DNA of 50,708 nt from a virus. Positions within the stretch are counted from its first letter, which is position 1; every line of letters begins with the position of its first letter. The position numbers and the translations under genes were made by a program. Where the stretch lies: positions 1 to 50,708 of IMG/VR virus record IMGVR_UViG_3300036766_000591; one strand, given 5' to 3'. Shown in pieces: positions 1 to 50,708 of this stretch. The notes beneath the pieces are model-generated. The model was not told the DNA's origin. It did no database searches and worked only from the letters and a program-made list of their open reading frames with translations.

Positions 1-127
1 ATGTCACGCACGTCAACCGGCCGAAGATTGGCGAAGCGTGGATCGGGAACACGCCCAAGTTCCAGCAACGCCAACGCGAGCCGCATCTTCAACTCAGCCA
101 GCGTCTCCGCGCTGACGGCGGGCCGGG
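1..127. repeat. Direct repeat copy 1 (127 bp, exact)
   Basis: Bases 1-127 match 43807-43933 without a visible difference. The match runs to the window edge, so its true left end is unknown; on the right it stops at base 128. It codes for the C-terminal part of the truncated protein here and for the homologous part of the protein at 43701-44567. Confidence 0.95.
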
Positions 128-557
128 ACGCCGCGAGGCGCAGGGCGACGATGCGCTCGACGACGGTCACAACGTCCTCAATGGAGGTCGCTAACTCCGG
201 CGCCTGCCAGCCATAGAGCACGGTCAGTAACCTGTCCTGCTCCTCGTCGGTCAGCGTGACCGAGGGCGCGGAGGGGAGTTCGCCGTCCAGGCGAAGCAGA
301 TAACGACCCTCGCGCCAGGAGGTAGGGCCTCGGATTTCCGCCTCCGGCCCTGTGCGTTTTAAGGTCGCGTCCGACCCCTCCTCACGCGCCCCGCTCTCAC
401 CGGGACCGACCCCAGGCTCCGGCACGACCCGCTGGCAGCGAGCGTCGGCGAGTGTACCGTCGTCGTTGTGCGTGTACGGCCACACCGAGGAACCCTTGCC
501 GACGATTTCCTTCGGCTCCCTGCATCGGCTGCACCGAGGCCCCGAAGCGTCGGTCAT
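3..557 (-). CDS. Small zinc-knuckle fusion protein, 3' end cut off by the window
   Basis: The frame is open from an ATG at 557 to the window edge (185 codons). The start overlaps the upstream stop as ATGA. Residues about 8-12 form a CSRCR knuckle followed by a segment ending DARCQRVVPEPGVG, which is the same as the separate 49-residue protein at 44564-44713. The rest resembles the middle and C-terminal half of the protein at 43701-44567, but 40 residues between two RPAV repeats are absent. The gene is therefore a recombined paralogue that fuses two neighbours seen elsewhere in the window. If the window is circular the frame would end three codons later (I-G-A-stop) at 50699. Function unknown. 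Confidence 0.75.
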   Translation of the reverse strand, partial: MTDASGPRCSRCREPKEIVGKGSSVWPYTHNDDGTLADARCQRVVPEPGVGPGESGAREEGSDATLKRTGPEAEIRGPTSWREGRYLLRLDGELPSAPSVTLTDEEQDRLLTVLYGWQAPELATSIEDVVTVVERIVALRLAASRPAVSAETLAELKMRLALALLELGRVPDPRFANLRPVDVRD

Positions 558-742
558 GGCGTGCATGGATCGGTGCCGTCGTCATGATGCATCCAGCCAG
601 CCGGTTGCAGTGTGCCGTGCTCGTCTCCTACGAAACGCACCAAGACCACGCGCCCACACGCACGACAGGTCGGTGGCGCATCGTCTGTCACGGTGTCCGG
701 TCGGGCTTGAACTAGTATTAGCCGTTCACTATTTCCGCTCAT
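554..742 (-). CDS. Small zinc-knuckle protein
   Basis: 62 residues with one CRACG knuckle in the middle and a Trp/His-rich tail. The ATG at 742 overlaps the upstream stop (ATGA), and its own stop overlaps the next ATG. A second cysteine pair is lacking, so metal binding would need a partner or the C-terminal Cys. No family recognised; it is typical of short early phage proteins. Confidence 0.65.
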   Translation of the reverse strand: MSGNSERLILVQARPDTVTDDAPPTCRACGRVVLVRFVGDEHGTLQPAGWMHHDDGTDPCTP

Positions 743-957
743 CCGGTCCCCTTGCGGCGTGCGACCGCCGCCTTCGCTGCGGCCTTGGCGTCCTTCAGGG
801 TGTGTGACCAGTTGCCCTCGCACACCTGGAGAACGAACCAAACCCAGCCGGGAGCCCAAGTGTCGCGCAGGATGAGCGCGGAGCGAAGCTCGAAGCCATC
901 CACGAGCGCGTACTGCCCCGGGGCGACCCGCACCCAGCGCACGCCGGGCGGGCTCAC
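739..957 (-). CDS. Hypothetical phage protein
   Basis: 72 residues, GTG start at 957 overlapping the previous stop by four bases (GTGA). The first part is beta-like with many Trp (GWVWFVLQV). The C-terminal tail is Lys/Ala-rich (KDAKAAAKAAVARRKG), as in small nucleic-acid-associated proteins. No recognised family. Confidence 0.65.
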   Translation of the reverse strand: MSPPGVRWVRVAPGQYALVDGFELRSALILRDTWAPGWVWFVLQVCEGNWSHTLKDAKAAAKAAVARRKGTG

Positions 958-1436
958 GGCTCCTCGCTTACGATGAAGCCGAAGGGCGGCGTCCCGTCCG
1001 CGATGCTCTGCCAGTGGACGCGCACGTCAGGATGCACCACGTTGCCGTCAGGATGCTCCGCGAGCTTCTTCGCGGCCTGCTCGCGCACCCATGTCCATGT
1101 CTCAGGGCTGATGCGCTGCGCGAAGCGGTCGTCGTATTGCGGATAGAGCAGATTGGCGAAGGACTGAATCCGCTTCGGTCCTTTCTCGCCGGGGCTACCC
1201 CAACCTTCGAGCAAGTCCCAACCGACGCACCCAGCCTGGAATCCCGTGATGCCGCCGCACGGCGCATGTTCGACTGCCCACGCCGCGCCGAGCGCCGCCG
1301 CAGCGATGGCGCGACAGATCGTGCCGTAGTCGTGCGGGTGCGCCACCAGCTTCTCCAAAAAGGCGGGCAGCGTCACCAGCGTTTGAGTCTTGGCTTCTGT
1401 GAACCATTCGTCACGCAACTTCAGTTCGTCGTTCAT
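954..1436 (-). CDS. Conserved hypothetical phage protein
   Basis: 160 residues. It has an Ala-rich helical stretch followed by GGITGFQAG and, near the end, an HPDVRVHWQSI segment and a PPFGFIVSEEP tail. This combination is familiar from uncharacterised proteins of early regions of many tailed phages, so conservation is likely although no role is known. ATGA overlap with the upstream gene and a GTGA overlap downstream place it inside a translationally coupled chain. Confidence 0.75.
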   Translation of the reverse strand: MNDELKLRDEWFTEAKTQTLVTLPAFLEKLVAHPHDYGTICRAIAAAALGAAWAVEHAPCGGITGFQAGCVGWDLLEGWGSPGEKGPKRIQSFANLLYPQYDDRFAQRISPETWTWVREQAAKKLAEHPDGNVVHPDVRVHWQSIADGTPPFGFIVSEEP

Positions 1437-1726
1437 CCTTCCCTCGCCTTCCGGTAGGCTCGCACCGCGTCGAGCAACGTGGGGCCGTAGAACGAACGCG
1501 GCGTCAGTTTGCCGTCGAGCGTGATTACCTCGACGCGCATATCGCCGTCGTCCTCGGTTCCCTTGTAGAGGCGGACGATTCCCGTCTCCATGAGGTCGAA
1601 GGCGTCGGCCTTCTCGACCACGTCAGCGAGCAGGGCGCGCAGGCGCAGGTCGCTCGGATTGTCCCAGCCGTCGTTAAACAGCGCGCGCACCTCGCGCACC
1701 AGCGTATCCAACGCGGCGTCAGTCAC
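1433..1726 (-). CDS. Hypothetical phage protein
   Basis: 97 residues, acidic, predicted mainly helical at the N-terminus with a beta-rich second half (MRVEVITLDGKLTPRSFYGP). The GTG start at 1726 lies eight bases inside the upstream gene. No recognised domain. Confidence 0.65.
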   Translation of the reverse strand: MTDAALDTLVREVRALFNDGWDNPSDLRLRALLADVVEKADAFDLMETGIVRLYKGTEDDGDMRVEVITLDGKLTPRSFYGPTLLDAVRAYRKAREG

Positions 1727-1868
1727 CCACCACCTCCACCGCCGGTACGCGCATGGCGCCCTCGGCCTGTGCGCGCCGCACCTCGCGATCGCGCTCCCGT
1801 TCGGCCCGCTCCCGGTCCTCGGTCGCGAACCGCGCCGCGCCCCAAGCGTCGCGCACGAGGTAGATCAC
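1719..1868 (-). CDS. Small charged hypothetical protein
   Basis: 49 residues from a GTG at 1868 that overlaps the previous stop as GTGA. A hydrophobic start (MIYLVRDAWGAARF) is followed by a run of alternating Arg/Glu residues (RERAERERDREVRRA) that would form a charged helix or short coiled coil. A longer upstream start at 2000 would overlap the neighbouring gene heavily and was not chosen. Confidence 0.55.
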   Translation of the reverse strand: MIYLVRDAWGAARFATEDRERAERERDREVRRAQAEGAMRVPAVEVVGD

Positions 1869-2233
1869 AGGCCGATCGCCGCCGCGAGTTCGTCTTCGAG
1901 GATGTGCTCGACCCGCATCTCCAGCAGCGTCCGGCCCGGCGCCTTCGCCGATCGCCGCATCAGCATGTAGGCGGTCGCCGCCAGCATAACGTCGTCCCAC
2001 CCCTCGCCGGCCGGAAGCAAGTCAGGATCAACTACAGGGCCGCCACCCGGATGTCCTCGAAGAGTACGCGACTCGAACCGCGCTCGCGCCTGCCTCCGAC
2101 ACTCCTTCGCGGCGTCGGCTACCCGTTCCTTCGGCGGCTCCTTCTCGACCTCCGGCCGGAACACCTCGGCCGGCGCCTTGTCGCCGAAGACGCGCCGGGG
2201 CGCGGCCTCCGGCCGGCCGAGCATGTCGGTCAT
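1865..2233 (-). CDS. Hypothetical protein downstream of RecT
   Basis: 122 residues. The ATG at 2233 overlaps the RecT stop (ATGA). The N-terminal half is Pro/Arg/Glu-rich and probably flexible; the C-terminal half is helical (ATAYMLMRRSAKAPGRTLLE). Position directly after RecT suggests a recombination accessory role, but no domain is recognised. Confidence 0.65.
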   Translation of the reverse strand: MTDMLGRPEAAPRRVFGDKAPAEVFRPEVEKEPPKERVADAAKECRRQARARFESRTLRGHPGGGPVVDPDLLPAGEGWDDVMLAATAYMLMRRSAKAPGRTLLEMRVEHILEDELAAAIGL

Positions 2234-2955
2234 TCCTGCGCCGCCTGACGGTCCAGCGCCGCGTCCTCTTCGCTCCGCTCGCCGGCCGGGGCCGCGGTGT
2301 CGTCGCACGTCTCGGCCGCGGCCACCACGTCCTCCAGCTCGTCGGGCGCGTCGAGCCGCCGCCGCTCCATCTCGGCCTCGGCTGCGGCGATGAACCGCGT
2401 CGAGATCTCGGTGAGTTCCTCATCGAGCGGGAAGGCGAGCCGCAGCGCGTCGTAGCGCGCGCGCTTGCGCGCCATCTCCGCGGGGTGCTTGGCGATCGGG
2501 GTGTACTTCGTGCGCTCGCCCGCGCGCGCGGCGTCTACCTCGGCGCGCGTCACCTTGCCCCAACCCCGGAAGGGGTGCGCGGCGCCCTTGCGCCACACGT
2601 CGGCGATCCACACGATGTCGTTGGCCTCGTAGCCGGCGCCGGTGCGATCGAGGCTACTGGCGGGCTTGGCGTGCATACCGTCGAAGAGCCCGTTAGCGTG
2701 CGCGGCGCGGATGCGGCCGAGGATGGTGATGTAAAACCGGCCCTGGTAGATCATCACCTCGCCCAGCTCGGGCCGGAGCCCGGTGTGCTGGCCGAAGGCG
2801 ATGAGCGCGCCGCGCTGCTGCTCGGCGGGGATCTTGTCGAGGTCGGTGCGCGAGGCGACCTCGAGGAACGCCTTGCGCTGGGGGACGGTGAGGGCGCCGC
2901 CTTCGGTCGCTTCGAGCTTGGCGACGGCGCTCCCCGGCTTCACGGTTGCGGTCAT
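2230..2955 (-). CDS. recT: RecT-family single-strand annealing protein
   Basis: 241 residues, close to the usual RecT core length. RecT proteins bind single-stranded DNA and anneal complementary strands in phage recombination. Visible family signs are the IAFGQHTGLRPELGEVMIYQ block with its Tyr/Gln, a following ITILGRIRAAH strand-helix, and the HPAEMARKRARYDALRLAFP block near residue 165, which is a RecT hallmark. The C-terminal 45 residues are acidic and probably flexible. A partner exonuclease is not obvious nearby. The protein at 49146-50432 may be a second annealing-type protein. Confidence 0.85.
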   Translation of the reverse strand: MTATVKPGSAVAKLEATEGGALTVPQRKAFLEVASRTDLDKIPAEQQRGALIAFGQHTGLRPELGEVMIYQGRFYITILGRIRAAHANGLFDGMHAKPASSLDRTGAGYEANDIVWIADVWRKGAAHPFRGWGKVTRAEVDAARAGERTKYTPIAKHPAEMARKRARYDALRLAFPLDEELTEISTRFIAAAEAEMERRRLDAPDELEDVVAAAETCDDTAAPAGERSEEDAALDRQAAQE

Positions 2956-2958
2956 GCG

Positions 2959-3288
2959 TTACACCTCTATGGTGCTGCGGGTGGCGATGAGGGCGATGCC
3001 GAGCTTGGCGCGCAGCCGCGCCGTCTCGGCCGCGGCGAGTTGCAGTTCCTTGGCGTGCTCCGTGCCGCCGATCGTGGCTTGCAGGCTCTGGTAATCCGGG
3101 TCCGTGCGCGCCGCGTCCTCGCTATCCTTTTGCGTCTTGCCGGTGGCGCGGAAGCGATCGTAGATCGCGACCCGGAGGGTGATGCGCTCGGCCTCGAGGT
3201 CCACCAACTTGCGGGCGTAGTCGGCGGCGCAGATGCGGCTCGCCTCCATCTCGCCGATGTACTGTTCGATGTCCTCTTCGGTTCTCAT
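2959..3288 (-). CDS. Hypothetical helical protein upstream of RecT
   Basis: 109 residues, almost entirely helical and highly charged, with a TGKTQKDSEDAARTDPDYQSL segment and a long Ala/Glu/Leu helix (EHAKELQLAAAETARLRAK) likely to form a coiled coil. It precedes RecT by three bases and is coupled to the gene before it by ATGA. A recombination accessory role is inference from position only. Confidence 0.7.
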   Translation of the reverse strand: MRTEEDIEQYIGEMEASRICAADYARKLVDLEAERITLRVAIYDRFRATGKTQKDSEDAARTDPDYQSLQATIGGTEHAKELQLAAAETARLRAKLGIALIATRSTIEV

Positions 3289-3548
3289 GGTTGGCTCTCC
3301 GGTGGCGCGGCCTCGGCGACCGAGACCGCGATGTGCAAGTCGATGCGCGTGATCTCGGCGCAGACAGCGGCCAGCTCCATCACCAGCCTCGCCTTCCGTT
3401 CTTTGGCTTCGATGAGCGCGTCAGGCAGGTTCTTCTCGATCGCTTTCAAGACCGAGCCGATGCCGTTGCCGCCCCGCTCTGAGGTCTCGCGGCGCTCCGC
3501 GTCCCGCACGGTTTTGGGTTCCACGGTGCCGAGGTCGGGCTTGTTCAC
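3285..3548 (-). CDS. Hypothetical helical protein
   Basis: 87 residues from a GTG at 3548 (GTGA overlap). A polar N-terminal segment is followed by long amphipathic helices (KERKARLVMELAAVCAEITR). The upstream in-frame extension overlaps two other genes and was rejected. No family recognised. Confidence 0.65.
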   Translation of the reverse strand: MNKPDLGTVEPKTVRDAERRETSERGGNGIGSVLKAIEKNLPDALIEAKERKARLVMELAAVCAEITRIDLHIAVSVAEAAPPESQP

Positions 3549-3646
3549 AGGCCGGCGCCGCGCGCGCGGTCCACCGGCGAGCCCAAGGGGCGCCCGAAGA
3601 GCAGCGCGGCGCCGAGCAGGAGGAGCGTCAAGCCGAGGAGCTTCAT
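3545..3646 (-). CDS. Single-pass membrane microprotein
   Basis: 33 residues. ATG at 3646 overlaps the preceding stop (ATGA) and the stop overlaps the next GTG. Residues 1-17 are hydrophobic (MKLLGLTLLLLGAALLFG), a membrane anchor or signal-like segment, followed by a short basic tail. The two-sided coupling is the main evidence that it is translated. Confidence 0.5.
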   Translation of the reverse strand: MKLLGLTLLLLGAALLFGRPLGSPVDRARGAGL

Positions 3647-3903
3647 TCGGTATCCCACGCGTTGGGGTCGCGCGCCTGCGCGGCGAGCCGGATGCGCTGG
3701 CGGGCGGCAAGGATCGCAAAGTTCTGCGCGAAATGCCGGCCGAACTGGCGGCCAGCCTCGACCAACTCTTGGTGGCGGCGCGCCTTCTCCCACCGCTCGC
3801 GGTGCGCGCGCCAGAAGCCGACGCCCACGGTCCACGCACACACCAGCACGGTCAGCGCGAGATTGACGAGCGCCCAGTCGAGGAGCATCCGGCCGATGGT
3901 CAC
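3643..3903 (-). CDS. Small membrane protein
   Basis: 86 residues, GTG start at 3903 overlapping the methyltransferase stop (GTGA). One membrane segment near residues 8-30 (DWALVNLALTVLVCAWTVGV) is followed by a long basic helix, so the C-terminus probably lies in the cytoplasm. No family recognised. Confidence 0.65.
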   Translation of the reverse strand: MTIGRMLLDWALVNLALTVLVCAWTVGVGFWRAHRERWEKARRHQELVEAGRQFGRHFAQNFAILAARQRIRLAAQARDPNAWDTE

Positions 3904-5582
3904 GCGGCCTCCAGTCCGAGCGGGATCTGAGCCTCGGCGTCACGGATGCGCCGCTCGGCGATGGCGACATAGGCCGCCTCGCGCTCGATACCCAAGAAGC
4001 GGCGGCCTTCCAGGACGCACGCGACGCCGGTCGTGCCGGAGCCCATGAAGGGGTCGAGGGCGAGGCCCTGCGGCGGGGTGACGAGCCTAACGAGCCAGCG
4101 CATGAGGTCAACCGGCTTCACGGTGGGATGGTGATTGCGACGCGGAATGTCTACCACTTCGCGGCCCGTCATCGGGTTGATTTTGTGGCCTTCGGCGCCT
4201 ATTAGGACCACCATAGCCTCGCCATCCAGCCCCGCCTCGCGTTCGGCGCGGGACGCCTTCGCGCAGTAGAAGAAGCGCGAGGCGCCGCCGGAGTCGCCAG
4301 AGAAGTGACCCGACCTCTCACCCATTCTCTCGCCCATGTCGGTAGCCCGGCCCTGCCGTATTCCTCCGGGCTGCTTTTCGCCGCTCACCAAGTTCCCGCT
4401 CTGCGCGTCGAGCATCGCCGCCGCGTCCCCGTCCAGCACGACGTTCGCGGGCCAGCGGCCACTAAGCGATGCAGATGCAGCTGTCTCGGCTCCAGTGGCA
4501 GACATCCGGTATCCATCATGAGAGTGCTTCGCAGGGTCGAATCGAGTCATTTCTGGCTTCCCCGCAATCCGGCACGCCTCGATGTTCAGCGCCCCCGTGC
4601 CGTGCGCCGCCACGTTCGCCGCCACCGTGCCGATGAGTGGCTTGCGCGCGAGGATGATCGGCAGCCAATCAGGCGAGAGGTTGCTTTCCTCCGGGCCGGT
4701 TGCCTCGTCGGCAAACCTCCCGATAGCAAGCTCGCCCGCAGTAGTGGAGGCGAGTCTTTCGCACTTGGCAACCACGCTTCTGGAAATACCGACCGCAAGC
4801 GACGCATCGGACGCGACGCCACTTGTCGCGCTCAAGTCCGCGGTGGTGAAGGCGTGCGTGATCCGCGATAGGCACGACCGCAAGATTCTCAGGTCGGTTG
4901 TCAGCGCGCTCGCCGTTGCGGTGGTGTACCTGCTCCTGGGGTCCAAGAGGGCGCCCAAGCATCCGTTCAGCGACGACGCGATGCTCAAGAGCCCAGACGT
5001 TAGGAGCAAGTCGGATGAAGGCGTACCCATCTTTGCGGATGAAACGACCGTGCATAGGGCCTCCCTTGTCGTGGGAGCCAATATAGCCAGTTCTTCCTGC
5101 TCTGACAAGGGTTTACGCGCTAGTATCACGGGCTCGTGTGCTGGCTTGAGCGCCGTGCCCCAACCCTTCCACTCGCCGTCGAGGTTCAGCGACTTCGGGA
5201 AGCCGGAGCCGTAGAGCCAGCACAGACAGTCGCGAATCTCCCAGCCCGCATCCTCGATAGCGCAGGTCAGGCGGTGGAAGGTGCGCGTCCCGCCGAAGGC
5301 CAAGAGGTGCGCGCCGGGCTTCGCCACGCGCAGCACCTCAGACCACGTCTCGATGCCAGGGATCTCGGAGTCCCATGACTGGCCCATGAAGCCGCCGCCG
5401 GTGCCGATGCGCGAGCGTCCAGCGGGTGACGCTTCATTGCGCGACGCTTCGCCGCTCCCGCCCTTCTTGTTGGCGGTTAAGGCATACGGTGGGTCACAGC
5501 AAACGGCGTCCACGCTGCCCGGTGCCAGCGTCCGCAGCACGTCCAAGCAATCGCCGTGGATCACCCTCGCACGGTCGCTCAC
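3900..5582 (-). CDS. DNA N4/N6-type methyltransferase carrying an in-frame HNH cassette
   Basis: 560 codons from a GTG at 5582 (GTGA overlap). The catalytic motif CCDPPYAL lies near residue 30 and the AdoMet-binding DPFMGSGTTG near the C-terminus. This is the beta-class order of amino-methyltransferases, which methylate adenine N6 or cytosine N4. The ordered core includes ALNIEACRI and a PTVKPVDLMRWL block. About 157 codons in the middle do not look like this family; they are Ser/Thr/Leu-rich low-complexity residues, and an HNH gene occupies another frame there. The family motif ILARKPL appears on both sides of that stretch, so the stretch is an insertion and the uninterrupted enzyme would be about 403 residues. 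Whether the read-through enzyme is active is not known. Confidence 0.85.
   Translation of the reverse strand: MSDRARVIHGDCLDVLRTLAPGSVDAVCCDPPYALTANKKGGSGEASRNEASPAGRSRIGTGGGFMGQSWDSEIPGIETWSEVLRVAKPGAHLLAFGGTRTFHRLTCAIEDAGWEIRDCLCWLYGSGFPKSLNLDGEWKGWGTALKPAHEPVILARKPLSEQEELAILAPTTREALCTVVSSAKMGTPSSDLLLTSGLLSIASSLNGCLGALLDPRSRYTTATASALTTDLRILRSCLSRITHAFTTADLSATSGVASDASLAVGISRSVVAKCERLASTTAGELAIGRFADEATGPEESNLSPDWLPIILARKPLIGTVAANVAAHGTGALNIEACRIAGKPEMTRFDPAKHSHDGYRMSATGAETAASASLSGRWPANVVLDGDAAAMLDAQSGNLVSGEKQPGGIRQGRATDMGERMGERSGHFSGDSGGASRFFYCAKASRAEREAGLDGEAMVVLIGAEGHKINPMTGREVVDIPRRNHHPTVKPVDLMRWLVRLVTPPQGLALDPFMGSGTTGVACVLEGRRFLGIEREAAYVAIAERRIRDAEAQIPLGLEAA
4669..5055 (-). CDS. HNH homing-type endonuclease nested in the methyltransferase
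   Basis: 128 residues. The HNH core is plain: LEHRVVAERMLGRPL, then VHHRNGERADNRPENL (the HH pair and the Asn of the HNH fold), then HARLHH. A C-terminal zinc module CVACG...YCGRACYREVC follows. Such enzymes nick or cut DNA at a specific site and spread their own gene. The ATG at 5055 follows AGGGAGG at optimal spacing, and a promoter lies 24 bases further up. It is read in a frame different from the host methyltransferase. The stop lies 14 bases before the downstream ILARKPL copy. Confidence 0.85.
   Translation of the reverse strand: MHGRFIRKDGYAFIRLAPNVWALEHRVVAERMLGRPLGPQEQVHHRNGERADNRPENLAVVPIADHARLHHRGLERDKWRRVRCVACGRYFQKRGCQVRKTRLHYCGRACYREVCRRGNRPGGKQPLA
5080..5108 (-). promoter_or_regulatory. 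Sigma70-type promoter of the nested HNH gene
   Basis: On the minus strand TTGTCA (5108-5103), a 17-base spacer and TATATT (5085-5080) stand upstream of the HNH ribosome binding site. The first half of the -35 box is the TTG Leu codon of the recoded ILARKPL copy, so the synonymous change also builds the promoter. Confidence 0.6.
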
Positions 5583-5794
5583 GCCACACGCCCTTCGGCC
5601 TTGGCCGCCAGCGCGAGGTACGAATCCGCCAACTCGCGGAGCTGCGCGCGCGCCGAGTCGAAGCTCACGCGGTTCGCCGCGTCCGCCTTCTTGAGCGCGC
5701 GCTCGGCGCGACTGAGCGCGAACGCCGTGACGCTCGGCGTCTCGATGATCGGCAGGCCGCAATGCGCGCAGGGGGGTGGAGGAATCGTCTTCAC
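5579..5794 (-). CDS. Small zinc-knuckle/coiled-coil protein
   Basis: 71 residues, GTG start at 5794 (GTGA overlap). A CAHCG knuckle near residue 9 is followed by a helical region rich in Ala, Arg and Glu. It lies directly upstream of the methyltransferase and is coupled to it. Function unknown. Confidence 0.6.
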   Translation of the reverse strand: MKTIPPPPCAHCGLPIIETPSVTAFALSRAERALKKADAANRVSFDSARAQLRELADSYLALAAKAEGRVA

Positions 5795-6177
5795 GCGGGC
5801 GGCCCGTCCGGGGCGGGAGCCGCGAGCAGGGCGCGGGCGTGAAACGCGGCGTCCTCGCACATCGGCGCGAGTTGCCGGTCGCGCTCGTACCCGAGGTCGC
5901 GCATACGCGCGGCGGCGAACGTCAGGGCTTTCTCCGATTCGCGCAGCGCCGCGCGCAGCCGGTCGGCCTCCGCGCGGGCAGCGGCAACAACCTCGGTCAT
6001 ACCTGCCGCGCCTTCTTCGGCGTTGCGAGCGCGCCGCACGGCCTCGTCGTAGAGGTTCCGGCAGGCGGCGCGAGCCGCTTCGAGCGGCATGAAATCAGCC
6101 AGCCGATAGCCCGCCTCGGTGGCGCACTTGGCCTCGGACACGACGGCGGCCAGCGCCTCGCGGAAGGGGTCAGACAT
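5791..6177 (-). CDS. Hypothetical helical protein
   Basis: 128 residues starting MSDPFREALAAVV at 6177. Long Ala/Arg/Glu helices (AAARAEADRLRAALRESEKA) predict a coiled coil. It overlaps the upstream gene by eight bases and the downstream one as GTGA. No domain recognised. Confidence 0.65.
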   Translation of the reverse strand: MSDPFREALAAVVSEAKCATEAGYRLADFMPLEAARAACRNLYDEAVRRARNAEEGAAGMTEVVAAARAEADRLRAALRESEKALTFAAARMRDLGYERDRQLAPMCEDAAFHARALLAAPAPDGPPA

Positions 6178-6418
6178 TCCGATATACCTCGGCGTTCGGG
6201 TGGCAGTACGGCGCGCGGTCGCTGTAGTGAGCGAAGTCGGTGGGCATGTAGCCGTTAGCGACCAGCCATGCGCGGCGCTGCTCGGGCGTAGCGAACGCCT
6301 TGAATATGCGGTCACGCTTCCCCGCTGGAACCGCGGGCGTCAGGAGCCAGAAGGGGCGTGCGATGGCCAGCGGCCAGTCGGATTGAATGAGCCGCGCAGG
6401 CTTCGGCTTACGCGGCAT
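6170..6418 (-). CDS. Hypothetical phage protein
   Basis: 82 residues, basic N-terminus (MPRKPKPARLIQSDWPL) with aromatic-rich middle and the segment ATPEQRRAWLVANGYMPTDF. It overlaps its upstream neighbour by eleven bases. No family recognised. Confidence 0.6.
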   Translation of the reverse strand: MPRKPKPARLIQSDWPLAIARPFWLLTPAVPAGKRDRIFKAFATPEQRRAWLVANGYMPTDFAHYSDRAPYCHPNAEVYRNV

Positions 6419-6692
6419 GGTCGGGCTCCGAGGTGAGGCTCGGTGTCGTGGGCGGCGCGGCCATCCATTCCCTCACGGCCTTCGCGTGGGCGCATTGGTC
6501 GTAGGAACCACAGGGCCCGCAGATCAGCAGCACCCGGTCGTCGCCCTCGTCGATGACGGGCCGCTTGCCGAACACGCGGGACGTGGTGCCGCTCGGGAGG
6601 TAGATGACGAGCCAGGCCGCGGTGGCGCCGATGCCCCGCTCGCGCGTGCTCAAGTCCACGGCGCGGACCGCGTAGGCCGCGAGGTTGGTCAC
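6408..6692 (-). CDS. Hypothetical protein with Cys/His cluster
   Basis: 94 residues from GTG at 6692 (GTGA overlap). A beta-rich first half (AAWLVIYLPSG) is followed by LLICGPCGSYDQCAHAKAVR, a cysteine/histidine cluster that could bind zinc and is reminiscent of, but not identical to, a SWIM motif. Function unknown. Confidence 0.6.
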   Translation of the reverse strand: MTNLAAYAVRAVDLSTRERGIGATAAWLVIYLPSGTTSRVFGKRPVIDEGDDRVLLICGPCGSYDQCAHAKAVREWMAAPPTTPSLTSEPDHAA

Positions 6693-6835
6693 GCGCGCCC
6701 CCGTTGCCGCTTGCGCGCCCGCCGCTGCGCCTTCTCGCGCCGCAGGGCCAGCCGCCAGTCCTTGATGGTCCGGTAGTTGTGACTCGCGAGCCGCGGGGTG
6801 AACCGCTCATGGCCCGGCACGGGGACGCGCTTCAC
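6689..6835 (-). CDS. Very basic small protein
   Basis: 48 residues from GTG at 6835, coupled by GTGA on both sides. Arg and Lys dominate the second half (LRREKAQRRARKRQRGRA), which suggests nucleic acid contact. It follows the HTH regulator gene immediately. Confidence 0.5.
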   Translation of the reverse strand: MKRVPVPGHERFTPRLASHNYRTIKDWRLALRREKAQRRARKRQRGRA

Positions 6836-7050
6836 GCAGCCCGCCGGAGGGCGTCGGCCGCTCGCTGGCTCGGCTGCGTCCTACCCGCCAGCCAGCGGCG
6901 CACGGTGCTCGGGGCGACGCCCAGGAGCCGCGCGAACGCCTGCTGGCTAATCCCCAGGCCCTCGATGCCCCTGCGGAGGTCCGCGGGGCTCAGGGCGGCG
7001 CGTGGGCCGCGTGGCGTAGAACGGCGGGACAGGGTGCGCGGCGTGGTCAT
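6832..7050 (-). CDS. HTH-type transcriptional regulator
   Basis: 72 residues. The helix-turn-helix is clear: LRRGIEGLGISQQAFARLLG followed by VAPSTVRRWLAGRTQPS, as in XRE-like repressors and antitoxins. An Arg-rich N-terminal arm precedes it. I chose the ATG at 7050; a GTG at 7074 is also in frame. The gene is first in the leftward early-type block, and the DNA just upstream holds an inverted repeat and three short iterated elements. It is a good candidate for an autoregulated early repressor or Cro-like protein. Confidence 0.75.
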   Translation of the reverse strand: MTTPRTLSRRSTPRGPRAALSPADLRRGIEGLGISQQAFARLLGVAPSTVRRWLAGRTQPSQRAADALRRAA

Positions 7051-7063
7051 GGGGAGACGAGAG

Positions 7064-7120
7064 TAGCGCACCAACTACCCTAGCGCAATAGCGCATATTG
7101 CCACAGTCTTGTGTGGCAAT
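7064..7120. promoter_or_regulatory. Probable operator region: TAGCGCA repeats and inverted repeat
   Basis: Three copies of TAGCGCA occur at 7064-7070, 7081-7087 and 7089-7095. A perfect inverted repeat with nine-base arms (ATTGCCACA / TGTGGCAAT, six-base loop) spans 7097-7120. All lie in the gap between the Rz-like gene and the HTH gene. I see no convincing -35/-10 pair for the HTH gene, so this is called an operator region rather than a promoter. Confidence 0.6.
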
Positions 7121-7173
7121 TTGCAACGCTCTCCCGATGCCACGCACGGCGCCTGGGCGGCCCCGTGGCGGAC

Positions 7174-7767
7174 TCAGAGCCGGCAGGCCACTCCGACCAG
7201 TAGATCGGGCCCCCTAAGCCCCCAGCCCGCGCCGAGGCCCGGCCCACAGCGCCGTAGCCGCCGCTGCCGGGTCGCGACGTCCAGCTGCGCGACCGCCTCA
7301 TGGAGGTCGGCGCTCACGGAATCGGCCGAGCGGTTCGCCGCGGCCCATCGCCCCTTGAACAGGCTCGCGCGCGCCCTCTCGGCCGCAATCTGCACGTCCT
7401 TCTCGGTCAGCTCGCGGGCATGGAGCGCGCCCAGGGAGTCGAACAGCGCGCGCGCCGACGTGTCGGGGAGCAGGATGCGCACGGTATCCGTGAGGTGGGA
7501 GGCCGCCAAGGCGAGCGCGGCCTGTCGGTGGCGGGAGGCGGCGCTGGCCGCCCGGAGAGAGGCTTCGTGCAACAGGGCGAGCGAGTCGCTGGCGTGCCGG
7601 CGGTCCTCGCCCCGCCGGTGGAGCGCGGCGTGCCGGGCGAGGGCCTGATAGTTGGCGCGGGCTTCGGGGTCCGGCCGGTCGTAGGCGCCGCGGGCGAGCC
7701 AGCCCACGAGCGCGAGGGCGGCGTAGGGCAGCCAACGGGGAACCGTAAGTCGTTGTAATATGGCCAC
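7174..7767 (-). CDS. Rz-like / membrane-anchored coiled-coil lysis protein
   Basis: 197 residues from a GTG at 7767 with a GGGGG box upstream. An N-terminal membrane segment (YAALALVGWLARGAYD) is followed by about 130 residues of helical, Ala/Arg/Leu-rich sequence with Asp-Ser pairs, then a Gly-rich C-terminal piece with the segment GLGAGWGLRGPDLLVG. This is the layout of inner-membrane spanins, which help disrupt the outer membrane of Gram-negative hosts. The endolysin is encoded 1.1 kb upstream in the same direction. No separate o-spanin lipoprotein was found next to it. Confidence 0.55.
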   Translation of the reverse strand: MAILQRLTVPRWLPYAALALVGWLARGAYDRPDPEARANYQALARHAALHRRGEDRRHASDSLALLHEASLRAASAASRHRQAALALAASHLTDTVRILLPDTSARALFDSLGALHARELTEKDVQIAAERARASLFKGRWAAANRSADSVSADLHEAVAQLDVATRQRRLRRCGPGLGAGWGLRGPDLLVGVACRL

Positions 7768-7778
7768 TTAGCCCCCTA

Positions 7779-7807
7779 TTGACTTCCTAGGGCATATGCC
7801 CTATATT
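7779..7807 (+). promoter_or_regulatory. Strong sigma70-type promoter for the plus-strand operon
   Basis: TTGACT (7779-7784), a 17-base spacer and TATATT (7802-7807). It lies 48 bases before the first plus-strand start codon and its spacer is filled by a palindrome. Confidence 0.8.
7788..7803. promoter_or_regulatory. Operator palindrome TAGGGCATATGCCCTA
   Basis: A perfect 16-base palindrome sits between the -35 and -10 boxes and overlaps the first two bases of the -10. A protein bound here would block RNA polymerase. The HTH protein encoded at 8515-8685, at the end of the operon, is the obvious candidate ligand. Confidence 0.65.
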
Positions 7808-7855
7808 GGTGGTACGGTCAGGGCAATCCCGCCCGACCAGCACCAGGAGCACCAG

Positions 7856-8098
7856 ATGACCCGCACCCCTAGCCTCTCAGTTGAGCGGACCCCCAACGGC
7901 AAAGTCGCACTCGTAGTCCGTAACGCCACCGCCTCGCTGCGGCCATTACTTGACCGCCTCGGGATCGTGCCAGATTGTACGATTACCAACCGGCGCGCGG
8001 TGCTGTGCTCGACACCGGCAGAGCTTGACGCCGCGAGGGAACCACTGCGACAACTGTTCGACGCGCGCGGCCAATGGGTCGGCGCGAGGGAGGGTTGA
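7856..8098 (+). CDS. First gene of divergent regulatory operon, unknown
   Basis: 80 residues. The ATG at 7856 follows AGGAGC at good spacing. The N-terminal half is beta-rich (SLSVERTPNGKVALVVRN), the second half helical. It is one of the few non-HNH genes on the plus strand. No family recognised. Confidence 0.7.
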   Translation: MTRTPSLSVERTPNGKVALVVRNATASLRPLLDRLGIVPDCTITNRRAVLCSTPAELDAAREPLRQLFDARGQWVGAREG

Positions 8099-8101
8099 GG
8101 G

Positions 8102-8518
8102 ATGGTCCGCGATCTCCCGGCAGCGGCGCGCCTCTGCGCCGACGCCATCGCCGCGATGGACGCGGGCACAGTCGAGGTCGCCCGGGTCGCGGTTGGTTGC
8201 GCCCGTCGCGCCCTCAGTCATTGGGGCACCCCTTGGCCTCAGACTGAGGCGCAAGTGGCGCGCCTGCTCGACGCCCCACTGACCACCGACCCCGTCGTGG
8301 CGGCGGCCGAATGGCTGCAACTGGCCGACGACAAGCTGCGCGGTGACGTCGTGACAGGCGACGAGCCCTACGACGTGCGCGAGTATCTGGGACGGGATTA
8401 CCGCAACGTTGGCGAGCCAGAGGGCGCGGTCCTAGCGTGGCTCCAAACGCACCGCACAGCATACCCCCGCACGGCGCGCGCCTACGTGGCAACCGCGCGA
8501 GCGTTGCTCGCCGAGTGA
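8102..8518 (+). CDS. Hypothetical protein of the regulatory operon
   Basis: 138 residues, all-helical in appearance, with a GAGGG ribosome binding site. It begins three bases after the previous gene and ends in a GTGA overlap with the HTH gene, so the three genes form one operon behind the 7779 promoter. The middle contains DVREYLGRDYRNVGEPEGAV. Function unknown. Confidence 0.7.
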   Translation: MVRDLPAAARLCADAIAAMDAGTVEVARVAVGCARRALSHWGTPWPQTEAQVARLLDAPLTTDPVVAAAEWLQLADDKLRGDVVTGDEPYDVREYLGRDYRNVGEPEGAVLAWLQTHRTAYPRTARAYVATARALLAE

Positions 8519-8685
8519 CGCCCGTCACGTTGCTCCGCGCCGCGATTGCCGCGTCGGGTCTGTCGGCGCGGCAGTTCGCCGTCCGCGTCCTGCTCCGCGA
8601 CGAGCGCACGGTGCGCCGCTGGCTCGCGGGCGACTCGCCGATCCCGACGCCCGTCGTCGCGTTCCTCGCACGCGAGGGCGGTTAG
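8515..8685 (+). CDS. Small HTH DNA-binding protein
   Basis: 56 residues from GTG at 8515. The helix-turn-helix is LLRAAIAASGLSARQFAVRV followed by DERTVRRWLAGDSPIPTP. It resembles a bare XRE/Cro-size domain without dimerisation extras. Position as last gene of the operon suggests feedback on the palindrome at 7788-7803. It shares RRWLAG with the HTH protein at 6832-7050, so the two may form an opposing regulator pair. Confidence 0.7.
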   Translation: MTPVTLLRAAIAASGLSARQFAVRVLLRDERTVRRWLAGDSPIPTPVVAFLAREGG

Positions 8686-8703
8686 GCAGCCAGCGGGGCA
8701 CCG

Positions 8704-8883
8704 TCACCCGTCCTGCCGTTCCTCGGTGCGCACCGCGTCGCACGCCGCCTGCCAGTGTGCGTTGAGCGACGCGTAGGGCCAGATGACCGTCGAGAGGCGC
8801 CCGTGGCGCCCGAACTCCACCAGGACGCCGGTGGCGAGCGCCGTGAAGCGGACGGGGATACTCAGCGACTCAAGGGACGGCAT
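8704..8883 (-). CDS. Small hypothetical protein after endolysin
   Basis: 59 residues. ATG at 8883, four bases after the endolysin stop. The first part is beta-like (LSIPVRFTALATGVLVEFG), the second aromatic and helical. No ribosome binding site stands out. Function unknown. Confidence 0.5.
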   Translation of the reverse strand: MPSLESLSIPVRFTALATGVLVEFGRHGRLSTVIWPYASLNAHWQAACDAVRTEERQDG

Positions 8884-8887
8884 CGGC

Positions 8888-9349
8888 TCACGTGGGCACG
8901 TAACAGCCGGCGGCCTTGCGCTCGGCCTGCACGCGGTTCTCCCAGCCGTCGAAGTTCCGGCGCAGCTTCACGCTCTCCTCGCCCAGGTCCACGTAGAACC
9001 GTTCCCGCAGGTTCAGGTACTCGCAGGGATCGTTGTTGCAGGTGCCCAGGACGCCGAGGGCGACATGGGGCGAGGTGTTCACGTAGAAGTCGAAGTGGAC
9101 CGCGTCGAGCGGTTCGGTGAGCGCGGCGCAGCCCGCCGGGACCCAGTAGAAGTCGTGATAGAACCGCTCCACTTCCTGCTCGGTGATCATCCGCACCGTC
9201 TGGTGCGGGAGCTTCCACGCCTCGCGGGCGTGATCGTACGCCTTCTGTGTGACGCCCTTCATCGTGGGGTTGGGGTCGCGCGCGTCCCGGCCATCGTACC
9301 AGCCGCCCTCGTGCGCCAGCGTGCGCTTCAAGGCCGCGGCGAAGCTCAT
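8888..9349 (-). CDS. Endolysin, GH108-type peptidoglycan hydrolase
   Basis: 153 residues starting MSFAAALKRTLAHEGGWYDG at 9349 (ATGA overlap). The HEGG motif with Glu14 and the following PTMKGVTQKAYDHAREAW are hallmarks of the GH108/ZliS muramidase group; Glu14 is the expected catalytic acid. No signal peptide or membrane anchor is visible, so export would need a holin. Three small membrane-protein genes lie directly upstream, which fits a lysis module. Confidence 0.85.
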   Translation of the reverse strand: MSFAAALKRTLAHEGGWYDGRDARDPNPTMKGVTQKAYDHAREAWKLPHQTVRMITEQEVERFYHDFYWVPAGCAALTEPLDAVHFDFYVNTSPHVALGVLGTCNNDPCEYLNLRERFYVDLGEESVKLRRNFDGWENRVQAERKAAGCYVPT

Positions 9350-9714
9350 GGCGCCGCCGCCTTCTTCCACGACAGCGCAAGCGCCTGGGCGATCTTGAGC
9401 CCCGCCACGGTGCGATCGGGCGCCGCGATGTAGGCGGCCACCACCGCGATCAGCAGCCCCAGCCCGACCCGCACGCAGTCCACCACGCGCAGCGTATCGG
9501 CCTTGAGCATCAGGGCCAGGGCGCCGTCGAAGACGCGATAGGCGATGATGAGCACGCCGCCCCCGACGCCCAGCCGGACCAGCTTCCCGAGCGCATGGCG
9601 CACCGGCGTCTCGACGGCGAGCGCGGCCTGCTGCTTGGTCTGGTAGGCGGTCGCAGCCTCCACGACCCGCGTCCCGATGGCCTGACGGATCCCGCTCGGC
9701 TTCGGTGCGGTCAC
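9346..9714 (-). CDS. Membrane protein of the lysis block, holin candidate
   Basis: 122 residues from GTG at 9714 (GTGA overlap). Two hydrophobic segments are visible (LGVGGGVLIIAYRVFDGALAL and VRVGLGLLIAVVAAYIAAP), separated by a short charged link. Directly upstream of the endolysin and coupled to it, so a holin role is plausible but not proven by sequence. Confidence 0.6.
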   Translation of the reverse strand: MTAPKPSGIRQAIGTRVVEAATAYQTKQQAALAVETPVRHALGKLVRLGVGGGVLIIAYRVFDGALALMLKADTLRVVDCVRVGLGLLIAVVAAYIAAPDRTVAGLKIAQALALSWKKAAAP

Positions 9715-9977
9715 TCGCCCCTCCGTTGTCGGCCCTTCATGTCGGCCAGCAGTTCGCCCACCTGCTCCCGCGCGTGGGACGTGGCGGCTTCGTGCTGCTC
9801 GATGTCCCGCCGCAGCAACGGAATCTCCGAGGTGTGCCGCTCGATGTTCTCCAGCAACACCTCGACGCGCGCCTCGTGGCCGTTCGGCTTCCCGCGGCCG
9901 TTGGTGACGTGCTTCGCCAGCCAGCCCAGGACCACGCCGACGGGGGCCACGATGGCCGTCACCTCCACCCCGGTCAT
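9711..9977 (-). CDS. Small membrane protein of the lysis block
   Basis: 88 residues. An N-terminal membrane segment (VTAIVAPVGVVLGWLAKHV) is followed by a charged coiled-coil-like helix with EVLLENIERH and many Glu/His. This resembles the short phage proteins annotated as putative holin or lysis accessory. ATGA and GTGA overlaps on both sides. Confidence 0.6.
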   Translation of the reverse strand: MTGVEVTAIVAPVGVVLGWLAKHVTNGRGKPNGHEARVEVLLENIERHTSEIPLLRRDIEQHEAATSHAREQVGELLADMKGRQRRGE

Positions 9978-10249
9978 GCGAGCCCCCAGAGGAGCAGCGC
10001 GCCGAGCCCGATGCCCACCTCGCGCTCGGCCACGTCCATAAGCGACCACCCGTTGGCGTCCAGCGTCAATTCATACACGAGACTCAAGGCGGTCGCGAGC
10101 ACGAGCACCGAAAGCGGATGCACGCCGAAGGCGGCGAGCCACAGCAGCCCGCAGGCCAGCGCCGTCGTGAGCAGGCCGCTCAGCATCTCGGTCACGAGCG
10201 AGGGAAGCCCCCACGTCCAGCGCGTTAGGCGCAGCCAGAGGCCATTCAT
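9974..10249 (-). CDS. Multi-pass membrane protein of the lysis block
   Basis: 91 residues with up to three hydrophobic segments (TTALACGLLWLAAFGV, SVLVLATALSLVYEL, GIGLGALLLWGLA). ATGA overlap with the tail gene before it. A second holin/antiholin-type candidate; function is inferred from context only. Confidence 0.6.
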   Translation of the reverse strand: MNGLWLRLTRWTWGLPSLVTEMLSGLLTTALACGLLWLAAFGVHPLSVLVLATALSLVYELTLDANGWSLMDVAEREVGIGLGALLLWGLA

Positions 10250-11553
10250 ATTTCCTCGACCAGCGCGAACGGCACGCCATACCGCGCGACGGGCATCGCT
10301 TCGAGCGGCGAGAGCTCGCGCATTACCGCCAGGAAACTGCGGCGGTGCAGGTGCGTCGTGTCCTCGGGATCGTGGACGTAAAACAACTGCTTGCCGATGC
10401 CGAGCCGCGCCTGCATGTCGAACGGGCCTTCGAGGGCCTCCGTCTCGGGGAGATTGTTCAGCGCGAACGTCACCGTGCGCCGCTTGCTCTTGAGCTGGTA
10501 GACGGCCGCGCCGCCATCGGTCGGCGTGCGGATCGAGTCGTCTTCCCATCCGTGCTTGAGGCCATAGGCGGCGTTTATGGTGGGCTGGAAGCCGCCCGCG
10601 ATGATGAGCCGACCCACCTGCACGTAGCCTGCGCTGTTGCCCGTGTCGGCGACGTTGGTGCGCCAGTAGCGTGCGGACTGCGCGGCCGTGGTGACGTGGA
10701 GCGCGGAGAGGCTGTAGCCCTCGGCCTCTTCGGCGTCGATGCCCGAGGGCCAGCCTGCGACGTAGCCGGTGTCGTAGACGAGTTGCGCCGTGGCGGCGTT
10801 CCACGCTTGGATGTCGCCGATGTAGAACGCGGCGGTATCAGCGGCGCCCCCGTTGGCGGGAAACACAATCACGCGATTAGTATTCGCTGCGATGACGCCG
10901 GCGGCGAGTGCGGTAATACGAAATCCAGTCCCTTCGGCCACCGTCGAGATAACCGAGCCAAGTGTAGCCGTGACGACAGGCGTGGCGGCACTGAAATCAA
11001 TCGTGACGATTATTCGGTCGGTGCCTGTCGTTTGGTCATTAACTTTGACCACGTGCGCGGCGTAAACCGACGAGCGTTTCACAAGGAACGAGAATACCTT
11101 ATCCGCATTGGCCGTGAATATCAGGCTACGGTAGGTATATTCTGTGACCGCTCCGTCATCGTCCCCGATCAAATCCAAAGGGATGCCGTTGGAGGTGGTC
11201 GCCGCCGCGCTCCGTGTTGGCGTGCCGACATTCGTCCAGTCGGCATCGCCTACCGTCGCCCAGTCAATGATCGGCACGCTCGCCCAGCCGCGATGCCGCA
11301 CCGTGGCCGCCGTCGAGAAGTTGTGGCCCGACAGCGCGAGCAGCCTGACGCTGCGCGCGACGCCGAGGTCGGTGTCGAACTGGGTATCGGCCACGGCGGC
11401 GCTGGAGGAGCGCGCCACTTTCTGGATGTATCTGTCCTGCATGTTGCTCAGGGGCAGCGTCGCGCTCCACGGCGTACCGATCGTGGAGATGACAGGCGAA
11501 TAGGTCACGCCGACGTCACTCCACAGAGGCCATCCTAACAAAACGCTACTCAT
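10246..11553 (-). CDS. Tail-tip protein with inserted carbohydrate-binding-like domain
   Basis: 435 residues. The N- and C-terminal thirds look like a phage tail protein (ATLPLSNMQDRYIQKVARS; C-terminal GIGKQLFYVHDPEDTTHLHR). Residues about 98-255 form a separate beta-rich block (YTYRSLIFTANADKVFSFLV, VVTATLGSV) of the kind found in carbohydrate-binding modules inserted in phage tail proteins. A role in receptor contact is inferred. The start overlaps the upstream lectin-like gene by ATGA. Confidence 0.65.
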   Translation of the reverse strand: MSSVLLGWPLWSDVGVTYSPVISTIGTPWSATLPLSNMQDRYIQKVARSSSAAVADTQFDTDLGVARSVRLLALSGHNFSTAATVRHRGWASVPIIDWATVGDADWTNVGTPTRSAAATTSNGIPLDLIGDDDGAVTEYTYRSLIFTANADKVFSFLVKRSSVYAAHVVKVNDQTTGTDRIIVTIDFSAATPVVTATLGSVISTVAEGTGFRITALAAGVIAANTNRVIVFPANGGAADTAAFYIGDIQAWNAATAQLVYDTGYVAGWPSGIDAEEAEGYSLSALHVTTAAQSARYWRTNVADTGNSAGYVQVGRLIIAGGFQPTINAAYGLKHGWEDDSIRTPTDGGAAVYQLKSKRRTVTFALNNLPETEALEGPFDMQARLGIGKQLFYVHDPEDTTHLHRRSFLAVMRELSPLEAMPVARYGVPFALVEEI

Positions 11554-12257
11554 GATCTGCTCTGGCCAACCGTTATGAAGTCAACCTGGAGAGTCCCCAC
11601 GCTCGCCGCCGCACTTTCTTTCCCGATGCGGATGACCGGCTGCAAGGCCAAGGCCGCCACTTGGTCCATGCGGAATGTGGTCGCGCTCGCGACCCGTGCG
11701 CCGTCGATGTAGAAGCGGATCGCGGCCGTGTCGTCTATCTCGATTCTCACAACCGTCCATTGATTGGCGACAAGCGTGACGCCGCTTGCGATGAGGCTTT
11801 GCTCATGCACCGTGTCGTCGCTCTCTAGGGTGATAGCCCCAGACCCATCCAACCTCGCCCAGATGCTTTCCGCCACCGTGTTGACGGCCGCGTTGTGGTC
11901 GCCACAGAGGCCGACGACCGCCACGACGGAGCCGGTCGGCAGCACCGTGAAGCGTACCCGCGCCTCGAAGAACAGCTTTTGGTTGAGCGTGAGTGTACGT
12001 TGATTGCCCCAGTCCACGCCCGCGAGCTGTATCTCGTTCGTCGCGTCGAGCGCCAGGGCATATACGCCGCTCGGCGCGTCCCCGATCATGGCCTCGCCGG
12101 CGCCGTTGGTGTCGCGCACGGTCCAGTGATCAGACTCAATGGGATCACCCAAGAAGTCGTCCTTGAACCACACCGGGCACAGCGCGCGGATCGTCTCGTC
12201 GGTGCTGCTGTCGAAATAATGAAGCCACCCGCCGAAATATCTTGTCTTGAGGCTCAT
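11550..12257 (-). CDS. Lectin-like (LamG/concanavalin-type) virion protein
   Basis: 235 residues starting MSLKTRYFGGWLHYFDSS with an AAGGGG box upstream. The DDFLGDPIESDHWTVRD opening, the FFEARVRFTVLP strand and the RFYIDGARVAS strand are typical of jelly-roll lectin-like domains in phage tails and appendages. Probably binds glycans on the host surface. It lies between the plus-strand HNH cassette and the next tail protein. Confidence 0.65.
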   Translation of the reverse strand: MSLKTRYFGGWLHYFDSSTDETIRALCPVWFKDDFLGDPIESDHWTVRDTNGAGEAMIGDAPSGVYALALDATNEIQLAGVDWGNQRTLTLNQKLFFEARVRFTVLPTGSVVAVVGLCGDHNAAVNTVAESIWARLDGSGAITLESDDTVHEQSLIASGVTLVANQWTVVRIEIDDTAAIRFYIDGARVASATTFRMDQVAALALQPVIRIGKESAAASVGTLQVDFITVGQSRS

Positions 12258-12266
12258 ACCGACCCC

Positions 12267-12295
12267 TTGCTGGTAGCACGCGAGCGCGCTAGATT
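12267..12295 (+). promoter_or_regulatory. Promoter of plus-strand HNH cassette 1
   Basis: TTGCTG (12267-12272), 17 bases, TAGATT (12290-12295). The ATG at 12303 begins seven bases after the -10 box, so transcription would start at or one base before the ATG. The same geometry recurs at 15475-15503. Confidence 0.55.
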
Positions 12296-12302
12296 TCCAC
12301 CC

Positions 12303-12443
12303 ATGAAAGCCATGTATTGCAAGCGGGGCCACCGCCTCACGAAAGCCAACCGCGCGCCGGACGGGCGCTGCCGCATCTGCCGCCGGAAGTTCGGCACGAT
12401 CCGCATGCGCGCGTACCGCAAACGGAAGCGGGCCGAGCCGTGA
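12303..12443 (+). CDS. Stand-alone zinc domain, HNH cassette 1
   Basis: 46 residues with CKRGHRL...CRICRRK, a Cys/His zinc module ending in a basic tail. The same module type is found at the C-terminus of the HNH protein encoded directly after it (CPRGHAL...CRTCNTK). No ribosome binding site, in line with a leaderless transcript. The stop overlaps the HNH start (GTGA). Paralogue of 15511-15645. Confidence 0.65.
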   Translation: MKAMYCKRGHRLTKANRAPDGRCRICRRKFGTIRMRAYRKRKRAEP

Positions 12444-13021
12444 CGGGCGTGTTCGTGGCGTGGAATCCGAAGAAGCCTAACGGGCCCGGCTGGATCGAGG
12501 ACGGGAGCGGCTGCCACGTCTGGATTGGGGCCAGAGACAGAAAGGGCTACGGCCAAGTTCGCCAAGGACGCGGCAAGGGGAGGCTTCGATATGTGCATCG
12601 CGTCCGTTACGAACGCGAGATTGGGCCGATCCCCGACGGGCTTCCGCTCGATCATTTCGTCTGCAACAATGGCGCGGGAGGATGCTGTAATCCCCATCAT
12701 TGCCGGCCGGTCACGCGCCGCGAGAACGCACTCCGGAGCGAAAGCCGCGCCGCGACGAACGCCGCCAAGACGCATTGTCCGAGAGGCCACGCCCTTGTTG
12801 GCGACAACCTCATTGCGTCCAAACTGAGGCGGGGCCGTGAGTGCCGGACATGCAACACGAAAAGATGTGCCGAGCGTTACGCCGCCAACCGAGACACCGT
12901 GCTCGCACGGCGCAGGGCCTTGATGACACCCGCCAAACGGGAGGCCAAGAGGGCCAGCGACCGCGCCGCCTACCGCGCGAAACGTCCCGAGGTCAAGCGG
13001 CAAACGAGGTACAGTGAGTGA
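12440..13021 (+). CDS. HNH endonuclease, plus-strand cassette 1
   Basis: 193 residues from a GTG. Order of motifs: MTGVFVAW, PGWIEDGSGCHVWIGARD, the catalytic region LDHFVCNNGAGGCCNPHHCR (H, N, H of the HNH fold with zinc cysteines), PVTRRENALR, then a C-terminal CPRGH/CRTC zinc module and a basic tail. It is encoded against the direction of all surrounding phage genes, as expected for an independent mobile gene. Close paralogue of 15642-16151. Its end lies five bases from the stop of the convergent tail gene. Confidence 0.85.
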   Translation: MTGVFVAWNPKKPNGPGWIEDGSGCHVWIGARDRKGYGQVRQGRGKGRLRYVHRVRYEREIGPIPDGLPLDHFVCNNGAGGCCNPHHCRPVTRRENALRSESRAATNAAKTHCPRGHALVGDNLIASKLRRGRECRTCNTKRCAERYAANRDTVLARRRALMTPAKREAKRASDRAAYRAKRPEVKRQTRYSE

Positions 13022-13026
13022 CACTC

Positions 13027-15465
13027 TCATCGCCATAACGTTAGGCTCAGTTGGCGTTTCGATGCATCTGGCTCCAGCCCAATTATGCGGAACGACGGCC
13101 CGCCCGCGAGCGCGTACCGGCTGTGCGTGAGGCTCACCACATCGCCGAGGTCCAGCGTCTCCGTCGTCGCGTGGTCCGAGTCCGAAGGCACGACGATGTT
13201 ATAGCGGTCGCGCTGCACGCCCCGGAGCGCCTGGCGTCGCGTCGCCTCCGTCAAGGCATTGGCCGCGAGGTAGATCAGCGAGTCCTCGACGGTCTGGGGG
13301 GCTAAGGGGTGAGCCAGTTGCACCGTCGTGTCCTCGGCCTTGGCCTCGCGCCACTCGGCGGCGAGGAACGCGCGCCGCGCGTCCGTCACGCCTCCGGCCA
13401 CGCCAGCGACTTGGACCGACCAATTTTTCGCATAACGGATCGTGGAGCGCCAGACCGGAAGGCCCTTCGTTTCATCGTTGACCGGCACGCGCTCAAGCGG
13501 CTTGAGGAGGTCATTGGCCGTGAAGTTGACGACGGGCGTCCCGCTCGGCGCGGTGAACTGCTTGATCCGCATGACGCCCGCGCGGTCGGCGCCCCACCAG
13601 GCGCCCACGGACTGCGCGATCCAATCGAGCACGTCGGCCACGGACCACTCGTCGGTCCCCGACCAGAAGCCCAAGACCGAGGCGTTCGCGGTATCGAGCG
13701 CGGCGATGTCCGCGCTGGAGAACTCTTGCAGCGGCGCGCCGAGCGGGTCGGAGAGCAGGCGCGCGAACATCTGGCCCGCCGTGCGGTCGGAGGCGGCGGC
13801 GCCCTCGGTCACGTCCGCGGTGATGAGCCCGGCGGGCGGGGAGCCGAGGCGGATGTAGCCGCCGGGGAGGTACGCCTTCCACAATCCAGCTAGAGGAGCC
13901 TTTGTATCATCGAGGAGGTCGGCGGCGTCCGCATAGGTCTGCGTCACTAGTCCAGTCGCATAGTAAATCTCTTGCACCTGCCCGATGACCGCAAAAGTAC
14001 TTGCCAGGGGAGTCCACGCGGACCCATCAGCAGATACCCCAATAACGCCGTCGTTATGTCCCGAGAGAAATATCTCCGCTGCGAAGGTGACTGTGACCAC
14101 CGTTGCACTCAGGGCCGTGGTACGCTTTGCCCATGTGAGACCATCGGCTGACCCCCAGAGCCCATCATAAGTTGCCTGCACCCATTGTCCTGCCCCATAG
14201 GCGACCCGTCCCGCCAAGGCGGCGCTAGCGGTGCGGGCGGTCCACGATGCCCCGTCGGTCGAGGTTGAGGTCTTGCCGCTTTGCCCCACCGCTACGAAGA
14301 GAGCGCCATTCCAGTTTACGTCGGCAATGTAGGAAGCGCCGAATTGGCTCGTATGGACGGTGAAGGTGATGAAATCGGTTGTTGAATAGAGCTTGCCCGC
14401 ATCACCGACGAATACCCAAAGGCTGTTGCCGTAAGCCGCCCCAAAAATACCGCTTCCCCCAAAGGGGTTCGGGAGAACCCCGAGAGCGTCGGCTACCATG
14501 GCCCACGTAACCCCATCCGACGAGGTGGCGATCTTGCCGCCGTTTCCGACTGCGACAAAGATACTGTTTCCGTAGGTCACGGCTTGGACATCGGCGGCGC
14601 CCCAATTCGTCAGCGTGCGCAAAGTCCAGAGAGTGCCGTCGGGAGACGAGTAGCATACTCCTCCCTGCGCTATCGCGACGATTGTTCCACCGCCGCAGGC
14701 AAAGCGCAGGTAGTTGCTGCTGATACTATTCAGGGGCGTTATCTGCTCCCACGTCTGTCCATCGGGCGAAGTGGCAGACCTCTGGATCAATCCGCCACCG
14801 TTTCCGTTCGCCAGCCAAGTAGACGAGCCCAGCGCGATTCCCTCATCGTAGGCCGCACCCACGCTCGCCACCGGCCCGTCGTTCACCTGATAGATGAGTT
14901 TGCTGGTGTTCGCGCAGGGCACGCTCACGTTGAGCACGGACCCGAACACGCGCGGTATCGGCTTCCCGGCCAGGTCGTCGGGCGTGCCGTCGAGTCCATC
15001 GGGGAGCGAGTTGGTGCCGCCGTACTTACGAGGCTGGAGCGGGACAGCGAGAGCCAGCATGTTGTCGCGGATTTTCAGGACCAGCGACGATTGCGAGGCC
15101 TCGATCTGTTCCGCTGTCCCCTCAAAGACGGTTTCGAATCCCGATGGATAAGCGGCCCCGACCATGCCACGCCTCACGATAACAGAACGCCCATCCCATC
15201 CATACCCGAGCCACGCATCCAAGGCGCCGTCTTCGTTGATTGCGACAAGGTCGCCGAACGACATCCGCGAGCGACCCGACGTAGTACTGCTGGAGAACAA
15301 GTCTCTTTTCAGTAATACGGGCTGGCGCAGTCGGCCATCATAATATGCGTTAGGCGGGACCTCAGTGGGCCGAGTCGCGAACCCGGTCGTCGAGAGACGG
15401 AGCGCGACGATTCCGACCGTGGCCGGGTCCCAGGGGCGCAGCTCCGCCACGTAGAGATCGGTCAC
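13027..15465 (-). CDS. Large tail-tip protein with inserted seven-bladed propeller
   Basis: 812 residues from GTG at 15465. The N-terminal 210 and C-terminal 300 residues look like a tail baseplate/hub-type protein (VNDGPVASVGAAYDEGIAL; IRLGSPPAGLITADVT; TETLDLGDVVSLTH). Between them, residues about 212-500 hold seven S-x-D-G-x-x-W-type boxes about 41 residues apart (near 233, 274, 315, 361, 402, 438, 478). That is the mark of a BNR/sialidase-type beta propeller. The insert is visibly less GC-rich than its surroundings. Host surface binding or glycan recognition is inferred. HNH cassettes flank the gene on both sides. Confidence 0.75.
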   Translation of the reverse strand: MTDLYVAELRPWDPATVGIVALRLSTTGFATRPTEVPPNAYYDGRLRQPVLLKRDLFSSSTTSGRSRMSFGDLVAINEDGALDAWLGYGWDGRSVIVRRGMVGAAYPSGFETVFEGTAEQIEASQSSLVLKIRDNMLALAVPLQPRKYGGTNSLPDGLDGTPDDLAGKPIPRVFGSVLNVSVPCANTSKLIYQVNDGPVASVGAAYDEGIALGSSTWLANGNGGGLIQRSATSPDGQTWEQITPLNSISSNYLRFACGGGTIVAIAQGGVCYSSPDGTLWTLRTLTNWGAADVQAVTYGNSIFVAVGNGGKIATSSDGVTWAMVADALGVLPNPFGGSGIFGAAYGNSLWVFVGDAGKLYSTTDFITFTVHTSQFGASYIADVNWNGALFVAVGQSGKTSTSTDGASWTARTASAALAGRVAYGAGQWVQATYDGLWGSADGLTWAKRTTALSATVVTVTFAAEIFLSGHNDGVIGVSADGSAWTPLASTFAVIGQVQEIYYATGLVTQTYADAADLLDDTKAPLAGLWKAYLPGGYIRLGSPPAGLITADVTEGAAASDRTAGQMFARLLSDPLGAPLQEFSSADIAALDTANASVLGFWSGTDEWSVADVLDWIAQSVGAWWGADRAGVMRIKQFTAPSGTPVVNFTANDLLKPLERVPVNDETKGLPVWRSTIRYAKNWSVQVAGVAGGVTDARRAFLAAEWREAKAEDTTVQLAHPLAPQTVEDSLIYLAANALTEATRRQALRGVQRDRYNIVVPSDSDHATTETLDLGDVVSLTHSRYALAGGPSFRIIGLEPDASKRQLSLTLWR

Positions 15466-15474
15466 GCCGCGCTC

Positions 15475-15503
15475 TTGACACTAGGCCGGTAGTGGCTTAC
15501 ACT
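15475..15503 (+). promoter_or_regulatory. Promoter of plus-strand HNH cassette 2
   Basis: Consensus TTGACA (15475-15480), 17 bases, TACACT (15498-15503), then seven bases to the ATG at 15511. Transcription is expected to begin at the start codon itself. Spacer and downstream bases resemble those at 12267-12302, including TTCC and CCATG. Confidence 0.7.
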
Positions 15504-15510
15504 TCCCGCC

Positions 15511-15645
15511 ATGAGACGCACGCATTGCAACCGAGGCCACCGCCTGACATCCGCCAACCGCCTAGCAGACGGGCGCTGCGCGAAGTGTCGCCGCAAGTCA
15601 GCCGCGCGATACATGCGCGGGTATCGGAAGCGGGCCGCCAAATGA
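15511..15645 (+). CDS. Stand-alone zinc domain, HNH cassette 2
   Basis: 44 residues with CNRGHRL...CAKCRRK and a basic tail, plainly homologous to 12303-12443. The stop overlaps the HNH start (ATGA). No ribosome binding site precedes it. It may help the neighbouring HNH protein bind DNA; that is inference from the shared module. Confidence 0.65.
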   Translation: MRRTHCNRGHRLTSANRLADGRCAKCRRKSAARYMRGYRKRAAK

Positions 15646-16151
15646 CGGGCGTCTTCGTGGCATGGAGCCGTTATCGCAATTCCCCTGGCTGGATCGAGGA
15701 CGGGTCGGGGTGCCATATCTGGATCGGCGCGCGAAGCCAAGACGGCTACGCCCACGGATGGGATGCCGAGAACCACTGCAACGGCGCTATCCATCGCATT
15801 CGCTATCGGCGCGAGGTCGGCCCGATTCCCGTCGGCATGGAACTCGACCACTATGTTTGCAGCAATGGTGCCGGGGGCTGCTGCAACCCGCACCACTGCC
15901 GGCCGGTGACGCCTCGCGAGAACTCGCTCCGTAGTGGGGCGCAATCTTCGCTCAACGCCGCGAAGACGCATTGCCCGCAGGGCCATCCGCTGTCCGGGGA
16001 GAATCTCATCAAGTACTATGTCGAGAGACGCGGAATGCGATGCTGCCGAACCTGCGGCCAGCAAGAACGGCGGCGCTACAAGGCGGCACACCGCGAAGAG
16101 CGCCGCGTCAAGGCTCGGGCATACCGCCTCGCCCGCCGAAAGGCCGCCTAA
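15642..16151 (+). CDS. HNH endonuclease, plus-strand cassette 2
   Basis: 169 residues. Same domain order as cassette 1: MTGVFVAW, PGWIEDGSGCHIWIGARS, LDHYVCSNGAGGCCNPHHCR, then CPQGHPLSGENL and CRTCG, and a basic tail. DNA-cutting homing-type enzyme. Divergence from cassette 1 is moderate, so the two are not a recent duplication. Confidence 0.85.
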   Translation: MTGVFVAWSRYRNSPGWIEDGSGCHIWIGARSQDGYAHGWDAENHCNGAIHRIRYRREVGPIPVGMELDHYVCSNGAGGCCNPHHCRPVTPRENSLRSGAQSSLNAAKTHCPQGHPLSGENLIKYYVERRGMRCCRTCGQQERRRYKAAHREERRVKARAYRLARRKAA

Positions 16152-16154
16152 CCT

Positions 16155-16478
16155 ATGCGCTACCTGCTGCTTGTCCTGCTCTTGGCGGGCTGCTATGCGG
16201 ACCCGACCGCGCCGCCCGCCGTCCAGCCTAACGCGGCGCCCGCGATTCTGTTTACGAATGGCTGCGGCTTCACGGCAGGGTTCAGCCTGTTCGTGGATGA
16301 CGCCGCGCCGGAAATGTTCTTGATCGCGGACAGTGGCGCCGTCGAGAAGCGCGTCCTCGCCGGACGACACGCGGTCCAGTACATCGCCTTCGACGGGAAC
16401 GCCAAGCCGCTGGCGGTTCGTCGCGACTCCCTGACCGTTCTCGGCCCGACGCCCTACATCATGCGCTGCGCGCCGTAG
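16155..16478 (+). CDS. Small lipoprotein carried with the HNH cassette
   Basis: 107 residues. The N-terminus MRYLLLVLLLAGCYADPTAP is a lipoprotein signal with lipobox LAGC; Cys13 would be acylated after cleavage. The mature part is beta-rich with three further Cys. It starts three bases after the HNH stop and ends two bases from the tape-measure stop. It may be a moron-type gene changing the host envelope, for example blocking superinfection. Alternatively it could be an outer-membrane lysis factor, but its orientation against the late genes argues otherwise. Confidence 0.7.
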   Translation: MRYLLLVLLLAGCYADPTAPPAVQPNAAPAILFTNGCGFTAGFSLFVDDAAPEMFLIADSGAVEKRVLAGRHAVQYIAFDGNAKPLAVRRDSLTVLGPTPYIMRCAP

Positions 16479-16480
16479 GC

Positions 16481-18835
16481 TCATACCTTCAGCCCTTCCA
16501 GCACGAGGGCCAGCTTCCGCGCGTTGTCCTGCGCCTCGGCCCGGAGTGCGACAACCTCCTCCGTCAACTGCGTGAAGCCCGCCAGCAGTAGGGCGCTCTG
16601 CTGCTGCGACTCTAGGACGAGCGGATCGTCCAATGCCGTCTTGGGCGGCTTCCCGTCGAGCGGCGGGGGCGGCGGGAAGCCCGGGGGTGTGCCCCCGTCC
16701 TTGGGCGGCTTGAGGAACACGCTCGTGTTGTCCTGAATCGCGACGAGCGCATCCAACATCTGCTGCTGGATGCTGCGCTGGCCCTCGAAGATCTTGGCGA
16801 TGGCGTCCGTGTCGGCCAGGACGCGCGTGAAGTCCACGGCGTACCGGCCGCCGGAGGCGTTCACCGCCCGCGACGCCGCGAGGAACGCCTGCGCCACCTG
16901 CGGCAAGCGGCCCGCCGCCGTCTGGTCCCCGGTCTGCGCCTGCGCCAAGACGGCTTCGTACTGCCGCCGTGCCTCGGCGAGTTGCTGAATAGGCGAGAGC
17001 GTCGTGAGCGGCCCGGTGCGGAGCGAGGTCTGGAAGTCGCGCAGCGAATCAATCGTGGTCGTCAGGCCCGCGATGGTCGCCTTGATCTTGTCGGCCGCGA
17101 AGCGGATCGCCTCGGCGCGCTGCACTTCCACGAGTGTCGCCCGCTCCTGGGCGTCGGCACCCGCCAGCACGGCATCGGCATACTCGCGCTGCTGCTGGAG
17201 CGCGAAGGCCATCGCGTCGGCTTCGGCGTCATGGCCCTGGGCGCGGAGCATCCGCACGGCGAGGTCTTCGATGCGCTGCTGGCGCAGGATGGCCGCCTCT
17301 TCGCGCAAGTGTATGACGCGGATGGCTTCCAGAAACGCAATCTCGACAAGGCGGCGTTCGTATTCCGCCTGCGCGGCAGCGTTGGCCGCGCGGTTCGTAC
17401 CCTGAAAACCTGGACCGACGCCCGCGCGCACGGCAGCGGCCTCCGCACGCAACCGGGCCGCGTCGTCATGCGCTTGGCGGATAGCCGCCTGGAGGCCGGT
17501 ATCCGTTCCGGCCACGGCGCGGCGGAATGCATCGAGGTCATCGGTGAATTGCTTCAGCGCCTCAGCCTGGAGTCGCCGTGCCTCGCGAACGCGCGCCGCG
17601 CTACCGAACAGGTCACTGACGAATCCGCCGATAGCGTTCCCCACCAGCGCGAGCCCGCCCGCGACCGTGCTGAAGCCGACGAGCGACTGAAGCGCCGAGC
17701 CACCTATCGCGCCACCAATCCCGCTCCCGCCCGGCATGGTCCTGTCGCCTCCAGGAGCACCGCCACGCGATCCGCCCGTCGCGGCCTTGGCTGCCTCCTG
17801 CTCCGCGGCGATGAGCTTCATGGCCGCGACGACGTTCGCGTTCGCCTCCTCACGCCATAGCCGCAGCGCCTTCGCCTGGGCTTCGAGGGAGGCCGTCAGT
17901 TCCGCGTTCGCGCGGAGCTGGAGCGCGGCGGTCGCCGTGGCCGTGTTGCGAAGGCTGGCGTCGAACATCTCCAGCGCCCGACGGTGGGCTTCGATGCCCT
18001 CCTTCGCCTGCTCGTGGGCCGCAGCCGAAGCGTGCTGGGTTCGCGCCTCATGGCCCGCCGCCACGTCGAGCGCGTTGATCGCGGCGGTCAGTCGCGTGTT
18101 GTCTTCGGTCAGTCGAATGACATCCGCGGCATTAGCCAGCGCGCCGACGTTGGCGCCGACGCGGAATCGCGACGGGTCGGTGATGGAGACATCCGTGCGA
18201 GCCTGGGCTTGCGCCAATGCCGCACGATTCACCGCCAACTGTACCGCCAGGAGGGTCCGATTCTTGGCAAGCAACTTCTCGACTTCGTCGTTCGTATCCC
18301 CGATCGCCCCATTGAGGAGTTGCCAGGCGGCGGCAAAGGCCGCGAGGCCCGACAGGATGCCGACAAGCCAGGGATTCCCCAGCGCGAACACCTGAAGCCG
18401 GGCGGCGGCCATCGCGATGCCGCCAATGCCGCGCGAGGTCACCAGGGCCGCCGCCTCGGATGCGACCCCGAACGCCTCAAACCCCTGGGCGCCGCGGCGC
18501 GCATCCATCGTCACCGCGCGCAGGCCCCGGTTCACCTGGTTCCCCACCGCGGCCAGCCGCTCCTGTGTCTTGCTCGTCATCTCGGTTGTGGTCGCCAGCG
18601 AGGCCATGTCGGCCTTGAGGGTGCGGAGCCCGGCCGCGTATTCCACTTCCGTCATCCGGCCGATGCGGTAGGACTGGGTGAGTGTCGTCAGTCGGCTTTG
18701 GAGTGCGGTGACGGCGGCCGAGGCCGCCTCCATCTGCTGCGCGGTGCCCGTGACGGCGCGCTGCGCCCGTTGCATCTCGGTGTGAAATGCCGTGGTCTCC
18801 GCAGCAATCCTCACCATCAGCGTGGCAGCGATCAT
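16481..18835 (-). CDS. Tape measure protein
   Basis: 784 residues, the longest helical protein of the tail block. It sets tail length and enters the host membrane during DNA delivery. Seen: N-terminal coiled-coil segments (MQRAQRAVTGTAQQMEAAS), a hydrophobic stretch GNPWLVGILSGLAAFAAAW, a second Gly/Ala-rich hydrophobic region (LVGFSTVAGGLALVGNAIGG), then long Ala/Arg/Glu/Gln helices. The C-terminus has a Pro-rich linker (PPGFPPPPPLDGKPPK) and a final coiled coil. ATGA overlap with the chaperone gene upstream is the standard arrangement. Confidence 0.9.
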   Translation of the reverse strand: MIAATLMVRIAAETTAFHTEMQRAQRAVTGTAQQMEAASAAVTALQSRLTTLTQSYRIGRMTEVEYAAGLRTLKADMASLATTTEMTSKTQERLAAVGNQVNRGLRAVTMDARRGAQGFEAFGVASEAAALVTSRGIGGIAMAAARLQVFALGNPWLVGILSGLAAFAAAWQLLNGAIGDTNDEVEKLLAKNRTLLAVQLAVNRAALAQAQARTDVSITDPSRFRVGANVGALANAADVIRLTEDNTRLTAAINALDVAAGHEARTQHASAAAHEQAKEGIEAHRRALEMFDASLRNTATATAALQLRANAELTASLEAQAKALRLWREEANANVVAAMKLIAAEQEAAKAATGGSRGGAPGGDRTMPGGSGIGGAIGGSALQSLVGFSTVAGGLALVGNAIGGFVSDLFGSAARVREARRLQAEALKQFTDDLDAFRRAVAGTDTGLQAAIRQAHDDAARLRAEAAAVRAGVGPGFQGTNRAANAAAQAEYERRLVEIAFLEAIRVIHLREEAAILRQQRIEDLAVRMLRAQGHDAEADAMAFALQQQREYADAVLAGADAQERATLVEVQRAEAIRFAADKIKATIAGLTTTIDSLRDFQTSLRTGPLTTLSPIQQLAEARRQYEAVLAQAQTGDQTAAGRLPQVAQAFLAASRAVNASGGRYAVDFTRVLADTDAIAKIFEGQRSIQQQMLDALVAIQDNTSVFLKPPKDGGTPPGFPPPPPLDGKPPKTALDDPLVLESQQQSALLLAGFTQLTEEVVALRAEAQDNARKLALVLEGLKV

Positions 18836-19460
18836 CGGGCCTCGTCTAGCTTGGCAACGGCGGAGTGGCGCGCGGCGCGGGCGCGATCCGCCTGGTCGTC
18901 GCGCTCGAGGTCCTTATGTTGGAGCCGGAAGTAGGCAGCCCACACGCCGAGGTCCCGTGCGTCTATCTCGCGCGCCAGCCGACGGAAATGCGGCTCCCCA
19001 CATTCGGCGCACACGCGCAGCAGGAGCAGGAGCGTCGGCTGCCCTAGGAGTTTTTTTCCTGCTCCTCCATCTCCTCGATGTCGCCCCGGCCAATGCGGTT
19101 CAACGCGCAGGCGGCCTCGAAGATCCGCTCCAGTGCCGCGGCCGATTTCCCGCCCAGCGCCAGCACGTCAACCTCCGAGAACAACGGGGCGCCGGTCGCG
19201 TCCACGCAGGCCCGGATCACCAGATTGACGCGGAAATTGACCTTGTCGTTCGGGTCAATCTGGATGACCCCGGAGCGGTCGCGGCGCCGAATCGTGTTCG
19301 ACCGCTCGTAGGCCATTTTCTCATCGGCCTTCAGCACCTTGACCAGCACGGCGCCGCCCCATTCGGGGACCTCCACGCGCTGGGTGATGAGGTCCTCGCG
19401 GGCGAAGATCGCCTCGCGCGTGAGCAGCGACGCCGACTCTTTCGCTTCGCCTGCCGCCAT
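18832..19460 (-). CDS. Tail assembly chaperone, long form by -1 frameshift
   Basis: The G-like frame (19460-19050) shifts -1 on the heptamer A-AAA-AAC and continues to the TGA at 18832, giving about 209 residues. The added T-like part includes CAECGEPHFRRLAREIDARD and GVWAAYFRLQHKDLERDDQA. The second part has no start of its own with a ribosome binding site, and its stop overlaps the tape-measure start. This matches the lambda G/GT system, in which a few percent of long product guides tape measure and tail tube assembly. Confidence 0.8.
19044..19460 (-). CDS. Tail assembly chaperone, short form (G-like)
   Basis: 138 residues with a GGAGG box before the ATG at 19460. Contains VPEWGGAVLVKVLKADEKMA and ends in an acidic EEMEEQEKNS tail where the frameshift site lies. 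Bound to tape measure during tail assembly. Located between the tail tube genes and tape measure as usual. Confidence 0.85.
   Translation of the reverse strand: MAAGEAKESASLLTREAIFAREDLITQRVEVPEWGGAVLVKVLKADEKMAYERSNTIRRRDRSGVIQIDPNDKVNFRVNLVIRACVDATGAPLFSEVDVLALGGKSAAALERIFEAACALNRIGRGDIEEMEEQEKNS
19050..19056 (-). promoter_or_regulatory. Programmed -1 ribosomal frameshift site (A AAA AAC)
   Basis: On the minus strand the codons GAA AAA AAC TCC TAG contain the canonical slippery heptamer three codons before the zero-frame stop is completed. Nine-base inverted repeats (AGGAGCAGG / CCTGCTCCT) at 19022-19030 and 19058-19066 enclose the site. Confidence 0.8.
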
Positions 19461-19470
19461 GCGGCCCTCC

Positions 19471-19890
19471 TTATGGGGTGACGTCGCGCGTCAGGTCCGT
19501 CGTCGGCGACAGCGTCAGCGAGAACTTTGACGCCTCGCCGATGCGGCCCTGGATGGGCTGGTACTCCGCGACGAACGCGCTGAACTGGTACTCGGGATTC
19601 GAGGTCGAGATGGCGCTCGTCTTGTCGGGCCCCATCGTCACCGCGACGGCCGAGCGCGCGAGCCAGGCCGCGAAGATCGTGGCATCGACCTCGCCCGCGG
19701 CATAGTCTTGGTAGCCTGAGACCGTGCCGCCGAACTTGCGGAGGCCGGCCATGAAGGCCTCGAAGGTGTCGCCGCCCGCCACGTCGGAGACCGGCGTAGT
19801 GCTGACGCTCAGCCCCTCGTCAGTGACGTGGTCGGAGAGGTCCACAGAGTTGAAGACGAACCGCGGGTCGAGGAACACGGCGTGCGCCAT
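19471..19890 (-). CDS. Tail protein (second tube-like protein)
   Basis: 139 residues with a GGAGG box. FVFNSVDLSDHVTDEGLSVS followed by TFEAFMAGLRKFGGTVSGYQ is the opening of compact tail-tube-like proteins of siphoviruses, and the C-terminus has FSLTLSPTTDLTRDVTP. Lies between the major tail protein and the chaperone. Confidence 0.7.
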   Translation of the reverse strand: MAHAVFLDPRFVFNSVDLSDHVTDEGLSVSTTPVSDVAGGDTFEAFMAGLRKFGGTVSGYQDYAAGEVDATIFAAWLARSAVAVTMGPDKTSAISTSNPEYQFSAFVAEYQPIQGRIGEASKFSLTLSPTTDLTRDVTP

Positions 19891-19899
19891 ACGGCCTCC

Positions 19900-20616
19900 T
19901 TAGACGATGCCCGCCGCAGCGGCGAGCACATAGGGTCCGGCGCCGGTGATCGTGTAGACGATGCGCCACCAATCGTCGGTAATCGAGCCTGCCACGCTGA
20001 GTAGTTCCGAGCTTGTCGTGGTGGTCACGGTCGCGTGCGTGATGCGCGTGGTCGCGCTCGTGAACCCGGAATTGTCGTCCGATTGCACCGTCACGATGAG
20101 GCTGGTGCCCGGCGCGCCGAAAACGTGAATCACGGAATAGAGCGACTTGCCGGCCGTCACCGCGCCGAGCTGGAAGCCGGTGCCGTTGCCCGTAGCCGCG
20201 CGGCTCGCCTTGGTGTGCATCACCGCGCCGCGGACCAGGAGACCGGCCGACGCGCCGCCGAGCGTCCACTTCAGCGCCTCGCCCACTTGGCCGTTGCGCG
20301 CCAGTTCCGCCTGGAATCCGGTGCCGAAGTACGCCACCTCGCCATCGACGCCGGTGGGTTGCACCGAGACGGGCTCGGCGGTGCGGTTCCATTTCCCGTG
20401 CAGCACCTCGTCCGCGGCGTCATCCGCGTAGTTCAGGAGGCCTGCGGCGCCCATCGACCAGTGCCGAAGCCCAGGCAGCTCGCTGTGGTAGGTCTTGCCG
20501 AAGTAGTTGTCCTCGACGCCCTTGGTCCCGACCGCGAGGTCCACGCTGTTGGCGTCGCCCGAGAGGTCGAACGTGCCGAGGTAGATGCGGGCATCGGTGA
20601 TGACGGAATGACTCAT
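19900..20616 (-). CDS. Major tail (tube) protein
   Basis: 238 residues, ATGA overlap upstream. Beta-rich N-terminal domain (ITDARIYLGTFDLSGDANSV) like tail tube subunits. The C-terminal 90 residues (SLIVTVQSDDNSGFTSATTR, ITDDWWRIVYTITGAG) look like an added surface domain. Assembles the tube around the tape measure. Confidence 0.75.
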   Translation of the reverse strand: MSHSVITDARIYLGTFDLSGDANSVDLAVGTKGVEDNYFGKTYHSELPGLRHWSMGAAGLLNYADDAADEVLHGKWNRTAEPVSVQPTGVDGEVAYFGTGFQAELARNGQVGEALKWTLGGASAGLLVRGAVMHTKASRAATGNGTGFQLGAVTAGKSLYSVIHVFGAPGTSLIVTVQSDDNSGFTSATTRITHATVTTTTSSELLSVAGSITDDWWRIVYTITGAGPYVLAAAAGIV

Positions 20617-20843
20617 GCCGCCGCCTCAGCGGGCTTCCCACTCACCAGCGTACGGCAGACCGTGCAGAGGTATTGGCCGGGGTCGCCGCCCACCGGGCAC
20701 GCCTTGCGCTTGGCTTCGGGATGCGCGCAGGCAGTATCGGTCGCCGGCGTGGGCGCGGCTGGCTCCTCAATGAGCGCCAGCGCGGCCTCGGCCTGCGCGA
20801 TGATGGCGAGGAGTTGCGCGCGCACGATCTCGGTGGTGGTCAT
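20613..20843 (-). CDS. Small zinc-knuckle protein in the tail block
   Basis: 76 residues starting MTTTEIVRAQLLAIIAQAEA (helical). The C-terminal half has CAHPEAKRKACPVGGDPGQY followed by LCTVC, four Cys and a His that could bind zinc. ATGA overlaps on both sides. A protein of this kind is common between tail terminator and tube genes in metagenomic siphophages. Confidence 0.65.
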   Translation of the reverse strand: MTTTEIVRAQLLAIIAQAEAALALIEEPAAPTPATDTACAHPEAKRKACPVGGDPGQYLCTVCRTLVSGKPAEAAA

Positions 20844-21274
20844 CCTTCGCGCCACCAAAACCGCACGTCCACCTGTCGCGTGTAGAGGCCGCTCGTGTTC
20901 GCCGCGGCGTCGAAGAAATCCCGCTGGTCCAAGAAGAGCGTGGCGAGGATGACGACGTTCCCGGCGGTCGCGGCCACCGTGCCGTGGTAGAACTCCCACA
21001 GCGTCCGCAGCCCTTCGGCTACCGTCACCACTGTGGCGAAGGTCGGGCTCACGACGCCGAACTGCACCCGCGCCGGACTCAGCCCGGCGTTCCCGCCGCC
21101 CGCGTAGGTTCGCGCCTGCGAGATGAGCTGGTAGGTCGCCGCCGGGTAGGTGACGCGCTGCGGGAGCTGGACCGGATAGACGCGCGCGGCGTCGCCGGTC
21201 CCGCCCACCAACGCGGCGAACGTCGCGTCCGTCTCCATGTGGTAGCGGATGGCGTCCGACAGGTCGGCGGCCAC
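20840..21274 (-). CDS. Tail terminator-like protein (DUF3168 type)
   Basis: 144 residues from a GTG at 21274, two bases past the upstream TGA. LSDAIRYHMETDATFAALVG and RVTYPAATYQLISQ are typical of DUF3168/tail-completion proteins, which cap the tail tube. The position after the gp10-like gene is conserved. Confidence 0.75.
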   Translation of the reverse strand: MAADLSDAIRYHMETDATFAALVGGTGDAARVYPVQLPQRVTYPAATYQLISQARTYAGGGNAGLSPARVQFGVVSPTFATVVTVAEGLRTLWEFYHGTVAATAGNVVILATLFLDQRDFFDAAANTSGLYTRQVDVRFWWREG

Positions 21275-21700
21275 TCACCGGGCTCTCGCCTCGAGCGCGC
21301 CGCGGATGGCGTCCGCGACCTCGGTCACGACGCGCTCCTCGTTCTCGTCCAAGGCCGGCCGGATGAAGGGGTGTGCGGGCTGCCCCGGGTGGAAGGCGTT
21401 GCCGCGCTTCCGTCCCAACTCGTGCGGCACCACCCCGAACTCCGGGAAGCGCCAGTACCAGGCGCCCACCACGCCGGCCGCGACCGATTCCCCGGGCTCG
21501 ACGTCGCGCTTCTGCGCGTGGATCGAGGCCGCCAGCGCCCCGGTGATGCGGGGCGCCCGCGCCGCCGCGTCGGCCGCCACGATCTCGGCCCCGCGCACGA
21601 GCCCGTCCTGCACCACGTCGCCGCGCACGTCTTCGTCCAGGCCCATCAGCAGCGCCTGGAGGTCGCCCACGCCCTCGACCGTGATGCCGATGGTGGGCAT
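21275..21700 (-). CDS. HK97 gp10-like head-tail joining protein
   Basis: 141 residues. VEGVGDLQALLMGL, then RAPRITGALAASIHAQKR, then a GRKRGNAFHPGQPAHPFIRP ending: the order and the Pro/Phe-rich PAHPFIRPA motif are those of gp10-like tail completion proteins. TGATG overlap with the head closure gene. Confidence 0.85.
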   Translation of the reverse strand: MPTIGITVEGVGDLQALLMGLDEDVRGDVVQDGLVRGAEIVAADAAARAPRITGALAASIHAQKRDVEPGESVAAGVVGAWYWRFPEFGVVPHELGRKRGNAFHPGQPAHPFIRPALDENEERVVTEVADAIRGALEARAR

Positions 21701-22044
21701 CAGAGCGCCCGCTCGGTCACGACGAGTTCCATCTCCCGGCGCCGGCCGTCGGGATCAAGGGCGGAGCGAATGTCGAAGGTGCGGGTCACGCTCTCGATGA
21801 TCTCCTGCACGCGCATGCGCGGCGTGATGAGCGCGGTCGTGGGGTCGAAGCGCAGCACCAAGGCGTAGTCGGCGTCGGCATACCGCTGGCGCACCATCTC
21901 GCCTTCGCGGCCCTGGAGCGCGCGCCGCGCCGCGGACCGCTCGCAATACGTCGCCCAGCTTTCCGTGGGCTGGCCCTTGCCGTCGACGGCGGTCCCGGTG
22001 TCCTGCTGGATCGTCACCCGGTGGCGCAGCTCGCCGGCGCGCAT
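21700..22044 (-). CDS. Head closure protein (head-tail adaptor)
   Basis: 114 residues. MRAGELRHRVTIQQDTGTAV followed by ESWATYCERSAARRAL and a C-terminal strand pair is the SPP1 gp16/phage head-tail adaptor pattern. It plugs the portal-connector after packaging. The ATG directly follows the TAA upstream of it. Confidence 0.85.
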   Translation of the reverse strand: MRAGELRHRVTIQQDTGTAVDGKGQPTESWATYCERSAARRALQGREGEMVRQRYADADYALVLRFDPTTALITPRMRVQEIIESVTRTFDIRSALDPDGRRREMELVVTERAL

Positions 22045-22254
22045 TTACCGCTTCCGGGCTGGGGGCTTCGGGGCTTCGGGTTCCGTGGCTGGCTGGGATT
22101 CGACGACGGGCTCGGCGGACGCCCGCATCGCCACGTCAACCGCGGCGATCTCCGCGTCGAACGCGGTCAGGTCGGCGCCAGCCGCCGAGGCGACCATCCG
22201 CTGTTGCAGAAGGTCGTCCCGGCGGGCCTGGAGATCGTCGTTAGGAGCAGTCAT
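22045..22254 (-). CDS. Small helical protein in the head block
   Basis: 69 residues. A charged helical first half (DDLQARRDDLLQQRMVASAA) is followed by a Pro/Glu-rich tail ending PKPPARKR. Its stop abuts the next ATG. Role unknown; possibly a minor assembly factor. Confidence 0.55.
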   Translation of the reverse strand: MTAPNDDLQARRDDLLQQRMVASAAGADLTAFDAEIAAVDVAMRASAEPVVESQPATEPEAPKPPARKR

Positions 22255-22259
22255 CGGAC

Positions 22260-22901
22260 TTACTCGACGGTGATCTGCTCTTCGAACCACGACGCGCCCT
22301 GCGTGAACGTCTGGCCCACAACCGATGCCACCGCGTGCAAGCAGAGCGAGGACTGCGGCGGAACGATCAACCGACCGTTGACTTCGGCGATCGCCACGCC
22401 CATCGGCGTAATCGCTGCGGTGACCGGGCGAGCCATGACCAGATTGGCCCACGGGAACCAGCCGGAATCGACCACCGTGGTTCCGGCGGCGGCAATGACC
22501 GACCCGCCGTAGGGTTTGCCGCTGCTGCCACGAACGGCGAACGAGCCGGAGGTGACGGCCGCTTTGCCGGCGGTAACGGCAGCCCACCCGCTGGCGGCCT
22601 CCGCTAGGGTGATGGATACCAGCTCGAACCAGAACAGCCGGTCGATGACCAACGACTTCCCGCCCAGCGAGTAGCCGTTGAAGATTTCAAAGGCCGCGGT
22701 GGTGGAGGGCCGAACGACCAGGGCCGCGACGGCCGACGTACTCATGGTGGCCCAGCTGATGCCGCGGCGCACGGCCTCGGTGTACGGGGCCATGCCGAAC
22801 GAGACCAGTTGGTCGCCGTTCTGGTTGAGCTGGATCTGGCCCTGCGCCGCGGTCGTCCCGTTGCGAATGGCGCCCATTACCTGGGCAGTCGTGTCAGCCA
22901 T
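22260..22901 (-). CDS. Virion-associated protein, unknown
   Basis: 213 residues with AGGAG before the ATG. Beta-rich, Ala/Val/Gly-rich throughout with few charged residues (SLVIDRLFWFELVSITLAEA, VIAAAGTTVVDSGWFPW), a composition typical of decoration or minor structural proteins. The gene belongs to a run of three similar-looking structural genes downstream of the capsid gene. Confidence 0.65.
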   Translation of the reverse strand: MADTTAQVMGAIRNGTTAAQGQIQLNQNGDQLVSFGMAPYTEAVRRGISWATMSTSAVAALVVRPSTTAAFEIFNGYSLGGKSLVIDRLFWFELVSITLAEAASGWAAVTAGKAAVTSGSFAVRGSSGKPYGGSVIAAAGTTVVDSGWFPWANLVMARPVTAAITPMGVAIAEVNGRLIVPPQSSLCLHAVASVVGQTFTQGASWFEEQITVE

Positions 22902-22928
22902 GGGTTGGCTCCTGATTCAGAGTTGCGT

Positions 22929-23402
22929 TCACGCGGACACGGCCGCCGCGCCCTCATCGAGCGGCAGGTAGTACAGCGTCCACTTCGTGGCGCCGGTGTT
23001 GGTCGCCGACGTGTTGAAGCCGATGACGCCGATGGGAACGACCGCCGGGGTCGCCAGGAACGGTGCGTACCCGGCATTCGCGCCGACGAGCGCGGTGGCC
23101 GGGGTGCCCGTGATGCCGTAGAGGCAGCCGACTTCGTCCGCCGTGATGTCCAGCACGGCACAGAGATCGACGGCGGTGCCGGTGGTGGGCGTGGAGATCA
23201 GCTTGGCATTGCACGCCTGCGTCTGGATCAGTGTGGTGACCTGGCCCAGAATGCCCAACAGGAGGATCCTGCCGCCGGCGATGGTGAAGAGGTTCTGCGT
23301 GACGCTGGCCGGCAGCGTGGCTGACGCCTTGTCCACGCGGAACCCGATGACGAGCGACGCATAGACCTGCGGATCGACCTTCGTGGGATCAAGGAACGGC
23401 AT
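22929..23402 (-). CDS. Virion-associated protein, unknown
   Basis: 157 residues, GGGAGC box upstream. Low charge, rich in Ala/Thr/Val with strands such as GRILLLGILGQVTTLIQTQ and KWTLYYLPLDEGA. Resembles other small structural proteins after the capsid gene. No specific family assigned. Confidence 0.65.
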   Translation of the reverse strand: MPFLDPTKVDPQVYASLVIGFRVDKASATLPASVTQNLFTIAGGRILLLGILGQVTTLIQTQACNAKLISTPTTGTAVDLCAVLDITADEVGCLYGITGTPATALVGANAGYAPFLATPAVVPIGVIGFNTSATNTGATKWTLYYLPLDEGAAAVSA

Positions 23403-23414
23403 GTCGCGCTCCCG

Positions 23415-23894
23415 TTATGAGACGTAGTCGGCGGTGAGGCCGGCCACCGGGTACAGCGGCTCGGCTCGCATGAAGAGGCAGGCGCCCTCGTCGGTCGAGG
23501 TCACGAGGTTCACCAGGACGCCGACGTGGGTCGCCGTGGCCAAGACCTCGTGGATCTGTTCGACGTTGCACTCCAACACGACGAAGTCGCCGACGGCGTC
23601 CGGGTTGCTGCCGAGCGCGTGGGAGACCACGACGGTCGCGCCCGCGCCGGCCGCGGATGTCCCGGCCACGATCTGGAAGGTGGTGATACCGCCCGTGCCG
23701 ACCGTGGTCATGTAGAGCGCCGCGAAGCGCCGGAAGTTGGCGATCGGGAGGAACGGCGCCGTGGGCGTGCCGGCGGCGCCAGCGGCGGGCTCCGCGAGAT
23801 CGACGTAGGCGTCCGCGCCCGTGTCGGGGTCGTTCTCGCGCAGGCGGCACTCGCAACCCGCGAACAGGTGCTGGGCAGTCGTGGTAGCGGCCAT
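23415..23894 (-). CDS. Virion-associated protein, unknown
   Basis: 159 residues, GGAGA box upstream. An N-terminal CECRLREND segment is followed by beta-rich sequence (GITTFQIVAGTSAAGAGATV). First gene after the major capsid protein, a place often taken by a head decoration protein. Confidence 0.65.
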   Translation of the reverse strand: MAATTTAQHLFAGCECRLRENDPDTGADAYVDLAEPAAGAAGTPTAPFLPIANFRRFAALYMTTVGTGGITTFQIVAGTSAAGAGATVVVSHALGSNPDAVGDFVVLECNVEQIHEVLATATHVGVLVNLVTSTDEGACLFMRAEPLYPVAGLTADYVS

Positions 23895-23906
23895 CGTCAG
23901 GTCTCC

Positions 23907-25325
23907 TTATGCCCGCGTCGCGAGCGTGATGAACGGCGACAGCGTCGCGCTGGACTGGTTCGGCGTGAGGGCCGTCCTCCACCACGGAGCGCCGGCGTTC
24001 CGCAGCCAGAACTTGAACGCGCGCTCGTGGTTGACGAACCGGACGTGCATGGACTCGGCCGACTGCAACGGCTGGTAGAGTCCTTCGAGGTACTGGCTGA
24101 AGTTGGCCAGGATGAGGTCGCCCACCGTGCCGAGCGCGGCGCAGAACTCGGTGTAGAAGATCGGCCGCCCGAGCAGCATGTCGGGGAACCCGACCCGCGC
24201 CGAGGGCGTGTAGATCAGCGCCCCGCCGGTGCCGACTGCGATGGCGAGCGTCATCAGTTGCGGCCTGGTGTCGTGGTTCGCCAGCCAGATCGCGTTGTCC
24301 AGCCCCCAGCAACGCGCGGCCATCTTGATCGCGTTCGTCGCGTTGATCGTCGCCGCGGCCTGGTTCGTCTCCTTGGTGATGCTGATGGTGCAGGCCGACG
24401 CGGAACTGGTGACGCCGACGAACTGGTCCCCGCCCAGGCCGCGGATCTTCTCGTTCAGCATGTGGGCCGGGAACTGGGTCTCGAACCCGCGCTGGACGAG
24501 CGCCACGACGGTGGCCGGCGAATCCGCCAGCAGCTCCTCGGTGGTGTAGTTGAAGCCGAACAGGCTCGCGGCTTTGAGGGTGATCATCTCCATCTGGCCA
24601 CGGCTCGCTGCCGCTGCCGCCGCTTCGGCGCGCCGGGCGACCGTGAAGCCGCCGGAGACGCTGGACGTGTGGGTCTTGTCGGTGCGCGCCTCGATCTCGA
24701 CGGCGGGCGTCTGCATGGGGATGGCCTGGGTCCGCCCGGCCGTGGGGTCGCCCTCGAAGCCGACCTGAAGCATCCCGGCCAGCCGCGTGGTCTGCATGGC
24801 GAACCCGCCGTAGCGGTCGTCGTACTCGCCCTGCTCGTCGGAGCCAACGGTGGCCTTCAGGCTCCGCGGCGTGTAGGCCAGGGGCAGCATGAAGGCCAGC
24901 TCGCCGCCGGCCGCCTTGTCGTCGCGGTCAAGGACGGCGAGGGACCGGAGCCGCTCATCGGATACGTCGGCCCGGTTGGTGAGGCCGCGGTTGGCCAGCA
25001 CGCCCGCGAGAAACTCTTTGGGCGAGCCGAACCCTCGGGCCTGGGCGTCGTCTTCCGACCGATGCTTCCCGACGGTCACGCGGGCCGCCGCGCTCGAAGC
25101 CGGCACCACCGCGGCCACCGTGCGCTCGGACTCCTGGAGCGCGCTGGCTTCGGTGATCGCCGTCGCGTACTGGCCCAGCGTCGCGTTCAGCGCCTCGTAC
25201 TGCTTGCGCTGCTCGGCGTTCAGGATGCCGGGGCTCTCGGTGTTCGCGTCGGCCGCCGTGTTGATGGCCTGCATGGCCGCCAGCGTCTCGGCGTGCTTCG
25301 CCTTCAGGCTTGCGATCCGGTTCAT
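23907..25325 (-). CDS. Major capsid protein, HK97 fold
   Basis: 472 residues with a GGGAGC box. The N-terminal 120 residues are helical and charged (MNRIASLKAKHAETLAAMQA), like the delta/scaffolding domain that the prohead protease removes. Then comes the capsid core with SLFGFNYTTEELLADSPATV, ARCWGLDNAIWLANHDT, an LLGRPIFYTEF segment and a C-terminal MHVRFVNHERAFKFWLRNAG strand. These are the landmarks of HK97-type capsid proteins. Its position after protease and portal agrees. Confidence 0.9.
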   Translation of the reverse strand: MNRIASLKAKHAETLAAMQAINTAADANTESPGILNAEQRKQYEALNATLGQYATAITEASALQESERTVAAVVPASSAAARVTVGKHRSEDDAQARGFGSPKEFLAGVLANRGLTNRADVSDERLRSLAVLDRDDKAAGGELAFMLPLAYTPRSLKATVGSDEQGEYDDRYGGFAMQTTRLAGMLQVGFEGDPTAGRTQAIPMQTPAVEIEARTDKTHTSSVSGGFTVARRAEAAAAAASRGQMEMITLKAASLFGFNYTTEELLADSPATVVALVQRGFETQFPAHMLNEKIRGLGGDQFVGVTSSASACTISITKETNQAAATINATNAIKMAARCWGLDNAIWLANHDTRPQLMTLAIAVGTGGALIYTPSARVGFPDMLLGRPIFYTEFCAALGTVGDLILANFSQYLEGLYQPLQSAESMHVRFVNHERAFKFWLRNAGAPWWRTALTPNQSSATLSPFITLATRA

Positions 25326-25567
25326 GTCCAGCTCCCGTTCGTGGGAGCGGATGAGGGCGGCGAGATGGCGCGAGGATCCGGGGTACGCAAAGACAACGCG
25401 GGCGGGGCTTCGCGCCGGAGCTGTGGCTCCGTTCGCTGCCTCCGTCCGCGTTCCGCGTGATCGGATGACCTAGTCGGTTTTTCTGCTGCCGCCTTCTGGT
25501 GGCCTCCGTCGGAGCGCGTTCCGCGTCACCGATCAGCGCCGCCCATCCGGCGACCTATTGCGACAGT
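25326..25567 (-). other. Untranslated leader of the capsid gene
   Basis: A gap between protease and capsid genes with no plausible ORF. It holds a hairpin at 25416-25431 (CGGAGC, four-base loop, GCTCCG), a second short stem (CTCCG/CGGAG) near 25508, and two imperfect copies of a GCCTCCGTC...TTCCGCGT element near 25438 and 25502. A candidate promoter lies at its upstream end. It may act as a stabilising 5' leader for abundant capsid mRNA. Confidence 0.5.
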
Positions 25568-25597
25568 ATTATGCCATCCTCGCCGCCTCGGCGTCAA
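25568..25597 (-). promoter_or_regulatory. Candidate promoter ahead of the capsid gene
   Basis: On the minus strand TTGACG (25597-25592), an 18-base spacer and CATAAT (25573-25568), at the very end of the protease gene. It would give a transcript with a leader of about 240 bases before the capsid start. Confidence 0.45.
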
Positions 25598-26471
25598 GGG
25601 CCAACCTCCGGCGGTTCGCTTCCGCGCTCGGGCCCTTGCGCGCGTCGGCCCGCGCGGCGAGCCACGCCACGGCGTCATCGAACGTGCCCACCGCGTCGGC
25701 GAGGTTGGCCTTCACGGACTGCGCGGCGCCGAGCACCCGGCCCTCGCCGTAGCCCGCCCGGACGTTCTGCTGCGTGTCCCGGCGGAAGGCGGCCACGTCC
25801 TTCACGAACCAGCCGTAGACCTCCTGGACGCGCTCCTCGAGGGTCGCGAGATATTCCTCGGTCGGGGCGGCCCACGGCGCGCCTTCGAGCTTGTATTTCC
25901 CGGCCGAGACCGGCGTGATCTTCACCCCGTCCTGCTCCAGCGCGGCCGACCAGTCCTCGTGCGCCGTGTAGACGCCGATCGAGCCCGTCTCCCCGGAAGG
26001 CGCGACGAAGACGTGCCCGGTCGCTGCGCCCAGCCAGTAGGCGGCCGAGGCCATCAGGCCATTACTGAGGGCGGCCATCGGCTTCGCGCCGCGCGCCGAC
26101 GCGATCTCGCCGGCCAGTTCGGGGACACCCGAAACTGTCCCGCCGGGCGAGTCGACGTCGAAGAGGATGGCGTCCACGCTCCGACTCGCCAGCAGCGCCC
26201 GGAGCTGCGCGCCGATCCCCTCGGTCGAGGCTCCCATGCTCTGGGGGTGCTGCGCGATGATGCCGCGCACGGTGATGACGCCGATGCGGGGCGCCGCCTC
26301 GCTGGTGCTCACGCCGCCCCGCGCCGCGTGCAGTTCGGCGTGGATCTCGGCGCCGGTGAACGCCTCGCCGCCCAGCTTCCGGGCGAAAAGGTGGACGAGT
26401 TGCCGCCCGACCCGCGGGTCGATCAGCAAGGGCTCCGACAGTGCGCGCAGGAGGCGCGGGATCTGACTCAT
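25569..26471 (-). CDS. Prohead protease, S49/SppA type
   Basis: 300 residues. IGVITVRGIIAQHPQSM, then ILFDVDSPGGTVSGVPELAG, then MAALSNGLMASAAYWLGAAT with the nucleophile Ser in the LMASAAYWL context, then GSIGVYTAHEDWSAALE. These are the S49 signal-peptide-peptidase motifs used by phage capsid maturation proteases. A GAGGA box precedes the ATG. The C-terminal basic helix may serve a scaffold role. Located between portal and capsid as usual. Confidence 0.9.
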   Translation of the reverse strand: MSQIPRLLRALSEPLLIDPRVGRQLVHLFARKLGGEAFTGAEIHAELHAARGGVSTSEAAPRIGVITVRGIIAQHPQSMGASTEGIGAQLRALLASRSVDAILFDVDSPGGTVSGVPELAGEIASARGAKPMAALSNGLMASAAYWLGAATGHVFVAPSGETGSIGVYTAHEDWSAALEQDGVKITPVSAGKYKLEGAPWAAPTEEYLATLEERVQEVYGWFVKDVAAFRRDTQQNVRAGYGEGRVLGAAQSVKANLADAVGTFDDAVAWLAARADARKGPSAEANRRRLALDAEAARMA

Positions 26472-26478
26472 GGTGTCC

Positions 26479-28110
26479 TCACGCGGCCCGCCGCATCGCG
26501 GCTGCCGCTCGGAAGGTTTCCTCGATGATCGCCGCCACCTCGTCCTTGCGCTGCTCCAGCCAGCCTGCGGGCGGCCCGTCGGCGCCGAGCGCCATCACCG
26601 CCGTGCTCTCGATGCGCCGCGTCGCCTCCTCGACTGCCCATGGCTTGATGCCGAACGCCTCGGCGAGCGGCGCCAAGACGCGCGCCGCCTGCGCCTTATG
26701 GTCGGCCGCGAACTGCCGTCCCCAGGCCATGAACTTGAGCCCGTCGTCCTTCGCCTTCGCCTCACGCTTGCCCACTTCGCGCACCTCTTCCCCGGCGATC
26801 CGCCCGGCGGCGTCCGCCACCAGCGCGGGCGGCACGGCGCGCGCGTCGGTCGCATCGTCCGGCGGTGGCACCGGCGGCCTCATGCCTCCGGCCGGCGCGT
26901 TCGGCGCCCCGCCGGTCGGCGTCTCCAGATACTCGTCCCCGCCGGGATCGTCGCGCGGGTTCCGGTTCCGGATGATGCGCCATTCGTTCGGCGAGAGCGC
27001 GCCGTTCGCCCGCTCGACGGCGAGCGCCTGCACCGTCGAGAGGATGTCCCCGCGCAGCAGCCCGTCCAGCAGGAACTCGAAGAAATACTCGTCTTGTTCC
27101 GGCTCCGTCAGGAGGTCGCGCGCGAGCGACTGCTCCCAGCGCACGAGCCAGGGCCGGATCGTGAAGTCCACGAAGCCCTGCTTTTGCTGCTCGATGCCCG
27201 TGCCCCAGCTCGTGGACTTCTCTTCGAGGCCGATCATGAAGAGGGGCACGCGCCAGAACCGCGCGATGTCGGCCACCTGGAACTTCCGCGGGTCGATGAT
27301 GAAGCCCGAGTCGTCGTGCTTGCCCAGCTCCTCGGCCTTCGTGTCGCCGTAGAGGATCATCGCCTTCGAGGCGTTCTGATAGCCGGCGTAGTTCTCCTGG
27401 ACCATCTTCCGGTACTCGGCGCGCTTGGTCTCGTCCGGCACCGCGCCTGGCTTGGTGATGAGCAGCCGGCCCGTGGCGTCGTGGCGGAACCAGCCGCCCA
27501 CCATCGCCTCGCCCGCGGCGGCGACCGAGATGGCCTCGCGGGCCAGCGTGGCGCGCGCGAGGCCCACGATGCCGTCCGTGCTCGTGTCGCGCACGATCAG
27601 GACCTGGTCCTGCGTCAGGATGCGCTCGGCGCCCCCCGCCTTGGGGTCGCGGTGGCGCACGCGGACGCGGCCCGTGCCCAACTGCTCCACGGTCGTGGTG
27701 GCCGGATGGAGCGGCAGTAGCTCAACCGCGCGGCCGTTGTCGCGGATCTCGTTGACGATGATGCCGCGCAGGCCGAGGTGACCTTGCCCGTAGCCGTAGA
27801 AGTCCATCGCCGTCATCCAGGCGTTCGGCTGGTAGCGCACCGTCCGATAGAGCCGGTGCTCTTTCGCCCGTTCCTTGCCGCCATTGTCGAGCCGCCGGTA
27901 CATGATGCAGGGCAGCGAGGCGACGGTCTCGAGGATGAGGCTGTTGCAGGCGAAGACGGCCGACTGCCGCATCGCCGTGTCCGTGGAGACCGGAAAGCCC
28001 GCGAAGGTGCTCCCGCCGCCCGGGCCCTCGCTGTACCAGCGGTCATCGAGCGGCGTCCAGGTGACGCTAGCCTGGAGCCCGCGACCCTCAATGCGGTCCA
28101 TGACGCCCAT
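26479..28110 (-). CDS. Portal protein, HK97 type
   Basis: 543 residues from ATG at 28110 (an ATG three codons later is possible). Landmarks: TDTAMRQSAVFACNSLILET, YQPNAWMTAMDFYGYGQGHL, DQVLIVRDTSTDGIVGLARA, RFWRVPLFMIGLEEKSTSWG and a WRIIRNRNPRDDPGGDEYLE loop. These are typical of HK97-family portals, the dodecameric DNA channel. The C-terminal 130 residues are helical, Ala-rich and longer than in minimal portals. Confidence 0.92.
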   Translation of the reverse strand: MGVMDRIEGRGLQASVTWTPLDDRWYSEGPGGGSTFAGFPVSTDTAMRQSAVFACNSLILETVASLPCIMYRRLDNGGKERAKEHRLYRTVRYQPNAWMTAMDFYGYGQGHLGLRGIIVNEIRDNGRAVELLPLHPATTTVEQLGTGRVRVRHRDPKAGGAERILTQDQVLIVRDTSTDGIVGLARATLAREAISVAAAGEAMVGGWFRHDATGRLLITKPGAVPDETKRAEYRKMVQENYAGYQNASKAMILYGDTKAEELGKHDDSGFIIDPRKFQVADIARFWRVPLFMIGLEEKSTSWGTGIEQQKQGFVDFTIRPWLVRWEQSLARDLLTEPEQDEYFFEFLLDGLLRGDILSTVQALAVERANGALSPNEWRIIRNRNPRDDPGGDEYLETPTGGAPNAPAGGMRPPVPPPDDATDARAVPPALVADAAGRIAGEEVREVGKREAKAKDDGLKFMAWGRQFAADHKAQAARVLAPLAEAFGIKPWAVEEATRRIESTAVMALGADGPPAGWLEQRKDEVAAIIEETFRAAAAMRRAA

Positions 28111-28114
28111 CGGG

Positions 28115-28330
28115 CTAGGACTCCTTCCGGCGCATGAGCGCCGCCAGCACGGGACCGAGCCAGGCGTGGGCGGCGAGGATGAGGCCCACCGCCGGCCAGC
28201 GGCCGAAGCCCGCGCCATAGAGGGCGAGCCCACCGTAGAACTCCAGCTCGCGCACGCCGAAGCCCACCAGGCCCCAGCCCGCGAGAAGTCCGCGGCCGAC
28301 GGCGCCCAGCGCCGCGCGCAAGCGCCTCAT
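28115..28330 (-). CDS. Small membrane protein between terminase and portal
   Basis: 71 residues with hydrophobic segments (GLLAGWGLVGFGVRELEFYG; WPAVGLILAAHAWLGPVLAA) and basic ends. ATGA overlap with the terminase stop. Small membrane ORFs occur at this place in several siphophages; function unknown. Confidence 0.6.
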   Translation of the reverse strand: MRRLRAALGAVGRGLLAGWGLVGFGVRELEFYGGLALYGAGFGRWPAVGLILAAHAWLGPVLAALMRRKES

Positions 28331-30033
28331 CCCACGCTCTCGATCAGGAAGCCCGCGTCGACCGGGCTCATCGTCTGCGCGCCCTTGAAGGCCAGGATCA
28401 GCGCCACCGCCGGGTCGATCTTGTTCTCCGGCCGGTCCTTGCGCGGGAAGACGTTCTCGTTCGCGTCCGGCCGGACGGTGACGTTGGAGAGAGCCCACGT
28501 CAGCACCGGGTCCGCCGCGTGGTGGACCCGGCCCGCGGCCACCGCGGCCTCGAAGTCCTTCATCGGCGCCGAGAGGTGTTGCACCTGCTGCGGCACCTCG
28601 ATCACCAACTTCTCCTCGATCCCCTCGCGCTTGAGGCGGTCGGTCAAAGCCCGGAGGTTCCAGGGGTCGCCCATGAAGACGCCCATCGCGTGCAGCTTCG
28701 CGTCCGCCAGGATCTCGTCGCCGATCACGTCGTAGTCGATGTCGTTCCCCTCGGTCGCCGTCAGCCAGCCCTCGTGCTCCCACTTCTGGTAATGCCGGTT
28801 CTTCGGGTCATCAACCGCGGCCCGCGGGCAGTAGTGGCGCGCGAAGACGGTGAAATGCGGCTCGCCCTCGACCTCGCGCCGGAAGACGCGCGCCACGCTC
28901 GCCAAGTCAAGGCGGCTCGCGAGGTCGGCCCCGAACGCCGCCGGCTCGCCGATGAAGTCGGCCGCCACAAGCGTCGCATCGCCGCAGCGCGTCCACCACT
29001 CGATGTTCATCCACGGCGAGCGCGCCGAGCACCAGACGTCGAGGTGTTTCGTCTTGAAGATGTTCTGTTGCCGCGCGTCATTCACGGCAGCCCGCTGCTG
29101 CTCCCGCAGGTAATCGCCCTTGACCGACACGTCGAAGTTGGGATTGGCCATCCGCAGCGCGTCCTCGGAGGTCCAATCCGTGCCTTCGTCCACCGCGTAA
29201 ATGATGCCGAAGAGCCGGTCGTCTTCGGCCCCCTCGAGCATCTTCTGGACGCGCTCCCTGAGCGCGTAACAGGGGCCGCCGATGTCCTCGCCCGCCGTCG
29301 TGATGACCTCGGCCAGCGGCTGCCGACGGGCTCCCATGCCCGTCACCATCGTGTCGAACTGCGTCGCGTCCTGGTGCTCGTGGTACTCGTCCGTGATCGA
29401 GAGCGAGGGCGAGGCGCCGTCGCCCGGCTTCCCGATGATGGGCTCCAGCCGCGCACCTGTGGCGAGAATCGTCAGACTCTTCGCGTTCACCTCGACGCCG
29501 TACTGCTCCAGGAACTCCGGCGTCCGCTCCGCCATCTGCTTCGCCGGCCGAAACACCTCCCACGCCTGCTTCTCGCTCGTCGCCCCGCTGTAGACCTCAC
29601 TCCCGAATTCGCCGTCCGCGGCGAAGAAGTAGAGCGCGTCGATCGCGGCGTCCGTGCTCTTGCCGTTCTTCCGCGGCATCTCCTCGTAGGAGACCCGGAA
29701 GCGCCGCATCCCAGTCTCCTTCTCGACCCAGCCGAACTTCATCGACCGCCGGAAGCACTGATGCGGCTGGAGCACGATGCGGTTCGGGACGCCCGGCTTC
29801 GGGATCGCCCATTCGCCCTTGACGTGCGGCAGCAGCTCCGCGAACCGGCAGGCTCGCTCGGCCTTCGCCCGGTCGAATGTGAACGGGTAGCTCTTCCGCC
29901 GCGCCCGCTTGAGGTCGGCGAGGTGCCGCTCGCAGGCGAGCCGCGTCCACTTGCACGCGAGGATGCGGCCCCCTACGACGTCCTTCGCGTAGCGGCTCGC
30001 CGTCTCGACGTGCGGGTACTTCGACTTGCTCAT
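28327..30033 (-). CDS. terL: Terminase large subunit
   Basis: 568 residues, ATGA overlap with the small subunit. The N-terminal ATPase has RFRVSYEEMPRKNGKSTDAA, the Walker-A-like region, and LSITDEYHEHQD, the Walker B acid. The C-terminal nuclease has AFGADLASRLDLASVARVF and a later DYDVIGDEI acid cluster. The family looks like the Terminase_1/HK97-gp2 group. It packages DNA into the prohead through the portal and cuts it. Confidence 0.92.
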   Translation of the reverse strand: MSKSKYPHVETASRYAKDVVGGRILACKWTRLACERHLADLKRARRKSYPFTFDRAKAERACRFAELLPHVKGEWAIPKPGVPNRIVLQPHQCFRRSMKFGWVEKETGMRRFRVSYEEMPRKNGKSTDAAIDALYFFAADGEFGSEVYSGATSEKQAWEVFRPAKQMAERTPEFLEQYGVEVNAKSLTILATGARLEPIIGKPGDGASPSLSITDEYHEHQDATQFDTMVTGMGARRQPLAEVITTAGEDIGGPCYALRERVQKMLEGAEDDRLFGIIYAVDEGTDWTSEDALRMANPNFDVSVKGDYLREQQRAAVNDARQQNIFKTKHLDVWCSARSPWMNIEWWTRCGDATLVAADFIGEPAAFGADLASRLDLASVARVFRREVEGEPHFTVFARHYCPRAAVDDPKNRHYQKWEHEGWLTATEGNDIDYDVIGDEILADAKLHAMGVFMGDPWNLRALTDRLKREGIEEKLVIEVPQQVQHLSAPMKDFEAAVAAGRVHHAADPVLTWALSNVTVRPDANENVFPRKDRPENKIDPAVALILAFKGAQTMSPVDAGFLIESVG

Positions 30034-30419
30034 GCGGTCAGGGCTCCGAACTGGTTGGCCTTCGCCTTGCTCTTGCCACCCGGCACCTTCACCTTCGACC
30101 GGCTCCCGGCCATCCCGCCCAGGTCGGAGAGATAGCCGCGGAAGACGGCCCACTCCGACGCGCTCCCGCCGCTCTTCCGCAGGACGGCGTGCTGCTTCGC
30201 GGCGGCCCAGAGCGCCGTCCGGTCGGCCCGACCAAGCCACGGCATGTCGCCCGCCAGCTCCAGCCACCGCGCCCGCTCGGCCTCGTCGAGGTCGGCCGGC
30301 GGATCGCCGAGCGGCTCGTCGACGACCGGCTCGTCCGCGCGCTCGGCCAAGCGTTCTGGGTGCTTCCGGAAGGAGCCCCGGAGCTTCAGAACGCGCGTTG
30401 GGGTGCGGGGGCGGCCCAT
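30030..30419 (-). CDS. terS: Terminase small subunit, P27 type
   Basis: 129 residues. The opening MGRPRTPTRVLKLRGSFRKH is the P27-family signature, followed by RADEPVVDEP and the helical LDEAERARWLELAGDMPWLG. Binds the packaging site and hands DNA to the large subunit. The basic C-terminus (KVKVPGGKSKAKANQFGAL) probably contacts the large subunit. Confidence 0.9.
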   Translation of the reverse strand: MGRPRTPTRVLKLRGSFRKHPERLAERADEPVVDEPLGDPPADLDEAERARWLELAGDMPWLGRADRTALWAAAKQHAVLRKSGGSASEWAVFRGYLSDLGGMAGSRSKVKVPGGKSKAKANQFGALTA

Positions 30420-30450
30420 TAGTCAGCCCCGAGGCCCGCTTTGGGTAATG

Positions 30451-30543
30451 GAGGCAAGTGAAGGGCGCCCGCGCGCGGTCACACTCCAGTAGCCATGAAG
30501 TTCTTGGCCACCCCTTAACTCCTTGTGCCTGGGCACTTGCCTC
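30451..30543. repeat. Inverted repeat upstream of the small terminase gene
   Basis: GAGGCAAGTG at 30451-30460 and its exact complement CACTTGCCTC at 30534-30543 enclose 73 bases. This 121-base gap between genes lies just upstream of the small terminase gene, where cos or pac sites are often found. That role is inference. Confidence 0.5.
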
Positions 30544-31438
30544 ACATGCAGGCCGAGAACGTGCTGTTGCACAGGCGGCGCTGCTCATCTGAGGGGTGCT
30601 GCTCACATCCGTTAACTGCAACTTCAAGCGGCACGGCCGAGCGGTGCAGGAACGTGTCGGGGAACTGCCGCTGTAGGCTCAACTCCAGCCGCACGGCGCG
30701 CTGAAAGTCGCCGGGAGCCCTTGCGGCCAATCGCCGCCAGTCTCCGGTCGTGCGGTGCGGACACATCCAACAGGACGTGCGCTCCGGGACGGGCCAGCCG
30801 GCGCTAGTGATGAGATCCACGCAAGCGGCGCGATCGAGGCCGCGCTCGATTAGCGGCCATCGCAACCGGACCCACTTGTTCTGGTCGGGTTTCGCGCGTT
30901 GCGTCTCATCGGCGGCAATGCCGATCCATTGCTCACAGGCACGCACTCCCCGCGCGCGCAGCCATCGCTTCGTCACCCTAGCCTTCCATGGGCCCGAGCA
31001 GCGCGTGCCGAGTTTCGCAATCGTGCCGTCTGCCTTGCGCCTGTAGGCGGGTATCACAAGGTGGTCGTTCTTGACTAGCACGTTGTCACCGTGATCCACG
31101 GTCTTGAGGATGGTTATGAGAACTCCAGCCTCGGCCAACTTCGGGGCCAGCACGGTCCTCGCGTAATCCCATGTAGTCTCGGGCTCGTAGCCCACGTCCA
31201 CCATGATGGCGTAGTCCGGCCTTGGCAACAAACCCTGGCAAATGAGCACCGCAACGGCGGTAGAATCGACCCCGCCTCCGCATGACCAAACAATCGTTCG
31301 GTCGCGCGTCCCGTTGCGCGCTTCAATGATCGCGCCTGTCGTTATGTTCGCGCAACCTTGTGAACAGTACCGCCGCCGCCTGTGCGTCGAAGCGAACTCG
31401 GCGCCACATTGCACGCGCTGACATACGAGCGTCATCAC
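30542..31438 (-). CDS. PAPS-reductase-like PP-loop protein with zinc fingers
   Basis: 298 residues. An N-terminal zinc module (CQRVQCG...CSQGC) is followed by the PP-loop VWSCGGGVDSTAVAVLICQG, an adenine nucleotide alpha hydrolase motif, then YAIMVDVGYEPETTWDYART and a late SCWMCPHRTTGDWRRL cysteine pair. Phages carry such proteins singly; relatives include PAPS reductases, DndC and QueC. The substrate cannot be told from sequence; DNA or tRNA thiolation is possible. It sits between HNH and terminase genes. The GTG at 31438 or the next codon ATG may start it. Confidence 0.8.
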   Translation of the reverse strand: MMTLVCQRVQCGAEFASTHRRRRYCSQGCANITTGAIIEARNGTRDRTIVWSCGGGVDSTAVAVLICQGLLPRPDYAIMVDVGYEPETTWDYARTVLAPKLAEAGVLITILKTVDHGDNVLVKNDHLVIPAYRRKADGTIAKLGTRCSGPWKARVTKRWLRARGVRACEQWIGIAADETQRAKPDQNKWVRLRWPLIERGLDRAACVDLITSAGWPVPERTSCWMCPHRTTGDWRRLAARAPGDFQRAVRLELSLQRQFPDTFLHRSAVPLEVAVNGCEQHPSDEQRRLCNSTFSACM

Positions 31439-31839
31439 GTGAGGCTCCGCGCGAGCGGTCCCACGTCCACGAAGCCTGTGCCGGTGACCACGAGGAGCTG
31501 ACGCCCCACCCGCTCGGCGTGGCGCTTCTTGCCATGACAGGAGGCGCAGAGCCCTTGCTGGTTGTCGAGGTCATCGGCCGCGCCGCCCGCCTCGATGGGC
31601 ACGATGTGGTCATCCACGGTCGAGGGCGTCGTGCGACCGACGGCGAGACACGCCACACAGAGCGGGTCGCAGGCCAGGACGATGCTGCGCCTTCTCCGGT
31701 GCTCGCTGCCGTACCCGCGCGAGGCGGCGCTGCCGCGTGCCTGCTCGCGCGCACGTCGGTGGTCAGCACAGCGCCCGCCCGACGTCGTGGTGTAGCGACA
31801 GCCGGGCTCCAGGCAGGGTCTCGCGGGGCGCATCGGCAT
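31435..31839 (-). CDS. HNH endonuclease of the packaging module
   Basis: 134 residues. CEPGCRY-type N-terminal zinc pairs (CLEPGC...CADH) lead into CVACLAVGRTTPSTVDDHIV with the HNH His-Asp, then NQQGLCASCHGKKRHAER. This compact HNH type is common next to terminase genes, where it helps DNA packaging or end cutting. TGATG overlap with the connector gene and GTGA overlap with the PP-loop gene. Confidence 0.85.
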   Translation of the reverse strand: MPMRPARPCLEPGCRYTTTSGGRCADHRRAREQARGSAASRGYGSEHRRRRSIVLACDPLCVACLAVGRTTPSTVDDHIVPIEAGGAADDLDNQQGLCASCHGKKRHAERVGRQLLVVTGTGFVDVGPLARSLT

Positions 31840-32459
31840 CAGCCGCAGTCCTCCCCGAACTCATGGACGCAGCGATGGGTGGCGATCAGGTTCTCGATCG
31901 TCGGGATGCGCGCCACGATGGTGCCGACGATCGTCACTTCGCGCTGCTCGTACAGATCCGCGATGGTGAGCAGCATAGCCTGTCGGATGGCCTGCGGGAT
32001 CGCCCCGCGTGTGGCCCAGCCGCAGACGTAGGTGATCGTCACGTTCTCGGGGACCGGCCAGAGCGAGGGCCAGACCTTGAGATAGGCGGGCACGATATGC
32101 CCGAGCGGCGCGCTCAAGTCGGGCGTCGTGCGCGCGCCGACCAGGGTGTACTCGGTCGCGGCGAGCGTCGTGCTGGCGCCCGCCGTCGATTCCAGGTACG
32201 TGATGCTCGTGACCGATTGCACCGGGGGGCGCGGGAGCCAGATGCAGCCGGAGCAGGGCCAGCCGTTGAGCCGCAGCTTCCGCGTCTGCGTGAGGAGTGC
32301 GAGGGAGAGCTCGGCTTCCATCGCCTGACGTGCCGCCACGATCAACGCATCGAGATAGGCGTCCTCGTCGCTGCTGAACTGGGTACGTAGATGATCCTTG
32401 ACCTCTTGGAGCGTGAGCGGCTCCAAGAGCGGCGCGACCGACACCTCGAGGCTCCACAT
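31839..32459 (-). CDS. Head-tail connector protein (gp6-like)
   Basis: 206 residues starting MWSLEVSVAPLLEPLTLQEV. The LTLQEVKDHLRTQFSSDEDA helix pair, PRPPVQSVTSITYLES and the C-terminal AIRQAMLLTIADLYEQRE are typical of phage connectors of the gp6/Phage_connect group. Binds below the portal. TGATG overlap upstream. Oddly it lies upstream of terminase, apart from the other joining genes. Confidence 0.8.
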   Translation of the reverse strand: MWSLEVSVAPLLEPLTLQEVKDHLRTQFSSDEDAYLDALIVAARQAMEAELSLALLTQTRKLRLNGWPCSGCIWLPRPPVQSVTSITYLESTAGASTTLAATEYTLVGARTTPDLSAPLGHIVPAYLKVWPSLWPVPENVTITYVCGWATRGAIPQAIRQAMLLTIADLYEQREVTIVGTIVARIPTIENLIATHRCVHEFGEDCG

Positions 32460-32761
32460 CAGCGGGTCCCGATCCGCACGGTCCAGGAGCGGTCGTAGCT
32501 CTGGCCCGTGCTGGTCAGCATGCGACAGCGCACCGTGTAGACCTCCCGTAGCGTGCCCGCCTGGACCAGCGCCGAGGCGATGTTCGCCGCGATCCCCGCC
32601 GAGCCCACGGTGAGGGGCGAGGCATCGGAGACGGCGGCGCCCTCGACCGCCCAGGACGGTGTACCGCTGATCGTCTCCCCAACGGCGAGCACGTCGGTCC
32701 AATCCACTGAGAGCGTGAGCTTCTCATCGGCATCCTTCAGGATCGGAGGCTGGTCGCTCAT
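32459..32761 (-). CDS. Small structural protein (Ig-like)
   Basis: 100 residues. A DADEKLTLSVDWTDVLAVGE opening and VYTVRCRMLTSTGQSYDRSW strands suggest a small beta-sandwich of the type found in phage fibre or decoration proteins. Coupled by ATGA to the repeat protein upstream and by TGATG to the connector gene. Confidence 0.65.
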   Translation of the reverse strand: MSDQPPILKDADEKLTLSVDWTDVLAVGETISGTPSWAVEGAAVSDASPLTVGSAGIAANIASALVQAGTLREVYTVRCRMLTSTGQSYDRSWTVRIGTR

Positions 32762-34107
32762 GGCGCCGGATCCAACGTCCCGGGACCCGTCGGCATCAGC
32801 GTCGTCGGACCGGCCGGCTCCAGCATCGTCGGACCGGCCGGGACCAGCGCGTCAGGACGGGCCGGGGTTAGCGCCACCCGAACGCCGGCCGGAATGAGGA
32901 TGCGGACGGGAATGAGGACGACGCCGAGGACCGATGCCGTCGCGGATATGTGGACCGGGAAATCCGGCGGCTGCCAAGAGAGGATTGCCGTCCAGTCCGC
33001 TCGCGACAGGGCGTCGTTTACCGGCGGGGAATCGCCATAGACGAGCACGAGCAGCGCGGCGCTGGCCGGTCGCTGCGGCGCGCCCTGCGCGATGTCCCAG
33101 GCGGCGAGGATCGCACCCCAGGGACAGGACGGGGCGGCGACGAACGGCGTGACGCCCTGTACGAGCGGCCGTGCCGAGGCCGGCAGGATGAACGGCGCCT
33201 GCCATGCCGCAACCAGGCCCGAGGGATCCCGTCGATACGGCGTGGGCGCGTCGATCGAGGGCGGGACAAGTTTGACGAGTGCTGGCGGACCAACGAGCTG
33301 CGGCTGCCACGCGAGTATCGCCGTCAGCTCTTCCGTGGCCAGCGGGCCCGCGATCGGCGGCGCGGCCCCGTAGACGAGCGTCAGCGGCGCAACACGGACC
33401 AAGGGCGGCGGGGCGACGAACGGCGGCTGCCAGGCGGCGAGGATGCCGAGCGCGAGGGCTCCGGTGGGCGGCGGCGCATCCCCGGTCGGGGCGGCCGGTA
33501 CGTTCCACGCGGCCGAGGGCTGGGCACCCTGCGCGGGCCACCAGGCGGCGGGCCACGCGCCGATCGCGAGCAGATCTTCGGGCGCGAGCGGACCCGCCGG
33601 CGGAGGCTGCGAACCATAGACGAGCGCGAGCGGCGCAACATAGGCCGTGCTGGGATGCTGGGGCGCGGGCGCGAAGTTGTCGGGCCACGCCGCGCGAATG
33701 ACCCCGAAGTCCTCGACCGCCAGCGGGCCCGCAGGTGGCGGCTGGCTCCCATACGCGAGCGTGAGCGGCGCGATGAAGCGCCGGGCCGGGAGTTGCGGGG
33801 GTGGCGGCTCCTTGTCTTCGGCCCACGTCCCCCGGATGGCGAGGTAGTCTTCGACCGAGAGCGGCCCCTGCGAGGGGGGCTGCTGGCCATACGTCAGGCT
33901 CAGCGGTGCGAGGTAGCTCCGCTGCGGTGGCGGCTGCGGGAGCGGCGTGTTCTCGGCCGGCCAGGCGAGCACCAGCCCGACGAGGAGTGTGACCAACAGG
34001 GGGCCGCGCGGGACAGGTGGGCGCGGCGAGGAGGCCGGGAGGGTGGCAGCCCGGGGCAGCGCCCGTTGCGGCGCAGGGTCGAACCGGAAGACGCCGCCCT
34101 CAGCCAT
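32758..34107 (-). CDS. Repeat-rich proline protein with membrane segment, unknown
   Basis: 449 residues. Residues 35-50 (GPLLVTLLVGLVLAWP) are hydrophobic. Residues about 67-380 are imperfect repeats of 35-45 residues built on A-P-L-x-L-x-Y-G-x-x-P-P-x-x-G-P-L-x-x-E-D and ending in a Trp (clear copies near 67, 113, 158, 240 and 352, degenerate ones between). The last 30 residues repeat PAGPTxL units. Low Lys and Cys, very high Pro and Ala. No family recognised. The position among virion genes suggests a fibre- or whisker-like structural role. Confidence 0.7.
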   Translation of the reverse strand: MAEGGVFRFDPAPQRALPRAATLPASSPRPPVPRGPLLVTLLVGLVLAWPAENTPLPQPPPQRSYLAPLSLTYGQQPPSQGPLSVEDYLAIRGTWAEDKEPPPPQLPARRFIAPLTLAYGSQPPPAGPLAVEDFGVIRAAWPDNFAPAPQHPSTAYVAPLALVYGSQPPPAGPLAPEDLLAIGAWPAAWWPAQGAQPSAAWNVPAAPTGDAPPPTGALALGILAAWQPPFVAPPPLVRVAPLTLVYGAAPPIAGPLATEELTAILAWQPQLVGPPALVKLVPPSIDAPTPYRRDPSGLVAAWQAPFILPASARPLVQGVTPFVAAPSCPWGAILAAWDIAQGAPQRPASAALLVLVYGDSPPVNDALSRADWTAILSWQPPDFPVHISATASVLGVVLIPVRILIPAGVRVALTPARPDALVPAGPTMLEPAGPTTLMPTGPGTLDPAP

Positions 34108-34110
34108 CGG

Positions 34111-34320
34111 CTAGGCGAGCCTCGGGCCGTGCAGTACGCGCCCGCTCTCCGGCGAGACTTCCTTGCGGCCCATGATCGCGTGCCCGGCCATCGCCAGCAT
34201 GCCCATCACCACGAGGTCGCTCCCCTCCGGCTTCGCCAAGCTGAACTCGCCGGTGCCCTGGTTGTAGCGCAGCACCACCTCCAGGGTGACGGGAGACGCA
34301 CCGCCATTCGATGCTGTCAT
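34111..34320 (-). CDS. Small protein of the virion adornment block
   Basis: 69 residues starting MTASNGGASPVTLEVVLRYN with a GAAGGGAG box. Strand-rich N-terminus, then a hydrophobic GSDLVVMGMLAMAGHAIMGR helix. No family recognised. Confidence 0.6.
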   Translation of the reverse strand: MTASNGGASPVTLEVVLRYNQGTGEFSLAKPEGSDLVVMGMLAMAGHAIMGRKEVSPESGRVLHGPRLA

Positions 34321-34398
34321 CTGCGATACTCCCTTCTTCGCTTGGGAAGGCGCGGGGGCGAGGACGGAGAACGCCGCCATCGCCGCCGAGCCTTACGT

Positions 34399-34884
34399 TC
34401 AGACTTCTCGGAAGACCAAGCTGAAGTTCCAGCCGGTGAGCGTCCCCGGGGCCGCCGGGAACTGCACCCCGAAGCCCGAGGCGGCGCTGGCGTTCATCGT
34501 GAACGTCTCCGCCGGGGTCGCCACCCAGAGGTAGCCGTTGAGGACGTTGAAGCTGTCCGACTTCACGATGGTCTCCGTGCCCGCGCCCTGCGCGCTCGCG
34601 TTGATGCCGCAGGTGCCCGCGGCCCCCGCCGTGCCGCCGGTGATGGCCGAGACCGCGTCGATCAGGCTGGTCTTCTTGGGCGTGAAGGCCGTCAGGGTCG
34701 GGAAGGCCGTCACCTTCGTGATGAAGTCAATCCGCTGCTGCGCGCTGGTGGCGTTGGCCGCCTGCGAGCAGTCCACCCGGAGGATCTCGATCGAGACCGT
34801 CGTGCCCGGGTTGATGAACATGATGGTCACGGCCGCGTTGGCGACCGTGATGTTGGAGCCGGTGATGACGTACGTGCCGCGCAT
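34399..34884 (-). CDS. Virion protein, beta-rich, unknown
   Basis: 161 residues with GAGGAG before the ATG at 34884. Starts with the strand run RGTYVITGSNITVANAAVTI and ends LTGWNFSLVFREV. Low charge and a Thr/Ala-rich make-up as in decoration or fibre proteins. No specific family assigned. Confidence 0.65.
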   Translation of the reverse strand: MRGTYVITGSNITVANAAVTIMFINPGTTVSIEILRVDCSQAANATSAQQRIDFITKVTAFPTLTAFTPKKTSLIDAVSAITGGTAGAAGTCGINASAQGAGTETIVKSDSFNVLNGYLWVATPAETFTMNASAASGFGVQFPAAPGTLTGWNFSLVFREV

Positions 34885-34936
34885 GGTCACTCCTCGTTAG
34901 GTGAATTACTACCCGCTCGCGCGGGACGAACGCTCG

Positions 34937-35560
34937 TTACATCGCCATTAAGGCTTGCATCTGCTCCGTTTTCGCCAGTCCGAAAGGCACGCCCGCACCG
35001 GAGGCATCGGTCGCGGACCAGTCGTCGAGATAGGGTTCAGCGTCCAGCGCAGCGCCGTAGTATGTCGCTAGTCCAGCATACCCTTTCGCTGTGATGCTTG
35101 TATCCGTGACTGAAATGCGCGAAACGGTATCAATTAAAACTGAGATTGTGCTGCCAACCATACGCAGCAGACACACCTTTGCTGTTGTGGGTTCGTCACC
35201 GACATAGGTTCCTATGCTAGTAACAGCGCCCGATTTCTTGTAGAGTGTCCAAGTGCCCGCACTCACACGAACGAAATAACAACTGCCGTCTGACGACGAG
35301 GCAATACGTCCTGCGGGGCCATGACTCGTGCCCCCAGAAGCAACATGCATGGTGCCCTGTACGTCGTAGTCTGCCCCCACTGGTTGAGCGGCGTTCCACA
35401 AATGGGCCTGAAAATCGTCTGCCACTTGAACTTGGATGTGGTTGGTGTTGATAACCATATTTGTGCCAGAGCCGCCCGTGACCTTGGTCCAGTTGGCGGA
35501 GTAGGTTTCGAGCACCGTGCCGTTGGCGCCGGTAAAAGCATCAGGACCAGCAAAAGCCAT
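34937..35560 (-). CDS. Lectin-like virion protein
   Basis: 207 residues. Starts AFAGPDAFTGANGTVLETYS, then LWNAAQPVGADYDVQGTMHV, a CYFVRVSAGTWTLYKKSG strand pair and GYAGLATYYGAALDAEPYLD. This is the jelly-roll lectin/LamG pattern of phage appendage proteins. Its DNA between about 35050 and 35460 is clearly less GC-rich than the neighbours, a sign of horizontal exchange. Start codon lies one base after the previous stop. Confidence 0.65.
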   Translation of the reverse strand: MAFAGPDAFTGANGTVLETYSANWTKVTGGSGTNMVINTNHIQVQVADDFQAHLWNAAQPVGADYDVQGTMHVASGGTSHGPAGRIASSSDGSCYFVRVSAGTWTLYKKSGAVTSIGTYVGDEPTTAKVCLLRMVGSTISVLIDTVSRISVTDTSITAKGYAGLATYYGAALDAEPYLDDWSATDASGAGVPFGLAKTEQMQALMAM

Positions 35561-35561
35561 G

Positions 35562-35609
35562 TTAGTACGGACTCCCGTTGCCGAGCGGGTTCCAGATGTA
35601 GTGCGTCAT
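35562..35609 (-). CDS. Possible 15-residue microprotein
   Basis: Encodes MTHYIWNPLGNGSPY. The ATG shares a base with the upstream TGA (TGATG) and the TAA is one base from the next ATG. Tight spacing on both sides suggests translation, perhaps only as a ribosome relay. Confidence 0.35.
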   Translation of the reverse strand: MTHYIWNPLGNGSPY

Positions 35610-35698
35610 CAGGGCACCACGGCAGGCGCGGCGTCCGCGAGGTCCACGAACGACCATACCAGGGCGGTGAGCGTGTTGCCGAGCGACACCAGGTCCAT
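35609..35698 (-). CDS. Possible 29-residue microprotein at the start of the late block
   Basis: Encodes MDLVSLGNTLTALVWSFVDL plus nine residues. A strong GGGAGG box stands before the ATG. It follows the hairpin at 35720-35748 and leads the late gene run. Amphipathic helix; function unknown. Confidence 0.45.
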   Translation of the reverse strand: MDLVSLGNTLTALVWSFVDLADAAPAVVP

Positions 35699-35719
35699 CG
35701 TCCTCCCTGGAACACGGCA

Positions 35720-35748
35720 GGGCCCGCCCCTCACCGAGAGGCGGGCCC
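35720..35748. terminator. GC-rich hairpin between early and late blocks
   Basis: GGGCCCGCC pairs with GGCGGGCCC (nine bases) and, past a mismatch, CTC with GAG. No T-run follows on either strand, so it is not a classical intrinsic terminator. It could be an antitermination, processing or factor-dependent site. Confidence 0.45.
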
Positions 35749-35790
35749 CGGAAGGCCCTCGACTTCGTTGTCCCCGCTAACTTTAGCGCG

Positions 35791-35985
35791 TTAAGCCGCG
35801 CGGCGCAATATCCGGACGCAGATCTTGAGCCCGCATTCGGGGCAGGGCGCGCAGTCGTCGCCCGGCTCGGTGGCCTCTTCCGGGCCCTCCAGTTGCACGA
35901 TGTGCAGACCCGGTCCGTCCGTGACCGTATGCACCTCGGCGCGGCACCGGGCGCACGCGATCACGACGACGTCGCCCGCCGTCAC
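35791..35985 (-). CDS. Zinc-ribbon protein
   Basis: 64 residues from GTG at 35985 (GTGA). CARC and, about 38 residues later, CPECG give a four-cysteine ribbon. Strands such as DVVVIACARCRAEVHTV fit. Last gene of the early block. Confidence 0.6.
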   Translation of the reverse strand: MTAGDVVVIACARCRAEVHTVTDGPGLHIVQLEGPEEATEPGDDCAPCPECGLKICVRILRRAA

Positions 35986-36185
35986 GGCGTCTCCAGCTTG
36001 AGCACCCGCGCCGTGTCCGCCCCCACCTCGACGTGCCAGCCGCGGCGCAGCCACTCGCCGACGAGGGCCTCGAAGGCGACGGGCTCCCAGCCGACGCGGT
36101 TGCCGCGCTCCATGACGGGCCGGCGGATGCGGAGGCCGCTGGCGCTGAGGGCCGCGACGACGGCGCGCTGATCCGAAGCGTTCAC
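35982..36185 (-). CDS. Hypothetical small protein
   Basis: 67 residues from GTG at 36185 (GTGA). Helical first half (RAVVAALSASGLRIRRPVME), then EALVGEWLRRGWHVEVGAD. Winged-helix-like alternation of helix and strand is possible but not certain. Confidence 0.6.
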   Translation of the reverse strand: MNASDQRAVVAALSASGLRIRRPVMERGNRVGWEPVAFEALVGEWLRRGWHVEVGADTARVLKLETP

Positions 36186-36349
36186 GCGGCCTCGCGCCTC
36201 ACGTAGTCCCGGGCCGCCACCAGCCAGTCGCGGGCGGTCGTTAGGTCACCGGCACATTGTTCGCACTCCATGTGAGTGAGCGCCCGAGTTATCGCTTCGA
36301 CCCCATAGTCCAGCGCCGGCAGCAGCACATTGTCGCGGGTGGCCGTCAT
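36182..36349 (-). CDS. Hypothetical small protein
   Basis: 55 residues, helical, with one CEQC pair in the middle (HMECEQCAGDLTTARDWLVA). ATG at 36349, five bases below the DUF1376 gene stop; the stop overlaps the next GTG. Confidence 0.55.
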   Translation of the reverse strand: MTATRDNVLLPALDYGVEAITRALTHMECEQCAGDLTTARDWLVAARDYVRREAA

Positions 36350-36354
36350 GCGGC

Positions 36355-37281
36355 CTACTCCTGTTCGATCTCGGTGATCTTCGCGCGCAGCGCCGCTGCC
36401 TGCTCGGCGTCGCCCGCCCGCTCGGCCTTCTCGGCATTCTGCCGCAGCGGGGCGGTTAGGGCGGCTGTCGCGGCGCTGCGGTCCACCTTCGTCAAGCGTT
36501 TCTCTCCGCTGCGCGAGGCGGCACCCGCGCGGCGATGCTCCTGGTCCTGCTCGAATGCGTCCAGCACGGCGCCCACGAAGTACCGGAGCGCGCGCGGCTG
36601 GGTGTTGCGCCCGTTAGGCCGGTAGGCACGGGCCTTCTCGGCGATGATGCGTTCGGCGAAGGCGATCGGCACGCCCGCCGCGGTGAGGTCGGCGGCAGCG
36701 GCATGCTGCGCGCTCGTCACCAGCTCGTTGAACTGCCCACCGAGGGCGGCAGCGAGCCCGCGGTTGGCGGCGACGGTACACCGCTGCGCGTAGGAAAGGC
36801 TGTCCGGGGATGGCTGTTGCGGTTCAGCGACAGTACCACCCTGCGGCTCGCGCGCGGCTGTTGCTTCTTCTGTCTCTGTCTCTGGCTTTGTTGAGCCGGG
36901 CTTAAGCCGGGCTTGAGCACTCCTCAAGCCCCCCTTGCGGCCGGATTCAGCGCGCCGCCCAGCCTCAAGTTGTTGGGCCTCCGCGATTTGCAGAAGTTTG
37001 GGATTGGCGAGACGCCCCTCGAGGGTCGGGTGCGGTTTGAAGCAGTCCTTGACCACTCCTCGCAAATCAGCCACTTCGACCGTTCCACCGAGTTCGCCGC
37101 TTGAAGCAAGCCTCAAGGAACGCTCAAGCCGGGCTTGACTCGCCGGGATGCTCCCTTCGAGCCACTGAAGACAGAGGAGCCGGAGGTAGACGCCCTGCTC
37201 GGCGAAGGTCATGGCGAGCACCTTCTCGTCGGTCATCCAGTCGCGGACGTAGAAGGGGAACCAGGCCAGCTTCTCGCTCAT
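36355..37281 (-). CDS. DUF1376 replication-associated protein
   Basis: 308 residues starting MSEKLAWFPFYVRDWMTDEK at 37281 (ATGA overlap). WFPFYVRDWMTDEKVLAMT followed by QGVYLRLLCLQWLEGSIPAS is the DUF1376 signature, found in YdaU-like phage proteins that act near replication initiation. Residues 110-170 form a polar linker. The C-terminal part has NPNGRNTQP-type and coiled-coil segments. It may load or guide a host helicase. Confidence 0.8.
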   Translation of the reverse strand: MSEKLAWFPFYVRDWMTDEKVLAMTFAEQGVYLRLLCLQWLEGSIPASQARLERSLRLASSGELGGTVEVADLRGVVKDCFKPHPTLEGRLANPKLLQIAEAQQLEAGRRAESGRKGGLRSAQARLKPGSTKPETETEEATAAREPQGGTVAEPQQPSPDSLSYAQRCTVAANRGLAAALGGQFNELVTSAQHAAAADLTAAGVPIAFAERIIAEKARAYRPNGRNTQPRALRYFVGAVLDAFEQDQEHRRAGAASRSGEKRLTKVDRSAATAALTAPLRQNAEKAERAGDAEQAAALRAKITEIEQE

Positions 37282-37517
37282 CGCGCGCCCTTCTTGCGGT
37301 TGCAACGCCGACACAGGATGGCCCAATTCGAGGCGTCGTCTGCCCCGCCGCGGGCAAGTGGAACGACGTGATCCACCTCGGGGAAGTTCGGCTCACTCAG
37401 CGCGGAGCGGCCGCTCTCGGCGGTGACCGACAGCGTGACGCCACACGCAGGGCACTTCCAGCCCGCGGCCTCGATGAGCCGGATCCATGTCCTGTGGTCG
37501 ATGTTCTTCCTTCTCAC
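37278..37517 (-). CDS. HNH endonuclease, small
   Basis: 79 residues from GTG at 37517. CPACGVTLSVTAESG then EVDHVVPLARGGADDASNW and ILCRRCNRKKGAR: a complete HNH fold with both zinc pairs and the DH...N...H order. It is coupled in both directions, so it is part of the operon rather than an independent cassette. Confidence 0.85.
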   Translation of the reverse strand: MRRKNIDHRTWIRLIEAAGWKCPACGVTLSVTAESGRSALSEPNFPEVDHVVPLARGGADDASNWAILCRRCNRKKGAR

Positions 37518-37804
37518 GCGGCCGTTCTCCTTCGCGTCTCGATCTTCCCGCGGAGCTCCGGGTAGCGGTCGAGCAGCTCGTCGCTGATGCGCGAGCGGTA
37601 GGAGTTGTCACAGTGGATCTTGAGCGCGCCGCGGGTTTGGGCGACGAGCAGGTTGACCTCTACCCGCTTGGCGCCGCTCCGCGCCAGCGCGATCGCGCGG
37701 ACGGCGACCGCCTCGAAGACCCGCTCGCCCTCGTCGCTGGCGCGCCAGCGCGCATAACGTTGCGACAGCGCGTCGCGGAGCGGGAGCGCGAGCTGCGCGG
37801 TCAC
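37514..37804 (-). CDS. Conserved hypothetical phage protein
   Basis: 96 residues from GTG at 37804 (GTGA). RVEVNLLVAQTRGALKIHCD, then NSYRSRISDELLDRYPELRG. The pattern of a short 'N-S-x-R' segment followed by R-Y-P-E-L is familiar from early proteins of many siphophages. Role unknown. Confidence 0.65.
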   Translation of the reverse strand: MTAQLALPLRDALSQRYARWRASDEGERVFEAVAVRAIALARSGAKRVEVNLLVAQTRGALKIHCDNSYRSRISDELLDRYPELRGKIETRRRTAA

Positions 37805-39255
37805 GCGGCACCTTCGATCTGGTCGATGGCCGCGAAGATGGCCCACGCCACGGCGGGCACGATGGCGTTTCCGACGAGACGGCATCCCGCCGCGCGGTTG
37901 GGCATCCCGCTCACGACGGGCCAGCGATTCTCGCAGCCGCCACCGAACGCAAAGGCTTCCACGATGTTGTCGCTTTCACGCGACCGGGAATAGTCCAACC
38001 AAGCTTCCATTGCCTGTGGTGCCAGCGCATGTGGCAGGGCCCGCACACGACCTGCAAGTTCTGCCGCGCGCTGTTCGCGGGATCGCCATCCATGTGATGG
38101 ACTTGGAGTCCCGCAGTAGCGGCACAGACTTCGCATTTCTCCAGCCTGCCCACCGTCTGTCGCGCGATGGTCTTCCACCGCCCATAACTGCGTACCGGAC
38201 GGGAATTCGCGCACGAAAGCGAGCAGAACCGCCTCCGCCGAAAGACACCGTAGTCCTCCAGTCGGCCACTGATCCGCTTGCGCGTCATCGGCACACCGCA
38301 CCACTGGCAGGGCTTCAAAGGCGCTGGCTTCACTGGCATGGGCACCTAACGCCGTCCTTTCTTCTGGCGGAGATACACGACATTCAACCAGCCAGCGGGA
38401 AAACCCATCAACCAAGCTCCGAAATTGGGATTGTACGCCGCCCGCTGGCCCGTCGGTTTCGCCGTCGCCGCCGCTAAGCTGAGGTTGTGATTGCCCTTGA
38501 TCCCCTCGAACGCCTTCACCTCGCCCGGCTTCGGCGGGGACGAGCCTAACGGTGCCATCCGCCCCTCGGATGGCAACGGCGTCGGCCCAAGGCGCGAGAA
38601 GTTGACCGATTGTCGGCCCAGCAGCGCATTCTCTAGCACGCCTGCCACACTCGCTCCGTCCTTCCCGTCCCGCGTCGTCGGCGTCGCCCAACCCGCTAGC
38701 GCGTCCTCCAGTTTCCGTATCCCGCCGACCAGCGTCTTCCGCTCTGCCTGGCCACCCCCCGTTGGCGTCTTGGGCGTGGGCCACGATCCAGACCCGTTCC
38801 CGGCGGTGGGGGGCACCAACGTCGGCCGCGGCGACACTGTCCCACGTCGCATCGTACCCGAGGCGGGCCAGGTCTGAGAGAACTTCGCCGAACGCACATC
38901 CGTCGTTGACGGAAAGCAGTCCAGGGACATTCTCGAAAAGGCACCAGCGGGGTCGAAGCTCCCCAACGCATCGGGCGACTGCGGGCCAGAGCCATCGGCT
39001 ATCGCTCGTGCCCAACCGTCGGCCAGCGTGGGAAGCGGGCTGGCAGGGGAAGCCGCCAGCGAGGATGTCGGGTCGCTCAACGCTGCTCCAGTCCACCGTA
39101 GTGAGGTCGCCCACGTTCCGCGCCTCGGGGAAATGATGTGCCATGACCCGACACGCCCACGGCTCGATCTCCGAGTACCATGCCGTCGTCCAGCCTAACT
39201 GACGGGCCGCGAGATCGAAGCCTCCTTGGCCTGCACACAGCGAACCCAGCCTCAC
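37801..39255 (-). CDS. C5 cytosine DNA methyltransferase, carrying a nested HNH gene
   Basis: 484 residues from GTG at 39255. Motif I is GSLCAGQGGFDLAARQLGW, motif IV GGFPCQPASHAG with the catalytic Cys, motif VI LFENVPGLL, motif VIII VGAPHRRERVWIVAH, and motifs IX-X NRAAGCRLVGNAIVPAVAW near the end. The stretch between VIII and IX is unusually long, Asp/Gly/Arg-rich and low-complexity. About 390 bases of it are occupied by an HNH gene in another frame, and a further 244-codon ORF overlaps the middle. Methylates cytosine, probably against host restriction. Confidence 0.85.
   Translation of the reverse strand: MRLGSLCAGQGGFDLAARQLGWTTAWYSEIEPWACRVMAHHFPEARNVGDLTTVDWSSVERPDILAGGFPCQPASHAGRRLGTSDSRWLWPAVARCVGELRPRWCLFENVPGLLSVNDGCAFGEVLSDLARLGYDATWDSVAAADVGAPHRRERVWIVAHAQDANGGWPGRAEDAGRRDTETGGRASGLGDADDAGREGRSECGRRARECAAGPTIGQLLAPWADAVAIRGADGTVRLVPAEAGRGEGVRGDQGQSQPQLSGGDGETDGPAGGVQSQFRSLVDGFSRWLVECRVSPPEERTALGAHASEASAFEALPVVRCADDAQADQWPTGGLRCLSAEAVLLAFVREFPSGTQLWAVEDHRATDGGQAGEMRSLCRYCGTPSPSHGWRSREQRAAELAGRVRALPHALAPQAMEAWLDYSRSRESDNIVEAFAFGGGCENRWPVVSGMPNRAAGCRLVGNAIVPAVAWAIFAAIDQIEGAA
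37911..38345 (-). CDS. HNH endonuclease nested in the C5 methyltransferase
   Basis: 144 residues from GTG at 38345 with AAAGGA upstream. N-terminal zinc pairs (CQWCG, FCSLSCANSR), then CEVCAATAGLQVHHMDGDPA with the HH pair, NLQVVCGPCHMRWHHR, and a WTIPGR tail. A typical homing-type HNH. Its last 25 or so codons lie over methyltransferase coding sequence, so the enzyme's tail is supplied by the target. Flanking CAACCA sequences (37996-38001 and 38385-38390) suggest the insertion edges. Confidence 0.85.
   Translation of the reverse strand: MPMPVKPAPLKPCQWCGVPMTRKRISGRLEDYGVFRRRRFCSLSCANSRPVRSYGRWKTIARQTVGRLEKCEVCAATAGLQVHHMDGDPANSARQNLQVVCGPCHMRWHHRQWKLGWTIPGRVKATTSWKPLRSVAAARIAGPS
38346..39080 (-). 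CDS. Second-frame ORF overlapping the C5 methyltransferase (LMGFP type)
   Basis: 244 residues in a different frame of the methyltransferase gene. Its middle has SWPTPKTPTGGGQAE and WATPTTRDGKDGAS, and it ends NPNFGAWLMGFPAGWLNVVY. The PTP repeats and the final L-M-G-F-P-x-G-W are characteristic of a protein type found with phage cytosine methyltransferases. So both frames look family-conserved. It ends directly at the nested HNH start (TAG then GTG). Joined across the HNH insert at the CAACCA repeats, this frame would run on into motifs IX-X. Start codon uncertain. Confidence 0.55.
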   Translation of the reverse strand: MSDPTSSLAASPASPLPTLADGWARAIADGSGPQSPDALGSFDPAGAFSRMSLDCFPSTTDVRSAKFSQTWPASGTMRRGTVSPRPTLVPPTAGNGSGSWPTPKTPTGGGQAERKTLVGGIRKLEDALAGWATPTTRDGKDGASVAGVLENALLGRQSVNFSRLGPTPLPSEGRMAPLGSSPPKPGEVKAFEGIKGNHNLSLAAATAKPTGQRAAYNPNFGAWLMGFPAGWLNVVYLRQKKGRR

Positions 39256-39286
39256 CGCGCCCCCGCGCTGGGCCGGAGCGGGCGGG

Positions 39287-39430
39287 TTACGGCGCAAGCA
39301 GCTCCGCGACTTTGTCCAACAACGCGCCGGCTTCCTCCCGCGCGTGGGTCGGCACCGGCACCAATCCGTCCGCAATGAGCCGGAGGAATCCGGCCACTTG
39401 CATGAGCACGGCTCTCGTCTTCTCGTCCAC
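39287..39430 (-). CDS. Small helical protein before the methyltransferase
   Basis: 47 residues from GTG at 39430 with CGGAGA at good spacing. Two helices (TRAVLMQVAGFLRLIADGLV; REEAGALLDKVAELLAP). No family recognised; small size and helical hairpin form are typical of phage accessory proteins. Confidence 0.55.
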   Translation of the reverse strand: MDEKTRAVLMQVAGFLRLIADGLVPVPTHAREEAGALLDKVAELLAP

Positions 39431-39457
39431 CGATGTCTCCGGGATTGAGGTGTCGCA

Positions 39458-39724
39458 TCATAGTCCCCCTGCGCTGGGCCGGAAGCCCCTGCGCCGCGCG
39501 CGGCAGTCGGCGCACAGCCCGCAGCGGCAGGCGAACGTGAGCGGCGGGGTGACGTGCTCAGTCCAGCGCGCCACGCGGGGTTCGGGCGCCGTGGGCCACG
39601 CGGGGAGCGGCTTCCCCCACCGCACGGCGTTCCCGCGGGCGGCGCGCGTGCGACCGAGGCACGCCTTCGAGCAGAAGCCGTGCCAGCCGGGGAGCGGGGC
39701 GTTGCCGCAGGGGCAGAGGGTCAC
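39458..39724 (-). CDS. Cysteine-rich zinc protein
   Basis: 88 residues from GTG at 39724 (GTGA). CPCG, then CSKACLGR, then near the end CRCGLCADCRARRRG: eight Cys in three groups that could hold two zinc ions. Basic C-terminus. Directly downstream of an HNH gene and translationally coupled to it. Confidence 0.65.
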   Translation of the reverse strand: MTLCPCGNAPLPGWHGFCSKACLGRTRAARGNAVRWGKPLPAWPTAPEPRVARWTEHVTPPLTFACRCGLCADCRARRRGFRPSAGGL

Positions 39725-40122
39725 GCGGCCACCCGTAGCGCCTCGCGCCGCTCCTCGCGCACCAGTTCCCGCTCGTAGCGGTCTACGTGCCGCTGCATCC
39801 ACGGCGTGTGCGGAAAGGCGTACTCCTGATACCACGCGACGCGCCCCTGAATCTGGAGGTGGCAGACCTGACAGAGCGCCGCGAGGTTCCAGAGCCGCAC
39901 CTCCGACTTGTCGCCGTCGAGGTGATGGCACGTCAGGACGCGCATCTTCCCGTCGCCGATGCCGGGATGGGTGCAGTGCTCGTCACACGGCAGATTCCAG
40001 TCGGGTGTGTGCGGCTTCGACGGGTGGTGGCACCGCTCGCAGCGGTAGCCGTTCATGCGGCGCACGCGCTCGGCGATCTGCGGCCAGCGGGCCGGGTACG
40101 CGCCGACGTTCTCGTTCCTCAC
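39721..40122 (-). CDS. HNH endonuclease
   Basis: 133 residues from GTG at 40122. CERCHHPSKPHTPDW then CDEHC, and the core VLTCHHLDGDKSEVRLWNLA with CQVCHLQIQGRV. A complete HNH fold with an enlarged zinc region. It is coupled to both neighbours, so it looks like a settled operon member. C-terminus basic and helical. Confidence 0.85.
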   Translation of the reverse strand: MRNENVGAYPARWPQIAERVRRMNGYRCERCHHPSKPHTPDWNLPCDEHCTHPGIGDGKMRVLTCHHLDGDKSEVRLWNLAALCQVCHLQIQGRVAWYQEYAFPHTPWMQRHVDRYERELVREERREALRVAA

Positions 40123-40430
40123 GTCCCCGGACCCCGAGAGTCCAGCGCGGGCGGGCGCATGTCCCAGTCGGGCTCCGCGCCCTCGGTCCGGTCGCCGGCG
40201 CGCCTTCCCGCGATCATCGGAGCCAGGGCCTCTGCGAGCGCGCGGGTGGTCCCGGTGGCTGGTAGGACGCGCGAGGCGGCGCGCGCGCTCGCCGTGAAGG
40301 ACAGGCTCGGATCGTACACTTCGCGCAGCCGGTCCATCGTGCGCCGCTTCCCGCCCTCCGACAGCGAGGCGAAGGCGGCGAGGATCTTGCCTTGGGCGAC
40401 CAGCTCCTGGTCGCGGGGGATGCGGGTCAT
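40119..40430 (-). CDS. Hypothetical protein after clamp-like gene
   Basis: 103 residues. MTRIPRDQELVAQGKILAAF, GGKRRTMDRLREVYDPSLSF, then a flexible acidic C-terminus. Three bases after the upstream stop. Helical, basic N-terminal half; no family recognised. Confidence 0.6.
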   Translation of the reverse strand: MTRIPRDQELVAQGKILAAFASLSEGGKRRTMDRLREVYDPSLSFTASARAASRVLPATGTTRALAEALAPMIAGRRAGDRTEGAEPDWDMRPPALDSRGPGT

Positions 40431-40433
40431 GGC

Positions 40434-41129
40434 TCAGTCCTCGCTTTCGGGTGTCTGCTTCCCCGGGCGCCGCATCGGCATCAGTAGTCCGCGCACCTCG
40501 GCCTCGGCGCCCTTCGCGTGAATGACGATCTGGCGCTCGGCGCCGATGAAGGCGCAGTCCACGCCGAGCATTCCCTTGAGCTTCCCGACGGCGGCGAAGA
40601 GCCGCACGGCGAGCGTCATGCCGTCCACCGCCTCGGCCCTGTCGAGCCCGAACCGCAGGCCGCGCCAGTCTGGAAATGACGACTCGTAGAGGCGGCAATG
40701 CAGCTCTTGCCCGAAGGCGCGGAGCGTCAGAATCTCCGGTTGGAACGCTTCGCCTAACGGCGTGTCCCCCTCGGCGGGCTCCACGGCGAGCGAGAGCGTG
40801 GCGAGCTTGCCCGCGTCATCCCCGGCCGCCGCGAGCAACGTCCGCATGAAGGCGAGCGCGAACTTGTCGGTGTCCATGACGACGACGGCGCGCTCGGGGG
40901 CTTCCGCCGCGTCGGGCATCGGCTGACCGTCGCCCGGCACCCAGGCGCGAAAGAGCATCGTCCCATCGCATCCGACGAACTGCGCGCCCGCCTCGAACAA
41001 TTCGACGCTCAGCGTTCGGTAGAGCGCGGGCCTGGCTTCGTCCTGCGAGGTGGCGAGGAAGGCGTTGAGCCACGCGGTCGCCGCGCGGCCCGCGTTGACG
41101 GTGATGCCGACGATAGTCGGTGCGGTCAT
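40434..41129 (-). CDS. Putative sliding-clamp-like protein
   Basis: 231 residues. Pieces recall DNA polymerase III beta: LYRTLSVELFEAGAQFVGCD with GCDGTMLFRAW (strand-Asp-Gly), VVVMDTDKFALAFMRTL, LTLAVRLFAAVGKLKG-type helix, and a C-terminal RGLLMPMRRPG close to the clamp ending VMPMRL. Length is less than the usual 370, so two rather than three domains would be present. A role in processive replication or in gene regulation is inferred. Confidence 0.5.
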   Translation of the reverse strand: MTAPTIVGITVNAGRAATAWLNAFLATSQDEARPALYRTLSVELFEAGAQFVGCDGTMLFRAWVPGDGQPMPDAAEAPERAVVVMDTDKFALAFMRTLLAAAGDDAGKLATLSLAVEPAEGDTPLGEAFQPEILTLRAFGQELHCRLYESSFPDWRGLRFGLDRAEAVDGMTLAVRLFAAVGKLKGMLGVDCAFIGAERQIVIHAKGAEAEVRGLLMPMRRPGKQTPESED

Positions 41130-41209
41130 GGGGTCTCCGGGGTGGAATAGACGTTAGGAACTTCGGCCGCCTGCTCGCGGGTGAGGAGTTTCGCCGTGCG
41201 TGCGCTCAC
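41126..41209 (-). CDS. 27-residue microprotein, coupled on both sides
   Basis: Encodes MSARTAKLLTREQAAEVPNV plus seven residues. The GTG at 41209 overlaps the upstream stop as GTGA, and its TGA overlaps the next ATG as ATGA. Without it the operon would have an 80-base hole. The LLTREQAAE segment looks like the first helix of an HTH, but the rest is missing. Confidence 0.5.
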   Translation of the reverse strand: MSARTAKLLTREQAAEVPNVYSTPETP

Positions 41210-41631
41210 CGGGAGGCCGGGGCCCGCGCGGGTCGGGGTGCCGACCCGCGCGCTTCAAGATGGCGCGCGTTCTGGTATGACTCACTGACCATGAGTTGCG
41301 CGCCATGACGGGAAGCCACCTCGTCACGGATCGTCGCGACCCGGTCGTGCGGTATCCGGGTTGTCGCCCGCTTGACTTGCAGCGGCCCCGCACCCCACGG
41401 CACGCCGGGCGTCTGCTCCTGCAAGAACAGCGCAGCCTCGTAGGCCGCGCGACGCGACGCACACCCCACGATGACACAACCACCGCTGCCATGCGAGACG
41501 TTCCATGTACCCGGCCGGTTGAGTATGGCAGGATGGATGAACAGGTCGTCAACCGGGAAAGCGCACACTTCGACGGTTCCCGTATCGTGATGAATCGGCA
41601 AGATCACGATATCGCCCATCGCTTCACTCAC
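41206..41631 (-). CDS. Hypothetical protein
   Basis: 141 residues from GTG at 41631 with GGGAGGGG upstream. Contains ILPIHHDTGTVEVCAFPVDD, then NVSHGSGGCVIVGCASRRAA, a Gly/Cys segment that could form a loop, and a basic C-terminus. No family recognised. Confidence 0.6.
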   Translation of the reverse strand: MSEAMGDIVILPIHHDTGTVEVCAFPVDDLFIHPAILNRPGTWNVSHGSGGCVIVGCASRRAAYEAALFLQEQTPGVPWGAGPLQVKRATTRIPHDRVATIRDEVASRHGAQLMVSESYQNARHLEARGSAPRPARAPASR

Positions 41632-41668
41632 TGTGCGCCCCTCCCGGTGGCCCGCTGCCGCGCCGGGG

Positions 41669-41869
41669 TCACGAGCATCCCTTGAGTTCCTGGTAGGACC
41701 GGAGCACGGCGACCACGTCGCCGCTGATGGCCGCATGGTCGGCGCGGGCTAGTGTCTGTTCGAGCATCATTGCGCCGAACGCTCCGGCGGGTCCGAGCTG
41801 CTTGTATACGCCGAGTAGTTCGCGCACACGCGCCTGCTCCTTCGGAAACTCGTCGCCGACTGTCGTCAC
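41669..41869 (-). CDS. Conserved small phage protein
   Basis: 66 residues from GTG at 41869 (GTGA). LGVYKQLGPAGAFGAMMLEQ followed by TLARADHAAISGDVVAVLRS is a helical pattern I recognise from small early proteins of many GC-rich phages; role unknown. Confidence 0.65.
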   Translation of the reverse strand: MTTVGDEFPKEQARVRELLGVYKQLGPAGAFGAMMLEQTLARADHAAISGDVVAVLRSYQELKGCS

Positions 41870-42105
41870 TTCGTCCTCGCCTTCTGCTTGAGCCGCGCGT
41901 TGACTAACGTTTGAATCTTGCGCTTCTGTTCGGGCCAGTCGTGATAGTGATAGGCTCTGCCGAACGGCTCGGACCACTCGCCGAACGCCGTCCAGATGGC
42001 CGCCCAGTCCCGCGCGGTCAGCACCGGAGCCTTAGCCTTTGCGGACCTCCGTCCCATCGGCTCGATCCACTCGTTCGTCGCGCCGCAACGCAGGCACTTG
42101 TTCAT
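41866..42105 (-). CDS. Zinc-knuckle protein
   Basis: 79 residues. MNKCLRCGATNEW at the start, a basic linker, then aromatic-rich DWAAIWTAFGEWSEPFGRAY and a Lys-rich tail. A single CxxC, so a metal site would need dimerisation. Confidence 0.6.
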   Translation of the reverse strand: MNKCLRCGATNEWIEPMGRRSAKAKAPVLTARDWAAIWTAFGEWSEPFGRAYHYHDWPEQKRKIQTLVNARLKQKARTK

Positions 42106-42127
42106 CGCGTCAGCACCGGAGGGCGGG

Positions 42128-42283
42128 TCACGGCAGCCGCCGCACCGCGTATCGGCTCGTCACGACCTGCATGCCGTCGGCGAACTCCACCAGGATGCTG
42201 TTCAGCCGCCCGCGCGCGAGCACGCGGCAGGGCTGGCCGTGGCGTGCGGGCAGCCGCTTGCGCCAGTACCAGACGTGGGTCAC
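42128..42283 (-). CDS. Small conserved phage protein
   Basis: 51 residues from GTG at 42283 (GTGA overlap). THVWYWRKRLPARHGQPCRV and NSILVEFADGMQVVTSRYAV: two strand-rich pieces in an order I have seen in many phage early regions. Likely an SH3-like small barrel. Function unknown. Confidence 0.65.
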   Translation of the reverse strand: MTHVWYWRKRLPARHGQPCRVLARGRLNSILVEFADGMQVVTSRYAVRRLP

Positions 42284-43125
42284 GGCGTCTGCTCCAGAGC
42301 CGCCAGAACCCGAGCGGCCTCGGCGCGATGGGAGTTAATCTCGTTCTCTCGGGTTCCAGGGCCGAGTAGAGACCAGCGTGCGGCATCGGGGTGTTCCGGC
42401 CTGAAGTGGTGAGCCATTGCCAGCGCCGTGGCCATCCGCTCGACGGACGGCCGCGCCTGCTCTTCCAGTCCTTCCATCGCCATGCACAGCGCCGCGAGAT
42501 TCAGGTTCGTCAGGCGTGACGTTGGCTTCAAACCCGCCAATTCGGCCAACTTCGCAGCCGTGATCTCGCCCTTGAGAAACAGCGTCGTTGCCGGGAGCCA
42601 CGGGTCGCCATCCTCCGCGCCACCGTAGCGCGCGTCAATGCGGTAGGCCGCCCGGAGTTTGTTCCGCACCAGCGAATGAGTTTGGGCCACAGTCGGTATC
42701 CCGCCGATTGCCACGGCACCATCGAAGTCTCGACACGCGATCGCCACCGTGACCGCCTCATCGCTCGGCTCCAAGGGCAGGGTCGGCCGCGCCTGCTCGG
42801 CCTCACGGGCTAGCGCGAGCGCGGCGGCATCCGTCTTCATGTCCGCGCATGTACTAGGAACCTTGCTCCAGATACCGAGCGCCCGCGCACTCAACAGGCA
42901 TGTCGGGCACGGTCGCGTCGAGTAGTTGTGCAGATCGGCGCGATGCGCTATCAACGCCTCCCGCGCCTGCTCAGCCTCGCGGACCAGCGCCTCGATGGCG
43001 GCGCGGAGCTTCGCCCGTATTGATGCACAAGCGTCGGCGTTTTCGTCGCCGTCCCGAACTGCACGGTGATGCTCGAACGAAAGTTCCGCTGCCAGCCGCA
43101 TGATCTCCTCGCCCCGCGCGCTCAT
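42280..43125 (-). CDS. Hypothetical helical protein
   Basis: 281 residues from ATG at 43125 (ATGA). N-terminal helices (EEIMRLAAELSFEHHRAVRD), a CPTC pair near residue 75, a segment with ARYGGAEDGDPWLPATTLFL, and helical C-terminus. Several short phrases (EEQARPSVERMATAL, REAEQARPT) repeat in style. No family recognised. Confidence 0.65.
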   Translation of the reverse strand: MSARGEEIMRLAAELSFEHHRAVRDGDENADACASIRAKLRAAIEALVREAEQAREALIAHRADLHNYSTRPCPTCLLSARALGIWSKVPSTCADMKTDAAALALAREAEQARPTLPLEPSDEAVTVAIACRDFDGAVAIGGIPTVAQTHSLVRNKLRAAYRIDARYGGAEDGDPWLPATTLFLKGEITAAKLAELAGLKPTSRLTNLNLAALCMAMEGLEEQARPSVERMATALAMAHHFRPEHPDAARWSLLGPGTRENEINSHRAEAARVLAALEQTP

Positions 43126-43346
43126 CGCTTCCCTTCCAATCTCTTGATCTTCGCACGCGCCTCGTTGAGTTCCTTGAGCATCGTCATGCTGAGACCCATG
43201 CACATTTCGTCCCGCACATAACGGTCGTGCAGGTAGTTCGAGAGGCGTTCGATGGCCTGCTTGTCCAAGCCTTCTACCGCATGGGCCAGCAACATCAGGG
43301 CGCGAGCCTCGATGTCTATGCCATCACGCTTAGGCTTCGCGCTCAT
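43122..43346 (-). CDS. Hypothetical helical protein
   Basis: 74 residues, ATGA overlaps on both sides. GIDIEARALMLLAHAVEGLD and a C-terminal charged helix (LKELNEARAKIKRLEGKR). Probably a small coiled-coil protein. Confidence 0.6.
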   Translation of the reverse strand: MSAKPKRDGIDIEARALMLLAHAVEGLDKQAIERLSNYLHDRYVRDEMCMGLSMTMLKELNEARAKIKRLEGKR

Positions 43347-43534
43347 CGCTCGGCTCCCTCGATCACCGCCACCACATGCTCGCCGCGCGCCATGTTCGCC
43401 TCATCCCGTGTCCCGAAATCTGTTGCCGACCACCCGCAAGTGCAGAAAGCACGCCAGCCCTTTCGTGGCGGGAGTCGTTCCGCCGTGTACGTCTCGTGTT
43501 CGGCCAGCCGCCGCACGGCCTCGGCGTGGCTCAC
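43343..43534 (-). CDS. Small protein with CxCGW motif
   Basis: 63 residues from GTG at 43534 (GTGA). AFCTCGWSATDFGTRDEANM then ARGEHVVAVIEG: a single CxC knuckle followed by a helix. This type occurs widely in phages, sometimes within longer zinc proteins. Confidence 0.6.
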   Translation of the reverse strand: MSHAEAVRRLAEHETYTAERLPPRKGWRAFCTCGWSATDFGTRDEANMARGEHVVAVIEGAER

Positions 43535-43704
43535 CGGGACCGCCTGCCATTCCAGAGCAGCAGCGCCGCGAGCCCGATGAACACCGCGCCGAAGCCGACA
43601 TAGATGAACCGCTCGGTGTCGCCGAAGCCGGGCACGGTGATCGCCGCTACGACGATGGTGGCGCCTACCAGCGCCGGGGCCCAGGCACCTTCATTTGCGT
43701 TCAT
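43531..43704 (-). CDS. Small two-pass membrane protein
   Basis: 57 residues. Two hydrophobic segments (ALVGATIVVAAITVPGFG and IYVGFGAVFIGLAALLLW) with a basic end (NGRRSR). The ATG overlaps the previous stop as ATGA and the TGA overlaps the next GTG. Confidence 0.6.
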   Translation of the reverse strand: MNANEGAWAPALVGATIVVAAITVPGFGDTERFIYVGFGAVFIGLAALLLWNGRRSR

Positions 43705-44567
43705 GCTCCCTCCCCGTTCAGGATGGCGGCCACGATCTGCTCCACTTCGGCCTCGGTCAGTTGTTGGCGAGCCCGCGATGCATCGAATGGAGTGGCCACG
43801 CTGGCAATGTCACGCACGTCAACCGGCCGAAGATTGGCGAAGCGTGGATCGGGAACACGCCCAAGTTCCAGCAACGCCAACGCGAGCCGCATCTTCAACT
43901 CAGCCAGCGTCTCCGCGCTGACGGCGGGCCGGGCCTCAGCGTTCAGGGCCGCCGCGATGGCCCCGCACTCGACGTTGTCATCCGCGATGTGCTCGTAGCC
44001 GACAAAGCGCAGGGCCGCGCTCACCGACGCCATGCTCACGACGGCGGGCCGAGACGCCGCGAGGCGCAGGGCGCAAGTGACCGTGCGGAACTCCCGCTCC
44101 TGACTAGGATCGTCGGCGACGAGCGCGTACTGCTCATAGAGGTCCGCGAGCCGCGAATACTCCGTCCGCTCGCTGTCGGTCAGTGGGGCCGAGGGCGCGG
44201 GATTGGAAGGGTCGGCAGTCGCGGAGCCACCGCTGGTCACATCTCCAATCTGGCTACTGCGAGGAGAAGGCTTGCCTGTGCTGCTCCCTTCCAACCCACG
44301 CGCCCCGCTCTCGCCGGGCCCGACCTCGGCCCGCCGATGCTTGATACCGAGCATGCCCGGTTCCCCCTTCGGATCGGCGATATACTCGCTGATGACCCAC
44401 AACGCGGGGACGCCTTCCTTGAAAACGTTCAGGTTGCACTTCCACCGTTTCCCGATAGTGGTGCCAGTCGGATCAGTCATAGAGTATTCGGGAAGTGCAT
44501 CGAGCGCGCCCTGTGTTATCGGCTCACCGGACAGGTGGGCAACCCGCGCGTCAACGGCGGCCCTCAC
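43701..44567 (-). CDS. Hypothetical protein, parent of the gene at 3-557
   Basis: 288 residues from GTG at 44567. The N-terminal 80 residues have GKRWKCNLNVFKEGVPALWV and ISEYIADPKGEPGMLGIKHR. A Ser/Gly-rich linker with VGPGESGARG follows. The C-terminal 150 residues are helical, with two RPAV repeats 40 residues apart and the segment coded by the 127-bp repeat (SAETLAELKMRLALALLELG). Paralogous to the gene at the left edge. The start depends on a one-base difference from that paralogue. Confidence 0.65.
   Translation of the reverse strand: MRAAVDARVAHLSGEPITQGALDALPEYSMTDPTGTTIGKRWKCNLNVFKEGVPALWVISEYIADPKGEPGMLGIKHRRAEVGPGESGARGLEGSSTGKPSPRSSQIGDVTSGGSATADPSNPAPSAPLTDSERTEYSRLADLYEQYALVADDPSQEREFRTVTCALRLAASRPAVVSMASVSAALRFVGYEHIADDNVECGAIAAALNAEARPAVSAETLAELKMRLALALLELGRVPDPRFANLRPVDVRDIASVATPFDASRARQQLTEAEVEQIVAAILNGEGA
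43807..43933. repeat. Direct repeat copy 2 (127 bp, exact)
   Basis: Identical to bases 1-127. Here it lies inside the gene at 43701-44567. A second short copy of its right end (about 34 bases with one mismatch, following an ACGGCGGGCC word) occurs at 44041-44074, so the locus contains a 120-base direct repeat spacing. Confidence 0.95.
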
Positions 44568-44713
44568 CGGGAACCGACCCCAGGCTCCGGCACGACCCGC
44601 TGGCAGCGAGCGTCACCAGGAGTGCCGTCGCCGTGGAACCACCGCTCACCGCGCACGCCAGTGCCCCAATACATCAACTCTCCGCACCGGATGCACCGAG
44701 GGCCGTCAGTCAT
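44564..44713 (-). CDS. Small zinc-knuckle protein
   Basis: 49 residues. TDGPRCIRCGELMYWGTGVR then GDARCQRVVPEPGVGSR. CxxC plus a later Cys. The paralogue at 3-557 has the same sequence type joined in frame to a longer protein. Here an extra base in the homologous stretch (an A near 44574 on the plus strand) brings in the stop. Confidence 0.6.
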   Translation of the reverse strand: MTDGPRCIRCGELMYWGTGVRGERWFHGDGTPGDARCQRVVPEPGVGSR

Positions 44714-45218
44714 GGGCTGCTCCGATCCGTTCCTGCCGGTTGATCCGCACGCCGCCCGCCCACAGCGCCCACTCGCCCGTCCGCGTGCGTCTCGCGAGCC
44801 CCACGGCCTCGAGGAACGCCTTGACTTCTGGCAGGCCCCCCAGCACGTACCGATGGCCGCTCGCGGTCCAGCGACGCTCGAACACCGCCTGCTCGGCGCT
44901 CTGGCGTCCTGCGCTCTGGCGTCCGGCGCCAGGCGCCTTCGTCTCGATCTCGAAGGTGACGTACACCCAGCCCCGCCCATCTGCCTCGCATAGCGTCAGC
45001 GCAGTCACCAGCACGCCCGGCCACGTCGCTTGCGGCACCCAAGCGAAGCAGCGGAGGTCCGGGCAGCCTGGCGTGATGAATGCCTGGAAGGGTTGGCTGG
45101 TGTCGTAGACTTCGATCGCGGCCCGCTCCAGCAGAAGCTTGATCTTCTGTTGCTCGTCGTGCTCGGGGCGCTGGCGCTTGGCGGTCTGCGCGAACCGGGG
45201 ATGGCCTCGCGGCTTCAC
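44706..45218 (-). CDS. VRR-NUC-like nuclease
   Basis: 170 residues from GTG at 45218 (GTGA; GGAGG at good spacing). GCPDLRCFAWVPQ holds the catalytic Asp, and WVYVTFEIETKAPGAG the E-x-E-x-K pair; SAEQAVFERRWTASGHRYVL then resembles the 'Q..F......G' end of VRR-NUC domains. Such nucleases cut branched or recombining DNA. A short GRQSAGRQSA tandem lies near the active site and looks like a recent 15-base duplication. Confidence 0.7.
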   Translation of the reverse strand: MKPRGHPRFAQTAKRQRPEHDEQQKIKLLLERAAIEVYDTSQPFQAFITPGCPDLRCFAWVPQATWPGVLVTALTLCEADGRGWVYVTFEIETKAPGAGRQSAGRQSAEQAVFERRWTASGHRYVLGGLPEVKAFLEAVGLARRTRTGEWALWAGGVRINRQERIGAAHD

Positions 45219-45523
45219 GGCCTGCGCCTCCATCCCTCGGGCGCCTCGGCCGCGATCCCCTCGTACTGCGCGCGCGCCTTCCGTCGCTCGGCCATCACGC
45301 TGACGCACTCTGGACGCAGCACCAGCAACGCAAGTGAATCGCTCGCCGAGACGCCGAACGTGCGAAAGGCGCGAGCGCACCACCGCGCAGGCTCTAGGTC
45401 CGGCAGCGGTGACGTCGGCTCCTGGCGAGGAAAGAGTACGTGGATCGTCAGCACGATCGCTACGCCACCAAGCGCCCACACGCGCAGCCAGCCGCCCGCG
45501 GTCATAGGATGGAACGTGATCAT
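45215..45523 (-). CDS. Small membrane protein
   Basis: 102 residues from ATG at 45523 with GGGGGA upstream. A membrane segment LRVWALGGVAIVLTIHVLF is followed by a soluble tail with CARAF and a basic end. The start overlaps the small ORF before it (ATGA). Confidence 0.6.
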   Translation of the reverse strand: MITFHPMTAGGWLRVWALGGVAIVLTIHVLFPRQEPTSPLPDLEPARWCARAFRTFGVSASDSLALLVLRPECVSVMAERRKARAQYEGIAAEAPEGWRRRP

Positions 45524-45690
45524 TGCTCCCCCTTCCGTTTCCATTGCGTCCAGTGCCGGCCCTCTGCGGTGTAGAGCCGCATGGCGGCCGGCAGCGATGC
45601 ACCACAGACGAAACGCCCAAGCCATGAGCAGCGAAGCCGGAGCAGCCAGAGGGTGAGTCTCGATGTCATAGGTCCGTCTTGGTTAGGCAT
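45520..45690 (-). CDS. Possible small basic protein
   Basis: 56 codons from ATG at 45690 (ATG at 45669 also possible). Contains LTLWLLRLRCSWLGRFVCGA and a basic end. Its stop overlaps the next ATG as ATGA. No good ribosome binding site; kept mainly for its place in the coupled chain. Confidence 0.35.
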   Translation of the reverse strand: MPNQDGPMTSRLTLWLLRLRCSWLGRFVCGASLPAAMRLYTAEGRHWTQWKRKGEQ

Positions 45691-45775
45691 CGTGCGGGGC
45701 CGCGCTGCGCTGGGTGATGGCCGGTCCTGGTTCCACCGGTGATGGCCGGCGCAGCAACGTCCCGCAACTCGTCAT
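45683..45775 (-). CDS. Possible 30-residue microprotein
   Basis: Starts MTSCGTLLRRPSPVEPGPAI. The ATG overlaps the upstream stop as ATGA and its end overlaps the following ORF by eight bases. Composition is Pro/Arg-rich. Low support beyond position. Confidence 0.3.
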   Translation of the reverse strand: MTSCGTLLRRPSPVEPGPAITQRSAAPHDA

Positions 45776-46044
45776 GGCGATGGCATCCGTTCGGTTGACG
45801 GCCCGCCCGTGACTGGCGCCGGCGCGTGGCGCTCGCCTGAGAAGCGCAGCGGCTGGATCCAGTCCGCGTCCAGCACTTCAAGCCGCTGCTCGTCGAACCA
45901 CTCGGCTTCGCGCTTCTTGCCGTCCTTGTCCACAGGCGGCAGCACGCAGAACTGCGTGCAGCCGGTCAGGTACTCGCACCGGCCGTAGGTGACGCCTTCG
46001 AAGCCGGTAATGACGTCCCGCACCTTCACGCCTAACGCGATCAC
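45772..46044 (-). CDS. Conserved small phage protein (GCTQFC type)
   Basis: 90 residues from GTG at 46044 (GTGA). VKVRDVITGFEGVTYGRCEY then LTGCTQFCVLPPVDKDGKKR and WFDEQRLEVLD. This pattern (TGF-G...YL-GC-Q...W-D..RLE) is widespread in phages as a small beta-barrel protein of unknown role. Confidence 0.75.
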   Translation of the reverse strand: MIALGVKVRDVITGFEGVTYGRCEYLTGCTQFCVLPPVDKDGKKREAEWFDEQRLEVLDADWIQPLRFSGERHAPAPVTGGPSTERMPSP

Positions 46045-46505
46045 GTAACCCCCTGCTGTAAGGGTTCGATCGTTCGTCCGCTCGCCGCATGCAACAACCA
46101 CGCTCCCCACGTCCCGCACTCCTGGCATTCACCTTCCCGGCGCCTGGCGCCGCTCATGTGGTACTCGACTTCGATGTCCCGCACCCTGAGATGTGGACAC
46201 GGCGGGCGCCCCACCAGCTTGATCCGCTCGACCGTTAGGCCATTGAATGGATTCGCGCTCCGGTCGAGGTAGTCGCGGCTCATGCCGCGAGTGCTCCCCA
46301 CGCGCCGCCATGCGCGCAACGCGAGTCTCTTCGCTTCGTCTACCGCCCGCGCACGGACGAACAAGACGTCTCGCTCGTCCGAGCTGGGACCGGTGCCGTC
46401 GTCGAGCATCCTGTCTACGTAAACGTAGGTCGGAGAGCAGACCACCCATACGCGCGGGCGGCGGCTCCCCCGCCACGCCATTGCTATCCGCTTGGCGAGG
46501 ATCAC
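46041..46505 (-). CDS. Hypothetical protein with zinc pair
   Basis: 154 residues from GTG at 46505 (GTGA). VWVVCSPTYVYVDRMLDDGT, a basic helix region, CPHLRVRDIEVEYHMSG, and CQECGTWGAWLLHA. A four-cysteine site is possible. No family recognised. Confidence 0.6.
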   Translation of the reverse strand: MILAKRIAMAWRGSRRPRVWVVCSPTYVYVDRMLDDGTGPSSDERDVLFVRARAVDEAKRLALRAWRRVGSTRGMSRDYLDRSANPFNGLTVERIKLVGRPPCPHLRVRDIEVEYHMSGARRREGECQECGTWGAWLLHAASGRTIEPLQQGVT

Positions 46506-46699
46506 GGAAGCCGCGTCAGGCGGACGGCGACGGCGCCGAGTACGACGGCTAGGACGCCCAGGACCAGCAGTCGAGCTCGCACCCGCTCGTGCGTCGGCTG
46601 AATGAGCCGCGGGGTCGCGGCCGGCGTCAGCACGATACACGCCAGCGTTAGGCCGAGCGCGGCGCCCGCCAACAGCACGCCCACTTCGCGGCCGGTCAT
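46502..46699 (-). CDS. Small two-pass membrane protein
   Basis: 65 residues: VGVLLAGAALGLTLACIVLT and LLVLGVLAVVLGAVAVRL separated by a basic link. Coupled by ATGA and GTGA. Function unknown. Confidence 0.6.
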   Translation of the reverse strand: MTGREVGVLLAGAALGLTLACIVLTPAATPRLIQPTHERVRARLLVLGVLAVVLGAVAVRLTRLP

Positions 46700-46989
46700 T
46701 GCAGCTCCCCGGCTGCTTGCGCCTCTGCATCCTTCAAGCTACCGCCATTGCACGCCCACAGCGTCCGCGCGCGGATGCCTACTCGCCGCTGCTCTCGTGG
46801 ATGCGCCAGCGTCGCCGTGCCGCCATATGCCTGGACGATCAGCGCGTGGCGGGTCGCCAGCTCCATTACTTCGGTCCATGCCTGGTCCTCAGTCACATAG
46901 ACCGCCGCTCGCAAGTTCGGCGGAGCAGGCGGTGGCGCCGGCCTAACCGTTCCTGCGGGTAGCGGCGTCGGTTGCTTTCGCTGGCCCAT
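46696..46989 (-). CDS. Hypothetical small protein
   Basis: 97 residues from ATG at 46989 with AGGAGG upstream. A Pro-rich N-terminus (GTVRPAPPPAPPNLRAAVYV) and an alpha/beta C-terminal part (HALIVQAYGGTATLAHPREQ). No family recognised. Confidence 0.65.
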   Translation of the reverse strand: MGQRKQPTPLPAGTVRPAPPPAPPNLRAAVYVTEDQAWTEVMELATRHALIVQAYGGTATLAHPREQRRVGIRARTLWACNGGSLKDAEAQAAGELQ

Positions 46990-46990
46990 G

Positions 46991-47332
46991 TTAGTCCTCC
47001 TGTGTCCGTCGTGGCGGCTCGAGGTCGAGCGCCAGCGCTGCATCGTCCGCGTGCCGCCGCTCTGCGTTCTCCTTCGCCGAGCGCTCGGCATCCGTAGCGT
47101 CGAGGCACGGCTCACACCAGCCAGCGCTCTCTACCTCTCCCGGCTTTAACGGCCTGAATGCCAGTCCGACGAACGCCTCACCGCAGTTCACGCAGCGCTT
47201 GCGGACTTGCGCCAGTCCGTGACCGATCGTCACCGCGAGCACGTCGCTGATGGGCGCCGGTCGATGGCGCGCGCACCAAGGACATGGGTCCGCGCCCTCC
47301 CACCGGTGGCCGCACTTGCCGCAGCGATTCAC
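46991..47332 (-). CDS. Double zinc-ribbon protein
   Basis: 113 residues from GTG at 47332. NRCGKCGHRWEGADPCPWC gives a first zinc site; RCVNCGEAFVGL and later WCEPC a second. Acidic C-terminal tail. Such zinc-ribbon proteins are usually DNA- or protein-binding factors in early phage regions. Confidence 0.7.
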   Translation of the reverse strand: MNRCGKCGHRWEGADPCPWCARHRPAPISDVLAVTIGHGLAQVRKRCVNCGEAFVGLAFRPLKPGEVESAGWCEPCLDATDAERSAKENAERRHADDAALALDLEPPRRTQED

Positions 47333-47715
47333 TTCTTCGGCTTCCTCGTCCGCTTGGGCTTGCTGCCCGCCTTGAGGTGCCTGCTCTGCGGAATAAGCTC
47401 AGCATCCTCGGCGTGCTGGCCAGGCTTCCCGGTGCGCACGATCGTCATTTGCGTGCCGGCCTTCGTCGGCTCCGCGGCGGTCGCCGTTTCGTCCACTTCG
47501 AGCTGCATCTCAAGCTGATCATCGAACTGCGGCCGGACCTTCTTGTCCACGTAGGCCGCCTGCACTTCCAGGTCGTCCGCGACCTTGGTTACGCCCATCT
47601 TGCGGAGCGCCTTTGCCTGACGCCTTAGTGCGTCGGTGTAGAACACGAGCGACGCCTTGATGATCTCGCGCGCCGCCTTCGTGGGTGTTGGCATCTTCGT
47701 GGGTTCATCGGTCAC
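47329..47715 (-). CDS. Hypothetical protein
   Basis: 128 residues from GTG at 47715 (GTGA). Helical N-terminal half (SLVFYTDALRRQAKALRKMG), a middle acidic part (FDDQLEMQLEVDETATAAEP), then a basic tail. Coupled to the replication protein gene. Confidence 0.65.
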   Translation of the reverse strand: MTDEPTKMPTPTKAAREIIKASLVFYTDALRRQAKALRKMGVTKVADDLEVQAAYVDKKVRPQFDDQLEMQLEVDETATAAEPTKAGTQMTIVRTGKPGQHAEDAELIPQSRHLKAGSKPKRTRKPKK

Positions 47716-48710
47716 TGTGACGCGTCTCCCTGTGGGGGTTTGGTTAGGCCATGCTGCGTGAGCATCCTGTGAACCTTCCCGGGCCGATAGCCGCCGAGCC
47801 GCGCTAGGCGCTCAACCTGCTCGCGATCCCGGTAGACGGTCTGTACTTGGAGCCAGCCGCCCTTGCGCGCCTTGTCGTCCTGGCCTGAGATCATCCGGTC
47901 CTTGAGCGCGCCGTCCGCAGCGTACAGCAGCTCGGAGCCTGACGCCAGCACGTCGCCATTCTCCCGCAGCCGCGACCGCATCTGCTTCTCGCGCTTCTCG
48001 TCCAGCAACACTCCTTCATGCCCCCAGCGCTTCATCGCATACGCGAAGGCGAGCGCGATCACCGCCGTATGTAGATTGTCGCGCGCGCGTCGGTTGTGGG
48101 TGTCTGCTTCGACCGCTGTGAGCGCAGCGACCAGCGCCGAGTCAACCCAGGGAACGATCTCGGCCACCCGGCGCCGGAGAGTGAATGCGTCACGCGCGAG
48201 CGTGACAAAGGCAGGTCCTTGCCCTTGCTCTAGTACTGGTTTACCGGAGACAGATGCTTCTGTATCTGACTCTGCTTCTGATTGGGCTAACGGCGGCTTA
48301 CGCGGTTTACTAATTTGTTTACGCGGTCCTAAGCTGTTGTCCGCGTTCGTCTTGGCCGCACCTCTGTAAGCTTTCATGTACTTCCGCATGTACTCACGGC
48401 GGTCATCCTCGTCCCGGATGCCCTGGTAGTGCTGGTGGCTCGGAACTGCATAACCATACTCGCTCTCCCGCACTAACCGGCGACCTTCAAGATTCCTATT
48501 TCTGCTGCGCGGGTCAGGAGCGGACAAGAAAGTGACCGCGCTTACCACATCATCCTCGGAACACCCAAGCAGGTGACCAACGAGAGCAGGGTTGAGCTCA
48601 ACCTGGCCGTTGCGAGCATGCGCGATCACATAACCCCATACGGCGAACACCACCGGCCCAGACCCGATCATTGAGCCGGTGTACATGGACTCAAAGTGCT
48701 TACCGAACAC
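47712..48710 (-). CDS. Replisome-organiser-like protein
   Basis: 332 residues from GTG at 48710 (or the ATG eight codons later). A winged-helix-like N-terminal domain (VVFAVWGYVIAHARNGQVEL and CSEDDVVSAVTFLSAPDPRS), then NLEGRRLVRESEYGYAV and RREYMRKYMKAYRG, motifs seen in phage replication O/DnaD-like proteins. A polar linker and a helical C-terminus follow. It likely brings the host helicase to the origin. An origin could lie within or near the gene, but no iterons are visible. Confidence 0.65.
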   Translation of the reverse strand: MFGKHFESMYTGSMIGSGPVVFAVWGYVIAHARNGQVELNPALVGHLLGCSEDDVVSAVTFLSAPDPRSRNRNLEGRRLVRESEYGYAVPSHQHYQGIRDEDDRREYMRKYMKAYRGAAKTNADNSLGPRKQISKPRKPPLAQSEAESDTEASVSGKPVLEQGQGPAFVTLARDAFTLRRRVAEIVPWVDSALVAALTAVEADTHNRRARDNLHTAVIALAFAYAMKRWGHEGVLLDEKREKQMRSRLRENGDVLASGSELLYAADGALKDRMISGQDDKARKGGWLQVQTVYRDREQVERLARLGGYRPGKVHRMLTQHGLTKPPQGDASQ

Positions 48711-48974
48711 TTAGGATGCCTCCATCGGCGCATGCTCGAAGAGAGCGTTGCAGGCCCTACAGCTGATAGCTTGAGGCATGAAGTTGTTAGGCGGAACGTG
48801 CCCAGGCGGGTCGAAAAACAGACGAAGACCAACTGCTGCGATTATTAGACAGCCGGGACTGCCTAGCGGTACGAATGCTTCGACACCGCAGCGACTACAG
48901 GCCAGCTCATAGTCGGTCGTCTGGATGGGACGATCCGGCCATGCAATGATCTTCCACGTCCTGCGTCGCTTCAT
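48711..48974 (-). CDS. Zinc-ribbon protein
   Basis: 87 residues from ATG at 48974. CSRCG and CRAC about 51 residues apart, with a hydrophobic middle (SPGCLIIAAVGLRLFFDPPG). Its TAA directly precedes the GTG of the replication gene. Longer in-frame upstream extension rejected because of overlap with the neighbour. Confidence 0.6.
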   Translation of the reverse strand: MKRRRTWKIIAWPDRPIQTTDYELACSRCGVEAFVPLGSPGCLIIAAVGLRLFFDPPGHVPPNNFMPQAISCRACNALFEHAPMEAS

Positions 48975-49132
48975 GGTGCGACAATCCGTGAGTCGTCCCC
49001 GACAACCCCGATGGCTACCCCCGCCCCGCCGCGAGGCGGGAGCGGGCATCGGAGCGCCGGGGACGAAATGAAGACCCGAACGCGGGCGCGGCAGGCAGCG
49101 TGCCGCACTTCCAACCCTAACAGCACCAGCAT
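48971..49132 (-). CDS. Possible small protein
   Basis: 53 codons from ATG at 49132; the stop overlaps the next ATG as ATGA. Its DNA contains a GC-rich hairpin (CCCGCC/GGCGGG), and the protein is Arg/Val-rich without domain features. The region could equally be untranslated spacer. Confidence 0.35.
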   Translation of the reverse strand: MLVLLGLEVRHAACRARVRVFISSPALRCPLPPRGGAGVAIGVVGDDSRIVAP

Positions 49133-49145
49133 GGAAAGGCTACCC

Positions 49146-50432
49146 CTACGCCTTGCGCGCGGCCGGCGGACCCGCCTTCTCCAGCGCGAGCAGGATCTTC
49201 CGCAGGTCGTCCAGCGACAGGTCGTTGAACCCCGCGCCGTACATCTCGCTGTAGATGATCCGCGTCTTCTTCGGCACGTCCTCGTCGGCGAGCAGCCGCT
49301 CGATCTCGGTGCACAGCTCGGCGCGCTCCCGCATGATCTTCTCCTCGCCGCTCTCCTGCGCCGTCGCTGCGTTCGCCTCGCGTGCCTTGGTCACGGCGAC
49401 CGGCTCACTGGGGAAGTTGTCGCGGTTCTTCAGCTCCTCGCGGGCTAGCGCCTGCCAGACCGCGGTGTGCCCACCGAAGCTCCGCTCACCCTCAAGCATC
49501 CACTCCAGTTGATTGCGCGCCAGGTCGCGCACGCGCTTGCCCTTCCACCCTGCGGGGCCGAACGATACCGGCGTGTCGACCGTGGGGGCTGGCGTTGCCG
49601 GCGCCGCGGCGCGCGCCGTAACCGCCTCGGCGGCCGAGGCATCATCGCCGCCCGCCATGTCCTCGACGTCCTGGGTGAACAGGTCGGACGTCGCGGTGGC
49701 GCGGATCGTCGCGTCCACTACCGCCCGCTTCTCGGCCATCTTGAGCAGCGTGTTCAGCAGGTCCAGCGCGTCGGGGTTCGCCGTGCGGCCCGTCACCTGC
49801 TCCGTGATCGCCGGGTCGTTGGGGCCGAACTCCTCGCCGCAGCCGCCGACCTTGGCGAAGCAGTACCACGGCTTCTCACCCTTGAAGGCTCCGCCCTTCG
49901 ACTCGAACTTCGACTTGTTGATCGTCTCCTTGTGGCACTTCGGACACGTCCGCGATGCTGTCCGGTAGCGGTACTTCGTCTCCCAGGATGACGCCGCGCC
50001 GTAGCCGACGCCGATCACCGGGCCTGCCAGGTTGCCCGCGTGCATCTCGCAGCGGACGATGATCCGCACCGCCGGGCTCTCCACGTTGGTCAGGTCACCG
50101 TACACGATCTGGAGCCTATCGTTCGGGCAGTCGGGTACGTAGTTGTAGAGGCTGTACAGCACCTCGGCGCCGGGCTTGCGGAGACCGAACTGCGCGTCCT
50201 TGTCGTTCTCTCTCCCCGGCACTTTGCCGTAGTGGACGCCCTCGACCATCATGGCCCGCTGGATACGCTGCACGCGCTCCCGGCCCTTCTTCATCGCCTC
50301 GAGTCGCCGGTCGAACTCCTCGTCGCTCATCGTGGCGAGGGCATAGACGCCGGTCGCGGGCCCGAGGGTTGCAACCTCGGCACCTTCCTCCTCAACTACG
50401 ATGAGGCTGGTCCCTTCCTTCTCTGTTGCCAT
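49146..50432 (-). CDS. Early phage recombination/annealing-type protein with zinc insert
   Basis: 428 residues; AAGGAG eight bases upstream of the ATG. The N-terminal part has VQRIQRAMMVEGVHYGKVPG and GAEVLYSLYNYVPDC; a zinc module follows (CPKCHKETINKSKFE with CFAKVGGCG). After it comes LLKMAEKRAVVDATIRATAT with FTQDVED, a motif found in phage proteins often annotated as single-strand annealing or RecT/Erf-like. The C-terminal 130 residues are helical. First large gene of the right-hand early block. Confidence 0.65.
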   Translation of the reverse strand: MATEKEGTSLIVVEEEGAEVATLGPATGVYALATMSDEEFDRRLEAMKKGRERVQRIQRAMMVEGVHYGKVPGRENDKDAQFGLRKPGAEVLYSLYNYVPDCPNDRLQIVYGDLTNVESPAVRIIVRCEMHAGNLAGPVIGVGYGAASSWETKYRYRTASRTCPKCHKETINKSKFESKGGAFKGEKPWYCFAKVGGCGEEFGPNDPAITEQVTGRTANPDALDLLNTLLKMAEKRAVVDATIRATATSDLFTQDVEDMAGGDDASAAEAVTARAAAPATPAPTVDTPVSFGPAGWKGKRVRDLARNQLEWMLEGERSFGGHTAVWQALAREELKNRDNFPSEPVAVTKAREANAATAQESGEEKIMRERAELCTEIERLLADEDVPKKTRIIYSEMYGAGFNDLSLDDLRKILLALEKAGPPAARKA

Positions 50433-50637
50433 CGGACTTCTCCTTGTTGGATTGCGTCGCCCGTTGCTTGGCGCGCGCCCTGGCGCGAGCGACGATGCGC
50501 TTGCGGCGTGCGATGCGGTTCACTTCGCCAATCAACGCGACCCGCGCCAGCTCTGCCGGTGAGGCATAGCCAGCGATGCGGGTGGCGCGTCTCACCGTTT
50601 CATCCAGCGAATCCGGCAACCTAACCACGATCAACAT
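50392..50637 (-). CDS. Ribbon-helix-helix DNA-binding protein
   Basis: 81 residues. MLIVVRLPDSLDETVRRATR and YASPAELARVALIGEVNRIA give the strand-helix-helix of Arc/CopG proteins; a very basic tail follows (ARRKRIVARARARAKQRATQ). It overlaps the annealing gene by 41 bases. Gene leader of the right-hand block, so a regulator of it is plausible. Confidence 0.65.
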   Translation of the reverse strand: MLIVVRLPDSLDETVRRATRIAGYASPAELARVALIGEVNRIARRKRIVARARARAKQRATQSNKEKSDGNREGRDQPHRS

Positions 50638-50708
50638 TCAGCCCCCCCTGACCCCTAAACGCTACGGTGACCAGCCGCCTGGCTCAAGGGGCACGTCTTT
50701 AGGCGCCG

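Follow-up and report, generated by a model that had tools for sequence, protein, structure and literature searches.

Two paralogous HNH endonuclease-like units with separate zinc-protein genes bracket a tail gene in a phage genome

In the 50,708-nt viral DNA of IMG/VR record IMGVR_UViG_3300036766_000591 (the window, i.e. the whole stretch analysed), the gene of an 812-AA tail protein is bracketed by two related units, read directly on the plus strand and each composed of a promoter, a zinc protein gene and an HNH protein gene. With a probability of about 0.62, we interpret them as two paralogous HNH homing-endonuclease-like units that were inserted in opposite orientation into junctions of the tail operon, and that would be expressed from leaderless, translationally coupled messages and spread by homing.

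Results

Organization of the two units

Unit 1 starts with a promoter at 12267..12295 (+), in which TTGCTG (12267-12272) is separated by a 17-nt spacer from TAGATT (12290-12295), with 7 nt to the ATG at 12303. This ATG opens mini1 (12303..12443, +), a 46-AA zinc-module protein recognized by sequence comparison and profile search, whose stop codon shares 4 nt (GTGA) with the GTG start at 12440 of the 193-AA HNH1 (12440..13021, +). The promoter of unit 2 (15475..15503, +) combines TTGACA (15475-15480), a 17-nt spacer and TACACT (15498-15503), again with 7 nt to the ATG, here at 15511. The 44-AA mini2 (15511..15645, +; model pLDDT 89), recognized by the same methods, shares 4 nt (ATGA) of its stop with the ATG at 15642 of the 169-AA HNH2 (15642..16151, +; model pLDDT 87). 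Neither overlap appeared in the initial annotation, which had correctly reported two paralogous zinc-protein/HNH pairs around the 812-AA gene, with 46- and 44-AA zinc proteins and the CCNPHHCR motif in both HNH proteins. Its description of the units as opposite to all nearby phage genes is qualified by further plus-strand genes at 7856-8685, predicted by a crude gene caller. The same caller overlooked both zinc genes and predicted an antisense frame over unit 1, which was left out of the stop, overlap and repeat counts given below. Despite antisense frames of 260 and 340 codons traversing the units, HNH homology assigns them to the plus strand.

The 812-AA gene (13027..15465, -) matches phrog_8917 (E 6.7e-92), a family without a named function, and is called a tail gene from its position adjoining the tape-measure gene (16481..18835, -; phrog_973, E 1.6e-6). 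The other late neighbour is a lectin-like, Laminin_G_3/ConA-like gene (11550..12257, -) with a probable ATG start at 12257; a GTG start at 12332 in its longest frame would take it across the unit 1 promoter. The large terminase gene (28327-30033) lies about 12 kb from the units, and its top-listed matches, Vibrio phages at 50%, do not settle the host. A third gene of unit 2, also absent from the initial annotation, begins 3 nt past the HNH2 stop and encodes a 107-AA lipoprotein-like product (16155..16478, +) with an LLLAGC motif found by eye. We found no relative of it, and no match in Pfam at the cut-off, in PHROG or in PADLOC; a sub-threshold Pfam hit was to DUF7475 (E 0.04).

Promoter geometry

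The near-leaderless geometry first proposed for the units was borne out as sequence geometry: both have a -35 starting with TTG, a 17-nt spacer, a TANNNT -10 and 7 nt to the ATG, so that 36 nt separate the start of the -35 from the ATG. The pattern TTG-N20-TANNNT-N7-ATG occurs exactly twice on both strands of the 50,708 b, at the two units, vs. 0.01 expected, and none of 100 shuffled windows contained two or more matches, although the two copies are homologous and thus not independent observations. TANNNT-N7-ATG alone is not rare (4 found vs. 2.5 expected), and relaxing the geometry over the window added just two sites, one at a repressor-like gene that starts at 7050 and the other at a 37-codon frame at 2981. 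In a sigma-70 scan the promoter of unit 2 alone scored (10/12), the -35 of unit 1 being weak (3/6). Reading of the sequence revealed no purine-rich ribosome site before the ATG of mini1 or mini2, and none before the HNH1 or HNH2 starts. In both units the -35 begins 9 nt from the start codon of the neighbouring gene, if ATG 12257 is taken as the lectin start, and the upstream regions are identical at 20 of 36 positions.

A TANNNT close to the start codon marks leaderless genes (PMC3160421, PMC12340547). In the Actinobacteria and Deinococcus-Thermus genes described there, as in both units, the first T stands 13 nt before the start (the motif about 12 bp before it) and a ribosome site is missing. 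On this likeness, the messages of both units are probably leaderless. The geometry is not a trait of the family, being present in 2 of 87 hand-chosen relatives (relaxed scan; see below), and the promoter-plus-start pattern gave two matches in viral contigs, neither of them at a zinc gene. Terminator-like sites between 11500 and 17500 were not above chance (5 vs. 3.9 expected); of the three plus-strand sites, two fall within unit 2 (15831-15848 and 16232-16244) and the third in the tape-measure gene.

The HNH and zinc proteins

HNH1 and HNH2 are 57% identical over 165 columns. Profile matches place them in HNH_3/phrog_826, HNH1 with 28.0 bits (E 1.7e-6) above the Pfam HNH_3 cut-off of 24.8 and HNH2 with 24.2 bits (E 2.6e-5) just below it; the phrog_826 E-values are 4.9e-35 and 3.3e-31. 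The catalytic residues of HNH_3-type endonucleases form the pattern DH...N..H. D69, H70 and H85 are invariant among 39 aligned proteins, both window HNHs counted; N82 is present in both window HNHs but is not invariant in the alignment. By fold, the HNH was most similar to I-HmuI (Z 5.9 over 82 residues), an HNH homing endonuclease from phage, and next to I-PpoI (Z 4.9); these matches are modest, unrelated SMAD domains coming after them at Z 4.3; a PDB sequence search gave no match for HNH2. Between the two HNH genes, about two thirds of the synonymous sites are different (pS 0.67 vs. pN 0.31). By their profiles, both are predicted to be ordinary free-standing phrog_826/HNH_3 endonucleases.

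The two zinc proteins are 61% identical over 41 AA and match phrog_826 profile positions 165-210 (E 8e-4) and 169-209 (E 2e-3). The proposal that each is a detached copy of the module at the end of the HNH protein thus stands as far as homology to the terminal zinc module of phrog_826 is concerned, but 44 residues do not suffice to trace it to the unit's own HNH partner. The motif C-x3-H...C-x2-C, with its ligands and the intervening N, is preserved in mini1 and mini2; the invariance of C, H, C and C among the aligned modules is partly built in, as the modules were picked by a motif requiring them. Selection is hardly visible over the 44 codons (pS 0.43, pN 0.32). Searches with mini2 gave no match in the PDB by sequence, none by fold (which says little for 44 residues) and none by tblastn in phages at E 0.01. 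A tblastn search with mini1 at E 10 matched 18 records, in 16 of which the matched feature was an HNH endonuclease or endonuclease and in 2 a hypothetical protein. Most probably, the zinc protein is a DNA-binding module detached from the endonuclease and acting in trans beside it, and what appears unusual is its placement as a separate first cistron, the module usually being fused behind the HNH.

Distribution of the arrangement

The idea of a defined mobile family composed of promoter, mini zinc protein and HNH has so far found no support. The zinc-protein/HNH pair was sought among 87 relatives, hand-picked from 50 loci, the best 80 of 124 further loci and one Streptomyces locus from a genome contig, and a separate same-strand zinc gene within 700 nt of the HNH was found in none (0/87; two chance-like motif matches, L022 and L122, were set aside). 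This set omits contig repeats, near-identical neighbours and module-only matches, the last omission having dropped L040 and L041. The closest relative found (59% identical) starts directly with the HNH and has no zinc gene. Domain order could be read by motif in 62 of the 87 (25 could not be ordered): 52 were HNH-zinc, 7 HNH-zinc-zinc, 2 HNH alone and 1 zinc-HNH-zinc. For 46 of the 87 the neighbours had no clear majority strand; 10 of the other 41 were opposite to them.

A profile re-search of all collected loci yielded 113 distinct module stretches, of which 14 had no HNH match in the same open stretch, two of these being the window's own minis and 12 from elsewhere. L040 and L041 (IMGVR_UViG_3300035659_000045 and 3300035701_004565), identical over the stretch compared, have a separate 51-AA zinc-module gene 144 nt behind a same-strand HNH_3 gene. 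In L005 a separate module gene of about 105-123 AA precedes an HNH gene that lacks the module, at a distance of roughly 800 nt and with other genes between, and L045 has a separate module gene with no HNH within the 4,986 b examined. By the initial annotation's own yardstick, homologues in which the pair is not found together, the family proposal is largely but not fully refuted, given the separate modules at these loci. The module of L017 proved to be fused to an HNH when the record was read further; those of L028 and L052 appear to be fragments shifted out of frame; L047, L049, L170 and L171 encode long proteins with other HNH types by eye; and of two stretches in Clavibacter phage CN1A one lacks a start codon and the other is truncated by the locus end. 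The sequences thus indicate that the module is one that detaches repeatedly, but elsewhere the gene order is different and this promoter is missing; the promoter-mini-HNH arrangement is known from this phage only.

Pattern and alignment searches of viral contigs for the small protein gave 16 stretches, none confirmed, but show little because the narrow patterns missed L040/L041; in genome contigs, one distant Streptomyces locus was confirmed among 73 pattern stretches. The distinctive HNH core, searched as DNA, returned only the closest relative. The module alignment matched 50 of 50 viral records, which was to be expected of records selected by their HNH genes, in open frames of at least 139 codons except for 128 (L005), 101 (L052) and a weak one of 44. 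The length of an open frame does not argue against a separate module gene, since mini1 itself sits in one of more than 180 codons. Gordonia phage Cafasso gp93/gp94 combines a 55-AA cysteine-rich protein with a 4-nt overlap to an HNH gene, but the motif is different; the Dexes pair turned out on translation to be two different HNH genes, and the Smeagol and Gyzlar pairs are annotated likewise. In the literature searched we noticed no description of a separate zinc/HNH pair, which is not proof of absence.

Insertion sites

On one side of the tail gene the junction is closed in 23 of 24 relatives, and on the other in 18 of 19, five loci having no downstream gene to judge. These relatives are distant, with tail homologues about 26-33% identical, and include near repeats (L054-L056, L152/L153 and L141/L159). 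In EBPR siphovirus 2 the junction gaps are 8 and 2 nt; the exception on both sides is L143, whose tail frame continues for 1,494 codons. The units thus lie between conserved genes that are adjacent in relatives without them, and because the junctions are closed in most relatives both units look inserted, which agrees with the original suggestion that they settle in gaps between late genes. The suggested comparison with empty sites succeeded in part: the junctions are mostly closed in these distant relatives, but the empty site of unit 1 can be placed only approximately, because relatives have another gene than the lectin-like one behind the tail gene (in L054, one similar to the gene that comes after the lectin-like gene). 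The two late genes expected to run on across the junctions, one of them the tape-measure gene, both end in ATGA, like a split 4-nt overlap; such endings are found at 7 of 39 non-overlapping minus-strand stops in the window, where 33 of 81 neighbouring gene pairs overlap by 4 nt.

The 11-mer AGGCTCATACC, not noted before, has only two copies in the window, both direct and at the outer edges of the block: at 12250..12260 (+), over the probable start codon of the lectin-like gene, and at 16477..16487 (+), over the stop codon of the tape-measure gene. Start/stop pairs sharing at least 11 bases number 17 of 6,576 in the window, many around the common word GTGA; each pair thus has a chance of about 0.3% of such a repeat, and the comparison covered six edge pairs. 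A DNA search of 10000-34000 in 50,697 phage records found no near match, which may only reflect sparse sampling; in viral contigs, covered by protein search only, tail relatives appeared at about 30%.

Discussion

In the reading that we prefer, each unit sits in a tightly packed junction of the tail operon, in opposite orientation, and would carry its own promoter, from which a transcript beginning at or 1-2 nt before the first ATG would be made. The small zinc protein would be translated from this leaderless message, and ribosomes stopping at the TGA of the zinc gene would re-start at the overlapping ATG or GTG to produce the HNH enzyme. The latter would probably nick or cut the tail region of phages without the unit, and repair would copy the unit, and with two units the enclosed tail gene, into the recipient, the zinc protein acting beside the endonuclease in trans. 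We are sceptical of a two-part homing endonuclease in which the DNA-recognising module, as a separate leaderless cistron, works in trans with the HNH or switches it off, and the two divergent units exchange the tail gene between phages as cargo.

The zinc protein might instead be a repressor at the compact promoter, shutting down its own unit and possibly also the late gene with the ribosome site adjoining the -35. It is encoded by the first cistron of an autonomous unit, the -35 starts close to the neighbour's start codon in both units, and CapR, a repressor of the zinc-finger kind, is akin to the DNA-binding domains of HEGs (PMC10448857); I-TevI represses its own promoter (PMC2988022). We consider this possible but improbable: CapR has CxxC...CxC (PMC10448857) in place of the motif of the minis, the two upstream regions agree at just over half of their positions, and the one operator word examined, GCGCTAG, occurs at chance frequency (9 found vs. 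9.2 expected) and is common to the unit 1 and repressor-gene promoters but absent from that of unit 2. That the zinc ORF serves mainly as a translation entry for the HNH, its product being what remains of a fused zinc-HNH-zinc protein like that of L011, would suit the GTGA and ATGA overlaps without ribosome sites in both copies, the weak synonymous excess, the start-less CN1A stretch upstream of an HNH gene and the out-of-frame modules of L028 and L052. It seems unlikely to us, as both zinc genes have kept their length, ligands and intervening N although the HNHs are only 57% identical, and separate module genes with start codons exist elsewhere (L040/L041, L045).

It is also doubtful that the units are ordinary, non-mobile accessory HNH genes, whether nucleases for packaging or recombination or remnants without activity, from an old duplication in the lineage. 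Phages commonly carry HNH genes like these (the L011 protein matches 890 records), mobility was not observed and the two copies are well diverged at synonymous sites; yet they run antisense, have promoters of their own, occupy junctions that are closed in relatives and lie about 12 kb from the large terminase gene, all of which argues against it. Movement of unit 1, tail gene, unit 2 and lipoprotein gene as one composite HEG island, leaving AGGCTCATACC at both ends, would account for the restriction of the 11-mer to the outer edges, and HEG islands around tail genes have been described (PMC10448857). Given how often 11-base matches arise between start/stop pairs, with six edge pairs compared, and a homologous tail gene already at the same place in relatives, we regard it as highly improbable. 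The alternatives for the zinc protein and for the block concern parts only and can be compatible with the rest of the homing-unit interpretation.

Should the zinc module really act as a subunit of its own, a homing endonuclease could have its choice of target and its cleavage controlled separately, or the two could evolve independently. Each unit would be a very compact self-contained cassette, with a leaderless first and a coupled second cistron, and, lacking ribosome sites of its own, can be accommodated between tightly spaced genes. The bracketed tail gene offers a concrete test case for the exchange of tail genes by HEG islands. Endonuclease genes flanking essential genes, including HNH-3 HEGs in tail operons, have been published under that name (PMC10448857), and here too they lie on both sides of a tail gene; the published islands, however, show high DNA identity between otherwise different phages, and identity of that kind was not found for the block described here among the phage records searched, perhaps only through sparse sampling.

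Free-standing phage HNH genes (T4 mob; ICP1 gp28, gp80 and gp179; phrog_826) likewise have an HNH_3 core and lie between conserved genes, and the ICP1 and Mob endonucleases end in a C-terminal zinc module as the window HNHs do (PMC2988022, PMC10448857). Unlike these genes as described there, the window units have a compact promoter of their own, the opposite orientation and a leading zinc cistron that is separate; in T4, segD is the one endonuclease gene not oriented like its neighbours, and seven of these genes are described as promoter-less (PMC2988022). The 195-AA ShiLan-domain HNH, compared by its description, has zinc fingers on either side of the HNH, and leaderless initiation was proposed for it, but it is a single frame in a methylase gene with no separate zinc gene (PMC11855218). 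L011 (IMGVR_UViG_2772190715_000001) also has the module in front of and behind the HNH, but fused into one 208-AA protein. In L040/L041 the promoter pattern TTG-N(16-18)-TANNNT-N(5-9) was not seen by eye before the ATG of the zinc gene, which follows an HNH of another subtype with an HTH-like tail; as in the window, its stop codon overlaps the start of the next gene.

Architecture of the two HNH units

The window, an entire IMG/VR virus record of 50,708 bases, belongs to a tailed phage whose minus strand carries terminase, portal, protease, major head and tape-measure genes. The initial annotation had placed paired plus-strand zinc/HNH cassettes around the 812-AA tail gene (13027-15465, minus strand), and both units read as such. 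Unit 1 comprises genes for a 46-AA zinc-module protein (mini1, 12303-12443) and a 193-AA HNH protein (HNH1, 12440-13021). Unit 2 encodes a 44-AA zinc-module protein (mini2, 15511-15645), a 169-AA HNH protein (HNH2, 15642-16151) and, 3 nt after HNH2, a 107-AA lipoprotein-like product (16155-16478), all on the plus strand. In each unit the stop of the small gene overlaps the HNH start codon by 4 bases, as GTGA in the first and ATGA in the second. Identity between the units is 61% for the small proteins, over 41 AA, and 57% for HNH1 and HNH2, over 165 columns. For the lipoprotein-like gene, which could be a cargo (moron) gene, no relatives were found in phages or viral contigs.

The 17-base spacer and seven bases to the ATG claimed for both units were confirmed by direct reading: TTGCTG-17-TAGATT-7-ATG in unit 1 and TTGACA-17-TACACT-7-ATG in unit 2. 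Within the window this complete pattern from promoter to start occurs twice, at units 1 and 2 only, against an expectation of 0.01; TANNNT-N7-ATG by itself is non-significant there, and the two copies, being homologous, are not independent. Upstream of the ATGs, 20/36 positions are identical out to the -35 and 9/24 further out. Relaxing the geometry (spacer of 16-18, then 5-9 nt to ATG or GTG) added only a repressor-like gene start at 7050 (N9) and a 37-codon frame at 2981. The repressor-like HTH gene (6832-7088) carries the window's third promoter-beside-start arrangement, TTGCGC-17-TACTCT-9-ATG.

Identity of the HNH and zinc-module proteins

HNH1 passes the Pfam HNH_3 cut-off and HNH2 falls slightly below it; both give strong phrog_826 matches, and matches to the PADLOC homing endonuclease model are weak (E 7e-4 and 3e-3). 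With pS of 0.67 and pN of 0.31, the HNH pair shows protein-level selection, and the small zinc pair (pS 0.43, pN 0.32) is too short for a verdict. The nearest folds to the HNH2 model (pLDDT 87) were I-HmuI (Z 5.9, 82 residues) and I-PpoI (Z 4.9), both modest values, followed by SMAD MH1 domains (Z 4.3).

As proposed earlier, the small proteins are kin to the terminal module of the HNH proteins: mini1 and mini2 match the zinc module from the C-terminal end of phrog_826. Among 36 aligned modules, both minis included, C6, H10, N16, C23 and C26 are invariant, although only the invariance of N16 is a free result, as the modules were selected by a motif demanding the four C/H positions. In the mini2 model (pLDDT 89) a short knuckle leads into a long helix; the model had no fold match in the PDB.

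Distribution of the detached zinc module

The arrangement had been taken for a mobile family of promoter, mini zinc protein and HNH, and this stood only in part. Among 87 HNH relatives, hand-picked from homologue listings (one of them the best 80 of 124), none carried a zinc-module gene of its own up to 700 nt away on the HNH strand, motif matches in two loci (L022 and L122) being set aside as chance. The closest relative among the matches listed, IMGVR_UViG_3300047509_000164 (59% over residues 16-144), begins directly with the HNH. HNH-zinc is the usual order; seven relatives have two modules behind the HNH, and in one locus (L011) a single protein has a module both before and after it.

What did hold is that a detached module can lie near an HNH gene. 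A profile search of the collected loci identified 113 distinct module stretches. In 14 of these the open stretch holding the module contained no HNH; two of the 14 are the window's own minis, and three others are separate module genes outside the window. In viral locus L040 (3404-4147), which is identical to L041 where the two were compared, a separate 51-AA module gene comes 144 nt after an HNH_3 gene (E 6e-11) with an HTH-like tail, and the stop of the module gene overlaps the start of the next gene. In L005, a 105-123-AA module protein lies about 800 nt ahead of a module-less HNH gene. The third, L045 (3950-4471), encodes a longer zinc-module protein whose reading frame extends into a lipoprotein-like sequence (LIGGLGGCAQ) and overlaps the preceding gene by 4 nt; no HNH was found within the DNA examined. 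The module has thus detached from the HNH more than once. No other phage is known to combine promoter, zinc gene and overlapping HNH in this way; here the arrangement occurs twice.

Clavibacter phage CN1A (L163:1513-1810) has an unannotated zinc-module-coding stretch that lacks a start codon; a 50-AA gene separates it from HNH gene gp67 downstream. In Gordonia phage Cafasso (L165:1400-2022), the 55-AA cysteine-rich gp93 overlaps HNH gp94 by 4 nt, which parallels the zinc/HNH pair, but its zinc-like motif differs.

Probable insertion into late-gene junctions

In 23/24 loci with a tail-gene relative, the long ORF upstream (1,251-1,891 AA) stops no more than 26 nt from the tail start and often overlaps it; downstream, the gap between the tail stop and the start of the next gene is at most 10 nt in 18 of the 19 judgeable loci. 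In EBPR siphovirus 2 the junction gaps beside the tail gene are 8 and 2 nt. The corresponding window junctions measure 1,015 and 769 nt; of all gaps separating predicted minus-strand genes, both rank among the three largest. The -35 of each unit begins 9 nt from the preceding late gene's start codon, if the lectin-like gene (11550-12257) starts at ATG 12257. Both late genes expected to run on across the junctions end in ATGA, the trace that a split start/stop overlap would leave; ATGA occurs at 7/39 non-overlapping stops and a 4-nt overlap in 33/81 pairs.

The 11-bp direct repeat AGGCTCATACC has only two copies in the window (12250-12260 and 16477-16487), one at either end of the block formed by unit 1, the tail gene, unit 2 and the lipoprotein gene. 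Since 17 of 6,576 start/stop pairs in the window have at least 11 bases in common, we treat it as a lead.

Proposed expression and function

Passages of PMC3160421 and PMC12340547 describe TANNNT close ahead of a start codon, with no ribosome site, as a sign of leaderless genes. From the geometry, the 5′ end of each unit's mRNA is predicted at or beside the first ATG, which would make it leaderless. Since the HNH frames lack ribosome sites, they are probably translated by re-initiation at the 4-base overlap; no slippery sequence was seen by eye at the overlaps. Most likely, the HNH enzyme acts as a homing endonuclease. The zinc protein may be a partner of this enzyme, the role we favour, or a repressor, or its ORF may serve as a translation entry.

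Both units are oriented against the late operon, and we infer that they are expressed while the late genes are silent. Plus-strand terminator-like sites lie at 15831-15848 and 16232-16244 inside unit 2 and once in the tape-measure gene (16481-18835), not above chance. None was found immediately downstream of HNH1 or of the lipoprotein gene, so antisense read-through into the late genes may be possible.

Comparison with known systems

PMC10448857 describes as HEG islands endonuclease genes, HNH-3 genes included, that lie on either side of tail genes and other essential genes, and such bracketing of a tail gene is also seen here. Passages of PMC11855218 propose HNH proteins flanked on both sides by zinc fingers, and leaderless initiation for one. 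In T4, as described in PMC2988022, opposite orientation is exceptional among endonuclease genes (segD), whereas both units here oppose their neighbours, as do 10 of 41 judgeable HNH relatives; prophiGD12-2 gp71 is a further case, located among tail genes. The novelty is the combination: a separate zinc cistron, a predicted leaderless promoter and a probably coupled HNH, twice in one phage.

Other genes of the phage

In the 812-AA tail protein, the best phrog-family match spans residues 507-811. Residues of about 233-321 resemble DUF6242, under its cut-off, and related phage stretches carry the names photosynthesis system II assembly factor or ycF48-like. From these similarities it looks like a conserved tail protein with an inserted repeat domain. 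The phage also has two DNA methyltransferase genes (3900-5582 and 37801-39255) and a phosphoadenosine phosphosulfate reductase-like gene (30542-31435), hinting at DNA modification, and a 96-nt tRNA-Val (gac) gene at 40580-40675.

Follow-up and report, generated by a model that had tools for sequence, protein, structure and literature searches.

The small polypeptide of the methyltransferase (MTase) M.EcoHK31I is encoded, as Lee et al. reportedly described in 1995, in another frame inside the large one. The large polypeptide of this enzyme (YGGCCR) carries motifs I-VIII and X and has been assigned the TRD, and the small one carries motif IX (PMC3404938). In split C5 MTases of the M.AquI type, the core is found on one polypeptide and the distal motifs on another (PMC3404938). 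The mycobacteriophage ShiLan provides a further described system, in which the phage methylase gp65 holds a hidden out-of-frame HNH gene; its authors could discern no ribosome-binding site and proposed that translation begins without a leader (PMC11855218).

Here we describe a C5 cytosine MTase locus in a window of bacterial virus DNA, the window being the whole stretch of 50,708 nucleotides that was analysed (GC 68%). All genes of the locus are on the minus strand. A second frame, here named f2, and an HNH gene are both read in the +1 frame of the MTase, whose own frame we call alpha. The features are as follows.

37801..39255, minus strand: C5 cytosine MTase frame (alpha), GTG start at 39255, stop at 37801, 484 codons, motifs I-VIII and X, open through the HNH insertion
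39086..39089, minus strand: possible Shine-Dalgarno GGAG for f2, 5 bases ahead of TTG 39080, weak (4 bases only)
38346..39080, minus strand: f2, nested gene in the +1 frame of the MTase, TTG start at 39080, 244 codons, beta-like, with a WPTP region and the motif-IX-like LMGFPAGW
38388..38411, minus strand: f2 LMGFPAGW codons, motif-IX-like, 5' copy of a duplicated target segment, MTase-frame reading DGFSRWL
37911..38387, minus strand: inserted element (substitute f2 tail, stop, HNH gene), judged from relatives, edges approximate
38355..38359, minus strand: AAGGA within the f2 tail, 9 bases ahead of the HNH GTG 38345
37911..38345, minus strand: HNH endonuclease gene in the frame of f2, GTG directly after the f2 TAG
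37888..37917, minus strand: 3' target-segment copy, VVSGMPNRAA in the MTase frame, no longer readable as f2
37855..37872, minus strand: motif X (GNAIVP), MTase frame

This layout confirms what the original prediction had read at the locus, namely an MTase frame open for 484 codons (GTG 39255 to the stop at 37801) and a second frame of 244 codons (39080-38346) that passes through TAG-GTG into an HNH ORF without a change of frame (38345-37911). The f2 protein of the window ends in NPNFGAWLMGFPAGW, followed by 13 residues and the TAG, and its start is uncertain (TTG with a 4-base Shine-Dalgarno). Two further HNH genes flank the locus (37278-37517 and 39721-40110, both minus strand; Pfam HNH, E 8e-13; PHROG 1571, E 1e-11), and the window holds at least four HNH genes. 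Elsewhere the phage encodes a phosphoadenosine phosphosulfate reductase-like gene (PHROG 424) at 30545-31438 and a RecT-family protein at 2233-2955, both on the minus strand.

At 68% GC, and with an equally long +1 open frame arising in 16% of synonymous shuffles of the MTase frame (p = 0.16), the window alone cannot decide whether f2 is a gene. The shuffle result, together with the omission of f2 by many annotators, would suit a reading in which the second frame is a shadow of the GC-rich, repetitive MTase linker, where ADAD read one base on gives WPTP, and no f2 protein exists. Relatives of f2 were gathered by a pattern search built on f2, which returned 80 viral loci; a wide alignment of f2 proved too diverse to yield a pattern, and a scan of genome contigs gave one locus. 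In 80 of the 80 fetched phage loci, f2 lies in the +1 frame of the MTase ORF, with an overlap of 133-508 codons. With the window added (81 loci), the +1 open run went beyond synonymous shuffles at p<0.01 in 58 loci, and the +2 frame did so in 0/81. Against the shadow reading, relatives at 44-55% GC are open far beyond shuffles in the f2 frame and not in the other, and homologues have been annotated as genes in their own right: the record of Paenibacillus phage Shelly lists gp56 (f2) separately as 'g55 internal gene'. Cultured phages have f2 as well, Shelly among them, and the same nesting is found at 44-52% GC in Lacticaseibacillus phage R23.9, phage C72C1 and a Leptospira plasmid.

We compared substitutions by codon position in 30 pairs of related loci. 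Substitutions at positions 1, 2 and 3 of the MTase frame showed the normal pattern ahead of motif IV (0.18, 0.12 and 0.44) and past the f2 stop (0.11, 0.09 and 0.51), and the pattern was reversed from motif VIII to the end of f2 (0.22, 0.07 and 0.15). Dividing third by first position gave 2.46 ahead of motif IV, 0.69 within the core overlap and 4.87 past the f2 stop. The third positions of the MTase are the second positions of f2, and they are protected only within the overlap, which we read as purifying selection acting there more strongly on f2 than on the MTase frame. This codon-position signature already contradicts the shadow reading, which we regard as very unlikely, and f2 is a real nested gene, coding under selection. 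The original prediction had named two findings that would speak against such a gene. Relatives keep f2 open, with no littering by stops, and LMGFP is not the MTase C-terminus displaced by a sequencing frameshift, an explanation ruled out by the recurrence of the arrangement in 80 loci. No earlier description of the f2 overlap was found in the literature searched, which left out most subscription journals. If this reading is right, annotators routinely overlook half the coding of a common phage MTase, and where the frames overlap it is the overlooked one, f2, that is under more constraint.

The domain content of the two frames was then considered. Alpha matches PHROG 363 over residues 1-482 (E 1.9e-69), and its sole Pfam domain, PF00145, covers residues 1-165 (E 1.7e-41), the alignment ending at profile position 166 of 324. 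In the overlapping MTases checked, PF00145 spans motifs I-VIII only, whereas it matches much further in a classical relative with motif IX in frame. The AF2 model of alpha is confident for the core at residues 1-165 (pLDDT above 90), which resembles M.HhaI (Foldseek E 1.2e-15), and for the motif X helix, and is mostly of low confidence over residues 167-458. TRD, motif IX and motif X do not stand together on one polypeptide: motif X is in the MTase frame and the motif-IX-like segment is in f2, which carries LNPxWVEWLMGFPxGW at the position of motif IX.

f2 matches PHROG 1008 over residues 6-233 (E 2.6e-22) and has no Pfam match. By hhalign (99.8%, E 1.9e-30), it is homologous to mycobacteriophage proteins with an LMGWP motif that shares the frame of motif X and stands shortly ahead of it. 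In Mycobacterium phage Twister, the f2 homologue gp78 has MMGWPEGW (LMGWPxxW-like) immediately ahead of motif X in one frame, and it follows an MTase (gp79) that stops after motif VIII. From this position and homology, f2 may act as a motif-IX-like beta subunit. Since M.EcoHK31I splits its motifs between two polypeptides and f2 has its motif at the position of IX, we propose by analogy that alpha and f2 could form a heterodimer, a two-polypeptide enzyme.

Alternatively, f2 could be a real gene that overprints the MTase and has no part in methylation (it might, for example, serve counter-defence), with alpha working alone. This fits with alpha holding both the core and motif X, with the direct profile comparison of f2 with the classical motif IX, which was not significant, and with the lack of a confident fold for f2, whose AF2 model is unreliable (pLDDT 56) and whose profile search against the PDB gave chance hits only. 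We consider it unlikely, while giving it some weight, as f2 is always tied to an MTase and its homologues have motif X in frame after LMGWP and, in Twister, follow an MTase ending at motif VIII.

The division between alpha and f2 that we favour is not universal, because in Geralt and ShiLan (gp70) the MTase frame itself takes in part of the f2-type region. In these mycobacteriophages (L006 1202-3352 and L205 6185-7510), the C5 MTase and motif X share their frame with the PTP/MMGWP half, and the first half of the f2-type protein is still read in the +1 frame. This intermediate layout could involve a change of frame. At another locus (L038 3851-6712), the C5 MTase is broken right after GGFPC by an apparent intein, with a long +1 f2-type ORF downstream. 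Endonuclease VII-like genes directly follow the nested pair at L004 2595-3053 and L030 4400-4903, one in Klebsiella virus KpV2811 and one in an environmental phage; at L004 the f2 frame enters the gene without a stop.

Phages with the empty site were found, and these 87 unoccupied relatives bear on the insertion edge. In 83 of them exactly 6 codons separate the f2 Trp from the Gly-Asn that follows it, in the MTase frame, as part of motif X. There the two frames share a segment of about 30 bases, translated as (W)LMGFPxGWTDL in f2 and as VAHGxPxRVDRL in the MTase frame. At occupied loci, the distance from the f2 Trp to the Gly-Asn is 140-206 codons (171 in the window), and most of these loci have a second MTase-reading copy of the segment five residues before the Gly-Asn (VVSGMPNRAA in the window). 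At L126, L124, L127, L137 and L039, MG(F/Y)PxxW can still be read from the 3' copy in the frame of f2, though f2 had ended upstream with a copy of its own; L126 has LLMGFPPGWTEI-stop upstream of the HNH and WLMGYPSGWTDLNV-stop downstream. Given that both copies are still readable at these five loci, the target segment has been duplicated, the 5' copy now serving f2 and the 3' copy serving the MTase. The duplication illustrates how a site coding in two frames can separate into two sites that each code in one.

The original prediction had offered two excisions, of 389 bases between CAACCA words and of 393 bases between TGGCTG and TGGTTG. Both spacings were measured as claimed. Neither is the true edge, because relatives show the duplicated target and the HNH stop falls just inside the start of the 3' copy, within its first few codons and 41-44 bases ahead of the Gly-Asn (window, L039, L040, L125 and L137); the 3' TGGTTG word is inside the element. 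The repeat words are therefore not insertion edges, and the duplicated target segment is the real structure. The further idea, that the edge would decide which ancestral protein owned the C-terminus, is wrong: the two frames are already together in 83/87 empty sites, and this fixed 6-codon spacing places both before the insertion. On this comparison, LMGFP already belonged to f2 when the element arrived, and motif X has been in the MTase frame all along.

The HNH of the window has the pattern RKR.NGRLED..F.RRRFCSLSCAN, then HH..N..CH, and its matches to the Pfam HNH families fall below the gathering cut-off. Residues H83, H84 and N96 and C71, C74, C101, C104, H105 and H109 are invariant in the HNH alignment (catalytic residues and zinc Cys pairs). 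The fetched phage loci contain 26 further members of its subfamily, each with a host frame that stays open over the length of the HNH. We counted stops at the 25 shufflable loci, window included, and took the expectation from synonymous shuffles of the HNH. The host frame had 0 stops where 119.5 were expected, and the other frame had 112 (99 expected); unrelated control HNHs had 120 in the same frame (130 expected). The HNH-bearing loci range from 35% to 66% GC and include the low-GC Staphylococcus phage CUB-EPI_14. The cultured Komagataeibacter phage phiKX1 has the HNH together with the nested pair. In the window itself, openness of the MTase frame across the HNH is only weakly beyond chance (p = 0.03). 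The claim that the arrangement is unlikely to be chance thus held for f2 and for the open host frame across relatives, and it did not hold for the window by itself (p 0.16 and 0.03).

These counts also bear on whether the insertion inactivated the enzyme and left f2 and the MTase decaying, with the open frames as remnants. A loop of about 160 residues in alpha between the TRD region and motif X would suit such decay, as would the 3' copy of the window, which has no f2 reading. Yet zero host-frame stops in 25 divergent loci down to 35% GC require continuing selection, and motif X is intact past the insert in most loci; we find decay improbable. We infer instead that alpha tolerates the loop of about 160 residues.

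Most HNHs of the subfamily are placed between the LMGFPxxW of f2 and motif X. At L128, L133, L135 and L136, the HNH sits at the same point of a gene with an LMGFPxxW-type motif in frame with motif X, and at L041 and L142 it lies inside classical C5 MTases, upstream of motif IX. HNH and MTase identities are poorly correlated (rho 0.19), and the distribution is disjunct, with 0/87 f2-fetched loci occupied and 26 occupied loci scattered. These features suggest that the HNH may be a homing element at the C5 locus. Counting against active homing, the nearest relatives of the window HNH in the comparison with the MTases reach no more than 49% identity. A self-splicing intron or intein carrying the HNH would also show a disjunct distribution, and HNH genes are often intron-borne. 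It was rejected for an intron, as the insert has no Rfam match and its RNA folding is ordinary (z 0.15). Moreover, the HNH ORF occupies nearly the whole insert, an open host frame is needless for an intron, and Pfam gives no intein domain in the MTase frame, leaving the intron or intein hardly credible.

The HNH starts 0-2 codons past the f2 stop in most nested loci, several being a stop followed directly by ATG, and AAGGA or AAGGAGG is often found inside the f2 tail codons (..SRRK-stop). These stop-start junctions and the Shine-Dalgarno in the f2 tail suggest translational coupling. If so, the open question of how translation reaches the HNH genes hidden in methylases would have a concrete answer.

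We consider the following explanation probable: an overlapping-frame, two-polypeptide C5 MTase into which a selfish HNH element was inserted between motif IX of beta and motif X of alpha. Alpha, the long frame, would supply the catalytic core with motifs I-VIII and X, and f2, the beta-like +1 frame, the WPTP region and the motif-IX-like LMGFPxGW; by analogy with M.EcoHK31I, the two would have to assemble for activity. The element would enter between beta IX and alpha X, bringing a substitute beta end (IX codons, a short basic tail and a stop) along with the HNH gene, and would leave alpha free of stops, so that alpha would be made with its extra loop. Beta and the HNH would both be translated from the +1 frame, with the HNH reinitiating at the beta stop, helped by the Shine-Dalgarno inside the beta tail. 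Once the HNH had cut the empty site, whose double coding keeps its DNA conserved, homing would ensue. The computation itself shows that f2 codes under selection and that alpha stays open, and it shows the insertion site with its duplication, the empty alleles and the stop-start junction; the heterodimer, the part played by f2, the tolerated loop, coupling and homing are interpretation. We lean, more cautiously, towards a wider picture of a phage-wide nested-beta family and an HNH lineage adapted to its doubly coded IX/X junction, supplying the beta end, keeping alpha open and coupling translation. The selfish gene would then occupy the very spot at which the coding of two host proteins is superimposed, and M.EcoHK31I, the single biochemical precedent, would become a widespread design with a testable function. 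The parts are already known; their combination is unusual.

Compared with M.EcoHK31I, the window locus likewise has motifs I-VIII and X on the large polypeptide, here alpha, and a small gene nested in another frame, a likeness of layout; it differs in being a phage gene and in the WPTP repeats of f2. Twister gp79/gp78 resembles an M.AquI-type split, whereas the window has motif X on its large polypeptide and an f2 gene that lies wholly inside alpha. PHROG 1008 ('DNA methyltransferase'), which f2 matches, is known only as a profile, and its description does not include nested coding. With ShiLan gp65, the locus shares an other-frame HNH in a phage methylase, a stop-free host frame, the absence of an intron or intein signature, a disjunct distribution and target similarity at both ends. 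As the original prediction had noted, the window has a second MTase with an out-of-frame HNH: an N6/N4 MTase (PF01555; 3903-5762, minus strand) is open across an HNH_3 gene (4669-5055, minus strand). This HNH is 39% identical to that of ShiLan (E 1e-22) at a corresponding site, and the MTase also matches gp65, so the phage carries a ShiLan-type element besides the one at the C5 locus. The host of the latter is a C5 MTase and not, like gp65, a DPPY-type methylase; the ShiLan HNH belongs to another family (E 0.05), and the C5-locus HNH adjoins a second host ORF, f2, with a Shine-Dalgarno and a stop-start junction. By these comparisons, the C5-locus element differs from the published ShiLan case in both its HNH family and its host gene.
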